A stretch of 64,000 bases of DNA from Porphyridium purpureum (taxonomy: Eukaryota; Rhodophyta; Bangiophyceae; Porphyridiales; Porphyridiaceae). Of this stretch, positions 1 to 64,000 are shown piece by piece (within the stretch, counting starts at the first letter, position 1; every line of letters starts with the position of its first letter). The translations under genes and the position numbers were made by a program. The notes under the pieces are model-generated. The model was not told the DNA's origin, ran no database searches, and saw only the letters and a list, made by a program, of their open reading frames with translations. The stretch spans positions 28,861 through 92,860 of the forward strand of contig VRMN01000022.1 of assembly GCA_008690995.1 (NCBI GenBank). The letters are read 5' to 3'.

Positions 1-545
1 ACCAGACGGTCCTCGGCCCCGTAGTTTCACTCCCACGCCCTTGAAGATATCTTCCGGGACGCAATCCCGAATTTTGCGACAGAATTAAGAGACTGTGTGA
101 TGAATTCGAAGAACGTTCCTTTCGAGACGCCGGCCGCCTTCCAGCAAATTATGAAGTAAGAGTTTCACGAAAGGACGAAAGTTAAATGCTGTGGGGATTT
201 TTGCATGCGCGCCCGAGGGGTCGCTACGTGTTGGTGAGCGGTCGCGGCACGGGCGCCAGGTACCGACCACTTGCAGCAAGCGCGAACATTAAAGGTGGTA
301 TCAGTGGAGTATTCTGGTGTAAAGTAGAAGCGGAAGAGCGGGATGGAAGTAAAACAAAAGGGATAAAATTGACAGGATAAAAGAGTTTGGTGCTGAAGCT
401 CATCGCTCTCAAACTTCTGTCGTGATCAGAGTTTAGGACGGGACAAACGAGCCATCGCGATCGCTCTTTCGCCCAGCAGCTACCAATAATTACAACAGGC
501 TGTCAGATTCCGCAACAATCCTAGTCTATTTCGGTACGGCCCGGA
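1..545. other. Left flank of the retrotransposon, no gene seen
   Basis: Only short unconvincing open frames are present. The stretch ends at the CCGGA target site into which the retrotransposon inserted. Confidence 0.5.
541..545. repeat. Target site duplication, left copy (CCGGA)
   Basis: CCGGA lies directly outside the left LTR and is repeated exactly outside the right LTR. Five bases is usual for Ty3/gypsy integrases. Confidence 0.93.
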
Positions 546-834
546 TGTTACCAATGCTGTGCCTTTTTCTCTCTCTCTTCTTCTTCTTTTTCCGAGCAAG
601 ACCTGACCGGCTAGTCCGGGCAGGCGCGTCGCCTTTTTATACCCTTACTTCCGCTAGGGACAGCAAGGCGCCAAGAGAAATGACAATGCAAATCATTGGC
701 ATTTCTGCGCGCGTCTAGAAGGTTCTGGAACCTCTAGAAGCTTCTAGAAACGGTTCAACGGTCTACCGGTTTAACGGCTTACCGGTTTTGGATTAACCGA
801 ACCGTTCTAGGTGACTGGGGTCGAACGGATAACA
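546..834 (-). repeat. 3' LTR of the gypsy element
   Basis: 289 bp, read as identical base by base to 5703-5991. Ends form a short inverted repeat (TGTTA / TAACA). Contains a TATA box (minus strand, 632-641) and two heat-shock-type triads (718-730 and 737-749). Confidence 0.95.
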
Positions 835-848
835 TCTCCCCCCCTCTT
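835..848 (-). other. Polypurine tract (plus-strand primer)
   Basis: On the minus strand the bases just before the 3' LTR are AAGAGGGGGGGAGA, an uninterrupted purine run touching the LTR edge as expected for the plus-strand primer of an LTR retrotransposon. Confidence 0.85.
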
Positions 849-953
849 GACTCGACGTCTCGGCGAGACTCCAAACTAAGTTGCATTCTTGGCTCGAGGA
901 ACCCGCGCTCCGGGAGAAAACCTCTGCCTAGCAAACTTCTCACAGTACCCAAG

Positions 954-2513
954 TCATTCAGAGTCAGACTCTTCGATAATTTTCAACAAGTCGGGCTCAG
1001 AATCGGACGCCGGCATTTCGTCGGGTACTTCTTCATCATTTTCCCCTGCCATGTATTCTTCGCGTCCATAGTATGGCCTCAGATGCTGGATCGGAAAAAC
1101 ATCATGACAAGCCACACCCTCGGGCAAAATCACTCGGTAAGCATGCGAGCTTACCTTCTCAATGACAGGCACCGGACCAAGAAACTTTGGTGCCGCCAAA
1201 TCACTCTTGTTCGGCCGCATTTGCGGCGCCGTGACCAACACTTGATCACCAACTTGAAACTCCCGGGCATCCTTGCGTCGATCGAAGAACTTCTGCATTC
1301 TCCCTTGGGCTTCGATCAAATTGTCGCGGACTTCTTCATGGACTTTGCACAGGCGAAACCAGTGCTCCGCCATGTCCTTCGTCTGTCCGTCACGCGCAGG
1401 CGTCCACCCTTCACTCGGTGGAAACCGAGGATCCCTTCCATATACCACTTTGAACGGCGCGAATCCAGTGGCACTGCTTGGTGCAGAGTTGTACGCAAAC
1501 TCATACAACGGCAAGTCTCGCACCCAGCCACTATTCGTCGCCATCAACTTGAGCATTTCCCGAATCACGCGGTTCACTCGCTCAGTTTGGCCATCTGTCT
1601 GCGGGTGGTTGGCGGTAGACATAGCCAACTTCATACCCACCCGCTTGCTCAACTGCTGCCAAAACGTGGACGTAAACAGCGGATCTCGGTCCGATACAAT
1701 TGACTTGGGGTATCCGAAACGGCTCACGACGTGCTTCACGAACAAGTCAGCACAACGTTTTGCTGTCAAGTCCTTGCGCGTCGGGATAAACAGCGCCATC
1801 TTCGAATATCGATCCACCACAGTCATGATTGCATCACAGCTGCCTTCGCTCCGAGGCAGCTCCGTCACGAAGTCCATCGAGATGTCGACCCAAGGTCCTT
1901 CTGGGATCGACAAGGGCTTCAGCTTTCCAAACGACCGATTCTCTGACTTTGTCACTTGGCATGCGTGACAAGTCTTCACAAAACGGCTCACGTCTCGCTT
2001 CATCTTTGGCCAGTAGAAGCGAGTCATCAAAGACGCATGAGTTGTGTCCGCTCCACGGTGCCCTGCTGTCGGGATATCGTGGTGGAGTTGCATGACACGC
2101 TCTCTGAACTTCCTCGGCACGCAAACGCGATTCCTCAAGTACAAGAGCCCAGCTTCGGTTCGAAAACCCTGGTGGGTCGGTAAATCTCCCATCAAAGTAC
2201 CAAAGTCTGGGTCACTCGAGTACGAACCCACGAATGCCTGGAAACCCGTACCAAATTCATCACACCGAACTTGGTACTCTAGCGCGTGCAACTCCGGCTT
2301 CCTCGACAAAGCATCGGCTACCACGTTCGACTTTCCCTTCACATAGTCGATTGTGATATCAAACTCGGCCAAAAAGTCCAACCACCGTGCTTGCCGGCCA
2401 TTCAGCTCCTTCTGCGTCATCAAATGTTTCAACGCCTCATGATCTGTGTGAAGCACAAACTTTGCCCCGTACAGATAAGGTCGAAACTCTCGCAGACAGT
2501 GAATGACGGCCAT
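954..2513 (-). CDS. pol: Pol, second part: end of RNase H and integrase
   Basis: 519-residue frame. It begins within RNase H (HTDHEAL and ARWLDFL are typical) and continues into the integrase: an HHCC zinc module (HHDIPTAGH ... CHAC), the DDE core with D in SMDFVTELP, D in VSDRDPLF and E in GQTERVNR, and a C-terminal small barrel with PKFLGPVPV. It is separated from the upstream pol frame by the one-base break near 2605-2609, so its first methionine is probably not a real start. Expected role is insertion of element cDNA with a 5-bp stagger, matching the CCGGA duplication. Confidence 0.92.
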   Translation of the reverse strand: MAVIHCLREFRPYLYGAKFVLHTDHEALKHLMTQKELNGRQARWLDFLAEFDITIDYVKGKSNVVADALSRKPELHALEYQVRCDEFGTGFQAFVGSYSSDPDFGTLMGDLPTHQGFRTEAGLLYLRNRVCVPRKFRERVMQLHHDIPTAGHRGADTTHASLMTRFYWPKMKRDVSRFVKTCHACQVTKSENRSFGKLKPLSIPEGPWVDISMDFVTELPRSEGSCDAIMTVVDRYSKMALFIPTRKDLTAKRCADLFVKHVVSRFGYPKSIVSDRDPLFTSTFWQQLSKRVGMKLAMSTANHPQTDGQTERVNRVIREMLKLMATNSGWVRDLPLYEFAYNSAPSSATGFAPFKVVYGRDPRFPPSEGWTPARDGQTKDMAEHWFRLCKVHEEVRDNLIEAQGRMQKFFDRRKDAREFQVGDQVLVTAPQMRPNKSDLAAPKFLGPVPVIEKVSSHAYRVILPEGVACHDVFPIQHLRPYYGREEYMAGENDEEVPDEMPASDSEPDLLKIIEESDSE

Positions 2514-4444
2514 GAGCTCACCTTCATAGCTGCTGTACCTGGTCTCTCGGTCCAGCAGCTTCCTCGACGTAAACGCGACCGGTCTGCCTTCCTGTGCCAG
2601 CCATCCCCCACCGCGACTTCAGAGCGGTCCGTGTACACCTCAAATGGCTTTTCAGGGTCTGGCAAGGCCAACACCGGCGCTTCCGTCAACATCCCGACAA
2701 TCTTCTTGAAGGCCGACTTGCCTTCATCTCCCAGTTCGATCAGCTGCTTCTTCGACTTTGCGTTCTGCAACAGCGAAGTCAGCGGCGCCACGACGGTAGA
2801 GTATCCTTTGACAAACCTGCGAAACCAGTTTGTCATTCCCAAAAAGGATCTCAACTCCGTCACCGTCTTTGGCACTGGCCAATCTCTCAAAGCTTCCACC
2901 TTCCGTGGATCCATCTTCACGCAACCGTTGCCGACAATGTTCCCCAGGTATTCGACTTCAGAAACGAAAAAGCTGCACTTCTTGCGCTTCAAACGATACC
3001 CTGCCTTTTGCAAGCGCGACAACACTTCCTTCAGGACCTCGCCGTGCGACTGCCTATCCTTGGTAAAGACCAAAATATCGTCCAAGTAGACAATGACGGT
3101 CTTGTCCAGCAGATCTGCAAACAGCTCGTTCATGGCCCTCTGAAAAGTTGCCGGCGCGTTGCAAAGACCAAACGGCATCACACGGAACTCGAACTGTCCG
3201 TACCTGGTCTGGAACGCGGTCTTCGGCACGTCCTCTCTCCGAACACGCAACTGGTGGTATCCCGATGCCAAATCCAACTTTGAGAAACAGTGAGCTGCGC
3301 CCAGTCGATCCAGCAACTCATCCATGTTCGGCAACGGATACCGGTCCTTCACAGTTGCGTCGTTCAACGCCCGATAATCAACGCACATCCTCATGCTGCC
3401 GTCTTTCTTCTTCACGAACAGCACGGGTGCTCCAAACGGGCTCTGACTCGGCTGGACGAATCCTTTGTCCAGCAAGTCATCCAAAGTCTCTCGGAGGACT
3501 TTCAACTCCGCAGGGCTCAGTCGGTAGACCCTGCCCACTCTCACAGGCTTCTCATCTTTCAGCCTAATCACATGCTCCACTGTTCGGCTCTCAGGCAGCC
3601 CACGTGGCTCCTCGAACAGATTTTCGAAATCCTTGAGCATCTTTCTCACAGAGTCAGCTTCTTTGCGCTCCACTGAACAGGGCTTCTCCCTTCCTTTCAG
3701 CACGCCGAGGTAGCACTCTTCTACCTCCTGACTCTTCAACAGCCGACGGAGCTCTTTCCGTGGCACCAGCATCTGCGTCATGCTCCAGGCCTTTTTCTCT
3801 CCGTAGGCCAACATGCCAGACTGCCAATCAATCACTGGGTTCTCCCGCTTCAGCCACTCCATGCCCAAGATTGCGTCTTGTCCCGCAATCCGGCAAATGG
3901 CAAAGGTAGCGGTCCCTGAGTACCCATCGCTCAGTTCAAACTTGACATTGGAAACTTCTCCGGCTGTTTCCAATACAGACCCATCCGCTAGGGTCACATG
4001 ATCTCTCTTCCACGACGCCTTCTGCTTCAGGCCGTCGGATTTCTGCACAAAGTCCACGCTCATGAAGTTGTCCGTCGCGCCACTGTCAATCAAAAACGTG
4101 GCCTCTCCGTCGGACTTGTGCACTTTTCCTCGAACTCGAAGAAGCATGGCAGCTCCCATCCCTCCAAGTTCCTTGATCACGGGCTGATTTGCGCTCGAGT
4201 TTCGCCCACAAGGTGTCGGACAGCCAGACCTTGGCTTACCAAGGCCACCACAGCGGTCTTCATTACCGCCCCTAGAGGTCTCGTAACGTGTGCGAGCCTC
4301 CTTTCCCTCTGACTGTCCGAGGAACCTCTCTACTCGAGCTCCTCGTTTTTTGACTCCAGCGAGTCTCCCTCCAGCTGCTGGATAGTCTTCCTTGCCTCGG
4401 GACACTTCCTCGCGATGTGTCCCGGCCTTCCACAATTCCAGCAT
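2429..4444 (-). CDS. pol: Pol, first part: protease, reverse transcriptase, start of RNase H
   Basis: The open frame is in -1 register to gag and overlaps it. It is probably not started at the methionine at 4444 but entered by frameshifting at 4345-4351. Domains in order: retropepsin with FLIDSGATDNF; reverse transcriptase with VDYRALN, FGLCNAPATFQ and the catalytic YLDD (YLDDILVF); then the RNase H opening EVYTD. After a five-G run (plus strand 2605-2609) the frame drifts into unrelated residues and stops at 2429, while the true RNase H continuation sits in the next frame. The break is either a recent inactivating deletion or a homopolymer assembly error. Confidence 0.9.
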   Translation of the reverse strand: MLELWKAGTHREEVSRGKEDYPAAGGRLAGVKKRGARVERFLGQSEGKEARTRYETSRGGNEDRCGGLGKPRSGCPTPCGRNSSANQPVIKELGGMGAAMLLRVRGKVHKSDGEATFLIDSGATDNFMSVDFVQKSDGLKQKASWKRDHVTLADGSVLETAGEVSNVKFELSDGYSGTATFAICRIAGQDAILGMEWLKRENPVIDWQSGMLAYGEKKAWSMTQMLVPRKELRRLLKSQEVEECYLGVLKGREKPCSVERKEADSVRKMLKDFENLFEEPRGLPESRTVEHVIRLKDEKPVRVGRVYRLSPAELKVLRETLDDLLDKGFVQPSQSPFGAPVLFVKKKDGSMRMCVDYRALNDATVKDRYPLPNMDELLDRLGAAHCFSKLDLASGYHQLRVRREDVPKTAFQTRYGQFEFRVMPFGLCNAPATFQRAMNELFADLLDKTVIVYLDDILVFTKDRQSHGEVLKEVLSRLQKAGYRLKRKKCSFFVSEVEYLGNIVGNGCVKMDPRKVEALRDWPVPKTVTELRSFLGMTNWFRRFVKGYSTVVAPLTSLLQNAKSKKQLIELGDEGKSAFKKIVGMLTEAPVLALPDPEKPFEVYTDRSEVAVGDGWHRKADRSRLRRGSCWTERPGTAAMKVSSWPSFTVCESFDLICTGQSLCFTQIMRR

Positions 4445-5151
4445 TTGAGCTCGCTTCGAACACGCCTCTGACCCTGCACATGTCCCAGCTCCATCGGGAC
4501 GGGTCCTTCCTGCGCTGCACGACCGAAAAATGGCGTCCTCACACTTGAATCACGCACGCCGCGGGTCGCATGAATGGCGTCGTCCACGACCACCGCCACC
4601 TGCGCAGCCTCCGCAAACGTGCTCACTCCTCGCTTGTACACTTCTAAGCGGACCTCGGGCTTCAGACCCCTCACAAAGCGGTCCATCATTTCTGCGTCCG
4701 ACAAGTCCGGAATCACAAGTGCCGCGTCCTGAAAAGCCGCCACATACGCATGGGCCGGGCCTTTCTGCGAAAGACGCGTCAACTTGTCCCTTGCACGCCT
4801 GATCGAATCCTGCGGCGTGAACCGAGCACTCACGAGGGCAGCAAAATCATTCCACGTCGTGGGGATCTCCTGCGGGTAGCGCTCGCAATTCAGAACCCAC
4901 CAATGAAGCGCCTCTCCCTCGAAATAGTCTGATGCCAGGTCTACTGCACGCCTCTCCGCAAGCAGACGTTTCTCCAAATCGTCCGGGTGGATGCTCTCCA
5001 ACAGCCGGCCCAAGATCTTCTTTCTCGCCTGGAACAACCACGTCTTCACAACCAGAAGGTCACGCTTCCCGTCGAACCTCATCTGACGGGCCTCCTTCGG
5101 GCCACGTGGTCCCAGCGTCTCCGAATCAATCTCCATGCTTTCTGGACACAA
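4330..5151 (-). CDS. gag: Gag (capsid-nucleocapsid) of the gypsy element
   Basis: 273 residues. The middle (about 80-170) has the helical capsid pattern with ALHWW and a later FVRGLKPEV segment, as in retrotransposon gag proteins. Near the C-terminus a single zinc knuckle CWNCGRPGHIARKC (C-x2-C-x4-H-x4-C) marks the nucleocapsid. The frame ends a few codons after an A AAA AAC slippery heptamer (4345-4351), so a fraction of ribosomes should continue into pol. The protein packages element RNA in cytoplasmic particles. No interruption is seen. Confidence 0.92.
   Translation of the reverse strand: MCPESMEIDSETLGPRGPKEARQMRFDGKRDLLVVKTWLFQARKKILGRLLESIHPDDLEKRLLAERRAVDLASDYFEGEALHWWVLNCERYPQEIPTTWNDFAALVSARFTPQDSIRRARDKLTRLSQKGPAHAYVAAFQDAALVIPDLSDAEMMDRFVRGLKPEVRLEVYKRGVSTFAEAAQVAVVVDDAIHATRGVRDSSVRTPFFGRAAQEGPVPMELGHVQGQRRVRSELKCWNCGRPGHIARKCPEARKTIQQLEGDSLESKNEELE
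4345..4351 (-). promoter_or_regulatory. -1 programmed frameshift slippery site (A AAA AAC)
   Basis: In the gag frame the codons are TCA AAA AAC, giving the canonical heptamer in the correct phase. Slipping back one base enters the pol frame exactly. A five to six base pair hairpin (GAGGA with TCCTC) can form directly downstream, though the spacing is shorter than the usual 5-9 bases. Confidence 0.8.
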
Positions 5152-5685
5152 GCACGCTCAACGATCACGACAACTCGAACAGCAAGCCTCCGATGCTCAC
5201 TTTCTCCAACAGCTGCGCGCACCACGAACGGGCTCGGTCGCCCTCACGAACACAAACCGACACACGAAGCTGTCCTCTCACGCACACACACGCACAGCAA
5301 TCTTCTCACGCACACACAACAAAGCACACAGCAATCCTCCTCTGTTGCGCTGGATGGGGAGCGGCCCGGGCCTTTGCACTGGGGCGGGGATTATAGATGC
5401 GATCTTGTATGGAGGTGTTCGGCGCCTACCTTCGCAAAGGTGGTCGTGCGACACTAGGATGAATCCTAGTGAAGGCTGACCGTTACGGCTCTTGCCTACT
5501 AATACGTGCTAAGGCAGAGAGCGAGTCCGCCGTCAAGGCCTAGGCCTATCGTACAGCCAAGACTGAGACCCGCTCCACCCGTCGCACCCTCCGGATCGAC
5601 TTACTCGAACCCCCTTACCCGCAGACTCTCCCACCCAGGCAACCCCAGAGAAACTCTAAGAGAACCTTAGAGCAACCCCAGGTAA
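5152..5685 (-). other. Untranslated leader of the gypsy element
   Basis: About 530 bases between primer site and gag start. It includes a stretch rich in CACA repeats (about 5270-5340). No ORF worth reporting; packaging and dimer signals would be expected here but none can be recognised. Confidence 0.6.
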
Positions 5686-5700
5686 CCAGCGATGATACCA
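5686..5700 (-). other. Primer binding site, initiator-tRNA-like
   Basis: Two bases inside the 5' LTR the minus strand reads TGGTATCATCGCTGG. TGGTATCA is the start of the site used by many plant retroelements for initiator tRNA-Met. The implied acceptor stem would begin 5'-AUCAUCG, an A1:U72 pair, which is a hallmark of eukaryotic initiator tRNA. Matching it to the alga's own tRNA is not possible here. Confidence 0.7.
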
Positions 5701-5702
5701 AA

Positions 5703-5991
5703 TGTTACCAATGCTGTGCCTTTTTCTCTCTCTCTTCTTCTTCTTTTTCCGAGCAAGACCTGACCGGCTAGTCCGGGCAGGCGCGTCGCCTTTTTATACC
5801 CTTACTTCCGCTAGGGACAGCAAGGCGCCAAGAGAAATGACAATGCAAATCATTGGCATTTCTGCGCGCGTCTAGAAGGTTCTGGAACCTCTAGAAGCTT
5901 CTAGAAACGGTTCAACGGTCTACCGGTTTAACGGCTTACCGGTTTTGGATTAACCGAACCGTTCTAGGTGACTGGGGTCGAACGGATAACA
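5703..5991 (-). repeat. 5' LTR of the gypsy element
   Basis: 289 bp with the same sequence as 546-834. It is the promoter-bearing copy because gag-pol reads leftward from it and the primer binding site abuts its inner end. Confidence 0.95.
5789..5906 (-). promoter_or_regulatory. LTR promoter with two heat-shock-type elements and a TATA box
   Basis: Read in element direction, two perfect GAAnnTTCnnGAA triads (5894-5906 and 5875-5887) lie about 80-110 bases upstream of TATAAAAAGG (5798-5789). GAAnnTTCnnGAA is the consensus for heat shock factor. The same arrangement is present in the other LTR. That the promoter responds to heat or stress is inference. Confidence 0.65.
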
Positions 5992-5996
5992 CCGGA
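5992..5996. repeat. Target site duplication, right copy (CCGGA)
   Basis: Exact match to the left copy at 541-545, confirming that this is one intact insertion and not a recombinant of two elements. Confidence 0.93.
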
Positions 5997-8900
5997 AGCC
6001 GCGTGTCCAGTTGTTCGGACTATGCTTGATCTCCGTGTCCGAATGTGCATGCCCCAAACGGCCTCTAGCTTTGAGTATAAAATGGCGGCGTGCCCTTTCT
6101 CGTAGAGCGCCGAAAGCTTGAAAACAGGCAGAGAAGATTGGGAAAAGTGTGTGTGTCATGCAGCTTATTTCACAAAAGTGTAAAGTTACGTTGGTGCTCA
6201 CGTGACGGGAAAAGCGAGAATTCGGCCTTTGTGACGAGATGCTTGGGCCGATAATCTCTCGCACGCGAGCTTGGCACGCTCGAGATGTATAAAAAGAAGA
6301 CTTCCATGGGTCAATTTAGCGACCGCAAGGGCGTCAAGTTTGCGGAGCTCGGTTGCAGCATGAGAATCAGGTCCTTGGGAAGCGAGCGGTAGATAGGAGA
6401 ATTACGAGAATTGTGCTGAAGCATGGGCGACAGCAAGGGCACGTACGACCGTCATAGTGACTTTAAAGATGGCTACTAGGAGGAGAGCTGCAATCTAGTG
6501 GAGCAACTTGCGGCGGATTGAGCCGCACAAGAAGAGTCGCCGAGGAGCCGGCATGGCCGGCGACCGGAGCTCTCTAGCGACCAGCGCATGGATATAAAAA
6601 CGTGCGTTGGTAGAATAGCATCCCGGGCAAGAAAAGTAGAAGAGAAAAGAAGGGATCTGTTTCTCAGTTCTTGGGGAATGAAAAGGGAAAAAGGGGTTTA
6701 GAACAAGAGAAACCGAGAACGTCTCGGGGCCTCAACATTGGTACATTGCCATCGCTACGCGTACTCTTCTAATTTGTGCAGTTCTTTTAATGTACTCAGG
6801 CAAGTCATGGAGCTTGAAAGATTTGCTCGGTGGAAGAATGGGAAAACTTCGAGCCCAAAAAAGCAGAGAGAGTTTAGTATCGGTGGTGGAGAGCAAACTT
6901 AATGCTGCATACGAGAAGAGGTTTATCAAGCAATGTCCTTTTAGGCGGAGCGGGGCTCGAACAGGTATCCTTCCAAGTTTGCCGCCCTTCTTAATTTCTC
7001 ATTACATTTCATGGGTGTTCAGTGTTTTGACGCGATGCTTGCTTGATCTGGTCTATCTTGTTGGAATTGTTTGAAGTTGGGCAACAGTGCAATCCGTAGA
7101 CTTTACGTACACAACGCCACGATCTTGCTGCGATCGGGTGTAGGTGCAAGTTCGTGTTTGTGAGGGTTTGGGTGTTGACCCTTCGAGCGCAAAAGGTATT
7201 GAAACCTTTGTAATTTTCGGAGTGAGTTATCAAGAGCGAAGCAGCGCAATTTGGCGTTCCTGGCTCGTTATCGGCTGGCCAGGGTGCGGGGTAGACGAGC
7301 AGAATGACAAGTAAATTATTTGCAGCTTGACCTTTTGCTCTGATTTTACTCGGTAGAGATGTGGATTCACAAACACGAATTTGGTGAAGAAATTCAGTTT
7401 TCTCCAGGCCTGGATTGAGTTCTTCAGACAGTTGCGCATTCTGCTTCTGCATCTGTCGCAAGGAAAGGCTGCAACATTAAGGGACTCTTTGAAACCCGCA
7501 GCCCTTCTGAACGTGAACAGAATTCTGACGACGCGATCGGAACGTGGGGGAAAGAATAAAGATAATGGTCGTGTTTTGCGGCGATGATAGCTTGAGAGAC
7601 GCACTTGGCAGGTCAGCGAGCAAAAGTCATACAAATTGACAAGTGGAATATCTTCAACATCCTCACGCTGCCTTGTACACATACGCAAAGACGCTCCAGC
7701 ACGTGCTGAATGGGTGGCCAAAATTGGGAAGTCTATAGTGCAATAGCATTTTCGTTCAAAACTGTGGCCACTAGGCTGTATTAGGGCCGACCGTCTTCTT
7801 CTCTCGCTCAGAGTAGCAAATGATAGCAGCCCATGGGAATAGCTCGTGTCATGCAACGGGTACGTCTGCGTGTACATGTCACAAGACCGATACATTGCGC
7901 TCCTTGATTGAGTCTCCCGGGCATACGCCCGGGGCCACTTTGATGTGATTTTATGTCCATGCTTCAGGGCTTTAGAGACAACATGTCGACGTCCTAGTCC
8001 AGAAGTTCTTTCTATTTGGCGTTTTCCTCCGCATCTTCTCTCAATTCTTTCGTTCCGACAGGCGGACAAGAGTTCTTGTACTTCCGCTGGAGCGATCGCT
8101 CCTTGTATGTGCATCACTAGACAGACCACCACTCAAAAACGGTGCACGCCATAACTTTTGACAGGTTTGCTCTGACATCTCCATGTGCGTCTTTTTGCCT
8201 CTTCTAGGCTCCAATGATTCCTATGGATGTATGGTGTGCCCGAACGTTGATTCTTTTGTATTTAAATTATCAGCCCGGTCTCAAGTTTATTTGTCAGCGG
8301 CTCCTCGCTGACAATATCCGCATTCGTAGATCATTTCTGTGAAAGATTCAAGAGGCCCGGACCCACAGGTGTCGCCGCCCAACTGTACACGAACGCCGTC
8401 GTACCGAAAACCTTCTTCTCATAGTTATACCTATTATTCCTGACATTCAATCCTAAAGCCTCTATCTGTTCAAAAGACCGGTAAGCTCAGCTCCGCCCAG
8501 CTCCGCCCAGCTGGGCTAGTACCTCATGTAGAGCAGCCGCGAAGGCCGGAACCATCGCATATCTCCGCGTGACGGTCGGGTCGCGTCGTTCTCGTCCCAG
8601 TCACCGGTCGCACCGTCCCTTTCCTAGTCAGTAGCTCGTGCATTCGCTCACACCCCCTCGAGAACGCTTGATCGGGCGAGTTCGTTTCCTCAACAATTTC
8701 CTGTCTATCTGCCGTGCACTGGCTCCCTTTGTGAAAAAAATATTGCGCGTGAGCCGACCGAATCGCATCTACAACCGATTCCAAGCCTGCGACGTCATGA
8801 TTCATTTCTTCGCTTCGTGTTTTGAAATTCCTCTGGCTGTCCGCGGCGTAGATCTGAAACGTCTCCACCGTTGTTGAAATGCACGTGTCCTTCTTTTGGT

Positions 8901-9845
8901 TGTTTACACCTCCAAGCAAGGGGTCTGCCCGAACGGGAGGTGTGCTATTGCTTGGTTCGGCTCCAGGCGCGAGGTCTGCTCGAACGGGAGCCTGTTTCTC
9001 CAAGGGTCGCAGAGAGACGTTGCACTACCGAGTAGCTCTACTCCAGGCAATGCTGCGAATTACCACACCTCTTCTTGTTTTTACAAACTTCTTCCTTGTT
9101 GTTCTTCTTTTTATTCTTTTTTCACAGCTGTGGTGTTCCACAAGCGGCCCTTGTTTTATACCCGACGGCACTGCCGCACACATATGTGTAGATTGCACTA
9201 TCTTCCTGGAGGACACGCATGCACGCGAATCAGCCCTGTTCTGACATGCGATCTTGCCCTGCTGATACGTTGGGTCATGTTCAAGTTAGTCTGAGAAGTG
9301 CGGGCGCGACTGCTTCTATGGATTTGGCTCAAAGGTACAGCCTGGCTATGACGTGCGTTCTGACAAAGTGTTGTGAGTATTTTCGACAACCGTGCGGACG
9401 TACACGAGACTGAATGATTGACTTTCTTTTGTTTTAATTGGTCTCCCGAAAAGCGCGCTCATTGATTGGTGGCATGAGACGATTCCTGTTCCCTCGAAAA
9501 CGACAACACCTTCAAAGCCAACATTTATTTGCGCACACATAACCCATTCTGCCTCCTCTTTCTTCCTTCCAAAGAGATATTCGCACATGACCAGCAAGAG
9601 GACGGCACCGCGAGAACAAACGTATCATTCAATCACCTTGGACGCGCCGCCCGTGGACGTGGGCGTGTCGAACCACTTTTTAATTATCCTACACAAGCTA
9701 AACTGTGCTGTCTTTCACACCGCAGCATGAACATTGCCTGATGCCTCTGTCTCCCACCGCCCAAAACCTTTCTGTGGTTTTTCTTGATGCAGGTTTTCGG
9801 GTGTAGCGCAGACGGCAGCCGATGTAGAACCCATGCTACTCAGAC
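5997..9845. other. Long gene-poor stretch
   Basis: About 3.8 kb with no ORF that resembles a protein I know. Three TATA-box-like cores occur on the plus strand near 6076, 6284 and 6592. Two copies of a short motif GTCTGCYCGAACGGGAG lie near 8920 and 8970. The longest frame (7230-8132, minus) has no recognisable domain. Old decayed repeats are possible. Confidence 0.5.
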
Positions 9846-12290
9846 ATGACGCGAATGCGATGGAGTCCACGCATGCTGCGACCGCGCAGGCTTCAGGACC
9901 ACCTCGACGCATGGCGCGACAGCGGCGGTCAGAATTTGGCACGGAGGCTGCATGGTTGCGTCCTCCTGCGGGCGACTGGTAAGCCATCGCTGCGAACCAG
10001 CTTGCGCCAGGCGGCGGTCCGTCGTCGGGTGGCGTCGTGCTCTCGATCGTCGTTCCCATTTCGTGATGGCGAAGAAGCGCCGCGCTTAAGCTCGCATGGC
10101 GCCGCAATGCTGCGCGTCGGGGACGAATCGGACTTCTTCTCCAATGAACCGCTGAGCAGCGACGACGAGACGAGCAAAGGCGCCGAAGGGAAGAGTACGG
10201 ACGACGACACTGACACTGATCGAGATGATCATCGAGACAGTGACGGTAACGATGAGTATGAAAGCCAGGACGACAGCGCCGTTCAAGATGGCTTCTATCC
10301 TGAACACGATGGCGACATTGGTCGTGCTAGACGTCAGGCCCGCTTTGAGCGGTTATGCACATTTGGCGAAGAGCCTCGATACTCACTCAGCGAACCGCGA
10401 GTGAGCACCGAGCGCTTTCAAAGTGTGCTGGAAGCCGCCGAGCTCATTTCTACCAACAGGATTGCATGGTACGATTCTGTTCTGAACTTGATACGCAGCG
10501 ATGACCAGGATCTTGGCTCGCGTGACCGCCTGTGGCTTGCATTGCGCGTACTCCAGAGAGCGCGCGCTCGAGCGGACGCGGAGGGTGAACCGTTGGGGAT
10601 CCATGCTCACGTTATCCTATCCTTGCGGAAGCTTTGCGAGCCGTTTCGCAAGACCAACTTTCTTCTGGCCGTCAAGCGATTGCTCGAGCGCCACGGCGAG
10701 CTGCCCACAGCCCAAGTATACAAAGGGTTAATGCGCTACTTTGTGCTCTGCGACCGAGTTCAGCTGGTACGTGATATGCTGCACGATATGCAGCGCGTGA
10801 TTCAAACGATTGATGCGAATTCGTTTACGATGCCCATGAAAGGCTTCATGTTTCTGAACAACAAAAGTTCAGCGGCGCAAATTTGGAGACAATTCCGTGC
10901 GCCGGCATTTGCTGACGTCGAGCCCGACCTCCGGCTCCTCCAGTGCGGGTGCAGGCTCTTGAGCTGGGGTTATCTAGACGATGTCAGTGAGAACGCCCTG
11001 TGGATTTCCATGCAGTTCTACAAGCGCGAGATCAAACCTCGTGCAAGTGACCTGCGCCACTTAGCCAAGGCGCGGATACGTGTGGGCGACTTTCGCGGTG
11101 CGCGTACAAGTTTGCGTTGGCTCTGCAAAAAGTGGTACATTGCTTTTGACGCAGGTCTGGTGCACGATTTCATCACTAAGTGCCATGAGCTGGAGCAGTG
11201 GCACGAGATCGTGATCTTGGTCGATCAGGTGCTGACCCACATCCAGCGGGTGGGTGGCGACTTTGATGTAAAGCTGGATCTGCTGCGTCGATGCCTCAGT
11301 GAGTTAGCGCTCGCCGCATGGAAGAGCCGCATCGATATTGGCCGCGCCGCGGCCTTGTCATACCGTCTTGTGGAGAAACAAAGAACGCTCGACAGGACGA
11401 TGCTCAGCCACGTCGTGTATCTGAACGCACTGGAGGAAGGAAGAATGGTTGTTGCGATGCGCGTGGCCAAAAAAAATGCACAGAAGCCCGCTGCGCGTAA
11501 CCGCACGTTGTATGCGTTTGCTTACGAAGCTATTGTACAAAAGTTGGTGCTCAAGTCGGTCTCGGACAAGTTGATTAAGCTCCTTCCTCGCAAGGGCTGG
11601 CTCGCAAAGCGCCCACAGGACACCGATGACTTTGCATATATTGCAGTGAATCTGATCATGGCGCTTGGACAGTTTGGCTTACTCCGTATCGCGACTTCAA
11701 TCTTCAACGCGTGGACGATGAACAATGAGTCGGTCGTGAACGTGGAGGTGTGGAGCGCGTACATGTACGTGGTGGCCGCGACGGGACAATTAAAGCCCGC
11801 GCTTGCGATCTTTCGTGAGCTTTATGATCATTATGGCACTTCGCTCGATGACATGCCACACTATCTGTTGGCAGTGACTGTGCTGCGTGGCAGCAAACAA
11901 GGCGCGCTTCCGACAGAGCTTGCGGCTGAGATGCTTGACTACATCGACCAGCACTTGAGGAAACCAGACGCACAGCCGAAAGTGCGTCTTCGCCAAGCCG
12001 AGTATGATGACCTGTTTGAGCGCCAGGTCGAAAACGTGACCACTCGGGACCAGGATGGTCTCGGCCCTACAGTCATGGTCGGGCCATTTCGGCCTTATTC
12101 TTCGCGGATCAGGCTGCTTGCCGAAGAGATTCGAACCATTCTCTCTCAGCAAAGATGCGCTGAGAAGGCCGCCATTCAAGCAGAGGTGCCAGTATCTAAC
12201 GCTTCGGTCCCGGCTGCACTGCACTCGCCGTCCATGTCATTTTCTGACTTTGTGTCTGCATTCGAACCGGTCCCACGTGCGCAACGATGA
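9846..12290 (+). CDS. PPR-like helical-repeat protein A, organelle-targeted
   Basis: 814 residues from an ATG. The first about 80 residues are arginine- and serine-rich with few acids, like a mitochondrial or plastid presequence, followed by a very acidic D/E/S linker (about 95-155). The body is all-helical with pairs such as VYKGLMRYFVLCDRVQLVRD, which follow the PPR spacing (Y..L......C.R......). It aligns along its length with the next two genes: the middle part with both, the last about 200 residues with the end of the third gene (AEMLDYIDQ against AELLQYIEH). PPR proteins bind organelle RNA; that role here is inferred. Repeats are degenerate, so an OPR or TPR-like family is the alternative. 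Confidence 0.82.
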   Translation: MTRMRWSPRMLRPRRLQDHLDAWRDSGGQNLARRLHGCVLLRATGKPSLRTSLRQAAVRRRVASCSRSSFPFRDGEEAPRLSSHGAAMLRVGDESDFFSNEPLSSDDETSKGAEGKSTDDDTDTDRDDHRDSDGNDEYESQDDSAVQDGFYPEHDGDIGRARRQARFERLCTFGEEPRYSLSEPRVSTERFQSVLEAAELISTNRIAWYDSVLNLIRSDDQDLGSRDRLWLALRVLQRARARADAEGEPLGIHAHVILSLRKLCEPFRKTNFLLAVKRLLERHGELPTAQVYKGLMRYFVLCDRVQLVRDMLHDMQRVIQTIDANSFTMPMKGFMFLNNKSSAAQIWRQFRAPAFADVEPDLRLLQCGCRLLSWGYLDDVSENALWISMQFYKREIKPRASDLRHLAKARIRVGDFRGARTSLRWLCKKWYIAFDAGLVHDFITKCHELEQWHEIVILVDQVLTHIQRVGGDFDVKLDLLRRCLSELALAAWKSRIDIGRAAALSYRLVEKQRTLDRTMLSHVVYLNALEEGRMVVAMRVAKKNAQKPAARNRTLYAFAYEAIVQKLVLKSVSDKLIKLLPRKGWLAKRPQDTDDFAYIAVNLIMALGQFGLLRIATSIFNAWTMNNESVVNVEVWSAYMYVVAATGQLKPALAIFRELYDHYGTSLDDMPHYLLAVTVLRGSKQGALPTELAAEMLDYIDQHLRKPDAQPKVRLRQAEYDDLFERQVENVTTRDQDGLGPTVMVGPFRPYSSRIRLLAEEIRTILSQQRCAEKAAIQAEVPVSNASVPAALHSPSMSFSDFVSAFEPVPRAQR

Positions 12291-12856
12291 GCGCAAGGGC
12301 AAGTGCATCGCAATTTGTGGGCCGGAGTTCTGAGAGACGTGCAATCGGCGCAGCATTAGAGGGCGGTAGCCGCTATGTGCTGACATTCGCCACGCTGCCA
12401 TCGCATCACCGCTGGATTTTGCATTCCGGCGCCGGTGGCTCAGAGCGTAAGGAAAATTGGCTGGGCTAGAGCGCATCACGAAAGATCTATTTTCGGGCTC
12501 GCGTGCTGGTACTCGAAAGCCGCAATCGCTCCTCTCGGCGGGGGCCCGGGGCTGCGCGACGGCCGTCGTCACGCTTGCCTTCTACTTTGAACCCATGAGT
12601 TTAGCATGCCGCAGCCCTTACGTGTCGCCTCGAGCATCCTAGACGCCTAACCTTGCGCGCGCACTTCGCGGCGTGTGCTAATCTTCCTGCATAAATCGGT
12701 TCCGTACCGAAATCAGTCGGGCTCACACGCTTCCTCCGCGCGTTTTCCGAGCGGATCCTCGCCGGGCGCAACGCGCGGCAGTTCCACCTTGTGCGCGGCC
12801 GACGGCGCGTTCGCGTGGCAGCCACGCACAGATCGTTCAACGGTGTGGAACTGCAA

Positions 12857-14503
12857 ATGTCGTGTGCGCGACAAATGCGCCGGCTCGTGCGGGCGGCCGG
12901 TTTACCCGCGCGGCTGCGGTTGCAGCCATGGTGGTGTCGTGGCCGCGGTGTTGCGCCGTGCTGCATTGATGCCTCGTTTCTAGGCGCACGCGCGAGCGCG
13001 AACGCGGATGATACTCGCAGCCTGTGCACGTCGCTTGCAAGAGCGAATCCCTTGATGCGTGAAGGGGACGCTGCCGCGACTCGCGCGAGAGCGACATTTG
13101 GACCAGGCTGCGCCAAGCGCGGACACGCGGCGCGCGGCGCACTGCTTGTGCGCCATGCTTGTTCGTCGCTTGAGCGGTGGCCGTATCTGGTCAGTTCGCT
13201 TGCGGCCCCTCGGTACTCCATGAGCCGGCTGCCGGAGACCGTCCGGTTGAACAACGCGCTCGATGATGAGAACAGGCGGCGCACTCTGAGCGTGAAGCAG
13301 GTGCAGTACATTGTCGACAGGCATAAGGATGCACGGTTTGACCACTGGACGCTCGTCTTTTTGTTGCGCTTCGCGCGAAATGCCATCGACGATCCGCCGC
13401 GAGTGCGGTTTGCGTTTGGTCTGCGTATGCTGAAGCGAGCCATTAACGACGATGCGCAGCTCGACTCCTTTTCGTTGACGCAGATGCTTCCAGTTGCGAA
13501 GCTTTGCCTCAAATCCACCGTGATATTGGCGCTCAAACGAAAGATTGAGGCTCAGAACCATACGCTAGACGTGTCCGCATATAGCGCGCTCATCTCACAC
13601 TTTGGCTCGTGCGGCCGACCGGATCTGATGCGTGAGATCTTTGCAGAGCGGCAACGTGTGCATGGCGTTCGCGGCCGTCCTGATGCACTGGCGCTCAAGA
13701 ACCTCATGTTTGGGTTTCTGAAGAACAAGAATACGAAGAGTGCGAGAGAGGCATGGCGCTTGCTGCGCTCGCCCCTGTACGCCGATCACTTTGAAATGGA
13801 TGAGGATACGCTCAGTGGCGGTACCTGGGTTTGTGCAAGTGGTGAGGACAATGCTGATGAGGCGCGTTGGATTGGAGAGGCGTACCTCAGATTGAAAATC
13901 AAGCCTCCCGAGAAGCAGCTGCACTTGCTCGTGTCTGCGTTTGTCAACTCGCACAACTACAAAGAGGCGCGCGCGTACATGCGCTGGATCAACAAGCTGG
14001 ATTACACCTTGCATGAGCGGCGACTCTACCAGTACATACCCAGCTGTATGCGACAGGAAAGGGCAGAGGAGCTCTTGCCGTTGTGTGACGTGCTGCTTGC
14101 GGCCAAAAATTTAGGCACAGACGGGGTCGAGCAGCTGCGTGTCTTGCTTTACTACCTGCGGTCTCTTGCCAATTGCGCCGAGGACTCGGTCGCGAAGCTA
14201 AATTACGTCGAAGCCATCAATTGCGCGCATCGCGTGGTCAAGCACTGGAGAATCACGGATATTCCGCACCGCAATACCTACCGCTTTCTCCGCAGCGCGC
14301 GCATCAAGGTCAATTTGACTGTGCGAGATCCTGGGCCGCGCTTGCCGATAGGACAGAGACTGCCGAAAGGTGTGGCGCGACAGAATGTCATGATCGACCG
14401 CTCGGAAGAGAAGCGTATTCGCAGAGAAGAGCGAGAGCGCGCCGATGAGAAAAAGGCGCACTTCTACAGTACCATCGAGCCCTATCACCACTATGACGAG
14501 TGA
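12857..14503 (+). CDS. PPR-like helical-repeat protein B, organelle-targeted
   Basis: 548 residues from the first in-frame ATG at 12857; the frame is open further upstream but without an ATG. The N-terminal about 125 residues are arginine/alanine-rich like a transit peptide. The body repeats the family module: a helical lead-in (RVRFAFGLRMLKRA), a PPR-like unit (AYSALISHFGSCGRPDLMRE), a variable segment and EARWIGEAYLRLKIKPPEKQL. It lacks the C-terminal extension shared by its two neighbours and ends in a basic tail. Same strand as its neighbours, about 570 bases after gene A. Function inferred only from repeat type. Confidence 0.82.
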   Translation: MSCARQMRRLVRAAGLPARLRLQPWWCRGRGVAPCCIDASFLGARASANADDTRSLCTSLARANPLMREGDAAATRARATFGPGCAKRGHAARGALLVRHACSSLERWPYLVSSLAAPRYSMSRLPETVRLNNALDDENRRRTLSVKQVQYIVDRHKDARFDHWTLVFLLRFARNAIDDPPRVRFAFGLRMLKRAINDDAQLDSFSLTQMLPVAKLCLKSTVILALKRKIEAQNHTLDVSAYSALISHFGSCGRPDLMREIFAERQRVHGVRGRPDALALKNLMFGFLKNKNTKSAREAWRLLRSPLYADHFEMDEDTLSGGTWVCASGEDNADEARWIGEAYLRLKIKPPEKQLHLLVSAFVNSHNYKEARAYMRWINKLDYTLHERRLYQYIPSCMRQERAEELLPLCDVLLAAKNLGTDGVEQLRVLLYYLRSLANCAEDSVAKLNYVEAINCAHRVVKHWRITDIPHRNTYRFLRSARIKVNLTVRDPGPRLPIGQRLPKGVARQNVMIDRSEEKRIRREERERADEKKAHFYSTIEPYHHYDE

Positions 14504-14900
14504 GACACGTCGGCGGCGAGTTCAAGTCAAGGTCGCGGAGCTCACACATCCGCACGCGCGATCACGCGCATCGCATTGCGGAACGGGAATGTCGGTGCCT
14601 TCGTGTCCCATGCACTGCCCATCATGCCTTGCGCGTGCGTGCCACCCACCATATTTAATACATCTGTGTGTTTGCCCTCAGCCCCAACCCTTCCACCCGT
14701 GCGCGACCACTGTGCACGGTTGCGCAGACGTGATGGGTCTCAGGGCCAAACAGAGTGGTTTGCATATTTGCCCCGCCGGCGATCGATGAGCGGGAGTGAC
14801 GCGCGCCTCTGCGCAGTGTCAACGGCCCCGAGCACGCGGTGGTCGAATCAAGCAGAGCGCCTGCGCTGTGCGGCGCCGCGCCGCCGCGCTCGCCGAGAGC

Positions 14901-17900
14901 ATGAGCGGCGCGCTATGGTTGTCGGCGCGGCTGCTGTTCCGAGTTCGAGCGCGGCGGAGATTATGCGCACGCGGCGCGTGGGGCTGGATTGACGTGTGTA
15001 TTGACTACCGCGTTAATGTATACGGCCAGTGTCCACAGTGCCAGTACATGGTTACCCGTAGACCGGCGGCTGCGACCAGCTCGCTCACGTCATTGTCGTC
15101 GGTGCGGTTCGATCCTTCAGCATTGTGGTGGCACACGCGCGTGTGTGCAACAACATTGTGGCCGTTTCGAGAGCCACTGAGTGATTGCGCGCTCGCTTCA
15201 GGAGACAGACGCTCATTTGAAGCGTCGCTTGCATCTGCAGCTGCCATTTTTGCTGATGATGTCGCCATGCCTTCACTTTCCTCGCCGCGTTCTTGTCTTC
15301 AGCAATCGTTCTCTTTTATGCCTGCCGGTACCTCGTTGATGTCGCCGGCAAGCTACATTCTCGCGTCTGGAACGATGGAGCGACCACTCTTGGTGCGCTG
15401 CTTCTCATCTCATGGGACATCGCGGAGCGTATCCTCGGAAGACCGCAATCCATCTTTGCGATCACTTCCGGCTGGCGCTTCGTATAGAGGCAGCAACAGA
15501 CGCCAACGACATCGGGAAAACTGTGCCACAGGCGCCTTGAATCGACAACTCAAGGCGATGTTGGCGAATGTGGCCACCACGCCCATCCGACTCGAGCACC
15601 TCCATCTCGTGCTGAATCAAGACTACTCGCGCGGCGCAAACGTGGGAATGAATGGAGCAGAAAATACGGCGGCGCTCAGTGCAGATGCGGATGTTGGGGC
15701 TAGCGCAGGGGTAAAAGCGACAGGTGCACTCGAGACGCACTCATTTGCCAACATGCGAACGCGCCTCAACCACGATAGTGTCTTGCTGTTGCTGCAGATC
15801 GCTCGCACGTTGGACAAGGAAGACGTAACACCGCGACAACGATTGGCATTCGTGCTCCGTGTAATTCAGCGCGCACGCGAGCAGCTCGGGCGCCCCAACA
15901 GGCACGCTCTGCGTAAGAACGAATCGACCTTGATCACGCATGTGTTAGCGATCGCGCGCCCATGCGGCGAAAACGCCGCGCGCGCCGTCCAAGCAGTGCA
16001 AAAAGTGATGGCACAGCACGCGCGCTTGCGGAGCTTAAGACTGAGCCCTCTTGCATACCGTGGACTCATCGGTCACTTTAGCAATTGCGCTCGGCCGTCG
16101 CTCGCTGTCGATGCATTTTATGGGGCGCTGCGTGCGTACGGGCCTGATGCAGGAGGTGCCTTGACATTCGTGTCTTTAATCGACGCGCTTCTTCGAAATG
16201 AACTGGATGATGCCGCAGCCATCGTGTGGGAAATGGTGCGCTCGCCGCCCTTTTCCGAATGTGTGCTCATGGATGCTGCGTTACTCGACGCCGGGGCGCA
16301 TGTACTGCTTTGTGAAACCAGCCGGAAGCATGCAATGGCACAGACTGAGACAGAGCGTACAAAATCATCCCGCGCCCGTTCGAAGAGAATAGTCGAAATG
16401 CAGCTTTTCGAGCGGCAAATGAACGAACAGGCTCGATGGATTGGCACCAAATATCGCGAGCTCGGCGTTCCGCCACGACGGCATGCGCTCGCAGCACTCA
16501 CAAGGGCTTGTATTGACGCTGGCAAACTGGGTGCAGCCCGTGCGCACTTGCAGTGGAGTGCACGGTTGGGTTACGAACTGCGCGAAGTCGATCTTCAAGC
16601 GTACATGAGCGCTTGCGCAGTCTTCAACGAGCCGCAGCAACTGTTGTACCTTGGACTCGGAAGCGCGCTGCGCAATGAGCGCGTGCCTTTGCTTCGTGAC
16701 TACACGGCAGAGCTTTTCGCCGTGGTATGCAATGGCCAGCTTGACGTGCGCGACGCTGCCGCATGTCTGCATTTTCTTCTCTCGCCGCCTTTGCTTGGCA
16801 TTCACAGAGGCGTGACTGATCCGCTCACACGCCAGTACGCCCTTTACATAGGCGCACGCGCGAGCAATGCCCAGCTGATTCGACGTTTGACAGCTGACAT
16901 GCATTATGTTGCTATTGTACGTGACATGTACGAATCTCTCCATGAAAAGGCTGTGAGCTCCGACGATGAAGGTAGCGATGACGCGGGCGAAAATCGCTTA
17001 GTGGCATCCGCGCACAGCTTTTATGGCGCCAAGGTAATCAGCTCGCTACTGGCCCTTCGGCTACCGCCACCGCGTGGTTTCGTTCATTTGCCGCGTCAGG
17101 GCACGTGGACGGCAGTGCAAGCGAGCGAAGGGCTTGGTGCGCAAAAACATATGTCCCGTGAGTCATCGCCTTTATTGAACGAGCAACTCGAGTTCGTCCT
17201 GCATGAGCACGAGACTCACCCGGACGCCGAACTGCTGGCTGCCATCGCGCAGTCAATGCTGAAGACCGTCCGCGACGAGGAAGGAAGACGTGTCGGTGGA
17301 CAGCACGAAGCTCAATTTATGCTCGATGAATGGAGCGTGCACGCCGCCCTGCGCATGGCTAGGCTCATGCCAGACACACCCAGGGATTGCGCGCGATTTA
17401 GATTCTTGTTTGGATTGCGACTGCTGCAGGCAGCTCGGCTCCAAGGTGTGGAGTTCAATTCATTCACACTCACTCACATGCTCCCACTTGCCCGGTCGTG
17501 CAACAAGGTGAATGTCACCGAAGCAATCAAGCACCTAATTCAGAGGCAAGCAGAACAAGGCCAGCGGTTGAGCCCGCACGCCATAGCTGTAGACCGTTTA
17601 CTTAGCCCCATAGCGTACTACGGCTTGATCAGTCACTACGCGCTGTGTGTGCGGCCAGAGCTTTGCTTGGCAGCTTTCTACGAGCTTCTGCGCGTACACG
17701 GCGCGGGAGCGGCGGGGGCAGACGCATTTGCAGGAGTGATGCACGGGCTGCTCAACAGTCGCAACGTGCGCGGAGCAGTGCGCGCTTGGTGTGCGATGCG
17801 CGAGAGGAGCACGCCGGCCTTTGACAGATTGGTGATAGATAGCCACGTACTGACCGCCGGTGCGCGGCTCTGTGCCACTGCGAGCCCGCAAGACTTCTTC

Positions 17901-19295
17901 GAGACCGACTCTCTCGCCGAGCACGCGCAGTGGATTGCGCACCAGCACAAAGTTCTCGCGCTGGTTCCTAGTTGTTTGACGCTGCACCAGCTTACAGTCG
18001 CATGTATCCACGCGTCAGACTTTTCGCAAGCGCTGTCGTACATGCGCGCCGTGCTCGATGCCGGACATGCTCTGCAGGAAAGGCAAGTGCAGGCGTTCAT
18101 CAGGGAAACCGCAAATCGCGGTGCGCAACAGTATTTGCTGCCGCTAGGTAAGGTGCTGGCCCGCCGACATGGTGCGCGAGACCTCGCGGAAAACAAGCAG
18201 ACGCAACTCGCCACGGATGAGCGGCAGCGGCTTCGGCTCCTGCGCAGATTTTTGGAAGCGCTTTATGACGCCGTATGCGAAAGGCAGCTGCACGCGCACG
18301 ACGCGTATGTGGCAGCCCGGCATGTGTTCGAGTCGTGGATTTGGGGAAGCATGTGGGATGGCACCCTTTTGGGCGCCCACACGCTCGCGCCTGAGCCTCT
18401 CGCTACGCGCATTGATAGCGAAGCGCGCATGCTGGACAGCGTGTTGGCCAGTTACATGGTCTTCCTGGCAGCGTCTGCCGAGGATGTGCCGTTCGCTTTG
18501 CGCGTAGCAGATGCGTGCCACGCGCGAGAGCCGGATCTAAAGGCCAATATGCTCAAGGCCTTTGCCTATGCTGCGCTCATCGAACAGTGTTTGCGTGAAC
18601 GGCGCGTCGCCGCAGTGCTGGGACTAGCATTCGGCGGTGAGCTCGATGTGGACAGGGGGAACAACAAAGAATCGCAAGTTACACTGCGCCATGGCTCTCA
18701 GCAACAGCGCATCGACGCGTATGTGTCAGCATGCGTTGCAGCGAGTGTCATTTTGACATGCGGTCGTCTTGGGCGCATGGACTTGTGCGGTACGGTGTAC
18801 GCGCAGCTGGCTCCGGTGTCACGCACCGTGAGTGCAGCAACGTCATACATGCTGCAGCTCGCTCTGACCAGGCCGTCCCGTACACGCGCCGCCATTCGAG
18901 TGTTTCGGAAGCTGCATGAGCGGCACGCGTGGTCGCTGGGCGAGGTGACTTATTCTGCGCTCGGCTCGGTTCTTCTGCGCGGCGCTCGCATGCGCGAGAT
19001 CGACGCGCATGAGGCTGCTGAGCTTCTCCAATACATTGAGCATTTTATTGATGGAGAACGCGCCGAGTGGGCAAACAAGGGCCAGGATCCATTTAAATTG
19101 CGTGCAGAGCTGGAAGACGCACTGAGTCGCTCGAGCCCCGGTCCGCACCGAGCCGACCTTGAACGCGAGTGGGCTCGCGTGCGCCGAAAGTCAGATACTT
19201 TGAACCGCCTGCGGGCCAAGGTAGGGCGATTGCGCTCCCTGATTCGGCGCGGTGTGCGCAGGAAAGAGCGCGCGACCAGAAATCGTGAAACGTGA
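14901..19295 (+). CDS. Giant PPR-like protein C with duplicated module
   Basis: 1,464 residues if started at the first in-frame ATG (14901); the frame is open upstream to 14796 without ATG. The N-terminus MSGALWLSARLLFRVRARRR is strongly basic and amphipathic. A later segment LLVRCFSSHG resembles a mitochondrial peptidase site, so a downstream start cannot be excluded. The family module occurs twice: about residues 255-560 (AYRGLIGHFSNCARPSLAVD, ARWIGTKYRELG) and about 775-1090 (AYYGLISHYALCVRPELCL, AQWIAHQHKVLA). A C-terminal part matches gene A. Likely an organelle RNA-binding protein; the role is inference. Confidence 0.82.
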   Translation: MSGALWLSARLLFRVRARRRLCARGAWGWIDVCIDYRVNVYGQCPQCQYMVTRRPAAATSSLTSLSSVRFDPSALWWHTRVCATTLWPFREPLSDCALASGDRRSFEASLASAAAIFADDVAMPSLSSPRSCLQQSFSFMPAGTSLMSPASYILASGTMERPLLVRCFSSHGTSRSVSSEDRNPSLRSLPAGASYRGSNRRQRHRENCATGALNRQLKAMLANVATTPIRLEHLHLVLNQDYSRGANVGMNGAENTAALSADADVGASAGVKATGALETHSFANMRTRLNHDSVLLLLQIARTLDKEDVTPRQRLAFVLRVIQRAREQLGRPNRHALRKNESTLITHVLAIARPCGENAARAVQAVQKVMAQHARLRSLRLSPLAYRGLIGHFSNCARPSLAVDAFYGALRAYGPDAGGALTFVSLIDALLRNELDDAAAIVWEMVRSPPFSECVLMDAALLDAGAHVLLCETSRKHAMAQTETERTKSSRARSKRIVEMQLFERQMNEQARWIGTKYRELGVPPRRHALAALTRACIDAGKLGAARAHLQWSARLGYELREVDLQAYMSACAVFNEPQQLLYLGLGSALRNERVPLLRDYTAELFAVVCNGQLDVRDAAACLHFLLSPPLLGIHRGVTDPLTRQYALYIGARASNAQLIRRLTADMHYVAIVRDMYESLHEKAVSSDDEGSDDAGENRLVASAHSFYGAKVISSLLALRLPPPRGFVHLPRQGTWTAVQASEGLGAQKHMSRESSPLLNEQLEFVLHEHETHPDAELLAAIAQSMLKTVRDEEGRRVGGQHEAQFMLDEWSVHAALRMARLMPDTPRDCARFRFLFGLRLLQAARLQGVEFNSFTLTHMLPLARSCNKVNVTEAIKHLIQRQAEQGQRLSPHAIAVDRLLSPIAYYGLISHYALCVRPELCLAAFYELLRVHGAGAAGADAFAGVMHGLLNSRNVRGAVRAWCAMRERSTPAFDRLVIDSHVLTAGARLCATASPQDFFETDSLAEHAQWIAHQHKVLALVPSCLTLHQLTVACIHASDFSQALSYMRAVLDAGHALQERQVQAFIRETANRGAQQYLLPLGKVLARRHGARDLAENKQTQLATDERQRLRLLRRFLEALYDAVCERQLHAHDAYVAARHVFESWIWGSMWDGTLLGAHTLAPEPLATRIDSEARMLDSVLASYMVFLAASAEDVPFALRVADACHAREPDLKANMLKAFAYAALIEQCLRERRVAAVLGLAFGGELDVDRGNNKESQVTLRHGSQQQRIDAYVSACVAASVILTCGRLGRMDLCGTVYAQLAPVSRTVSAATSYMLQLALTRPSRTRAAIRVFRKLHERHAWSLGEVTYSALGSVLLRGARMREIDAHEAAELLQYIEHFIDGERAEWANKGQDPFKLRAELEDALSRSSPGPHRADLEREWARVRRKSDTLNRLRAKVGRLRSLIRRGVRRKERATRNRET

Positions 19296-20610
19296 GAGCA
19301 TGTGCCGGACTAGGTTCCATGCGGATGACTGAGCACTTTGTGGACACGTCAGAGAGCCAGAGACGGCTTGAGTAATTGGCTCTAGCCAGTATTTATAGTT
19401 TCACCAACATTTCGTTTTTCGGCATGGCCTTGCAAGCGGCACAGCACATACCATCCTGTGGGCATCCAGGACCACATCGAGCTGCTGGGCCATTCACATA
19501 GCACGCACACTGCAAGCACCAGCCTCTCCCGATGCCAAACGCGAGTCGAGCGGTGTGCCGACCCGACGTCAGCGAAACTTCGTCGAGGCGAAGGTCACTT
19601 GCTCAACACCCACCCATCCACGTCATGCAATGCTTTCCGCTGGTGCGGCGTTGGCCATATTGGGCCGCCAGCCGTTCCATTGTTCACGCAGGCATGTCAA
19701 GATGCCAAGCTTGCGCGTGAGGAAGAACGATGGGTCATTCGAGAAGAATCGACGCGGGGTTTTCAGAGTGGAAAGGAGAATGAGCAGGAAATTCGATGAT
19801 TGGACGGAAGCGAGCATCGGCTTCAGAGAAAAGCTTAGTGGCAGCCATTCCAGAGATATGATTTTCGCACGAGCCCAAGCCAAACGCGGGTGGGGCTGCT
19901 TCACTTTGCCTCGACGGTAGAACCATCTTATTTAAAACGATACCTTGACGTAAACTTTGGAGGTCTGCAGGTTGGTACCTCGGACACCTTCGCCGTCACC
20001 ACAACGGGCGTGTCTTGCACCACTTTCGATCGGGTGCTTTACATGAAGTTCGACCACAGCATCGTGTCTACTGTTGAGCCTGAAGCCTTCCATACTTTCG
20101 ATAAAATAAAAAAACTCTTGCATGAGACGCTATTCGTGTCCAAGGTCACAAGCCACGTTTCTGCGATATTTGGGTCTTCCTGATCGCGTCGTAGAACTCT
20201 GTTGCTTTGTTCAAGAGGACCTCCCACAACTCGATTTCTCTTTGGTTGATGAAATTCATCCAACGTTCTCAGAAGCCTCTGAATCAGTTTCTGGTTGAAG
20301 TATTCCACGTTGTTCTTACCGGGCTCAGCGAAATTGAGCTCAGCCACATCCTCCACTGATCGCTTCAAATGATGCCAGCTCTGTCTGGTCCAAGAGGCGT
20401 GTCCCGATCATCTGTATTTCCGGTCGCCACAAGTCGTGCAAGCAGAGCTAGAGTCTTCTGCTGAAATCGTACCCGCCGTCCTTGTGGGTGATCAATCGAC
20501 CTTTGTGACGAATCATACCAGACATGCCTGGTTGTTGCCCTTTAATTCTTTCACTCAGTCTGAGAGCTTCGCAAAGATCCTCATCTATCTCACACAAGCT
20601 TGCCACCGGC
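19296..20610. other. Intergenic, possible decayed minus-strand coding relic
   Basis: About 1.3 kb without a convincing gene. Several short minus-strand frames between 19930 and 20740 read like pieces of one interrupted protein, but I could not assign a family. Confidence 0.4.
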
Positions 20611-23600
20611 TCATGACAACATGACGCGCGGCTGCGACGGGCCACCCAAAAGCATTGCATCATCGCTCGCGTTTTCGTCACGGTGATCCGCGTCACGTGT
20701 TTTAAAGCGTGCGCAGCAATGCTCAAAGAAAGCGCGGTCACGCCGCGAGCATGAGGGTCTCGCGGTCAGCATAGCGTGTTCCACTGCACGTGCCAATGCT
20801 TCGCCAAAGTGTTTGCTCTGCTCTGCTTGCTCGTCGCGCTCAACCACACCTCGAGCGAGGTGCAGCTGCGCGGAAGCAACCACAGCATGCAAGTCTGCCC
20901 CAGAGAAGCCGGGTGTGCGCTGAGCGAGGTCCAAGCAGTCTATCTGAAATGTCACGTGACTTGTCGGGCCGGAAGCGGTTGCGTCCGCGTGGACCACTGC
21001 CTGTGCTTGGTCGCCATTTGAGGCACTCTGCACACCCGCATCACCACCATGCCACGCCAAGAGTGGCTCAAACGCGCGCTTCAAAATATCGACGCGTTCC
21101 TGCTCGTCAGGAAAGTCGCAGTGCAGCCATTTATCGAGCCGACCGGGTCGGAGCAGCGCAGGATCAATAAGATCGGGTCGACTCGTTGCGGCAAGCACAA
21201 ATACGCCCGCGTGCAATTGCTCGACGCCGTCCATGCACGTGAGCAGGGCATTGACTACACGATCAGCCACGCCGGTGGTGTCGCCACCGCGAACTGGCGC
21301 GAGCGCTTCAAATTCGTCAAAGAAGATCATGCAAGGCGCCGCGGCCGATGCACGTGAAAAAACGTCGCGCACAGCCGCCTCGCTTGCACCGATGTACTTA
21401 CTCAGAAGCTCAGGGCCCTTGACACTGATGGCGCGCAGCGCACAGCGAGGCCCCGCGGCGCGAGCCAGCAAGGTCTTGCCGCAGCCCGGTGGTCCGAATA
21501 GCAGCACACCGCTCGGTGCCTTGAGAGGCGCGTGGGCGAAAAGTCGGGCGTATTTGGACGGCAGCAGCAAAACGTCAAGCAGCTCACGCTTCGCGGCGTG
21601 CAATCCACCGATGCGATTCCACGCCAGCGCCGGCTCGCCTGCGTCGGAGGCTTGGGCTCCCATGGATTCTGCCTGAAGCTGCACTGTACGCGCCTCGAGC
21701 ATTGCGTGCGGCTTGAAGGTGGCCTGTATCCGTTGCATTGCCAGCAGCTTGTCCCATTCTGCTTCCGTGCCCATTTTCAAAGCACCCTGACCGTCTGGCA
21801 AGTTGCGCTCTTCGCGCCCACGTGAGCACTTGTACAGCTGCAATTCTACTTTGGCAACCTCCACGAATCGAATCATATCCTGCATCGAGTACCCATCCAT
21901 ACCTTCTGCCAGACGCTGCATATTCAAAGGTCCGTGCTCCGGCGCAGCCGCGGCACGTTCTCGAATAGACACGGCGTGATTTGGCGGCGACAGGTTCAGA
22001 GCACGGGACAAGAAATCTGCGCGGCGTTCCGTGTCTGGCAGCTGAAGCATGTGAGTTTGTGCAAACAAGCCTGGGTACTGCATGATCTCATGCAAAGCAT
22101 CAGGAGCGGTACTGGTTGCCAGGATGCCCACTTGCATACCTGGATCACAAAACACATGAAGGCATTCATCCATAAGAACACTTGCTATCGCCGCGGTGCC
22201 GGCGTCCACGTGCTGATCCTGGTAGTGGTCGTCACTTGACACAGCCGGGAGCAACAGATGCAAGTCATCCAAGATCAATAGAGCCGGAAAGCTGCGCCGC
22301 GCGCGGGCAAACACGGCGCGGAGTCGTTGCACACTTGCCGAGCGGGGTTCACCCACATGAGCCGCACATCGCAACCACATCACGCGCACAAGCGCGCGCA
22401 CTTGTAGAGCGCGCCCTACAGCAGCACACACAAAGCTCTTACCAGTACCAGGCTTTCCGCACAGAAGCATTGCGCTCACCCGCATCAGCGACCTTGACTT
22501 GAAGCATTGGCTTGCGCCTTTCAAGTCCAGTACGCGCTCGAAAAAGGAGTGCAGCTGTTCAAATGCGTCGCGCGCCTGCGCGCCATCCAACTGCAGGTCG
22601 CGCGCAGCACTTGCAAAACCTGATTTACTACCCTCGCGCATACCATGCCGCTGCAGCAAATCACTTGCGTGTGGACGAGCGTACAGCTCAGGCCAAGTGC
22701 AAAATCCCCCACAGGTCAATGTCAACGCCGTGACCTCGGATGACGGATTTTCCCACTTGAACAACTGTCGTGACGACTCACCTGGTGGTGCTTGGTGCAC
22801 GCGCGCGGGGTCCGGCTGCACGATGCCCGCAAAGGGTGGCGGCGTGTCATCAAGCACAACCAGTACAAAGACACTGTCCATTCCCTGCGCGCTCGATGCG
22901 TCTGTGGCCTCAGCGACACTGTCCACCTGGACGACAAACGAACCTGCTGTAATCGCTGCAAAGGGAGTGGCTTGCTCTGAGGTGTGCAGCACTGATTGCA
23001 AGGCGATGCGCAGCTCGGCCACGGACGGCGTCGCGGCGCGCGCTCTGAGCGCCTCTTGTGTGCCATCCTCACGTAAGCAGACATAAAACGTAGCACGCGA
23101 TGCCACGCGAGCACCACCCACATTGATTGGTGCGACGCGCTCGAGCTCGACATGATCAAGCGCGCATGCATGTATCGTGCGGGCAAGCTCTGCGCGCACA
23201 GCAACGTGATTGGTGTGTACAGGCTCATATCCGCTTCGGCTCAGTGTCACAGCTGCACTCGCATTAACGTCTGCGCAGTCTGCGCAGTCTGTGCGGTCCG
23301 GGACGTCGACCGCAACGCAAACCATCACAAGCGGCAGCGCGCGCTTCCCGAGGCTAACACTGGCAGGGCAGTGCAGTGCAAACCACTCACCTGATGCGCC
23401 GGGCTCGATGCGTAGCGCACGAGCAGTGTTCGCACATACTCGTACGGAGTTCCACGCTGCGTGTCGTCCAGAACCCCGACAGGCGACCTGAGCGCAATCA
23501 TCCCCGTCATGCCACGGCTGAACGCGCAGACGCGCGCAAAGAAATGGCGCGTCTACATGTGCTCCATGCTGCTCCCTGAGGTTCTCTTCTTGCTCATTGT

Positions 23601-24156
23601 CCTGAGGCGGCGGAATCACTTCAAAGCTGGTGCTTGTATCAAGCTGCACGGGGACCGTACGCGAGGAGCTTGCAAGCGCGTCAGCCTGCACGTGCACGAC
23701 AAGCAGCGCGACACTGCTGCCTCCGGGCATGCGGAGCGGGACAAGCATGCCGCTCGCTACAACGCGGATTTGCGCTAAAATGCAGTCCTCGAGCACGCCG
23801 GCGTTCAAAAACACGACCTGCCAGTCGCGCGTGCCGCGTTCTGGCTGCACCTGCACGCGCTTCGCGCGCGGCAGTTCTGGAATGGCCTCCACGTGATACA
23901 TGGAGGCGTGCTGCACGCCCAGCCGGGACCCAAATGTCGCACTCATACTAAAATGATTAGCAATGCCGGACGATGCGCCTTCCCAGCTCGCGTACATGGT
24001 ATTCACGGCTGCATCTGCGATCTGCTCGACTGGCCGGATCCGCAGAAACAGCCGGGTGGTAGGCGACAGACTGTGGCACACGCCCGGAGGAAGCCTCACA
24101 AAACAGTCGGCATTGGATGCGGCTGCAGCAAAGTCCAAGTGCGCCTGAAGCTCCAT
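20611..24156 (-). CDS. PEX1: Peroxisome biogenesis AAA+ ATPase PEX1
   Basis: 1,181 residues from an ATG, close to the family's usual size. Residues 1-170 match the PEX1 N-terminal double-psi-barrel domain (SWEGASSG; RGTRDWQVV). D1 ATPase: Walker A GKPGTGKS (about 567-574) and Walker B LLILDD (627-632). D2 ATPase: Walker A GPPGCGKT (888-895), the PEX1 signature LLSKYIGASEAAVRDVF and Walker B FFDEFE (945-950), then LLRPGRLDKW. With PEX6 it forms the hexamer that pulls ubiquitinated PEX5 out of the peroxisome membrane for recycling. The D2 Walker B acid is present, so D2 should be active. Confidence 0.95.
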   Translation of the reverse strand: MELQAHLDFAAAASNADCFVRLPPGVCHSLSPTTRLFLRIRPVEQIADAAVNTMYASWEGASSGIANHFSMSATFGSRLGVQHASMYHVEAIPELPRAKRVQVQPERGTRDWQVVFLNAGVLEDCILAQIRVVASGMLVPLRMPGGSSVALLVVHVQADALASSSRTVPVQLDTSTSFEVIPPPQDNEQEENLREQHGAHVDAPFLCARLRVQPWHDGDDCAQVACRGSGRHAAWNSVRVCANTARALRIEPGASGEWFALHCPASVSLGKRALPLVMVCVAVDVPDRTDCADCADVNASAAVTLSRSGYEPVHTNHVAVRAELARTIHACALDHVELERVAPINVGGARVASRATFYVCLREDGTQEALRARAATPSVAELRIALQSVLHTSEQATPFAAITAGSFVVQVDSVAEATDASSAQGMDSVFVLVVLDDTPPPFAGIVQPDPARVHQAPPGESSRQLFKWENPSSEVTALTLTCGGFCTWPELYARPHASDLLQRHGMREGSKSGFASAARDLQLDGAQARDAFEQLHSFFERVLDLKGASQCFKSRSLMRVSAMLLCGKPGTGKSFVCAAVGRALQVRALVRVMWLRCAAHVGEPRSASVQRLRAVFARARRSFPALLILDDLHLLLPAVSSDDHYQDQHVDAGTAAIASVLMDECLHVFCDPGMQVGILATSTAPDALHEIMQYPGLFAQTHMLQLPDTERRADFLSRALNLSPPNHAVSIRERAAAAPEHGPLNMQRLAEGMDGYSMQDMIRFVEVAKVELQLYKCSRGREERNLPDGQGALKMGTEAEWDKLLAMQRIQATFKPHAMLEARTVQLQAESMGAQASDAGEPALAWNRIGGLHAAKRELLDVLLLPSKYARLFAHAPLKAPSGVLLFGPPGCGKTLLARAAGPRCALRAISVKGPELLSKYIGASEAAVRDVFSRASAAAPCMIFFDEFEALAPVRGGDTTGVADRVVNALLTCMDGVEQLHAGVFVLAATSRPDLIDPALLRPGRLDKWLHCDFPDEQERVDILKRAFEPLLAWHGGDAGVQSASNGDQAQAVVHADATASGPTSHVTFQIDCLDLAQRTPGFSGADLHAVVASAQLHLARGVVERDEQAEQSKHFGEALARAVEHAMLTARPSCSRRDRAFFEHCCARFKTRDADHRDENASDDAMLLGGPSQPRVMLS

Positions 24157-25233
24157 ACTGCTGTATCAGCCTTGCGACACCTAGCAGAGGTTCCATCCGT
24201 CACGAGAAGATCCCGGGAAAGCGCAGAAGAGCGGAAGCGCGATATGATCGAACGCGCGAGTCATGATCACCACGAGAGAGAAAGAGACAGGCGGAGAATA
24301 CAATCCGTACTGAGTGTTAGACTTGAGGGGCTCTTTTCAAGCTTTAGCGATTCGCGCAGGTATCCAGTGTGGGTGCCGAGATGGCCGATTTGTGTCTTGC
24401 GTGGGCGGCCGGATCCAACCACTCAAAGGGAAAGAGGAGCGGCGCGTTTGAGCCCAACGCAAGACTGTGAGTGTTTCTCTTTTTCTATCGGCCGAGATGA
24501 TTTGAATTGTGCAGGCCACCTCGCGGGGTTTCTGACGTCCCACGAGCTAGACCTGAATCCATGCCCAATCCTCGGCCGTATGGCTAAACTTCAAATGCGG
24601 CGTCACATGCGGCGCGCAAGCGCAGTTCATGCGGGACGTCTCAGCTTACCAATGTGTACCTCTCTCGCACGTGCACGAATCGGGACGAGCGGGTCACGCC
24701 GCGTTCCGAGCGTCCTCGGCCTGGTGAGGCCCACGCGCCGTGCTCACGTTCGGCTGGCGGCCTGTTCAGCGCATACTTTGGATTGAGAGCGCTTGCGTCC
24801 ACCAAGCCTGATGCGAACAGCCCGCTCCTTCACCTTGACGCGACACGCCGGCGCGTCGGCCACGCGAGCGCAGCGGCTCGCGCCTGTACCGCCAAACGCG
24901 GGAACCCTAAAGCGACAAAGCCAAGGACGGCCGACGACGCAGCCGCCGGCCGCACGACGCGACGCGCACGGTGCGCGAGACGCTGCGTCCAAGGCTGTGC
25001 GCATGGCAACACCTAGCGCCCGCGCCTCGCCTGAACTGCTTTATTTATATACATCTGTTCGAAACATGAACAATTGTGGAGCCCCTTGTGGGTGTTCGCC
25101 GCCGCATTCGCTCCCACAAAGAGCTCTTGCGACGCCCCGGAACTCATGTGTACCGGAGCTCAAGGATACAGTCGAGCCCGAGGCGCTGCTGCCACGGAGG
25201 TGACTTGCGTGCGTGCACCGCGCGCGTCCGCGT
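24157..25233. other. Intergenic between PEX1 start and ELOC end
   Basis: About 1.1 kb upstream of PEX1. No gene supported; the open frames here look like GC-rich chance frames. Confidence 0.5.
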
Positions 25234-25554
25234 TCACGTCAGCAAGAAATTGGCCACCATGAGCAACTCGAGCGCGGCGTCGCGCGGAATGTTGAAAATT
25301 GGCGGCGGGCTGTCCGAGTCCTTGTACTGATTGCGAAAGTAAAAGTACTGGCAGACTGTCTCGAGCAAGCGCGCCGGGATCTCCGGCAACCGCAGCGTGC
25401 GCGACTGCGCCTCAGCAAAGCCGCCGTCCATCAGCGTGCGAATAAACTCGGACGCGTGCGCGCATTCGGCGTGCAGCAAGAACTCGAAGCCGTCGCCGCT
25501 GACCAGCCGCAAGTAGCCCTCGGGCACCTCCTCAAACTCGCTCGGAACCACCAT
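25234..25554 (-). CDS. ELOC: Elongin C (BTB/Skp1 fold)
   Basis: 106 residues from the ATG at 25554; the frame extends upstream to 25644 but that part is low-complexity and not conserved. The protein matches elongin C end to end: YLRLVSGDGFEF, AHASEFIRTLMDGG, a LRLPEIPARLLETVCQYF segment and the C-terminal ALELLMVANFL. Elongin C joins elongin B and BC-box receptors to cullin 2 or 5 ubiquitin ligases, and also belongs to the elongin transcription factor. It is divergent from the proteasome gene PSMA1 with a 468-base shared upstream region. Confidence 0.95.
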   Translation of the reverse strand: MVVPSEFEEVPEGYLRLVSGDGFEFLLHAECAHASEFIRTLMDGGFAEAQSRTLRLPEIPARLLETVCQYFYFRNQYKDSDSPPPIFNIPRDAALELLMVANFLLT

Positions 25555-26022
25555 TGCCGCGCACACACCGCACTTGCCCTCTCGCCACAGCCCCACTCTT
25601 CTCTCTCCCTCCTTTTTCCCCCCACCCTCCAGGCCCACAACCAACCCTGGTTCCCACTGTACTTCAGGTGTCCAGTGGGTGTCCAGTGGGTGTTCAACAG
25701 TTGTTCAGTAGATGTTCAGCAGGGTGTTCAGCTCGTGTTTTTCTCGGTTTTGCGCCAGCGCGGCAGACGGAAGTTGCGGGAAGCGCGTAAGGGGAATGGT
25801 AGACGTATAGAGAGATCTGCTGCGGGTCGGACGACAAGGTGCGTGCGTCAGGGTGGGAAGTGATCAGCCCGCGATCTGCCGACACTTGCATCGGACACCG
25901 GCTCTAGCGTGCGCCAGTCGCTGCGTGGGCGGAGGGAGTGGGTGACGCGCAGCGGTTCGTGGACACATACGCGTTTGGCTTTTGTCGGTTCTCGGCGCCG
26001 CCGCAGACGCAAGTGCATCGTC
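25555..26022. promoter_or_regulatory. Shared upstream region of ELOC and PSMA1 with short repeats
   Basis: The 468 bases between divergent starts must hold both promoters. Between about 25668 and 25730 there is a run of degenerate 11-12-base units built on GGTGTYCAGT (GTGTCCAGTGG, TGTTCAGTAG, TGTTCAGCAG). Whether these bind a factor is unknown. Confidence 0.5.
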
Positions 26023-26823
26023 ATGTTTAGGAATCAGTATGACACAGACATCACAACGTACAGTCCGCAGGGGCGTGTGCATCAGATCGAGTACGCCATG
26101 GAGGCCGTGAAGCAGGGCTCTGCCGTCGTGGGGCTGCGCTCTGCGACGCACGTGGTGCTCGCCACGCTCAAGCGCTCGTCTTCCGAGCTGGCAAGTAACC
26201 AGCGCAAGCTGTTCGAGATCGACTCGCACGTGGGCATTGCGATCGCAGGGCTCACAGCCGACGCGCGCGTGCTCACCCGCTTCATGCGCGCCGAGTGTCA
26301 CAACCACCAGTACGTGTACGAGACACCCATGCCGCTATCACGGCTTGTGCTGGCTGTTGCGGACAAATCGCAGGTCGCCACGCAGCGCGCATCCAAGCGA
26401 CCGTTTGGTGTTGGGCTGCTCGTGGCCGGCTACGACACCACGGGCGCGCATTTGTATCAGACGTGCCCCTCGGGAAATTATTTCGAGTACGAGGCGTTTG
26501 CGATCGGAGCGCGCTCTCAATCCGCAAAGACGTACCTCGAGAAGCATTTTGAGTCGTTCGCAGCGCTTTCGCTGGAAGAATTGTGCCGCCACGCCATCCT
26601 CGCGCTGCAGGAGACCGTCGCTTCAAGCAAGGACACAGAGCTCACGACCAGAAACACCGCGCTTGCGTTTGTTGGCCGCGACACGCCATGGACCATGGTC
26701 GAGGACGACAGCGTCGAGGAGTATCTGCTGGTGCTCGACGCAGAGGACGAGCTCGAGGAGGGCGACGCGGACGCCGCGCGACAGCAGCCGCAGCAGCCTC
26801 CCGCTGCCATGGACGAGAGTTAG
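26023..26823 (+). CDS. PSMA1: 20S proteasome subunit alpha type-1
   Basis: 266 residues from the ATG at 26023; the open frame begins earlier (25909) but FRNQYDTDITTYSPQGR is the conserved N-terminus of this subunit. It shows the alpha-type signature YSPQGRVHQIEYAMEAVKQG, then GIAIAGLTADARVL and a GVGLLVAGYD strand. The tail is acidic and glutamine-rich. It is a non-catalytic outer-ring subunit of the 20S proteasome in cytosol and nucleus. Its neighbour ELOC works in ubiquitin ligation, so the pair may be co-regulated. Confidence 0.96.
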   Translation: MFRNQYDTDITTYSPQGRVHQIEYAMEAVKQGSAVVGLRSATHVVLATLKRSSSELASNQRKLFEIDSHVGIAIAGLTADARVLTRFMRAECHNHQYVYETPMPLSRLVLAVADKSQVATQRASKRPFGVGLLVAGYDTTGAHLYQTCPSGNYFEYEAFAIGARSQSAKTYLEKHFESFAALSLEELCRHAILALQETVASSKDTELTTRNTALAFVGRDTPWTMVEDDSVEEYLLVLDAEDELEEGDADAARQQPQQPPAAMDES

Positions 26824-26991
26824 ATATTGTTGGATACGCGCCATGCTAGCCGACCTTATTGAAAAAGAAAGCGTGTGTGAAGAATCCTTTTATAAAGTTC
26901 TTTCTCAATCACCAAGTCTACGGCTCCTTCGAGGGCATTCAAGATGTACGCGACCAGGAGAACGTGAGCACATGCGAGCGTGTGCCACGCG

Positions 26992-27252
26992 CTACAGCGA
27001 CACTTCGATTTGCCCGCGCGTTCGTTCCGAGTTTTTCCACACAGCAAGTCGGTGCAGCTCCATAAGACCTTGGCGAATGGCTTCGTCGCGCTCCGCACCC
27101 TCCAGGTTACGCTTGTCGCGGAACTCGAGCTTCATCATGTGCAGCATTTTGGCGCGGCGCACGCTTGGGTAGCTGCGCAGCGCACGCAGCAAGTGGCGGT
27201 ACAAGTGCAGCGGGTTGCGCGACAGACCAGACGGTACTGCGGTGCTCGCCAT
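26992..27252 (-). CDS. LYR-motif (Complex1_LYR) mitochondrial protein
   Basis: 86 residues from the ATG at 27252; the frame upstream to 27291 lacks ATG. Leu-Tyr-Arg sits at residues 17-19 (NPLHLYRHLLRALRSYP), followed by the family's MLHMMKLEFRDKRNL stretch. LYR proteins are small helical mitochondrial factors that bind acyl carrier protein and help assemble respiratory complexes or deliver iron-sulfur clusters. Which LYRM it is cannot be settled by eye. Convergent with PSMA1, 168 bases apart. Confidence 0.85.
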   Translation of the reverse strand: MASTAVPSGLSRNPLHLYRHLLRALRSYPSVRRAKMLHMMKLEFRDKRNLEGAERDEAIRQGLMELHRLAVWKNSERTRGQIEVSL

Positions 27253-28242
27253 TTCACCGCGTCGAGTTTTTTTTCCCTCTTCCTCTGCCACGGCGCTCTG
27301 TCACGCCCCTCCTGCTGGGCAGAAACTCCCCGAGTTCGGACTTAGCGAGACGTAGTCGTGTGGGTCTGTGTGAAGCGCAATCGACGTACGACGCGGACTG
27401 GAACCCGCACAGACTGTCGCTCGCATAAACGCGGGAGCTTTTCAGCGTGGGCGAGTCGGGGGCGCTCCGTAGACGCGCAAGCGGCTTATTGAGTGGAAAG
27501 CGCTCTTGAATGGAACACGCACAAATGCGGTTCTGATGGGCAGTCGCACCCTCGACGACCACTGCGATGAGCGCGCGTGTGGAATGCAGTGATGCGAGTC
27601 TTTCACCGCCAGATGGCATGGCACGACCGACACCTCAATCTCAACGGCTTGTGTGGACCACAGGGTAGCGGCGTCTGTCGTTTCTACCTTCAGATTATCG
27701 GCAAAGCGCTCGCTGAAGCCCCTGGCTACTTGCCCCTATCGCTGAATGGCTGACCGTAAGCTGTCAGGCATATCGCCATTGAGGTCGTATCAGCGCCGAC
27801 AGCTTAGGGCACGTTTCGTATGATCGACCCAACAGCCTTCCTGCAAAGTGAGCTCGAATTCAAGCAGGGCGATGGTCAAAGTATACACATGCGAAGCGGA
27901 CCTTGACGGGGCTACGTATGAACAACGACACGCAGAGTCTGCTAATCAGGTCGTCATTCGCACTGTCATCCTGCTGAGGTCGCCATGTAGTTGGATACGA
28001 TGCGAGTGAGCAACAGCGTAACACGGATCGCGACGGCTTGCCGCACCAAACATGTAGGACAGAAGATGAACAGAAAGAAGGCCTTCGGTTCCGGAAAGCA
28101 AGCACAAAGATACGCAGTGGGCAGGAGATTAAAGGTTCAAGATCGTATTCATCGAGGTACAATTCGGAGCGTTCGAGCTCCGTGCCTGCGAGAGTAGTCT
28201 TCCAAGTGCCAAAGCTGTGGGACAATCAAATCCGATGTTGCT
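27253..28242. other. Intergenic, nothing recognised
   Basis: About 1 kb between the LYR gene start and the 3' end of the next minus-strand gene. A 121-codon minus-strand frame (27860-28225) has no recognisable features. Confidence 0.5.
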
Positions 28243-29250
28243 TTATCTGGTAGCTTCTGCTGTCGACGTCGCTGGCGGCGCGAGTACAGATTCGAGGTCA
28301 CGCAATCGCTGCTTGATCTGCTTCTTTTCAGCATCCACTGCAGCACGAGCTGAGCGGCTGGCCGATTTCGCATCTCTTTGTTGCTGCTGTCGCCGTAACC
28401 GCGCCAGTCGGGCCTCCAGCACAGTATATTCAAGCTCCATTTCGTCGCGCTCTGAGAGTCTGGCACCTGCGTCGCTTTCATCATCTTCCTTGATCTCTGA
28501 AAATACCTGGAAAGGCTCTGGTGGCACAGGCGGTGCGAGCTCGCCGACGTGTACTTTCTGGGCGATGTCACCCACCGGGTCATGTCTTATTGATGCAGCT
28601 GGAGCCGGCGCAGGAGCCGCCGCAGGCTCGGAGGCGCGGTACGGATTTGGCGCAAATGGCGAAATACTTGGTGGCGGAGGCGGCGGGTTCGCCTTGGCGT
28701 CACGAACGGACTCCTCGTACTGCCGAACCAAATGAAACGCGCCGAAGAACAGCACCAGCGCGCCTGCATACTTGATCGCAAAACGCGCGTAAAGGTGCGG
28801 GTCGTTCATCGGGTTTTCCAGCATGGCGCGGCGCGTGTTCTCGCGCTCTGCCTCTTCCGCTTGTTTCGCTGCTCCAGCCGCCTCTACAGACTCGTGCGCT
28901 GGATGCGCAGCTTCAGACGCCGCTGGGCCTTCGCTGGGACGAGCGGACTGCGGCTGCGCAGAGGTCGATGTCGACGTCGACGCCGACGCTGCCTCCGACG
29001 CCGACAGTGCCGAACTTTGGTTGTTCATCGCCTTTGCACTCGTGCATCGCAGTCGACCACGCCCAGACAGAAGCATAAGTTCTTTCGCAGCCGTACGCAT
29101 CTTTATATGAAAGCACCTCTCCATGCGGAGAGCGACAGGTTCAAGCGCGGCCAGGCGCACTGGCGTGGCCGCGGCCTCGAGCCAGACTCCAATCACATCC
29201 GAGCGCGCGCGCGCTGCGCGCGCCAAGCGCCCCGCCAGCGCAGCGCGCAT
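28243..29250 (-). CDS. Predicted mitochondrial single-span membrane protein, unknown function
   Basis: 335 residues from the ATG at 29250; the frame is open to 29358 but MRAALAGRLARAARARSD makes a typical basic presequence. After an alanine/serine-rich spacer comes one membrane segment (FAIKYAGALVLFFGAFHLV), then a proline-rich stretch and a C-terminal coiled coil with glutamines and arginines. The layout suggests an inner-membrane protein with a soluble coiled-coil tail. I do not recognise the family. It is divergent from the long coiled-coil gene downstream on the plus strand. Confidence 0.78.
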   Translation of the reverse strand: MRAALAGRLARAARARSDVIGVWLEAAATPVRLAALEPVALRMERCFHIKMRTAAKELMLLSGRGRLRCTSAKAMNNQSSALSASEAASASTSTSTSAQPQSARPSEGPAASEAAHPAHESVEAAGAAKQAEEAERENTRRAMLENPMNDPHLYARFAIKYAGALVLFFGAFHLVRQYEESVRDAKANPPPPPPSISPFAPNPYRASEPAAAPAPAPAASIRHDPVGDIAQKVHVGELAPPVPPEPFQVFSEIKEDDESDAGARLSERDEMELEYTVLEARLARLRRQQQQRDAKSASRSARAAVDAEKKQIKQRLRDLESVLAPPATSTAEATR

Positions 29251-29744
29251 GGTGTTCCCGAACTCAACCACAGCGGTGCGCGCGCAGAACGCCGAACCGC
29301 GCGAGACGTGCTCACAGCACTCACACAAACACGAACAACCAAACACACAGAAGCACACTCAACACAAGCACGTGCCACCACCCGACCCCGCCCCGCGCCG
29401 CCCCGCACCGCGCGTGACAAATTAGGGTTTCGTGGTAGTTTCATAGTAAAACGATGCTGTTTTATTATGGCCGAGTCGGAACAATTTTCGGTTTTTCCGG
29501 TTTTTTCGGTTTTTTCGGTTGCGGGGGAAGTGAGAGGTGGGAAAAGAGGGCAGCGGGCAGCAGCAGCTGGTGGTGGTGACTGCGCGGTGTAGTGCGGTCG
29601 CGATGTGGAATCAGCTGGAGCGCGTGCGGCAGCGCGTCCGAGGCGCGCGACGGGCTGCTGGCTGCCGCGACCGCGGGCGATGGGGAGGACGAGGAGGGCG
29701 ATGGAGCAGGAAGCACCAACCGTAGCGGCAGCCAGAGCGCCGAG

Positions 29745-32700
29745 ATGGCGCAGCATGCTGCGCGCGCCGGGCCTTCGTTGGAGCACGGCGGTGGAGAAAG
29801 TAGCTCCGAAGATATGCTGCGTGAGCTCAGCGTGCGCTGCAAGCTGCTCGAGGACGACAAGCGCGATCTCGAGGAGCAGCTCGTCGCGCTCGAGAACGTG
29901 GCTGACGAAAAGGCCGAGATTGAGACCATGCTCAAGTATGCAGAGGAGGAGAAGGACGCGCTGCGCGAGCAGCTCGAGAGCTGGGCGACCGAGAATGTCG
30001 AGACTGCTCGCGCCGCGAAACTGCTGGATGACATGACCGCGCAGCGCGACGCGCTGGCGAGCGAGCTGGCGATTGTTCAGGACGACCTGCGCAATCTCGT
30101 CCATGAGTATAGCAGGAGCCGGGCACAGAGCGAAGCACTCGCCAACGCCGAGCGTGGGCGCAAAGAAGCACTGGAGGAGCTTGAGCTGCTACAAGCTGCG
30201 CAGACAAGTATGCTAGACGCGCTCAAGACCATGACAAACGAGCGCGACGCGGCTGTCGCAACCGCAGACAAAATACGCGACAAGCTCAATGAGCTGCGCT
30301 CCAGTACGGACGAGTCACTGCGCGAGCAGCTGACGGACGCGCAGCGCGCTCTGGAGGCAAGTAGCACAGACCTTGAGACAACGCGATGCGACAACGCGGC
30401 TATGGTGGCGCGCGTGGATGAGCTCGAGGCGCATGCCGCGCGTTTGGAAACCGAACGTGAACAAATGTTGGAGCAGACGTCGGCTCTCAAAAATGCGCTG
30501 GATCGCGAGGTCGAGCGCAGCAAACGCAGCGAAGAGCGCAGTGACGAGCAGATTCAGGCGCTACGAGCCCAGCTCGACGCAGCCGCTGTCGACCGCACGG
30601 CTGACGCCGAGGCTAGACGAAGCATGCAAGTTGAGCTGGACAGTACGCGAGCTGAATCGAAGCGGTTTGAATCTGAGCACGCGACGTTGCAGGCCCAGAT
30701 TGCTGCACTCCAGGCGGAGCTGGAGGACACAAAGCTGAGCAGCCATGATCACCAAGCCGAAGCGGGCGCAGCGCTCCTTGCTGCTCAGACAGACGTAGCG
30801 CGTATTGAAGAAGAAGTGGCCGGTTTGCGCGCAGAGCACGAACAGACTGTCCTGACGATGAAGGAGCAACTCGCCGCCCGTGAGTCTGAGCTGGAGGCGG
30901 CGCGCGCGCAGGCCAGCACGCTCGAGGCGCTCGAAAGCCAGCTTCGTGATGCTGTGCAACGTGCGCAGCTTCTGAGCGATGAAAGAAATGCGGCGCTAGA
31001 GGCCGCTCAAGCCGCCCGGGACTTTGCGGCGGGTGCGCAAGCAGATATGGCCAGTCTGCGCTCCGACTTGAGCCAGAAAGTGGAGGTGCTGGAAAGGCAG
31101 CTCGTCGCGCGCGACGATGAACTGGAAACGGCGCGCTCTCAATGCAGCGCACTGGAGGCACAGGTGCAACAGATTAAGGGCGAGCGCGACGCGGCGCGCA
31201 CGGAGCTAGCCGCGGCGGATATTGACTTGGTTGAGCGCAGCTCGGCCGTATCATACGCGTCGTCGTCTCGACATGAGGTTGAAGCCTTGGGCGCAGAACT
31301 GCAAGTTTTAAGGCAAAGTCTAGACAGTGCGCGCGCAGACGCACAGCGCGCAAGCAACGAGATGAGCGCTCAAGTTGAACAGATGCGTGCTGCGCTGGAC
31401 GCCCGCACAGCAGACGAAGCGCAGATCGCAGAGCGGCTGCGCGTGGCAGAGGCTGCAAAAGCGCAACTATCGGAGGAGCTCGAAGCTGCTCGGAGGGACG
31501 CGCAAGCCGAGCGCGACGCAGCACTGATTGACTTGCAAAACGCGCGCGGACATCGTGAGCACGATATTGACACGCTTCAAGCAGAGTCTGTCTTGCGCGT
31601 CGAAGAGGAACGCGCAAAGCGCGTTGCAGAAGTAGACGCGCTTCGCGTTGAGAAGGACGCCGCGTTGGCCGAGCTTGAACGGACGGCAGAGGAGCAAGTC
31701 GAGCAGCTGCGTGAGCAAGTGGAACGCGCCGAATCTGCATTGGTGCAAATACAAGCCCAGCAAGCGGCTGCGGGTGCGGAACGCGAACGCGAAGTCGATG
31801 CGATCATTCAAGCGCACCTGCAACGCGTACAGCTAGCAGAGGCCGAGACGGATGGTCTGCGAAAACAGCTGCAAGATGCCGAGCAGATGAACGCCGAAAT
31901 TTTGAATCAAAACGCAGCGGCAAGCGCCGAGTCAGGGCGTACGTTGCAGGCGTTGCAGACCGAGCTAGACGCAGCTCTTGTCGACTTGCGGAACGCTCGC
32001 TCCGATCATGAGCGCGAGGTGGATTCCCTTCGAGCCGACATTGCTTCTCGCGTTGAGGAGGAGAGCGCCAGGCATGTGGCAGAAATGAGCACACTGCGTG
32101 CCGAGAAGGACGCTGCCTTGGCCGAAATGGAGCAAAACGCGGAGCAGCAAGCAATGCAGCTGCGCCAGCAAGTAGCGCATGCCGAATCTGCGTTGGTGCA
32201 GATGGAGGCGCAAATAAGCGCGGATGCAGAACGCAAAGCCGAGGTCGAGGCGATCATTCAATCACACCTGGATCGCACGCAGCGCGCAGAAGCCGAGGTG
32301 GACGCGCTGCGCGAACAACTGCAAGACGCTGAGCAGGCAAACGCCGAGTCTTTGAAACATCACGCGGCGGCGGGCGCCGAGGCAGAGCGGGCTTTGGAGG
32401 CTTTGCAGGCGAAAGTGGACGCCGCGGAGCGCGTGGAATCACAGCTGCGAGCCGATCACTGCGCACAAGTGGAGCGTCTCGAGCTCGCTGCGGCTGAATT
32501 ACGGTCGCGAGTCGACGCGCTCGAGTTGGAGCGCAGCGAGCTTTCTGCGCGAGTGCAAGATGCGCAGCTCGAAACGGAACGTTTGCGAGCAGAAGCCTTG
32601 GCGGCTCGCGCGCAGATGGAATCTCAACTGCGTGAACGAGATGCAGGAGCACAAGCACAACAGCGCGAGCTACGAGAAGCGGGCGAGCAGCTTGAATCAC

Positions 32701-33380
32701 TTGTGGCAGAAAAGCAGGCGCAGATGCAAGCCATTGAGCAGCTCAGCGCGCAGCTTGACGAGTCGAAGCGTGTCGAGTCGGAACTGCGTGCGGCTATGGG
32801 GGCGCTGCGGAAAGAGCTGGACGATGAACAGGCTCGGCAGCATTCCGAGCAGAGTGCGCGAGACGCGCAGACAAATACGACCACGGCCGAGCTGCAGCGA
32901 CTACAGCAGACTGTGGTTGAAGCGAATGCGCGCACGCAAGCCATGGAAAGGGAACGAGAACAGTGGAAGAGTCGCCTACAAGCACTTGAATCGAGCCTCG
33001 CGGAACGCGCGCGCGCGCGAGATGCGGCGGAGCGCGAGCTAGCAAGCGTTCGCGAGCAGCTGCGGCAAACATCCATTGAGCGCGAACAGGCCGCAGATCC
33101 GCCGGTGAGCGTTGCCGCGGCGGCGCTCGCTCGCGCCGTGTGCAGTGCGCAAAATCAAGATGCCGTGCGCCGCGCTGGCGAGCGTGCTCTCGCCTTTGTG
33201 CGCGGCTCAGTCGTTCCGGCGGCTCGGCATACGTACAAACGTGTGATGGCGATGCTCAACCAGCCGGTGGAGAAGGACCCGAGCCACTCGAGCCCGACGC
33301 CTGGGGCCACACCGCGTGGAGGCGGGCCTGGTAGTGGTGCAACCACAGTGGCCATTGCGACATCAGACGAGGTGCCTTAG
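29745..33380 (+). CDS. Long coiled-coil protein, golgin- or myosin-tail-like
   Basis: 1,211 residues from the first in-frame ATG (29745), almost all heptad coiled coil rich in Glu, Ala, Gln and Arg. The frame opens just after a stop at 29589-29591 with no earlier ATG. A better-looking start, ATG at 29603 (MWNQLERVRQRVRGA), lies in another frame and could join the long frame if one base is wrong or skipped. Within the coil a 453-bp tandem duplication (31524-31976 and 31977-about 32429) repeats a 151-residue block with NAR and LRVEKDAALAE against LRAEKDAALAE. The C-terminal about 90 residues are not coiled coil. No membrane span or GRIP domain seen. A tethering or scaffold role is guesswork. 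Confidence 0.85.
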   Translation: MAQHAARAGPSLEHGGGESSSEDMLRELSVRCKLLEDDKRDLEEQLVALENVADEKAEIETMLKYAEEEKDALREQLESWATENVETARAAKLLDDMTAQRDALASELAIVQDDLRNLVHEYSRSRAQSEALANAERGRKEALEELELLQAAQTSMLDALKTMTNERDAAVATADKIRDKLNELRSSTDESLREQLTDAQRALEASSTDLETTRCDNAAMVARVDELEAHAARLETEREQMLEQTSALKNALDREVERSKRSEERSDEQIQALRAQLDAAAVDRTADAEARRSMQVELDSTRAESKRFESEHATLQAQIAALQAELEDTKLSSHDHQAEAGAALLAAQTDVARIEEEVAGLRAEHEQTVLTMKEQLAARESELEAARAQASTLEALESQLRDAVQRAQLLSDERNAALEAAQAARDFAAGAQADMASLRSDLSQKVEVLERQLVARDDELETARSQCSALEAQVQQIKGERDAARTELAAADIDLVERSSAVSYASSSRHEVEALGAELQVLRQSLDSARADAQRASNEMSAQVEQMRAALDARTADEAQIAERLRVAEAAKAQLSEELEAARRDAQAERDAALIDLQNARGHREHDIDTLQAESVLRVEEERAKRVAEVDALRVEKDAALAELERTAEEQVEQLREQVERAESALVQIQAQQAAAGAEREREVDAIIQAHLQRVQLAEAETDGLRKQLQDAEQMNAEILNQNAAASAESGRTLQALQTELDAALVDLRNARSDHEREVDSLRADIASRVEEESARHVAEMSTLRAEKDAALAEMEQNAEQQAMQLRQQVAHAESALVQMEAQISADAERKAEVEAIIQSHLDRTQRAEAEVDALREQLQDAEQANAESLKHHAAAGAEAERALEALQAKVDAAERVESQLRADHCAQVERLELAAAELRSRVDALELERSELSARVQDAQLETERLRAEALAARAQMESQLRERDAGAQAQQRELREAGEQLESLVAEKQAQMQAIEQLSAQLDESKRVESELRAAMGALRKELDDEQARQHSEQSARDAQTNTTTAELQRLQQTVVEANARTQAMEREREQWKSRLQALESSLAERARARDAAERELASVREQLRQTSIEREQAADPPVSVAAAALARAVCSAQNQDAVRRAGERALAFVRGSVVPAARHTYKRVMAMLNQPVEKDPSHSSPTPGATPRGGGPGSGATTVAIATSDEVP

Positions 33381-33892
33381 CGCTGCGCACGCCCTGCGTC
33401 TGCGCTCTGCGCCCAAGCTGGCTTGGGGTATTGGCATGTGATGTAACGTTTGTCCGTGGCGACGAAACCAAAGTGTGCGCCCTGCGCACATCTTGTGAAT
33501 TTCCAGTGCGGGCTCTTACCAACGTTCGCTTTCATGCGCATCATACTGCACCTGTACATGCCCGAAGCAATGTGTGCGCTTGACGGTAACTTTCGTGCTC
33601 TATGAGAAGGCGGGGTTCATTAAGCTCATTTATAACCAACTCTTTGGAAACGACTGTTCACATGATCGTGCAGCTGCAGGGCTGTAAAACACGCACACGC
33701 CACACCAAAGAAAAAGGCGAATCGGGGCCGACTTGTGACATAGCCCTTGCGCGCTAATTTTAACCCCGAGCCCCAGTGACACATACACACATACAGTCTG
33801 CTTCAGAGGCAGCGTGACGTCATGCTCTCTTCTATCTTTTGATACTCTAACTTTCTCCACACTTTGTTACTCGGTTTCTGCCCTTGTCCACG
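33381..33892. other. Convergent intergenic region
   Basis: 512 bases between the ends of the coiled-coil gene and the linker gene; it must contain both 3' ends. Nothing else seen. Confidence 0.5.
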
Positions 33893-35389
33893 TTACCCTC
33901 CGACGTTCATTTCACTTCCGTCACCCGGGAAACCCTTCATAGGCTTCGCAGTCTCGTACAGATCCTTGAACGTCCTGGGTCCCTCCTCCTCCTCCTTCTC
34001 GGGCTTCTCGCGAAGCTTTTCTGTTCGGTCGCCCAAGTTGCGCAACACGGTGACCTTGATCTTCTTGTCGCCCTGTCCAATGGTGATTTCGTCCTCGTTC
34101 ACTGGCTCCGGCCCTTTCTTCTTCGCGATCACCGGTGGCTTGACGTACACCTTTGCCTGGTAAGCCTGCAGCAGGGAGGTCGCCGGCGCGTCCGCCTCGG
34201 CGTCTTCCAGCGCAAGCGCGCGCTGCAGATCGACCACCAGCTGCTTCACTCGCTCCAACTGGAACTCCTTGACGCCAATGTCGGCGGCGACGCGGCGCGA
34301 GCGGCCGCGCACCGTGTCGGCGCCTGTCTTGCCCCACTGGCCGGCGCCTACGCCCAGGAACTGGCCGGCAAACACCTGCGGGTTCTTCCCGTACAGAGGT
34401 CTGATGTCCATATCGGCCGCCATGGCCGCAAAGGGCGCCAGAAAGGCGCGCGACGACGCGAGCGACGTGTACGCGGCGTCAAGCTCGATCTGGAGCGCGT
34501 TGGCCTTGCCCTGCGCAATGAGGAGCTCGCGCTGCAGCTTTTCGCGCGACACCTTGGGCACGTTGTACTTTTGCGACGGGTGCTCCGAGTTTGGAATCAC
34601 CGGCAATCCGTCCACAATCTGGTGCGGCATGATGGCCGCCTTGTTGTTGAGTGGCAGCATGCTCATCATGGGCAGCTTCTTGTCGGAACGCGCCCAGCCG
34701 CCCTGCAGCCGGCACTGCAGATTGAAGGTCGAGTTTGGCGCGTACGTGCCGCGGAAGCGCATGTACGGCACGGTGTCGAGCCCAAACACGTCCAGGTACT
34801 CCTCCGAATCAAAGTACGAGTCGACCTCTGCGTCGTACCCGCCTGCGGCAAAGATTTCGTAGTGCTTGGACATTTCGGCCATGTCGAGCGGCGCGCGGCC
34901 CATAAAGTGCTTAAAGTTGAGCTCGATGAAGCGGAATTGCGACACCGATTCGAAGAAGCGCTTCTTGTAGGTGGCCGACTTGGCGACGCCGCGCACAAAG
35001 TCGCGCGTGGAGATCGCGCCGACCAGGAACTGCGATTCGAGCGTGGCGAGCTCATCGCGCTCCTCCTCCATGACGTACGCGTTGCCCATGACGTTGCGGT
35101 AGACGGTGCGCATGGTGGCCTCGCGGTCGACCTCGCTGAGCGAGGGGTCGCTGCGCCGGACCGGCCTGTCCTTGAAGAGGAACCGCGTGATAACGTTTGG
35201 CCCTGGCGCCGCCGGGTCGACGCGCGAGTAGCGATCGAGTCCGCCGGACGGCGACTCGAAGCGCACGGCGGTCGAGAAGGGCACTGCGGCCGAGCTGCCG
35301 CTGGACAAGCTGCGCGCGTCCGTCTGCATCATCATGCGCACCGCGCGCGGCTCGCCGCCGCCGCCGGGCATCGCTCCCACAAACGCCAT
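33893..35389 (-). CDS. Phycobilisome linker polypeptide, nuclear-encoded
   Basis: 498 residues from the ATG at 35389. The N-terminus MAFVGAMPGGG with an early phenylalanine fits red algal plastid transit peptides. Residues about 50-240 carry one phycobilisome linker domain (NVMGNAYVMEEERDELATLES, FVRGVAKSATYKKRFFE, FIELNFKHFMGR, SKHYEIFAAGGYDAEVDSY). The long C-terminal part (about 240-498) has helical and lysine/glutamate-rich segments ending in MKGFPGDG. Linkers join phycobiliprotein hexamers in rods or fix rods to the core on the stromal side of thylakoids. A single linker domain plus a long extension suggests a rod or rod-core linker; exact position cannot be told. Confidence 0.93.
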   Translation of the reverse strand: MAFVGAMPGGGGEPRAVRMMMQTDARSLSSGSSAAVPFSTAVRFESPSGGLDRYSRVDPAAPGPNVITRFLFKDRPVRRSDPSLSEVDREATMRTVYRNVMGNAYVMEEERDELATLESQFLVGAISTRDFVRGVAKSATYKKRFFESVSQFRFIELNFKHFMGRAPLDMAEMSKHYEIFAAGGYDAEVDSYFDSEEYLDVFGLDTVPYMRFRGTYAPNSTFNLQCRLQGGWARSDKKLPMMSMLPLNNKAAIMPHQIVDGLPVIPNSEHPSQKYNVPKVSREKLQRELLIAQGKANALQIELDAAYTSLASSRAFLAPFAAMAADMDIRPLYGKNPQVFAGQFLGVGAGQWGKTGADTVRGRSRRVAADIGVKEFQLERVKQLVVDLQRALALEDAEADAPATSLLQAYQAKVYVKPPVIAKKKGPEPVNEDEITIGQGDKKIKVTVLRNLGDRTEKLREKPEKEEEEGPRTFKDLYETAKPMKGFPGDGSEMNVGG

Positions 35390-35639
35390 TGCTCCACGCC
35401 CGCGTCTTTTCCCCGCCACGACTCCACACCCCGCTCTGCAACCCCGCGTCTCCCTCTCTTTCTCTGTCGTGCGCTCTGTCCCTCGCTCCCCTTTCTCTCC
35501 CCGCACCGCGCCTTGCGCCTCAGCACGCGCGCCAGCGGACCGGCATACCAAAACGGGCCTGTTTTGGTACGCGCTCGAGATCTCTCCCACGCAGGCACCT
35601 CGCCACGCCCCATCTCCAGAGAGCGCACACCGTACACAC

Positions 35640-35747
35640 TGAACACACCGTACACAGAAGCTGTACACGCTGTACAAACACGCTGTACACACACGCTGTA
35701 CACACACGCTGCTTTCCGGTTCGGTTCGGTTCGGTTCGGTTCGGTTC
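35640..35747. repeat. Short tandem repeats upstream of the linker gene
   Basis: Copies of a CTGTACAC-type unit (about 35640-35710) are followed by six GGTTC pentamers (35718-35747). They lie between the 3' end of DEG9 and the linker start, so inside the linker's likely upstream region. Confidence 0.8.
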
Positions 35748-35753
35748 GGCATT

Positions 35754-38162
35754 TTATCTGCTTGGTGGTTTAGCGGGAGGGTGAATGTGCCAGAGGGTGT
35801 GGGAGGGTGAGTCTATTCTGGAGCGTGTGGCGCGTCGGCGGAAGCGCCCGCCGGTGGCGACGCAGCAGGCTTCGCGGGATGTTTCTTGTCGCGCGCGGCC
35901 GCGCGCCGCCCGGATTTGACTCTGCTTCTGGCGCCACTGCAGAGCCGCGAGCGCGCGCGCGTGCTTGCCACCAGACTCGGTGCCGGGCCCAGTGCGCGGC
36001 CCCGCGCGCCGCGGGTTGGCGGCAGGTACAGCTGCAGGAGGCTCTGCGTCGCGCGCGGCCTCGCCGCTGACGTCCGCAATCTCGTGCTCGGCGAGCGCAT
36101 CAGCTCCAACAGAGGCTCCAGCCGCGGGCAGCGCCATGGGTGCCACGCCAGATCCAGCATCACGACCAGCCCCGTCCTCTGCGGTGCTGTCCTCGCTACC
36201 GATGGACTTGGCGGACGGAATGCAGTGAGTGGTGAGAATGGCGCGACTGGCTTCAACGGCCCGATCGCGGTGCAGCACAATGCACTCATTGTACTCCAGG
36301 TCAAAACGCAAATACTCGTCCTTCGTGTTCTCGACCAGCGCCGCAAGCGTCTGGAGGTTCTCAACCTCGTGCCCGTTGAAGCGCAACACCTGCGTGTTTG
36401 TCAGATACTCGTAGCCCACATTGATTTCCGCGTTCAGCACCTGCGAAAGCACCACGACCTGCGCATTCGGCGTCTGCTTGCTTTCGTGCATGAGCTTGTC
36501 CAGGAGCTTCACAGGCGCCTCAAACTCAAAGCGCTCGCCGTACTCGGAGCGAAGGTACGGCTCGGACAGCGCCACAAACACAAGACCAGCAATGGTAAAG
36601 TACTCGGGCATCCCGCGCGGTTCGTGCACGCGCACCAGCAGCGGCTCAGACGACGCCACGAGACGAAACGACACGTCGCTCACAACGCCGTCGCGCAGAA
36701 TGGTGAGAGTGCAACTGTCGCCCACAAACTTGCGCGACACCAGAAAATGGAACAAAATGCGCTCGCCCGTGCGGAAGGGCACGGTTCCCGAGTTCGACAC
36801 CGGCACGCCATCAAACGCCATGATAATATCATCGCGCTGCAGAACCGCAGCAGCGGGCGTGGTGCGGTCGACGCGCTTGACGCGCACGCCGCTCATGTTC
36901 TTGGTCATCTTCATCCACTCGCGGATCTGCGGGTTCTCGAGTCGCTGCCAGCTGAAGCCGCAGACGCAAAAACCTGTGTACCTACCGTTTCGTCGGTAGT
37001 CTTCCAAAAAATGCTCAACGACCAACCACGGAATCAGGTAGCCAATGAGCTCCGAGTCGCCCGTCTTGAGCGACTGGAAGGCGATACCCACCACCTCAAA
37101 CTTGGAGTTCAGCGCCGGTCCACCCGAGTTGCCCGAGTTGATTGCTGCGTCGATCTGCACACCCAGGAGCTCGCTAGCGCCATGCGAATACTGCTGGATC
37201 TCGATGCGGCTCACGACGCCCGCTGTCACCGAGATGTTGTCGCCGCCGACTGGAAACCCTATGACAACCACAGATGATTGCAGCTTTGGACTGGGCCCTG
37301 GCAGGAGCGGCTGCAGATCGCCTTCCCAAAAGGCTTCGTCCTCCACTGTGAGCAAAGCGAGGTCGCACTCCACTCCAATCGTCAGGACGCGCGCCATATA
37401 TTTGGTGTCGCTGCCGCGCTTTTTCACTTTCACGACCGTGTGGTGCTCCACGCTATGTGCGTTAGTCAGCAACAATCGACCAGAAATCACAAAACCAGAC
37501 GACGTCGACTGGTTCTGGCGTTTCATTTGCCAGGGAAGCGAATAGTTTGGGTCGACATGCGTCGTATAGATCTTCACAATCGCGTCCAAGATCGAAGGCG
37601 GCAGTCCATCCAGATCATTCTCATCGTCGGCCGGTTCCGCCCACATCTCTGACGGGTGCGAGTCTGTGTCCAAACCGAAATCGGTCGATCTTCGGTGCCC
37701 GAGATCGGCGCTCTTTGCGAACGCACCTGCAGACTGGCTCGGATTCAAAGACCCAGCACCGCCGTTTCCATTTCCGCCGCTGCCGCCGCGCTTTTTCTGT
37801 TTTTTCCGGGCACTGCTGCCAGTATTGCTCGGCTGACTGCTTCTGGCCTTGTTTTTGGTCGGCTTCTGCCTCTCCACAGGCGACGCTGTCGTGCCTGTCG
37901 CCGAATCGGCGCTCACATCAGCATTGGCGCCCTCCTTCTTCGCCTTGGCCACGGCGGGAGCGGCGGACGGCGCTGAAGGCTTTGCGAGCGTTGAGGGCGA
38001 CGTCCACGTCTGCTTCGTCCTATCCGGGCCTGAGCTTGGTTCCTTACTTCCCTCTGCTGTGCCAGAACGACTTTTACCGCGACTTGTGGCTCTGACGCGC
38101 GGACTCGGCGCGCCTTGCGCGCCAAGTCGGTCTGGCTTTTTGGTGCTACCGTTACTTTCCAT
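35754..38162 (-). CDS. DEG9: DEG9-type serine protease (HtrA family)
   Basis: 802 residues from the ATG at 38162; the extension to 38192 has no ATG. Residues 1-170 are disordered and basic with KKPDRLG and ARKKQKKR, which look like nuclear or nucleolar targeting. The trypsin-like domain has the triad His (LLTNAHSVEHH, about 236), Asp (ECDLALLTV, about 267) and Ser (INSGNSGGPA, about 346). PDZ regions follow (PAAAVLQRDDIIMAFDG), and the conserved ILTTHCIPSAKS motif ends the homologous part. Arabidopsis DEG9 is the closest family I recognise and is nucleolar. The last about 130 residues are a lineage-specific Ala/Gly/Arg-rich tail. Confidence 0.92.
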   Translation of the reverse strand: MESNGSTKKPDRLGAQGAPSPRVRATSRGKSRSGTAEGSKEPSSGPDRTKQTWTSPSTLAKPSAPSAAPAVAKAKKEGANADVSADSATGTTASPVERQKPTKNKARSSQPSNTGSSARKKQKKRGGSGGNGNGGAGSLNPSQSAGAFAKSADLGHRRSTDFGLDTDSHPSEMWAEPADDENDLDGLPPSILDAIVKIYTTHVDPNYSLPWQMKRQNQSTSSGFVISGRLLLTNAHSVEHHTVVKVKKRGSDTKYMARVLTIGVECDLALLTVEDEAFWEGDLQPLLPGPSPKLQSSVVVIGFPVGGDNISVTAGVVSRIEIQQYSHGASELLGVQIDAAINSGNSGGPALNSKFEVVGIAFQSLKTGDSELIGYLIPWLVVEHFLEDYRRNGRYTGFCVCGFSWQRLENPQIREWMKMTKNMSGVRVKRVDRTTPAAAVLQRDDIIMAFDGVPVSNSGTVPFRTGERILFHFLVSRKFVGDSCTLTILRDGVVSDVSFRLVASSEPLLVRVHEPRGMPEYFTIAGLVFVALSEPYLRSEYGERFEFEAPVKLLDKLMHESKQTPNAQVVVLSQVLNAEINVGYEYLTNTQVLRFNGHEVENLQTLAALVENTKDEYLRFDLEYNECIVLHRDRAVEASRAILTTHCIPSAKSIGSEDSTAEDGAGRDAGSGVAPMALPAAGASVGADALAEHEIADVSGEAARDAEPPAAVPAANPRRAGPRTGPGTESGGKHARALAALQWRQKQSQIRAARGRARQETSREACCVATGGRFRRRATRSRIDSPSHTLWHIHPPAKPPSR

Positions 38163-38293
38163 CTCCCTCACACCGCACGCACACCCTTCCACTCCGAAAG
38201 TCTACCACAAGCGCGGAGAGTTAGCAGAAAATGCAAGCACAGACACTGCAACACACGCGCAAAGACCACCACGGCTGTGAATGCGTGCGTCGG

Positions 38294-38325
<32 letters not shown>

Positions 38326-38835
38326 ACCGTCCGTCAACAACGCATCCACCGCGAAAACAAGCAACGCGCGGCGCCAGCGACAACCATACAAGCGCCGGCC
38401 CTACCTAGCTTGTTACGGACGAGCCGTGGTCGAGTCTGCTCTGCGTCGTTCCGCGTAGGATGCTCGGTAATCCCTCTCTTTGTCTGTCCCTGAGTCTCCC
38501 CATGCGCACGTGCCGCGGCCGTCACTGCGGCAGCGCGCAACGCGCTAGCCGATCGATCGATCGCAAAAATCATACAGCGGGGGCGTTTTCATAGGAAACT
38601 GGTGAGCGAGCGTCGATGGGAACCGCTCGGCGATTTGGCGGTGGCGGCGTGGAGAGAGAGAGAGAGAGAGAGAGAGAGGGCAGCAGCAGCGGCAGCAGTG
38701 GCGGCAGCAGCAGCAGCAGCACTAGCGGCAGTGGCGGCGGTGGCAGCAGCGGACGCCGCGACAGGTCTGATTCCCTGGGCGTCGCGCAAGGCCTGTAGGT
38801 GTACAGAGCAGGTGGGGGGTGGGGGTTGAGTGGCG
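38163..38835. other. Divergent intergenic region with microsatellites
   Basis: 673 bases between DEG9 and the small COA3-like gene, holding their divergent promoters. It contains a TC dinucleotide run (38297-38324), a GA run (about 38652-38680) and imperfect CAG triplets (about 38681-38740). Apparent ORFs here are produced by the repeats. Confidence 0.75.
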
Positions 38836-39009
38836 ATGGTGAGTCGGAATGGCATCGTGGGACTCGGCCTCGCGGCGTTTGCCGTCGCGATTTACGGCTA
38901 CACGGCGTACAAGATGCAGGACAATGAGCAGAAGCTGAGGGGACGCTTGCCGCTGCCGCCGTCAGACTCTCAGCCGGAGCAGCAACAGCAGCAGCAGCAG
39001 CAGCAGTAG
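38836..39009 (+). CDS. COA3-like mitochondrial small membrane protein
   Basis: 57 residues: MVSRNGIVGLGLAAFAVAIY, then GYTAYKMQDNEQKLRG and a polyglutamine tail. The GLGLAAFAVAIYGYT block is one membrane helix and matches the core of COA3/CCDC56 proteins (IVTGLGIGA..AIYGYT). COA3 stabilises newly made COX1 during cytochrome oxidase assembly in the mitochondrial inner membrane. The usual N-terminal matrix part of animal COA3 is missing, as in short fungal or algal forms. The glutamines come from a CAG run at 38983-39006. Assignment rests on one short motif. Confidence 0.68.
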   Translation: MVSRNGIVGLGLAAFAVAIYGYTAYKMQDNEQKLRGRLPLPPSDSQPEQQQQQQQQQ

Positions 39010-39390
39010 CTTGTGCCGTTCCGTGGTCACCCTGCGCGCCGGACGGAGCGGGGCAGGCAGCGTGCTTCAGGCTTTTATTTCCGGGAGACTTGTTTACTCG
39101 CAAGGTCTCCAAGCGTGTTCGCGCATGCTTTGTCCTGTGTCTAAAAAGCAAGCATGGTTTTTGTCTTTACTGGCCGTGGCCCTTACATGCTAGAGTGTCG
39201 TGCGGTTTGAGCACGAGAAGCGAGCGTTGTAAATTTTTCTGGTTCTGAACTGACTCCATGCTCCATGAAATAAAAAGAGTCCGCTCCATCTTGAGTGGCA
39301 GCACGAGTTGTCGCCTTCCTGAGATAAGCTGGTTGCGCAGCTTTGGTCATGCGGATGCGTCTCTCCTCCGGCGCTTGTTTCCGTGCCTGT
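39010..39390. other. Convergent intergenic region
   Basis: 381 bases between the COA3-like gene and the end of the Pcs gene. Nothing beyond probable 3' untranslated regions. Confidence 0.5.
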
Positions 39391-40161
39391 TCAGATGGTG
39401 CCGCGTGCAAAAAGAACAAGGCTGGCGATCGTGTAGTATGCAACATACGCAAAGCTGTACTTGCACATCTGGATGGCCCATGGATCGTCCCAGTAGACCA
39501 GCGGCGCGGCCATCATGGCTGTCCATACGATTCCCAGCACGACCGTAACAGGCATGAGCGCCTTGGTCTTGCTGGGGTAAATGAAGTGAATGGGCACAAA
39601 GCTGAGAACGGCGAGCAGAACGTATGTGAAGACCACCACAGTGTCCGAGGGCTTGAGTACCGCGCAGTACCAAAACACAATGTTCCAGTAGGACGGAAAG
39701 CCTACGAACGACTCGACTGTTTTGGCGGATGTCTGGCAGAATTGGTACGCTGAAGAGAGCATGGCGAGCACCGCGCAGAGCAGCTGGAGCTGCGGGTTCC
39801 TAACAACCCCGGACGCCGGGATCGCGACGGCCGGCAGAAACGTAAACGTCAGGAAATCCACAATGTTGTCGAGCATGGCGCCGTCGAAGCCCGGGGTGAC
39901 CTTCTTCACATCGATCGCACGCGCCATGGTGCCGTCGGTGGCGTCCACAAACACCGCAATGCAGTTGAGCACCAGAAACAATCGCATGTCCTTCTCCACA
40001 AACAACGCGTGCACCGCATAGTAGTCGATGGGCAGGCCCATGGCGGTGTAGAGGTGCACCATGTACGCCGCAACCACGCGGTACCACGGGTACTTTGGCT
40101 TCGCTCCGCTGGTCGCCTTGCTCGCCGCAGCCGCGGCCTTGGTTGCCGCGTCCGACGCCAT
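39391..40161 (-). CDS. pcs: Phosphatidylcholine synthase, bacterial type (CDP-alcohol phosphatidyltransferase)
   Basis: 256 residues, polytopic. The catalytic motif starts at about residue 76 (DGTMAR) and continues through G94, D98 and D102: exactly D-G-x2-A-R-x12-G-x3-D-x3-D, the spacing that sets bacterial Pcs apart from other CDP-alcohol transferases (x8). Expected reaction: CDP-diacylglycerol plus choline gives phosphatidylcholine and CMP. About seven to eight membrane helices follow the motif. The N-terminal about 20 residues are Ala/Thr/Lys-rich and could be a targeting or tail extension. Eukaryotes normally make this lipid by the CDP-choline or PE-methylation routes, so a bacterial origin is likely. 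Confidence 0.88.
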   Translation of the reverse strand: MASDAATKAAAAASKATSGAKPKYPWYRVVAAYMVHLYTAMGLPIDYYAVHALFVEKDMRLFLVLNCIAVFVDATDGTMARAIDVKKVTPGFDGAMLDNIVDFLTFTFLPAVAIPASGVVRNPQLQLLCAVLAMLSSAYQFCQTSAKTVESFVGFPSYWNIVFWYCAVLKPSDTVVVFTYVLLAVLSFVPIHFIYPSKTKALMPVTVVLGIVWTAMMAAPLVYWDDPWAIQMCKYSFAYVAYYTIASLVLFARGTI

Positions 40162-40443
40162 CCTTCTGTCTCGCCGCGCGCCCGCTCACCCCGCCGCCGT
40201 TCACACACGCAAACCCGCACGCGCAAACACACACACACACACACCCCGGACGCGCACCCGACTCGCCCAAACGCGCGCCGTTCACGCGTGTCGCTTGCGC
40301 AATTTCGCACTCCGCGCGCAGCTGCGCGTGTCTTTCTAAGTAAACAACCCCGTTTTAGTATGAAGAGCGGATCGTCCCGCGTAACGGCAGCTTGGTGGCG
40401 AGCGTGTGAAGGACGTGAGCGCACGGGCGCACGCGCATACGTG

Positions 40444-41391
40444 CTAGTGGAGTAGCGCGCCCAGCGTGTGCAGCGTGACCTGGTCGCCCGCGAGGTCGTT
40501 GAACACCTGGTCCGCTGCAGAAAAGTCCTCGTTCACAGTGTAGGTCGACTTGGTGATCACGCACTTCATACCTGCCGCTTTGGCCGCGCAGAGCCCAATG
40601 TGGCTGTCCTCGATCACGACGCAGCGCGAGGCGTCCAGCTTCATGGTGTCTTTGGCCAGCAGGTAGATGTCCGGCGCCGGCTTCTTCTTGGCCACCACAT
40701 CGCCAGCAAAAACCTTGATCTGAGATGCCGCATCCGCGCCCAGGAGCTTGACGATCTCGCTCACCGCACGCTCGTTGGACGTGGAGCACACGGCGATCGG
40801 GATCTGCTTCGCCTGTGCTTCTCGCACCAGCTCTGACACGCCGTTACGCAGCGGAATTTTACCGGACTGGATGAGCTCCATGAATACATCGGTCTTGCGC
40901 TTGTGCAGCGCAGTGACCAGCTCCTTCTGCGCGGCCGGGTCTTCCTTGACAGACTCTGGCCATCCAACTTTGCTCCAATGCGCGGTCATGCGCTCCTTGC
41001 CGCCGCCGGTCTCCAGCAGCACACCGTACATCTCCTCGGTCCAAACGGTGTCTAGGCCGCGCTCCTCAAAGGCAATATTGAACGCAATGCGATGCGCATC
41101 GCGCTCGGTGTCGGCCAGCACTCCGTCGCAATCAAAAATCAGAGCTTCCATCTGATCCACGCCCATGCGCACCGAGGCTGGTCCGCGACGCGGCGCGCGC
41201 GAATGCGCATTCGAAAGGACGGCTGCCGAGGAAACCCGCTTTGAAAGTATGCGCGCTGATGTCCTTGCCACACCAAACATCGCTGGGCACGTGCTTCTCG
41301 TCTTGCCAAAGTGCAGCCGGCCCACATGCCAGCTGCTGGACACGGCGAACGCTGTCGGCGGCGCGCGCGCACAATCCTCGATGGCCTCCAT
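40444..41391 (-). CDS. CbbY-like HAD phosphatase, plastid-targeted
   Basis: 315 residues from the ATG at 41391; the frame upstream lacks ATG. The first about 75 residues are Ser/Arg/Ala-rich like a transit peptide. HAD motif I is ALIFDCDGVLADTERD with nucleophile and acid aspartates, motif II is the CSTSNERAV serine/threonine, motif III the lysine in AKKKPAPDIY, and motif IV VVIEDSHIG. The DGVLADTERDAHR form matches CbbY, which dephosphorylates the Rubisco inhibitor xylulose-1,5-bisphosphate. Other subfamily IA sugar phosphatases are possible. Its end is 282 bases from the start of the Pcs gene, same strand. Confidence 0.87.
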   Translation of the reverse strand: MEAIEDCARAPPTAFAVSSSWHVGRLHFGKTRSTCPAMFGVARTSARILSKRVSSAAVLSNAHSRAPRRGPASVRMGVDQMEALIFDCDGVLADTERDAHRIAFNIAFEERGLDTVWTEEMYGVLLETGGGKERMTAHWSKVGWPESVKEDPAAQKELVTALHKRKTDVFMELIQSGKIPLRNGVSELVREAQAKQIPIAVCSTSNERAVSEIVKLLGADAASQIKVFAGDVVAKKKPAPDIYLLAKDTMKLDASRCVVIEDSHIGLCAAKAAGMKCVITKSTYTVNEDFSAADQVFNDLAGDQVTLHTLGALLH

Positions 41392-41649
41392 CTCGGAGCC
41401 TGCCGTCGTCCACCGGATCTTCCTAGACTGGAGCTCGGACACAGCCCAAGACGCAAAGGAGTCGGCTGATTCTGCCGCGTTCCGCGTTCCGACCAGCGCC
41501 TGATCCGCTGTGACCTGTCAGCGTGCGGTCGCAGCAAAATCTCAGACTCGCATCTGCGTACTCTGAGGTGCAATGCAAAACGGCGCTTTGGTTAATGGCT
41601 TATCGGCTTATCGGTTAGCCAGTATCCGATAAGCAGCGTGGGTACGATG

Positions 41650-42124
41650 TGGGATTCTGCACAATATCTTGCTCCTGAGGCCCACTTTCGAGGAGGCGTG
41701 TGAGCGACTCGTCATCTCAGAGCAAGTCACACTCCGTTTGGGCGGCGTCATATTGGAAGTCGAGAGCGTGATCGAAGAGCACGAGCGCGGTCGAGTGAAA
41801 GATGATTTTGAAGAAAGGCGTGAATTCTCTGAAACCCAATCGAACTTGGCTATTCTTCCCTGGCTAACACAGAATGAAAATGGCATCTGGACTACTCGCT
41901 TGCAGACCTTTTAAAAACGGCGCTTGCGTACAAACATGACTCGCATCTTTAGAAGCTGCTTATGGGTGACGAAATACCGATCCAACGAGGCAAACGCTCG
42001 TTGCATTCGCCACATTAGAGGCCTCTGGAGCCTCTCGCAGACGCCACCCCTTTCGTCCGCTATGTAACATTGTTGCGCCGAACTCTGAAGCCACTGCCGC
42101 CAAGTCGGCCCTCGATCTTTAACA
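41650..42124 (-). repeat. Diverged LTR-like repeat, left copy
   Basis: About 475 bases that align in the same orientation with 50085-50548. Shared anchors include GCGTCATATT.GAAGTCG, ACAAACAT.ACTCGCATC, GCAAACGCTCG and the right end .AACA. The copies differ at many positions with several indels. The AACA end (TGTT on the minus strand) suits an LTR. Boundaries on the left are uncertain. Confidence 0.6.
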
Positions 42125-43184
42125 GCGAGAGCCTGCCATGACGAGGTTCCTCGCGAATAAGAGCTGAGCTCTTTGACTGCGCTTTTGCACTGTTTCATAG
42201 TCATTCTCTTCTTCGCCTTTCTGTTGTTTGTTAGTTTGTTATTCTCATGATTATCTCTCTTATCATCAGTGCAGCTTCCGCGCCCGGACAGCTGACCTCT
42301 CCATGCAGATCGGCGAATAATGCAGCAAAAGGAGAGAATGCCGACCGCGGCGTGAAAAAGGTGAGCAAATGCGATGAAACTGTAAGCGCTGATGAAACTA
42401 CCACGGCACTTCGCTGGGCTCTCACGAATTGAACGCAAGCCTCACTGTCCTGAGACTGGTTATGGCAATTCAGCTATCCTGGCTTTACCGAGAGGACATA
42501 TTAGTCAGGGATTGCTACACTCTGGGTCTATGCGTGGCAACAGCATGAGAAAGCTGCGTTGTGGGAGAGAAATCGCGCATCGAGCTCGACGCAGAGCGTC
42601 GCGACCGAGGCGAAGGTCAGGGAGTGCGAGGTAAAATCATTTAAAATTTGGGAATGGTGCGACAAGCTGTGTTTTCAAAAACACTTCCTAGCACTGAAAC
42701 AGAATTCCTAAACACCGCAGTGAGACTGCTTTACAGATTTCTTACATGCGGCACTATGCGTCGAGCACAACGCAGCTTCTCAGGCAGCTTTTCGGGAATG
42801 TGCAATAGGAATGGCGTGCAGTTCCGGTCATAGATCCAGACAATCGTGCTGAGCAAGAATTAAATGCCGTGAGGGCTTTGGACCTTGCTGAGTTCATGGT
42901 TGTCTCACGATTTGCAGCCCTTCAAGACCGGCGACCTGCGCACGGGTGTATTAGGAGAGCAAAGCAAGCCAGCCTCGCCACGATAAAAAAGTCTCACAGA
43001 CAAAGGAACTGTAAACCAGCTTTAAATCGCCTTCCAGGATTTATTTCGTAGTTAAATCGTCAAAGCAATTCGTCATTTCAATGTTTCGCCCTTCCGAGGT
43101 GTTGCGTAGGGCTTGGAATGACAAGTGAACCAAAATGGGTTTCGGCACTAAGCGAGTTACCACGTAGTTCTGTTTTGCGTACGG
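42125..43184. other. AT-rich stretch, possibly decayed transposon
   Basis: About 1 kb with only broken short frames. Some plus-strand frames (42650-43050) might be the ruined front part of the ORF that starts at 43185, but I cannot align them to anything. Confidence 0.35.
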
Positions 43185-45056
43185 ATGACAAGGTTTCGGG
43201 GGCGACTTCGCTGTGGAAGAAAAAAAGTCTACATCCCGAGCGAAAAGCTTAACTGTCTCGAATGCGCAGCTTTAGCCTACTTTAAGCTTTCTCAAAAACC
43301 TCCACAACATAATCATTTTCAGAAGGCACCTCACCGTGTCGCATCTGCAAAAGCACGTTTTCGTGACCGGAATTTGCCGCTCGAAAGGATGCGTGCTCTT
43401 ACTTTGCAGACCGAAGCTCATGGTGCCTCATTCTTACAGAGTGCATCCGAAGATACCAGTAGCGATGATTCACAGTCGGATGACGAATACTCTTCGGATC
43501 ATGCAAGTGTCCGCGCGAATGAAAGAAATTCGTCACAAACGAGTACACGTCAAAGACCAAAGGCCGAAACAAAGACGAACGACTCTCACATCAATCCGAG
43601 GAGGGCAGAGTCTGACAGAAAGGGCAGCGTATCTGACCAACTTCGAGGTATCATCGACTCAGCAGCAGGTAAAGCTTGGAACCAAATTGCAATGGAGATA
43701 ACGGATGAGGCGAGGTTCCGGCGACCAGCGACATACACTCCGATACGAGTATCTTTGTTTTTATCCGACTTGCCCAAATTCGCAGAACAATCATATTCGA
43801 TGGGCTTGGGACTTCAAATGGTTGTTCTTGTACATCAGGGGCATTTACTCTCGGATCGTACACGTGAAAGCTTTACCGAACTTGCAACCAGATGTATCCG
43901 ACTGTATGGCGTACTATACAAAGAAAAGCTGCGTCGACCATGGCTTGAACTCATCCCAAGGCTCACATCCGACTTGCAATCCCGACTCGATTCATACAAG
44001 CGGCAGATCAATCTACGTTGGAATGCTCCGAAAATACATGCACTGTCTCACTTCGGGGACAGCTTGACGGATCTGGGACCGATAAAGTTTTGGGATACTG
44101 CGGATGGAGAGAAATCGTTTCAAATCGACAAGGCGTGGTTCAAATCACTGGTCAGCGCAGATACGAATATCCCACATAATGTTATGCTGCAGCGCGCAGA
44201 GGTGTTCGAAATCGGATCTTCTTCTTCGTACTGGTTTGATAGACTTGCAAGGAACAAGGATTCGAATGCAATTGCATACAAACACGAACAAGTATCCGAT
44301 AAAGCATACACACATACACGAGAAAGGGATGCCGCTCGAGCGTGGTACCGGCACCGCTCGTCTTCTGTGAACTGTTCATCGATCCTTTTCGGAATCTGGC
44401 AGAACGCGTGCACTACTCTGAGGTACAGCAGCGAATCCGGATTCGAGGCTGCCCCTTCATGGCGACCAACATCGTGGAACTCTTCTATATCATTCGAAGC
44501 CGCTGATGACGAAGAAGCGAACATGCTTTGGTTGCACACGGATACGGCTTTGAAGACGTATGCATCCGAGAAACTCCAAACGGCTATGAATGATGGTACT
44601 GCAACCTTCCAAGCTTTCAGACAAGTTCAACTGAAAAAGCCTCGCGAAGAAGCCGAATGCATTGTTGCACATCCGAATCACTATCGTTCTCCGAGATGGG
44701 ACATTCTCGAATACGCACTACAAACTGGCCACCCTGAACGCCACGGATATGGAAAATGCATCCTAATTGTCCGGATCAAATTACAGGGACCTTACGACGA
44801 ATCCTTTGACGTGGTGGTGATACAAGATTTAGAGGCGCACGATAGAGAAATCGAAAAGTCAGAGTGCAAATGCAAATGCAAGCGCCTAGATCCGGTGTTT
44901 CATCATTACCGACTCAGTAATAATTCGGCAAAAGTATTGGACACAGAAACGATAACCGGGCGAGTGACAGCATTCAAGGATATCCGCATGAAGGACAGCC
45001 GATGGTACTACCTTTTAAACCCAAGCACATTCGCAGGCGTACTAGAATACAATTAA
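43185..45056 (+). CDS. Transposon-type protein, CACTA/Plavaka-like C-terminal region (tentative)
   Basis: 623-residue open frame in AT-richer DNA than the host genes. After a low-complexity Ser/Asp/Arg region (about 90-150) it shows features like the C-terminal half of CACTA or fungal Plavaka/KDZ transposases: PKIHALSHFGDSLTDLGPIKFW followed by a K-rich segment, and near the end a small domain with DESFDVVVIQDLEAH and ending in RWYYLLN. A cysteine cluster CKCKCKRLD lies close to the end. No DDE catalytic core is visible, so it may be a fragment. The open state suggests it is not very old. Family call is weak. Confidence 0.45.
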   Translation: MTRFRGRLRCGRKKVYIPSEKLNCLECAALAYFKLSQKPPQHNHFQKAPHRVASAKARFRDRNLPLERMRALTLQTEAHGASFLQSASEDTSSDDSQSDDEYSSDHASVRANERNSSQTSTRQRPKAETKTNDSHINPRRAESDRKGSVSDQLRGIIDSAAGKAWNQIAMEITDEARFRRPATYTPIRVSLFLSDLPKFAEQSYSMGLGLQMVVLVHQGHLLSDRTRESFTELATRCIRLYGVLYKEKLRRPWLELIPRLTSDLQSRLDSYKRQINLRWNAPKIHALSHFGDSLTDLGPIKFWDTADGEKSFQIDKAWFKSLVSADTNIPHNVMLQRAEVFEIGSSSSYWFDRLARNKDSNAIAYKHEQVSDKAYTHTRERDAARAWYRHRSSSVNCSSILFGIWQNACTTLRYSSESGFEAAPSWRPTSWNSSISFEAADDEEANMLWLHTDTALKTYASEKLQTAMNDGTATFQAFRQVQLKKPREEAECIVAHPNHYRSPRWDILEYALQTGHPERHGYGKCILIVRIKLQGPYDESFDVVVIQDLEAHDREIEKSECKCKCKRLDPVFHHYRLSNNSAKVLDTETITGRVTAFKDIRMKDSRWYYLLNPSTFAGVLEYN

Positions 45057-45148
45057 AAGACAAAATCCGATGAAGTCTGATCTTCTCATGATTGAAATTT
45101 TTCGCTACCAACCATCTCGCAAACTTTAAAGTTGCAGACAGTATCGCG

Positions 45149-45244
45149 CAGTTTTTCGGGCAGTTTTTGGGGCAGTTTTTCGGGCAGTTTTTCGGGCAGT
45201 TTTTCGGGCAGTTTTTCGGGCAGTTTTTCGGGCAGTTTTTGGGG
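45149..45244. repeat. 12-bp minisatellite, 8 units of CAGTTTTTCGGG
   Basis: Eight near-perfect tandem units; two carry GGGG instead of CGGG. Apparent FGQF repeats in one frame come from this array. Confidence 0.95.
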
Positions 45245-45313
45245 CACTTGATTTTGCAGTCTTTCTTTATTGCCTAGTAAACCGCTGTACGCACGAAAAG
45301 TCTACTGTACCTA

Positions 45314-45433
45314 CAGTTTTTCGATCAGTTTTTCGATCAGTTTTTCGATCAGTTTTTCGATCAGTTTTTCGATCAGTTTTTCGATAAGTTTTTCGATAAG
45401 TTTTTCGATTAGTTTTTCGATCAGTTTTTCGAC
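45314..45433. repeat. 12-bp minisatellite, 10 units of CAGTTTTTCGAT
   Basis: Ten tandem units sharing the core CAGTTTTTCG with the array 70 bases to the left but ending in AT. A few units have TAAG or TTAG variants. A third small cluster of three units lies at about 45511-45546. Confidence 0.95.
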
Positions 45434-45639
45434 ACTTCAGTATGACAGTTTTTCGAACGCTGCGAGAGAGGTACAGCAAATAGCTGTACTTTACATGCTT
45501 ACATCAATTTCAGTTTTTCGTTTAGTTTTTCGGTCAGTTTTTCGCTCCATTTGTGTCACGGACTGGTGTTCATGACGCTCGGTATGATATCGCGCCGTCT
45601 GATGAGCCAAAGAGTCGATGCGATGTACATCTCTGAGTA

Positions 45640-46009
45640 CAGTGGTTTGGGAGAATGAGCAATCTGACATTCGCCCCGCCTCTTTCTGTTACTTGCTTAT
45701 TTCGAGTGCACGCTTCAATGTCAAATCGTCTTGCCAAACCACTTGTTCACCTCCTACGAAAATTGTGGAAGATGCAACTCAAGTAGATACAGATTCACAC
45801 GCACGTCGGCAGTGTCCGCCATTTTGCCGTGACGTGGTATGCCAGCAGATCCCTGTCTCTCTGACTCCATACAATGGCTTGAGTATCCAGGCGTGCTGGG
45901 GAAATGCACTTCTCGTGATTTTGGAAAGATGCTCTCGTACCTCAGACTTTAAATCGGATGAAGACTTCGCGTGAGAAGTCTTTCTCGCTTCGCAAAAGTG
46001 GTTGAGCAA
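45640..46009 (-). pseudogene. Relic of reverse transcriptase of the copia-type element
   Basis: SAFPQHAWILKPLYGVRETGI resembles the copia-type reverse transcriptase segment that precedes the YVDD site. The frame stops soon after and the catalytic aspartates are not found; the sequence is interrupted by the minisatellite region to the left. Confidence 0.6.
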
Positions 46010-46319
46010 AATAGCGGTATGCGACTCTGTATCCTCGGATCACATATATGGCATAGAGCATGCAAATCATGAACTGTGATAGGGTCGGCGCATTTATGGT
46101 TAAGGATTCTACGCCAGGATTTCGTGTTCTGATCGTAGCGCATCGAATTAGGATTTGAACTTGCTGTCCGCCATGTTCGTATGTTCTATTCGCGAGCCTG
46201 GTAAAGTAGCATTCAACAGTTCTTCATGCACTGCTTGAAGAGTTCCTGGCCCAATTCAACCGCGAAGAATTTTTTCACTTGCTTCTTTCCACAAATTCTC
46301 ATCGACGCAGTCCGTTCTA

Positions 46320-47340
46320 TTGGTTTAGAAAATGAGATTTTCACGTATGTCTGTGGTTCGCAGATTTGGTTTCACAATGTTGAAACTGAGCAATACATTC
46401 CTTGTTGGACCTTTCGTATTAGGTTCGAGTACGCAAAGCCGGGTTCCATCAACATTGGAGCACACGAATGGACCATTGTACTCATGCAATTTATCGCGAC
46501 GCACGAAAACTGGAATACTGGCTTCAATTCTTCCACCCTCTGGAGCAAATTCGGGGACTGGCGTGTCAAAGCCGCTTTCACACGATATCGCGCACTTGGA
46601 TGTTCACGTGCACCCCGCGCAAGGACAGCTACGGAGCGGCGGGCATCGCTCCTTTCACGAAAAGTTTCCTTGGCCAATCCCAGTCGCATGACCAATGGCG
46701 GGATTGGCTCAAAGATAATAAAGCCGGAAATCAGGCCTTCTGGGCCCGCAGTCACATCAACGGTGCGTAAATAGATGGCGAGAGCGTCCTCCGCTCGTAA
46801 ACTTGGGTGTGGCTCGTGGCGAACTCGGAGAAAAAAAATTCCGCAGGGGTTCGTGGTGTCGTTTTACTGTTCCTTGGGATCAGTGCAGGTTTAGAGGAGC
46901 TTAATCCACCACACAACATCATCCGAGCATGAGCGCAATGAAATCGGCTGACGCAAAATGTCTCTCTTGGTCGACCTTAAGTTGATGGCTACCAAATACA
47001 GAAATCCACCCCCGGACGAATAAACGAAATAGGTCTTGAGAAGTTTCGCCGAACACATATCATGCCCAATTGGACTTTGTGCCGCTGCAGGCTTCATGCA
47101 TTACCTGGGTGGGTGGACTTGATGGATACAGTTTTAATTAATTGATGTCGAGCGTTTCATGATAGTTGAACGAAACCTGAATCTCCGCGGCGACCTTGAA
47201 GCTACTTCGCCGGCTCGACTACAACTGGAAAATGTCGCATATGCGCAGCACGTCGAACAATTTGTTTGCTGTTCCTTTCAGAAAAGGTCTTTTGAGAGGC
47301 GCAGTATCCTTTTCATCTGCGCAGCGCTGGCGTGCCCGAA
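46320..47340 (-). pseudogene. Relic of integrase of the copia-type element
   Basis: Near 47150-47330 ANKLFDVLRICDIF and FKVAAEIQVSFN resemble the zinc-binding and entry region of copia-type integrases (HPS..KL..LL.RA; RFK....FN). At 46320-46530 EYNGPFVCSNVDGTRLCVLE and SFNIVKP match the C-terminal integrase region of such elements. The catalytic core is not readable. Confidence 0.5.
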
Positions 47341-47699
47341 TCTTTTGTGAATCTTTTCGAGCTCCGAATCTGTGAATAATATTGCGCGTTCAAATGTATC
47401 TACAAGGAACATTTCATTCAAAAACGAAGTTGCAGGAGTTGACTTACGTTTTCACGGCGCCACTTCTAAGCGGATGTGGACGTTTGGTTCTTCTAATCGT
47501 GATGGCGCTTTTTCACGTACCACATTTAGGCGGTAGCGCTTTAGTTCATCGTTGCTGATGGCACTGGACAGATCTGAGATTTAGATTTTAATGAATGGAG
47601 AGAAAGAAAATGGCCTGCACCGATACTGACAAGCACGGCCCCGAGTGTGACCGCCTCCATGCGCTTTCCCAGACAACTGTCGAGATGTTTTACATTACG

Positions 47700-49009
47700 G
47701 GTCCAAGTTTCTCAGGTAAGCCTACAGCTTCGCAGTATCCAAAAAATACGCCAACACCTATAACCGAATTCGGTGCGCCTGTATCAATGAAAACCCCTCT
47801 CTATCAGCGCAGTGGCGCTTTGCTGCTGGAAATCCTACATATGGTCAGTTGCACCATATGAAGTCATGCTTGCTCATCTGCATTGTCCGGGTCATAGTCC
47901 ACTGAATTTTCTCGCGAGGAAGTCAGACCTTCCTTCTCCACATCGACAGCCTGATCGGGTTCGCCCTCATAGTCATGGTCAACCCACACGACTCTTGACT
48001 GCGGTCGTCCATGCTTCCTCCAGCACTTGTGTTCGTCGTGCCCTTTTAAACCACAACACCGGCATACTTGTTGGTTTTTTGTGGCAGGCCTCCTGCGTGT
48101 CCTCTCGGCCCTCTAAAATCCAGTGAGAATATCGTCGTCACTCCCGAAGAAGCTGCCCTTGTTGCCATTCATTCCTTTGAGGTTATCAGAGAACGTGAAC
48201 ACTTTCTCTTCGGGGTAGCGAGACTGAATTGGCATGAAGAGTGGCAAGAACATGAACGCCAGGATGGCGTGGGAGACATAGCAAGCGAGGTCGTCTGGCG
48301 TAGCATTAGATGCGCCAAGTTCACGTGCCTCGACTTCCACAGCGGCGGTTCTCACCCTGACCAAAACCTCCTGTCTTGATGGCGACGACATCATGAACTG
48401 GTCAAGATTGAGCCGACTCGATGCTAAGATATGCTGCTCACTCTTGCCGATGGAGTCGACAGAAGACTTGAGGATAGCGAGCATCGAGTCTAAGCGCTAC
48501 TGTTGTTCACTCGAAACGAGTGCTTTGGCGCTTCAGCCGAGAATCAGCAGGAAGCGCGCTTCTTCAGGGAGAATCATTGATGTGCGATATCGCTGACGCT
48601 TACTTGACCTTCTTCAACCAAGGGACGAGTGGCATACTATTCGGCTCGCCCGTGGAAACATAAGACTCAAAGCATTTTGTAAGCGCTGCTTGTTTTGGAC
48701 TCGGAATAGCGTTTCCTTTTCTGAAAAGGCGCGGCTCACCAGGTATGCCAAGTTCTGCGGAGTCAGTATGCTCTTCTCCTACTGCAGCTCGAGAGAATGC
48801 TCAAAATGGGTCCTGGACATTGTGCCGAAGCTCAAAATTTGGCACGCCCGGGAGGCAACAATAGCACTGCCGTGCGAGGAGACTTGGTGGGTCACCTTTT
48901 TTCTCAATAGATTGAACGATATAAGGCTTTCAACCATTTTCATTTCAATGTCATCGCTCGTCATCTCATCGGCAGTCCGCAGCATCTCCTTAACAGTTTC
49001 ATTCTTCAC
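47700..49009 (-). pseudogene. Relic of gag and protease of the copia-type element
   Basis: The frame at 48779-49009 reads like the helical UBN2-type gag (ADEMTSDDIEMKMVESL). Farther on, CRCCGLKGHDEHKC is a perfect C-x2-C-x4-H-x4-C knuckle. Around 47777-47785 the codons for DTG occur within GVFIDTGAPNSVIG, the retropepsin active-site motif. Frame changes and stops separate the pieces. Confidence 0.7.
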
Positions 49010-49210
49010 CTGGACATCGAGTCACAGGATGCGCTCTGCTGCATGCTCTTGCTGCGACGCTGGAGCCTGAGCTACTGGTGCCGAGGTTGCCTACTGCCTT
49101 TCCGGTACCATCTAATATTCGTCCGCCTGAGACGATTGAGCGTCTCATGTGCTCTCGGAAACAGGCAATGTCGGGGCCGTTTCCCATTCACTGGATATCC
49201 TGACCGATCA

Positions 49211-50084
49211 GCAAATTACGTATCGCTCGAATAAGGTCCGGCTTTGTTTGAGCAAAGACAAGTAAAGGAAAATAGAAATCAGGAGGTCGAGCAGAAGTCA
49301 ATTTTGAAACGTCACAGAACCGGTTTTAAGAACTTTTGCACCTCGGAAAGACCTTCAATGCGCAAGGAGTAGCTATTATACGCCAAGCAGGGGAACCGCC
49401 ATCGTGAACGTGCGGTTGACCTACAAGTGGTGGTCTTTAAAACTCCTCACTGCTGAGGACATCAAACTTTTAGACTAAATATTTTCCGCTTCACAAATCC
49501 CTGACCTCCATGTTCCCGCCGCTCGCTCCCGGAATGCAAAATCCGCCCTGCAAACTGCGCAAGAGGTGACCCGACCCTCATTTTTAACGGGGCCTTCCGG
49601 CACTACACGGATTCCCCAGGAGGGCAGACAGGAGTTTTCAAACGCGCTGCCGACGGTGCGGTAACTATGTTGTAAAAGGAAGGGCCGGCGGGTCAGTGGG
49701 ATTGGTGAATAACTTCAGACTTCATAGCTGCAAAACTGCGGGGCAGGGACAAGATTTGTTGCGGGTCACAAAGGCCTGCGACGTGGCCGGATCTTCGACC
49801 TGCAATATGCATTTACATGTTTCTTTCCAATGCATGAATTGCTGTGAAGGGTAGATGAAACTTTGTGCACCGCTGCACACCTTTGTCGTTGAAACGCCCG
49901 CAATAAATGAAAGATTCGATGCTCTGAAGAATCTATTTTATGACATCTTCTCCTGTACCTCTTTTCTGTACGAGTTGGTCTGCTCTTTGTTAATGACCCG
50001 CTTTAGCTGGCCTGCTTCAGCGTCGAATGGCGAAAATCAGGCTTGCGCTCAAGTCGGGGGTTTCGGACGCAGGCGACATCTGAA
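49211..50084. other. AT-rich stretch, nothing recognised
   Basis: About 870 bases between the gag relic and the right LTR-like repeat. It would be leader sequence if the copia reading is right. Confidence 0.4.
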
Positions 50085-50548
50085 ACCGGCTCGTATGCGA
50101 ACTGTGCATACTTCTTTCGCTTTGCACTGGGCGCTCTGCCACCTGAGAGCATTTTACGCTCCTTCTTTGCTGCGTCATATTTGAAGTCGGGAGCCAAGCG
50201 AAGTGTTCGACCGCGATTGAACAATATGTAATTTGAATAAACGCGTACACAATCAGAAAGCCAATCAGCCTTCGTCATTTTCTTTCACCTTAGCCACGGA
50301 AAGAATGACTTGTTGGCTACTAGCTTGCAGATACAAGAAATACTGGGTTAGCTCACAAACATAACTCGCATCGCCGGAGGCTGCTCGAGCTTGGTGAAAT
50401 GCCTGCCTCATACTAGGCAAACGCTCGCTCCATTTCCAAAATTAGAAGCTTCTAGAGCTATACGCAGTAGTCGCACAGTGTTCGCTGCGCAGAACCCTTC
50501 CGCCGAATTCTGATGGCACTTCTTATGAAAGGGCCTCGTTCTTCAACA
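50085..50548 (-). repeat. Diverged LTR-like repeat, right copy
   Basis: Same-orientation partner of 41650-42124, ending CTTCAACA at 50548. It contains GAAGCTTCTAGAG (about 50446-50458), one base short of a perfect heat-shock triad, as in the gypsy LTR. In one minus-strand frame a short peptide (DFKYDAAKKER) is partly shared with the left copy (DFQYDAAQTEC), so the repeat may include a little coding sequence. Confidence 0.6.
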
Positions 50549-50929
50549 TGTGCATCCTTCAGCTAATTCAACCTTGCACGGTCGGCAAAACCCGAGACGG
50601 AGCGACAGGTCGACCATATTTATTCCACGAATTAAAGGAAAATTGGTCAAACGGCAGACACGACCACGGACAGTAGGAAAACTGCAACTGGTAGAAATGG
50701 CGAAAACGCAACAAACTGGACCAAATTATGGATATGCTTTAGCAGGCAAAGCTAAAGTACCTCGATTCCTATCAAGATATACTGCTTTATTATCGACAAG
50801 TTCCAAAACGTCGCCAAACATTATTGCAAAAGATTTACAGCGGCGAAGCTCAGTTCATCCAAGACGAGAAGTGTGTTCTTCCGAACACTGCCTCGACGAT
50901 GGCGAGGGCTTGCGGCTCTCATTGCTGGA
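50549..50929. other. Nothing recognised
   Basis: About 380 bases between the LTR-like repeat and the Mutator-like pseudogene. Only short frames. Confidence 0.4.
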
Positions 50930-53217
50930 ATCATGCCATTGCTGAATCAGGCGCGCGAAGAAATGGCGTGTTCAGGATTAGACTGGCTGTGATGGCAATG
51001 CTTTCCAAATTTTCTAACGCGCCTTGTTGACCCGTATTATCTTGCAATCTCGGATAACCCCAAAAGCGATGACTGTGGCCGACGCTCTGGCATCTTGAGC
51101 ACACAGATAGCCGGCGTTGAGCAGCGTCGGCAGTATTCAAAGCAGCAAACGTAGAAGTCTGCATTGAGCTAGGCGTCATGGAGCACGACCCGGCCACTTC
51201 GCACAACCTCTGACAAGTCGATCGTGTACGACCAAGGAGGCAACAGTTCTGGCACCTTTGAGGCCGACGTGTGTCTAGATGCAGTTGTGCGTGCTGTCAT
51301 ACTATTCGCGCAATTGCGTGCGGGCGTCCCTGTTGCCGACGAATGGCGTATCCAGTCACTGGCGTGCAACAGCTCGAACCTCCATAAACGAACGGAGAGA
51401 TTTCAAAGTTTTCGAGCCCAGTCACATCCGTTGTTCGAATTTTGATTGAAAAGAATTATGCGTGCCTTACGCCGCTTTCTGAATAAGTCTCTCAATAGGC
51501 CGAAGCAGCTAAAAACGTTAACATCAGGTGGGACACATCCGGTCGAGCATGCTGAGTACAAAACCATATGTGATTGCATGGTTCGCCGTGAATTTCTGCA
51601 TACCCACACGTGCAATCATACGCCGACATGGCCAAGGCGACCTGCACCACATGCTGACCGCCTGTAGCAGTAGACAGTGTCACGTGGACCAAGGCTTTAA
51701 GTCCATGACTTAACAACTCGCGCACGACAATAAAAGGAATCTTCTCTGCATTAGCGCGTTTGCGCTCACGACTCGGTGTGAGCTGAGCTACTCTTTTCGC
51801 CTTTTCTGCCCCAATTGCGAACCGCGCTGCTGCATGAGTAACCACTTCACGCAGGGCAAACAATGCACACACACCGCGGACGCCCTCGACATGATGGCTC
51901 GCGGATTCGAAGGCGTGTGATGAAGTACTCCCCATTGTCGCATGATGTAGCGATAGCGGATGCCACTGTTCTTGTGGAGGTAGCCACGCGGCTGCCTCTG
52001 GATGCTGCGCCGCAAAGAAGTGCCAGGCTCGGCTCCAGCCCTCTTCCGTCAACACTCCAAGACATTTCTTGAAAACATCACACGCTTCTTTGCCCCATAT
52101 TTTGGCTGTATTCTGCGCAATTTGGAAGATGCAGCTATTCCACTTATAGCCCTGAATTTTGCTTCCCAGGAGACTTTAGATCTCATCCGATTCCAACGCC
52201 TTTCTAGCATGGCTGGTCGCAATGAAATGATCAAACAATACGGAGTAAGGAATGCCGGTACCGCTTGAGTCCAGTCGTCGAGAGCGAAGCATCACGTCGG
52301 AATATCTTCATTCCCCGTAGTATGCGCTAAAACCAACTGGATGAGAGCGACATCCGCCTCCAATGTCACAAGAAACAAGAGCAGTTTCCGGCATCTTGCA
52401 CTGTCGATCGAGCAAATGTAGCGTCAACGCAGCACCACGGCCGGAGTTTGCTCAACTCCGCGAATGTTTTAGCATACCCAGGAACAAACGAAGACCCACT
52501 GTACAACTCTTGCTGTGGAGTGTCACGGTCAAACGGATTTCTTCTTGACTTCGTGCGTAGTCGTACCTGTGAACAACAGAACCCGGCTGCCGCCTCTGCT
52601 CGGCAAATACACTGCACCATTGTGTTGATCTTCGTCAAACATTTGCACGTTTTCGAGTCATCTTCCAGAAAGTCTACGTGCTCCAAGACGCGTTGAATAG
52701 TCCGCACCGGAAGCAATTCTGAACGTGCGTTAATTTGAAATCGTAATCTTGTCAAATTGTGTAAAATATTGCTCGCAAATGAACGACCGGCGACATTTGC
52801 TGACACTAGAGGTCCGCTATCACTGGCTACTAGGCGTAAACATTTTGATGCTCCAGTTGATCGGAAAAGACTTGCCGGCATGCGGAAACGCCCGTGTGTA
52901 GAATCTTCTGCCTACCTTATCGTCTTCAGGATTCTTGAAACGGTGCAAATATGCAGGAAAGTACTTGAAGAATGCAGCACGCTCATAGAAGAGTCTGCAG
53001 AATCTCGCCAGCCCGCCGCGAATGTGCATGATTGGCAAAGATAAATAGCATTACCCTTGGCGACCGAAAATTTGCAATATGTTCCACGCGCTTTCGGTAC
53101 ACTACCCTGGCGATAAGCAAAAACTCGTCCAGAAAAAGTTCGAGCTCGCGAAGGTTTTTGAACGATGGCCATTAAAAGAATAAAGCGCCGCCTCTGCGTA
53201 TTCCCCAATCCCCCCAC
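50930..53217 (-). pseudogene. Mutator-like (MULE) transposase pseudogene
   Basis: Minus-strand frames broken by stops and shifts. From the 5' side: a possible FLYWCH-like N-terminal part (52912-53217); the start of the MULE catalytic domain with LRPWCCVDATF (about 52366-52450); a helical piece (52049-52234); a SWIM zinc finger with CTCGYAEIHGEPCNH (C-x-C-xn-C-x-H, about 51570-51630) in the 51492-52055 frame; then a degenerate CSRCQSVGHSH knuckle near 51080. SWIM after a MULE core is typical of MuDR/FAR1-type transposases. No terminal inverted repeats were identified. Confidence 0.72.
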
Positions 53218-55499
53218 AACCTCTACGAATTCGAGCGCTCTCCTGGCAAGACAGCATTAGCGCGTAAGATAACCAATACTGGGCAACAAGAAGCTAGGGA
53301 ATGAAATGCAAAGCTGCATGTTCCAAATTGTATCCCATTTTTTATCAATTTTGGTGCGCTTTTGGTTCTTTGTGAAAAGTGAGTATGGACACGCAGCTAT
53401 ATTTTCGGGCGTCCCGGTACGTCCACACACGTTCGTTGCGTCCAGCGCAACCAGCCGCGCATTCTCCTTTGGTGGTCACCTGAAACAACCCAAAGCATTC
53501 TGTACTTGGTGCACTTCATCTATCTCTCCTTTGTGGCTATCAGTATAGTTCTACAGAAGCCTGCATTGATGCGTTGTGCTGAATTGTCAGCAGTTTGCCA
53601 CTTTCGTTTCGAGACGCTTGCAACTAGTTGTTCGCCGGTTCAAAATATTGAATAGCGACATTCGATCCCTGGAAATACTCTGACTTTTGCCTGCAATTGT
53701 TTTCAATATTTTGCTTCCCGTACCGGGTACAAGGAGTGTGGGCCGGCCATGATAAGATACCAGTGAATAAAAGTTTGGCTCTTTGATTGTGCTTTACGTA
53801 TGTCTGGAGACCCGTTTTGTTAAGGTTTTTGACTTATTTTCTGTTCTTATGCTTACCTTCCCTTTCGGCGTGCAGCATACGCACGCGGAAGTGCGACCTA
53901 TTTATCCAGGTCGCGAACCGAGGCAGCTGAAATCGCAGAATATCGATAGGGGGTATGGAGGTGTTTTGCAAGGCTAAACAAGTGAAAAAAGAGCCCAACA
54001 AAGCTGACACGTAACCCACATTGGCTTCTACAAAGCTGGCGCACATGTCACTGCTCCTAGATTTGCTCCTGCCATGCAAATATCCTAGCCACACCAAAAG
54101 TGCACATTCGCTGCACATTATTACTCTACTAGCGTCTGAGAGCACTCATATTGGTATCATTCTTTCTCTGCGCACAAAAGTGCATCCTCTGTGTGTCGAT
54201 GATCTATGAACATCGCGAGTGCTAAATATCGTGTTTGATTCAGACGTTGATGTTGATAATATTTTTGATTTTCACCCTGTGCTGCAACTCTACATTAAGC
54301 GTGCCGTCCTTCAGAAAATTCGTCCAAAATCCGCTAGCGTTGGCCTTTGACCTCGTCAGAACATGTGCTGGATTGTACACGCCAGTCTTCATCCAGATTT
54401 TATCTATTGCCCATGTCGAATGCTTCACATCTTATATCAAGGGCTGCCACAATTCTCATCTCTCGTGCACTGAATTTGCAGCCGAGCGCGTCATACAGAT
54501 TTTTCAAGGGTGTAAGTATCTTTAGAAAGCATGAATTAATATTCATCAAGTAATCCTTTTATCTTTTCTCCGATATTAAAAGTGTCTATGAACGTTACTA
54601 ATTCGGTAACCAATACAGACTTCGTCCCATGCTTTGTGTCGTATGATGCACTTACCAAAGAATGTGCATCTGACCTCATCAATGACGGCGACTACAACAA
54701 AGACGGCGATCTCTTATTGCACCGTTCCTGGACACTCTGCTACGGTCTGGGGGGCTTCTGAGAACACCGTTACGTCAGGTTTTTTCGTCCGTACTTTGAA
54801 GCGTTTGGATACCGGCCCCGTAGTCCTTGCGCAACGTTTGTATCTTTTTGCATAGCCGCGCCAGCTTTGCAAGATCCTTAGCATCAGGTTTGACCATCTG
54901 TGCCGCCAAATTTGCGTGGATTCGCATGTCTGGTCAATTATTGATCAGTATCCATGCAAGCCACATATTTTTTGGACCGGAGCGTCCAACGGGTCTTGCC
55001 GACAGAGATTGTATATTTGAGTTAGACATGAGCATTTCTCCACGAATTGGTGTTGTTCAAGAAGTATCATTTCGTTCACGTCGCAGAACGTGGTACTATC
55101 AAATTTGTACGGCACATTCTTCTGTTCTGAGGTCTCGAATGACTTCACGACCAAGTCTTCTGCTATCGCAAGTGCTGAAATACCCGTGCAAAAAAAGTTA
55201 TCCTACACGAGTACAATCATACCGTCGCCCACAAAGCGCAAAAAAGGCAACTATCGAGAAATGCGTGTCGCGTGAAAAGGCATTTTCTTGAGGACCTTGT
55301 CGACGGTCTTGTGCCAGTGACTTCTTTCGACGAGCCCGTACAGTGGGGACAAGACGCGTGAACACAACTTGTCAGCTTCTGCGCCTCTTTGGCCACGGCC
55401 TTGGACAATACCCAGTACGGTGATCGAGAACGATGACACAATTTACGAGTGCGCGTTGGGTTTGACTATAAGTGCGCTCGTATACGGTCTCGAAACCAT
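53218..55499. other. Gene-free, AT-rich stretch
   Basis: About 2.3 kb with only short frames. A minus-strand piece near 54830-55010 (AKDLAKLARLCKKIQTLRKD) hints at another decayed element, without a family call. Confidence 0.4.
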
Positions 55500-56990
55500 A
55501 TCCCGCTCCATTTCCCGGCGGGACCCACAGACCGTTCTATCGGTGCATCAACAGCAGTCTGAAGAGTCTGACAAGCGACGACATGGTAATCACGAGACTG
55601 TACGACGCATCCCTGCGGGCGAATGGGATCATGACCCACACGCTCCAGGTGCTCAAGTTGTACCCGCTCCATTTCCACGATAAGCGTGTCGCTCTGCCTA
55701 CGATCGACCGCCCTTTCGTGGCCTCGGTGATGAAGATCCTGTAAGAGGAGCCCAAGTGCGGACAGCCGTCCAGCAAAGAGACCAAGCGCATCAAGAACAC
55801 GGTGAAAGCGTTTTACAAGGTGCACTGCAAGCCTCATGTGGTAGGGCACCTCAACTACCGCCGCACGCACTCGGCACTAGAATACCTGGCGATTGACGTG
55901 ATCACAATATACAAAAGCAATCTCAAGCACCAAATCGTGGAATGCATCGAGCGTTTCGTCAATGTATCGAAAGAGAAAAGCGCGCTGCTCGCGGTCATTC
56001 AAAAGCACAAGAATACCACCGGCCGGTATCAGGCGGCGGCCCAAAGCACTGTGTGCTCATATGCGGAAGATCAAGAACGACCTCCTGAGCCCCGAACATC
56101 CGAAGAAGGCATACCGGCTGTGCCACGCGTGGATCGACAAGCAGAGCCACAACGTGTTGCACTCAAAAGAAGCTTCGGAAGGACAGCAGTATCTACCACA
56201 ACATGCAGAGTTCGCGGTAGGACTACCTTCCGCACATGCTGTACATGATGAAGGCCGTCGAGGCTCGGGATGCGAGCGCGAGCAGCGCGTCTTCCTTGCG
56301 GAGCCAAATCAGCCCGACGCATCCCCGTCTCGAAACGGTGTCGCTGGTCAACCTCTTTTTCTTTGCGTGTTGGGCAAGCGTGGTGATTGCACGAGAAAGG
56401 GTAGCCTGGTCCAGTACAAGGCGAATATCTGGGGCTTCTTCTTCAAGATCGATACGAAGTGCTTTCACCTCAGAGACGTCATACATGCACACACGTTTGA
56501 CCACCAAATTGAGATAGACCGCGTACGGTGCAGCATCCTGCTGAAGTGGAGGGGCATGGTCGAAAAATCCGTCAAGGAACTGAAACCGGAGAAGGGCAGC
56601 GGCGAGACATACATCGATAAAGCAGAGGAAGATACGCCTCTGACTGACACACAGGTCGTCGCTGTAGATGCCAATCAATCTGACCCGCTGTACGGTGTGG
56701 CCAACGATACCAGGAGCAAACCAATTTTCACCCAGAACACACGCCGCAAGGAGACAAAGACAAACTTACCGCAACTACAAGCAACTCAAGCAAAAGGTGG
56801 CGGATGGTAAGCGCGTAGTGGAGAGGGAAGCGGAGCTGAGCGCCTGCAAGCGAAAGACGACGGACTTTTTCAAGTTCAAGGTGAACATCCAAAGAAAGAA
56901 CGAGGTTCACGATCAGCTCGCGTCGTCTTTACAATGAGTCTATCTTCCGCAAGCTCAAGCTGGGAGACTACGTGCGGCTTTAAATCACGG
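55500..56990 (+). pseudogene. Decayed Fanzor (eukaryotic TnpB-like RNA-guided nuclease)
   Basis: Plus-strand homology runs through three frames. N-terminal part: ANGIMTHTLQVLKLYPLHF and LPTIDRPFVASVMKIL (to 55741), a TAA at 55742-55744, then in the same frame ALEYLAIDVITIYKSNLK and IERFVNV. After shifts near 56050, 56230 and 56400: YLPHML, HPRLETVSLVNLF, IWGFFFKIDTKCF and HTFDHQIEIDRVRCSILL. The RuvC-I aspartate is in VVAVDANQSDPLYG (codon 56667-56669), followed by TQNTRRKETKT. After another shift come EREAELSACKRKTTDFFKFK and KLKLGDYVRL, and the match ends near 56985. RuvC-II, the zinc finger and RuvC-III are absent. Fanzors are guided by an RNA made from the element's 3' end; none is visible here. 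Confidence 0.75.
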
Positions 56991-57524
56991 ACGTTCTTTG
57001 TTTGACCCCATTCGTCTAAACGACTCAAGTATTTTGAAACCTGTAAGCCGATTGGCCACTTTGACGTGAAAGCGCTTTCAGAAACTTCTTTAGAGTCTAG
57101 AAAAGTCAAGACATGTTAAAACATAATGATTTTCTCAAAATGTTGAAGTTCCTCTGAGGAGCTGTACCTCCACTGCACAGGCTTCACATGTCGTGCGGAC
57201 TGCCGCTCGCTGCATTTGTCGTAGTCGTCCTCGAGAGCCGAAAAGCGCTGCCTCACCTCGTGCATATATTAGTGCGCCAAGTAGTCAGAGGTTCGCCGTG
57301 GTGCGCGGGGTTCTGGGGTGGAGATTAGCGTGGAGAATATATAAAACCAAATGTTTCTTGTGCTAACAAAGTGGCAAGGAGCTGAGAAGCCGCTTCCTGC
57401 GAAGTCGACCGCGCGTACGTTGTGAGAAATGCATTGGTGGCCGCATAGCAGCCTTCTCCGCATTGTGTAGGCCTCTCCCGGTTCGTCAAAACCCAGCGAA
57501 ACCGGTAAAGTTTGCGGCAGACTT
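56991..57524. other. Nothing recognised
   Basis: About 530 bases after the Fanzor relic. No ORF supported; the last part (57470-57524) may be the worn start of the LTR relic that follows. Confidence 0.4.
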
Positions 57525-57672
57525 GCAATATCATTTCTCTCGGCGCCTTGTTGTCCCTGGCGGGAAGCAAGGGTATAAAAAGAAGACGCGCCTGCCCGGA
57601 CTAGCCGGTCAGGTCTTGCCCGGAGAGAGAAGAGGTGAGAAGCAAAGAGTAAAAAGGCACAGCATTGGTAAC
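57525..57672 (+). repeat. Relic of the gypsy LTR, opposite orientation
   Basis: Plus-strand sequence matches the reverse complement of the gypsy LTR from ATTTCTCTYGGCGCCTTG through GGGTATAAAAAG, the block GCCTGCCCGGACTAGCCGGT and AAAGGCACAGCATTGGTAACA. It has several substitutions and indels. The heat-shock motifs of the intact LTR are missing here. This is an old copy of the same family, oriented plus. Confidence 0.85.
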
Positions 57673-58279
57673 ATTCTGCAACCTCCTTGACCCTTTTTGC
57701 TCGGTTCGACGAAACTCTTCGTGCACGCCTTGCGTTGAGTACTTTTCTGGCCTTCGCGCATTTTGTCGACGCAAACCAGTCCCAAGAGAAGGGTACTCGA
57801 GCATAGCACTTGAGTTCTCGTGGCAATGATCCGAATGCCGCGTAAATGAATCACATTTTCGCCACAAGTATTGCAATTGGTGGAGCAGAACTTACTTCCA
57901 GGACAAGCGCTATGTGGATGCATGGTGCACTCCTCGCTGAAAGTAAAAACCTGTGAAGAGAGCGTTGCCACTTCGACACCCTGCTCCTTTGTGCAGGGGT
58001 TTCGTGAATGTTTTTAACTGGGCTTGTCTTTTGCCCTTCTCTCTTTATTGTCGGACTGGACAGGAGGCTGTGCTACGTGCTAGTTATATATCCTTCAACT
58101 TGCAACGGTCGTTCACAGACGGTCCTGACCCAAGGGGCAGTGACCGTTTGGCTTCACGATCAAGAGCACATGAAGCTGCTCTGAAAGACTATACAGTCCC
58201 TCTTCCCGTTACGCTCTTCGATTTTGTAACCGCACTCTTTACCGAAAACGATTCATTGGAATTTCACACTGCTCAGGCT
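57673..58279. other. Nothing recognised
   Basis: About 600 bases between two LTR scraps. A minus-strand frame (57609-57971) has a cysteine cluster (CPGSKFCSTNCNTCGENVIH) that may be a zinc-finger scrap. Confidence 0.35.
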
Positions 58280-58370
58280 AGCCTGTCAGGTCCTGCTCAG
58301 CCAGAAGAGTGAGAAGAAGAGAAAGAGTGAGAGACCTTCAGTAAAGACCACTCGAGGACGCAGCTGGTAA
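58280..58370 (+). repeat. Second, more worn LTR scrap
   Basis: GGCTAGCCTGTCAGGTCCTGCTC followed by GAGAAGAAGAGAAAGAGTGAGAG resembles the transcribed end of the gypsy LTR (ACTAGCCGGTCAGGTCTTGCTCGG plus a GA-rich run), then CTGGTAACA. Weak but in the right order. Confidence 0.45.
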
Positions 58371-58849
58371 CAACTGAAGCTTGTCTGCTTGCACAGTCCG
58401 AGAAGCTGTCCGATGGGCTCGAGGAAAACATCATACCGATTGGCGACTTTGACCAACGCAAGCCCCGCAAGAACAGAGAGTCTATCTGAGGGAAACGGTT
58501 CCGGATCATGTTTCGCAAGGCCGGCAATCAGCGTGTTTCTGGCAGACGAGTTCCTGACCAACTGCCATTGCAGTGCATACGGCGGTGGATGTAAGACGTG
58601 CAGAGTGTGCGAGAGCTTCAGACTGTATCGTAGCGCCAAAGTCCTGAGAAACAAACTCGTCGAGTGTGAGACTTGCTCGAGGCTGTAGAATAAAGTTCCG
58701 AGCGCCGCCTCAAACATTTAGAAGGTAGCGCTCAGCGCGACTTTAGGCGAAGAGCGTCCGGACTACCTTTACATGAGTCAGAGACCACATCCGTGGTCCT
58801 AAATCGGTACCACAAAACCAAGGTTCACCTAGCGATGCACGATAAAATA
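58371..58849. other. Nothing recognised
   Basis: About 480 bases downstream of the ankyrin gene's stop, including its 3' untranslated region. Confidence 0.4.
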
Positions 58850-60463
58850 TCATCCGCTCAAAATGATGCGTCGCTTGTGCGCCGTGGTCAGATACGAATT
58901 GAGCAGCAGTAGAGATGCGTCGTTCAGCTGAGGTAATGGTGTGTTTTGGAGCAAAGCCATTAGCGCTGTTTCCCTTTCAGGGTGATCCGCGCCATGATTC
59001 ACGTCTGCACCATGCCTTACAAGGTACGAAAACAAATCATGGCGGACAGCCTGATGCAGTTGGGAATCGTGCCAGGCGACAATCAGGTCTAATGGACAAT
59101 AACCGCGCCAGTCTGCCTGGTTCATAGGTATTTTGTGCGCAATGAGCCGCTGAATGATTGAGGAAATGCACGGCAACGTGATGGTCGAGCTCTCTTCGAA
59201 GGAAGCCAGCAGAATATGGAGCGCGTTTCTCCGACGACGCGTTTCCGTGATTGTCAGATCCGCATTGCGATCCAACAAAAGATGGACCATTGCCTTGTCT
59301 CGATTACGCACGGCAATGATGAGAGCTGAGGTGCCATTGTTGTCCAGCGCGTTGACATCCGCGCCGTACCGAAGAAGCAAGCGCGCGGTCGAGACATGGC
59401 GATTTTGGACGGCGCTCATGAACGCCGTATTGCCTGTGTTGTTCGTCTGGTCAATCAAGGCGCCTCTTCCGAGAAGGACGCACACGCTTGTGTTCACCCC
59501 GCACTTGGCGGCCAAATGCAAGGCTGTGTTGCCCGTGCGATCGCACGCATTTATATGCGCGTCATAATCCAGTACAAGATTGATTGCTGCACAGATGTCG
59601 CTTCCTGACGGATTCTGGATCGAGGGCATGGCTGCTGCCATTAATGGCGAACGCCCAAGATCGTCCTTGATCTCTGTGTATGCCCCGAATGCGAACAAAG
59701 AGCGCATACAAGAAACGTGACCATTTTGTGCGGCATGCAGAAGCGCGGACCGACCACGACAGTCCTGCAAGTTGACTTGCGCACCAGCCTCAAGCAACAA
59801 GACCAGGCAGTTTTCGTGGCCCTTGACGGAGGCCGACATTAGTGCCGAACGACCGGCATCGCTCTGATGGTCCACGTGCGCACCATTTTCCAACAGGAGG
59901 CGCACGCCCGAACTGTGTCCGTTTTCGGCAGCGAGAATAAGTGCAGACTGACCGAAGTAGTCATCTAGGTTGACTCGCGCAGACGCTTCCAGTAACAAAC
60001 GCATGCATGACTCGCTACCTGTGACCGAGGCAATCAGAAGCGCCGAAAGACCGCGACCGTCTTGCATGTCTACTCGCGCTCCCGCTTCTAGTAAGGGACG
60101 CAAGCAGTCCTGTTGTCCACCTTTAGCTGCGGACATGAGCGCCGACTTCCGCTGCATGTTCTGCAAATCCACTTGCGCGCCTTTCTCAATTAAGATTCGG
60201 ACACACGCAAGATTCCCGGCCTCGGCAGCGTACATGAGTGCGGATTGGCCGTCCGCGTCGAGCAAGTCAATATCGGCGCCGGCGTCCAGCAACGCGCAAA
60301 CGCACGCATCCTGACCCGCCTGCGCGGCGCGCATCAGTGCCGTCTGGCCTCCAATCCCTCTGACATTCAAGTCGTCACAAGACGCAATACTTTCCTGCAC
60401 AGCTGCCCAGTCCTGTGTTTCCGCTGCGTCCAGAAACGTACACTGCCGCGACGCCTTGTCCAT
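58850..60463 (-). CDS. Ankyrin-repeat protein
   Basis: 537 residues from an ATG. About a dozen 33-residue ankyrin repeats run from residue 35 to beyond 480, with clear cores such as GGQTALMRAAQAGQDACV, GQSALMYAAEAGNLACVR, GRSALMSASVKGHENCLVLL and GNTALHLAAKCGVNTSVCVL. No other domain, signal or membrane segment. Ankyrin arrays are protein-binding scaffolds, so partner and role are unknown. The repeats agree well, which suggests the array is intact. Divergent from the RbfA-like gene with about 210 bases between starts. Confidence 0.92.
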   Translation of the reverse strand: MDKASRQCTFLDAAETQDWAAVQESIASCDDLNVRGIGGQTALMRAAQAGQDACVCALLDAGADIDLLDADGQSALMYAAEAGNLACVRILIEKGAQVDLQNMQRKSALMSAAKGGQQDCLRPLLEAGARVDMQDGRGLSALLIASVTGSESCMRLLLEASARVNLDDYFGQSALILAAENGHSSGVRLLLENGAHVDHQSDAGRSALMSASVKGHENCLVLLLEAGAQVNLQDCRGRSALLHAAQNGHVSCMRSLFAFGAYTEIKDDLGRSPLMAAAMPSIQNPSGSDICAAINLVLDYDAHINACDRTGNTALHLAAKCGVNTSVCVLLGRGALIDQTNNTGNTAFMSAVQNRHVSTARLLLRYGADVNALDNNGTSALIIAVRNRDKAMVHLLLDRNADLTITETRRRRNALHILLASFEESSTITLPCISSIIQRLIAHKIPMNQADWRGYCPLDLIVAWHDSQLHQAVRHDLFSYLVRHGADVNHGADHPERETALMALLQNTPLPQLNDASLLLLNSYLTTAHKRRIILSG

Positions 60464-60673
60464 CGCGCCGGACGCAGCCGGACGCTGCCAGACGCTGCCA
60501 GACGGCGCTGGAAGCTACCAGACGCTTCCTCCAGTTTGCCCGGGTCTTGGTTCTGATCGCGAGCACCTGCCTTTCATTGATCTATCGGCGGACTTCATTC
60601 AAATCCGACGTACGAGCGAACGCCTGCACGACGACAAGCCTAAAGCCTGCACGCAAACGTGTTGGGCGGCAAC

Positions 60674-62590
60674 ATGGTTTCACCGTGCTCTGCGGCACGA
60701 GCACGCGGGCTGTTACTGCGCGTGCAGAAGACCATGCGCGACACGCCAGCGCGGGTTGCACTTGTGAGAAACATCTCGGCATACGCTCGAGTTGAGGACG
60801 ACGTGCACAGGCACTGCAGGATATCGTGTGGGCGGACAACGATTACACACGACAGATGCTGTGGTAGCAGCACAAACATGTCCAAGCCTGTGTCTCGATT
60901 TTCTAGACGTGCGCTGTCACGCGATGGTGGCGGCGAAGAAGCTCCAGCGTGTGCGTCATCCGTGTCGGCCGTGTATGCGGGGTCGTTCACGAGAGATTTT
61001 GGGCGGACGCGCTCATCGCTTTCCTCCTTGCCGTTGCGAGCAACAGCAAAAGCCATGGACCTGCCTGCAGCACACGTTGCGCGGAACAAAAGATGGATCA
61101 GCTCGTCGGCCATGTCGAGCGCATCGGACGACGACGAAGTTGAAGGATTCACTGAATATACATCTGCGGAAAGAGATGCAGATGAAAGGCGCCCATTGAC
61201 GCTTTCCGAGCGACTCGTCAATCCGGAAGAGGTCGTGACTTTCAGAGACCCGAGCGGCAAGGTGATTCGCGGCCGAGTCGTACCGAGCGCGGAGCTCATG
61301 ATCGAGAAGGCAAACAAGACGTTGTCTAGCGGCGAGTCTGGCGGTGCAGGTGCCGAAATGAAACACTGCGTCGAAAAGGGCGCAGACTTGGATGGAATAC
61401 AGAATGACCATGGTCTCCTGGCGGCTGTTCCGCATGAGTCAGTTGACGATTGGCAGGAACTGGTGTCGAAGGCAGAGCGCGGAGAGCTGAACGACCCAGA
61501 CGATCCAGGGCTGGCGGAAAAAGTGCTGGAGCTGAATCGACTTTTCGCGGATGAGAAGACTTCAATCCAAACTATTGACGAAGTCCATGACTCGGGGAGC
61601 GAAGAGGCTCATGCGGCTTCAGGCGCTAATGAGTTTGGCTTTGAAGGTGATCCAAACGAGACGATTTCGAGCAGCTTGGAAGAGGCGAGCCAAATGGTGC
61701 ACGAAGTTTCGTTTGATTTTTCGAACAAGAAGAGGGAAGTGCACAAGTGGAAAGTCGAGGACGAAGACGAACTCGAGGCAAATGATCCGTCATATTCGCG
61801 ATTTGATGACACTGACTACATGGATAGCGAAACAAAAGAGCGCGCTATGAGGCATTCGGAGTCTCCCAAGGCTTCGTCTCCGCCAACAGGCGGCACCCCA
61901 CAGCGTCTGGCCGACGCCGAGCAGTTCGAGATGGAAGTCGCTGCGGACAAGCGCAAGCTGGCGGTAGATTTGGCCAGCACTCATGGGTCGGAGCGCATCC
62001 GAAAACTTATCAAGCGGCGGCACCACTACACCGAACGCGACGAAGCAAATGGGCCTTCTGCTTCAGTTGGCGCGGACAGTGCGGGAGCAAGACTGGCACG
62101 TGCGGCCCCTATGAAATCTGCTGCAGCAACGGGCACGCGCGGCAAAGCCAAGGCAGCCGACTCGCATATTTCTGCGCCGGCCCAATCAAGAGCCGCGGCC
62201 ACTAGACGCCCGTCCTTGGCCCAACTGACTCGGCTACAAGATGTGGTTCGGAAAGTTGCCGACCAGGCTTTGGCGCAACTGAGCTCACGGGCGGTGCACA
62301 AGACGCTTAGCATTCTCCGCGCTGAGGTGGCTGGTAACATGCGCGCGGTAACCCTTGTGTGGACTCCGGGCGACTTCATGCTCGACATCGAGCTTCCTTC
62401 AGACCGCGAGGCACACCTTGAGCTTTTGGAAACCTTCCTAGAGTGCGAACTTCGTCCGCGCGTGCTCAAGGACCTCTGCATGCACATGCTTCCCAAGGCC
62501 GTGCCGGAGCTGACGTTCAAGAGGGCCGGCCACGGCGCGCAGCAGCACCTCGTCGACGCTATCTTTGCTCGCATTCGATCCGAAGCGTGA
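60674..62590 (+). CDS. RbfA-like ribosome-assembly protein, mitochondrial
   Basis: 638 residues from the first in-frame ATG (60674). The N-terminus is basic (SAARARGLLLRVQKTMRD, then LVRNISAYA) like a presequence. A long acidic, disordered middle (about 155-450) follows. The last about 115 residues resemble RbfA's KH-like fold: LQDVVRKVADQALAQLSS, ILRAEVAGNMRAVTLVWTPG, and the closing AVPELTFKRAG...VDAIFARI, which matches the r.vPel.F pattern. RbfA-like proteins bind the small ribosomal subunit during maturation. The identification rests on this C-terminal part. Confidence 0.72.
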   Translation: MVSPCSAARARGLLLRVQKTMRDTPARVALVRNISAYARVEDDVHRHCRISCGRTTITHDRCCGSSTNMSKPVSRFSRRALSRDGGGEEAPACASSVSAVYAGSFTRDFGRTRSSLSSLPLRATAKAMDLPAAHVARNKRWISSSAMSSASDDDEVEGFTEYTSAERDADERRPLTLSERLVNPEEVVTFRDPSGKVIRGRVVPSAELMIEKANKTLSSGESGGAGAEMKHCVEKGADLDGIQNDHGLLAAVPHESVDDWQELVSKAERGELNDPDDPGLAEKVLELNRLFADEKTSIQTIDEVHDSGSEEAHAASGANEFGFEGDPNETISSSLEEASQMVHEVSFDFSNKKREVHKWKVEDEDELEANDPSYSRFDDTDYMDSETKERAMRHSESPKASSPPTGGTPQRLADAEQFEMEVAADKRKLAVDLASTHGSERIRKLIKRRHHYTERDEANGPSASVGADSAGARLARAAPMKSAAATGTRGKAKAADSHISAPAQSRAAATRRPSLAQLTRLQDVVRKVADQALAQLSSRAVHKTLSILRAEVAGNMRAVTLVWTPGDFMLDIELPSDREAHLELLETFLECELRPRVLKDLCMHMLPKAVPELTFKRAGHGAQQHLVDAIFARIRSEA

Positions 62591-62705
62591 CTGTCGCCAG
62601 GCGCGAATCCGTGGAAGGACCGCACCAAAGGAGACAAGCCGTGCGGAGAAGAAGGAAAAGAACGACAGAGTGCTGGTGTGAAAGGGACGAGAAGGCTCAT
62701 TCGTG

Positions 62706-64000
62706 ATGGAAGCGGAACCATACCAGCTGCGTTATGCTTGCAACAGATGCGCGAGCGCACTGTATGATGACGCGGCGGTGATCACAACTTGCGGTACGTG
62801 TTTGATGTGCATGAAGCGGTCGAGCGTTCCTTCTCGTCGCGCGGCGTGGCTTTTGATGGGTGGGGAGAGATGACGGGGTTCGTTTCATCACGGCAAAGCG
62901 TGGGTGCATGTCCTCTGCATGCATGAACGCGTGCGAGAGATGGTCTCTCTGCCTCATTGACACGGGATTCTAACTAGTGCGAAAAAGCTCTTGCCGGGAT
63001 TGGCGTGCATTGTCTTGACGAATTGCGTAGGACACTTTTTCTGCGTCGAGTGTATCAAGTACGAACGCGGGAAGGGCGCATACTGCCTGATTTGCAAGGC
63101 AGAATGCTCGTCCGGATTGCTTGCGGGTAAAGGCGCAAGCTATAATGAGCACGTGCGCACTATGGTGTTCGAAGATCCGATCGACACGCTGAAAAAGGCG
63201 CTGGAAGTGGCCAAGTTTGCCGAGTCGCACCGCCAGATCTTCGAAGGCGTCGTGCGAAACAAGATGCGCGCCATGAAAACAATGCTTGCTGATGTGCGCG
63301 AGCTTCAGGCGAGAAACCAAGCGTTGGAAGCCTCGGCGCAGCAGGCCCGCCTTGAAATGGAAAGCATGAAGAAGACAATCGATGAGCTCTTGGCTGAAAA
63401 CCGTGCGCTGCAGGCACATGTTCAGAGAGCTTCCGTACCGTACGTGACAAATTCTTTCGAACTAGAGAAAGAAGAGTGGCATGCGCTGCTTGTTTTCGTC
63501 CAAAGCCTCGCAACAGTCTGAGACTAACTCTTGCGGCTGCGCGCTTCTCGAAATGGTGTACATGTGTTGGCTTCTTTCCCTCTCCAACGCCTTTTTTTTT
63601 TACTGAAAGACGCCGGGAGCCGCCTCGGCCTGCAGATGATGTTGGTGTCGATGAGCACGCCTCTCTGACCGTCAAGGCGCAATGGCTCAAAAACATGGCT
63701 TTGGATCCAACGGTGCGCGCAAACCCAGACCAATACAAATATCGAAATAGAGGCGTGAAGCGGGGAGCTGAAGATCCGGCGTCGCACATGCTGCAGCAGC
63801 CGCAAACCGCAGAAAGCCGTGTGGCCGAGTCGCATCCTAAGCTGCGCCGCACCCTTTTTTCGCCAGCCGCGCCGCCATACCACATGAACTCAAACGCTGC
63901 GGCTCAGCACGCTCACGAATCGCTGCGTCGCGACCGGACAACTCTGGTGAAAGAGCAAGGAGAACCGGGAAGAGACGGGCTCCGTGGGCGGCAGCCACTC
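62706..64000 (+). CDS. RING-finger/coiled-coil protein, Zip3/HEI10-like, spliced, runs off the right edge
   Basis: Three exons join in frame: 62706-62793, 63031-63439 and 63610 to beyond 64000. Exon 1 starts MEAEPYQLRYACNRCASALY and ends in TTCG; exon 2 continues GHFFCVECIKYERGKGAYCLICKAE, completing a RING finger (C-x2-C ... C-G-H-F-F-C-x2-C ... C-x2-C). A coiled coil follows (about 90-165), then a Pro/Arg/Ser-rich tail with RRTLFSP. This order (RING, coiled coil, disordered tail) is that of Zip3/HEI10/CCNB1IP1 SUMO or ubiquitin ligases that promote meiotic crossovers. The second exon's open frame would end at 63521 if unspliced. RNF212-like or unrelated RING ligases are alternatives. Confidence 0.78.
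62794..63030 (+). other. Intron 1 of the RING gene
   Basis: 237 bases beginning GTACGTG and ending TAG. Removing it restores the cysteine-glycine-histidine of the RING finger in frame. A CTAAC branch-point-like motif lies near 62970. Confidence 0.85.
63440..63609 (+). other. Intron 2 of the RING gene
   Basis: 170 bases with the same GTACGTG donor as intron 1, ending in a ten-T run and ACTGAAAG. Splicing keeps the frame open to the window edge and avoids the stop at 63519-63521. Confidence 0.7.

What the first reader, a model, noticed from the sequence alone, without database searches (positions are those of the whole stretch)
55500..56990. Decayed Fanzor (eukaryotic RNA-guided nuclease) in a red algal genome
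Fragmented plus-strand homology follows the Fanzor plan from the N-terminal helical region to the RuvC-I aspartate (VVAVDANQSDPLYG) and the QRRKETK-like motif (here TQNTRRKETKT), then EAELSACKRKTTDF. It has at least five frame changes and two stops and breaks off before RuvC-II. It shows that an OMEGA-type element once occupied this lineage; intact copies may exist elsewhere in the genome.
Basis: partly seen in the sequence, partly recalled or inferred. Interest (0 to 1): 0.82.

Follow-up and report, generated by a model that had tools for sequence, protein, structure and literature searches.

The report
Dead Fanzor1 nuclease gene, Porphyridium
This is the broken remnant of a Fanzor1 gene, the eukaryotic kind of RNA-guided DNA cutter, in a unicellular red alga; it is nearly full length but split in two by an old retrotransposon, and it belongs to a family already known from red algae.

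Summary
Public proteins of unnamed hosts match the read-through remnant with up to 60% identity, E 3e-172. A profile of 26 of them finds in the PDB, at E <= 0.01, only three chains, all Fanzor1. The gene does not break off before RuvC-II: RuvC-II, zinc finger and RuvC-III remnants lie at window 58373-58842. Between the halves sits a 1381-bp remnant of a Ty3/gypsy-type LTR element (56992-58372) with LTR-like ends and a target duplication agreeing at 4 of 5 bases. The remnant spans aa 7-665 of 670 of the best relative, with six stops and seven frameshifts; the RuvC-III Asp is lost. The C38 'copy' is the counterpart of the same region, about 99% identical over 24 kb. The genome search gave six further remnant places, none intact, two of them weak. 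A phycobilisome linker in the window points to Porphyridium purpureum. Fanzor1 in a red alga has been in print since 2013 (PMC3627910). No guide RNA or transposon end was found.

The parts
55475..56991 (+). 5' part of the Fanzor1 pseudogene (matches P0001 aa 7 to about 510): N-terminal helical part, TDG-like region, RuvC-I, QRRKETK-like motif; 5 frameshifts, 3 stops
   Evidence: frameshift-aware alignment; tblastn; controls
56667..56669 (+). codon of the RuvC-I aspartate (D400 of P0001), retained
56987..56991 (+). left target-site duplication ACGGA (pairs with ACTGA at 58373-58377, 4 of 5 bases)
   Evidence: sequence, limits
56992..58372 (+). decayed LTR-retrotransposon insert, 1381 bp; start resembles the LTR start, ends in GGTAACA; an LTR 3' part at 57520-57674
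   Evidence: 155-base match to the LTR at 545-834 (87% by blastn); no Fanzor signal inside (score 41)
58373..58377 (+). right target-site duplication ACTGA
   Evidence: sequence, limits
58373..58842 (+). 3' part of the Fanzor1 pseudogene (P0001 aa about 510-665): RuvC-II, zinc finger, RuvC-III remnants; 2 frameshifts, 3 stops
58548..58550 (+). codon of the RuvC-II glutamate (E568 of P0001), retained
58686..58697 (+). RuvC-III WNRD place, destroyed: stop, Asn, Lys, Val
545..5991 (-). Ty3/gypsy-type LTR retrotransposon (LTRs 545-834 and 5702-5991) whose LTR resembles the insert; a copy on C38 at the place of window 45608-45615 has the perfect 5-bp duplication CAAAG

Best explanation
The locus is an old, inactivated gene for a Fanzor1 protein, the eukaryotic relative of bacterial TnpB. 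While intact it would have made an RNA-guided, RuvC-type DNA endonuclease of about 660 residues, presumably carried by a DNA transposon and cutting DNA at sites named by a guide RNA made at the element's 3' end; that step is inferred from tested Fanzors and not shown here. It then decayed by stops and frameshifts. At some point a Ty3/gypsy-type LTR element inserted at about codon 510, leaving two halves 1.4 kb apart. A sister copy on contig C46 decayed by mostly different lesions and lacks the insert. As assembled, no copy found could make an active nuclease (inference).
For: 131 proteins at E <= 10 among 5087 candidates; the best 3.3e-172, 60% identity, 100% of the query; the 120 listed all carry precomputed PF26935 and most also PF07282. 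In a direct scan 4 of 4 relatives tested match PF07282 above its cut-off, while PF26935 did not appear in that library's output. Profile A1 of 26 relatives against the PDB: at E <= 0.01 three distinct chains, Parasitella, Spizellomyces and Guillardia Fanzor1, 2.4e-65 to 6.1e-41; the next of 7 at E <= 10 is 0.32. The window's 282-aa ORF alone matches one chain at E <= 10, Parasitella Fanzor 1, 0.013. Both halves are collinear with P0001 and score above all shuffles and controls. LTR homology and target duplication. C46 is continuous across the insert site, and window 58377-58523 matches L016 8465-8611 at 74%.
Against: Neither guide RNA nor transposon ends nor a transposase of the same element could be shown: Rfam gives 0 matches at gathering score in 53000-60600, and no DNA match was found between the flanks of C34 and C46. 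Five fragments scanned alone (3 of the window, 2 of L003) gave no Fanzor or TnpB match in Pfam, only one weak unrelated DUF (E 0.057). The insert's TSD agrees at only 4 of 5 bases and its second LTR is weak. C34 and C38 do not differ in the coding halves although they differ at 18 places in the 1381-bp insert, and C34 against C46 gives dN/dS of about 0.33/0.62; both could be read as some constraint.
Confidence: 0.95

Rival explanations
1. The gene is working, and the breaks are introns or assembly errors.
For: Relatives with unbroken frames exist. The coding halves are identical in C34 and C38.
Against: Two contigs that differ around it and inside the insert agree on every break. C46 shows comparable decay (6 stops, 7 frameshifts) at mostly other places. 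Long ORFs of 1499, 1262 and 1181 aa stand in the same window. The insert starts CG and ends CA, not GT-AG, and frameshifts of 1-2 bases cannot be introns. The RuvC-III Asp is replaced.
Confidence: 0.02
2. It is a bacterial TnpB or a Fanzor2 (IS607 type), moved into the alga or present as contamination, and not a Fanzor1.
For: PF07282 and the conserved C-terminal plan are shared by TnpB, Fanzor2 and Fanzor1 (PMC3627910, abstract and passages seen).
Against: The family profile hits only Fanzor1 chains strongly; the other four PDB rows at E <= 10 are at 0.32 or worse over 30-76 positions. The contig carries a phycobilisome linker nearly identical to a PDB chain, and a Ty3/gypsy-type element.
Confidence: 0.04
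3. On origin (compatible with the best explanation): it is a relic of a virus-borne Fanzor1, delivered by a large DNA virus of algae.
For: Fanzor1 occurs in large DNA viruses (PMC3627910, passages). One IMG/VR contig carries a 671-aa relative, 48% to P0001 (L044).
Against: Three viral scans (P0001, A1, A2) gave 0, 1 and 0 relatives, and that one is far below the 72-86% of the nearest relatives aligned. The scans test few peptide patterns, so this is weak evidence. No search for viral genes around the locus was made beyond the Pfam scans named.
Confidence: 0.2

Closest known systems
Fanzor1 of Parasitella parasitica, Spizellomyces punctatus and Guillardia theta (PDB 9cf0, 8gkh, 9cer)
   Same: The profile of 26 open-frame relatives matches them at E 2.4e-65 to 6.1e-41; best stretches cover profile positions 5-481, 10-632 and 325-514 of 645
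   Different: The window copy is dead; no guide RNA was found for it
CMe-1A of the red alga Cyanidioschyzon merolae (PMC3627910, section 12 read)
   Same: Fanzor1 in a rhodophyte, in copies about 80% like their consensus, without TIRs or known class
   Different: About 150 copies there, a handful of remnants found here; sequences were not compared
Public proteins P0001-P0012 of unnamed hosts
   Same: Nearest relatives, 52-60% identity over the query; C34 and C46 group with P0004-P0010 and P0020
   Different: Open frames; in the 26 proteins aligned in A1 the residues D400, E568 and D617 are invariant

Membership tests
Fanzor1 | Conserved plan D-X(125,275)-[TS]-[TS]-X-X-[C4 zinc finger]-X(5,50)-RD (PMC3627910) | tested here: met
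   Met in the open-frame relatives: P0001 D400, T571, S572, C575, C578, C607, C610, R616, D617. In the window copy D400, T571, C575, C607 and C610 remain; S572, C578, R616 and D617 are changed, as expected of a pseudogene
Fanzor1 | Sequence relation to named Fanzor1 proteins rather than Fanzor2 or TnpB | tested here: met
   strong PDB matches to Fanzor1 chains only. No tree with named Fanzor2 or TnpB references was made
Fanzor1 | RuvC-II glutamate | tested here: met
   E568 invariant in 26 relatives and present in the window at 58548-58550
Fanzor1 | Guide (omega) RNA at the 3' end of the element | tested here: inconclusive
   No Rfam match at gathering score; DNA similarity between C34 and C13 ends at 58761, inside the coding part; DNA of the near relatives was not available
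Fanzor1 | Carried by a DNA transposon with ends and target duplication | tested here: inconclusive
   No shared flanks found between C34 and C46, no convincing terminal inverted repeats
Fanzor1 | RNA-guided DNA cleavage | not testable with these tools
   Bench assay; the window copy is not expected to be active (RuvC-III Asp lost, frame broken)
Ty3/gypsy-type LTR element (the insert) | Paired LTRs with TG..CA ends and a target duplication | tested here: inconclusive
   LTR homology 57520-57674 and end GGTAACA, start CG for TG, TSD 4 of 5 bases, second LTR only weakly similar

The most novel reading that the evidence does not exclude
Four of the six extra remnant places match mainly the 3' end of the gene (C13, both C43 places, C2). 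They could be relics of short elements that kept the 3' end because it carries the guide RNA and were served in trans by a full Fanzor1. Against this: C43 at 998 kb also has a weak match to aa 54-175 (E 7.5e-4) and C13 one to aa 418-448 (E 0.119), and the better conservation of the C-terminal half makes such fragments easier to detect, which explains the bias more simply.
Probability: 0.06. Interest if true: 0.55.

Novelty: new member of a known kind. Interest (0 to 1): 0.27.

Why it matters
It adds, by what was seen here, a second red algal lineage in which Fanzor1 was once present and of which only remnants were found in the sequenced genome, and it ties these to a family of open-frame public proteins. 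It also corrects the gene's extent. It would matter more if the hosts and guide RNAs of those relatives were known.

Tried and rejected
Rejected: truncation before RuvC-II. Rejected: an independent second copy on C38; the region matches C34 over 40090-64000 at 98.6-99.2% and carries an extra retrotransposon, so it is an allele, haplotig or large duplication. Left open: capture of the Fanzor by a MULE-like transposon. Of two ORF pieces at 51495-52911 (-) one has a sub-threshold SWIM match (E 0.0055) and the other none, and no match to them was found in the held stretches around the other remnants. Three pieces at 54778-55442 (-), which looked to me like a reverse transcriptase, have no such Pfam match, only sub-threshold ones to unrelated families (DUF1765 8.4e-4, BldD-like_C 9.7e-4, Csx12 0.082). 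Inverted repeats around the locus: 15 pairs of 18-30 nt, 70-84% complementary, none convincing as transposon ends. Phage records: no match for the 282-aa ORF. Rfam: none in 53000-60600. No structure prediction was run, since the sequence profile was decisive.

Weak rows: C2 (E 0.026) and C43:4181690 (41 residues, E 6.5e-8) are tentative; shuffles of places that were picked from a whole genome flatter them. C1 is 37% over 418 positions. In the tree 100 of the 120 listed proteins (600 aa or longer) and three remnants were used; L044 and 20 shorter proteins were left out. The codon count dropped residues next to a frameshift.

Full report
What was checked. The frames of the 5' part were read through piece by piece and searched against 5.8 billion proteins: 131 of 5087 candidates had E <= 10, the best 3.3e-172 with 60% identity over the whole query. 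Of the 120 listed, 100 are 600 aa or longer; the 12 near ones aligned in A2 are 649-670 aa and 72-86% identical to P0001. Their hosts are not named. A profile of 26 of the 120 (A1) finds in the PDB, at E <= 0.01, three distinct chains, all Fanzor1 by their names (Parasitella 2.4e-65, Spizellomyces 5.2e-59, Guillardia 6.1e-41; the Spizellomyces name is cut in the listing). At E <= 10 four more rows appear, none better than 0.32. For the window's own 282-aa ORF, unaided, the only PDB match at E <= 10 is again Parasitella Fanzor 1, E 0.013. The same ORF and four other fragments have no Pfam match of this kind, so the signal needs relatives of the right length.

The gene is longer than reported. 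tblastn with P0001, P0005, P0017 and P0043 finds the C-terminal part at window 58373-58769 (4 of 4 queries). A frameshift-aware alignment gives P0001 residues 7-518 on 55475-57013 (313 of 509 identical, 3 stops, 5 frameshifts) and 503-665 on 58346-58842 (91 of 163, 3 stops, 2 frameshifts). The inner ends of the two alignments run some bases into the insert. Scores 1471 and 391 compare with at most 42 in 10 shuffles (5 each) and 38-53 in 6 control stretches; the insert itself scores 41. RuvC-I D400 and RuvC-II E568 are kept; S572, C578, R616 and D617 are changed and W614 is a stop.

The insert. Window 56992-58372 starts CGTTCTTTGTTTGACCCCA, like the LTR start TGTTATCCGTTCGACCCCA of the element at 545-5991, holds a 155-base match to that LTR's 3' part at 57520-57674, and ends GGTAACA like the LTR. 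The flanking ACGGA and ACTGA agree at 4 of 5 bases. The model element has protease, reverse transcriptase, RNase H and integrase domains in the Ty3/gypsy order, and its copy on C38 shows the perfect 5-bp duplication CAAAG at the place of window 45608-45615. A second LTR at the insert's right end is only weakly similar, so this is a decayed element, perhaps rearranged. C46 reads through this point without an insert.

Other copies. The window lies on C34 of a 22.16-Mb, 46-contig genome. C38 carries the same region: 99.2% over 45608-64000 and 98.6% over 40090-45615. In 55475-58842 all 18 differences lie inside the insert, none in the coding halves. Stretches with few or no differences occur nearby too (for example 59000-59999), so I take this as a mosaic of alleles, but it could also be read as constraint. 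This is one locus seen twice, as alleles, haplotigs or a large duplication; both carry the insert. A P0001 search gave 25 matches at E <= 1, which I group into this locus and six other places: C46:291952-293744 (353 of 593 identical, 6 stops, 7 frameshifts), C1:999364-1000657 on the minus strand (155 of 418, 4 stops, 9 frameshifts), C13 at about 743 kb, C43 at about 998 kb, C2 at about 1069 kb and C43:4181690 (46 residues aligned). None is intact. The C13 piece seems to join a QRRKETK-like stretch to the C-terminal tail, which would be an internal deletion. Counts are lower bounds by the tool's own note.

History. C34 and C46 group together (support 0.972) inside a clade with eight of the listed proteins (0.998) in a midpoint-rooted tree of 100 proteins and 3 remnants; the next node outward has support 0.14. 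Over 544 shared codons they differ at 162, 150 and 191 first, second and third positions; dN/dS is about 0.33/0.62. That is mostly neutral change with a trace of past constraint. Lesions are at mostly different residues (a frameshift pair lies at 434 and 435 and a pair of stops at 250 and 252), so the two copies seem to have died separately. The inference is mine.

Host. An ORF at 33896-35752 (-) matches the PDB chain 6kgx_zE (phycobilisome linker LRC3) over all 498 residues, with one difference in the printed alignment. That 6kgx is the Porphyridium purpureum phycobilisome is recalled.

What is known. Bao and Jurka 2013 (PMC3627910; abstract, section 12 and passages seen; [quoted passage not shown] RNA-guided cleavage by a fungal Fanzor1 is in PMC10432273 (passages seen); PMC10711439 treats Fanzor evolution (passages seen). 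Full-text searches: Fanzor with Porphyridium, 1 paper, a review whose mentions are unrelated to each other (passages seen); Fanzor alone, 82 papers, 40 listed (three of them opened as above, besides that review); with 'red algae', 5 papers, 4 listed, listing only; with 'pseudogene', 2 papers, listing only; Porphyridium purpureum with genome and transposable element, 28 papers, 15 listed, none opened. None of what I saw reports this locus; subscription journals are missing from that library.

Mechanism. Shown: family, decay, insert, lost catalytic residue. Inferred from tested relatives: RNA-guided cutting, link to a transposon. Not found: guide RNA, transposon ends. The result is an ordinary, well-supported member of a known family; the main gain is the corrected gene extent and the set of open-frame relatives.

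Noticed in passing
window 545-5991 and C38 (L011-L012) at the place of window 45608-45615: A Ty3/gypsy-type LTR retrotransposon with identical 290-bp LTRs in the window; another copy (97.6% like it) interrupts only the C38 version, with 5-bp duplication CAAAG: this suggests recent activity.
   Followed up: partly
window 40090-64000 against C38:44001-73388: C34 and C38 are counterparts about 99% identical, with stretches of 0-3 differences per kb alternating with stretches of 10-23 per kb: perhaps alleles with loss of heterozygosity, or a duplication.
   Followed up: partly
window 51495-52911, minus strand: Broken ORFs, one with a sub-threshold SWIM zinc-finger match; to my eye a MULE-like transposase (recalled motif).
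   Followed up: partly
window 43185-45056: A 623-aa ORF without a Pfam match above threshold; its middle looks like a Plavaka/KDZ-type transposase (recalled).
   Followed up: no
window 58850-60463, minus strand: A 537-aa ankyrin-repeat ORF whose 3' end abuts the 3' end of the Fanzor remnant.
   Followed up: no
L044 1393-1755, minus strand: Next to the viral-contig Fanzor relative lies an ORF that looks like a GIY-YIG nuclease (recalled, not tested).
   Followed up: no
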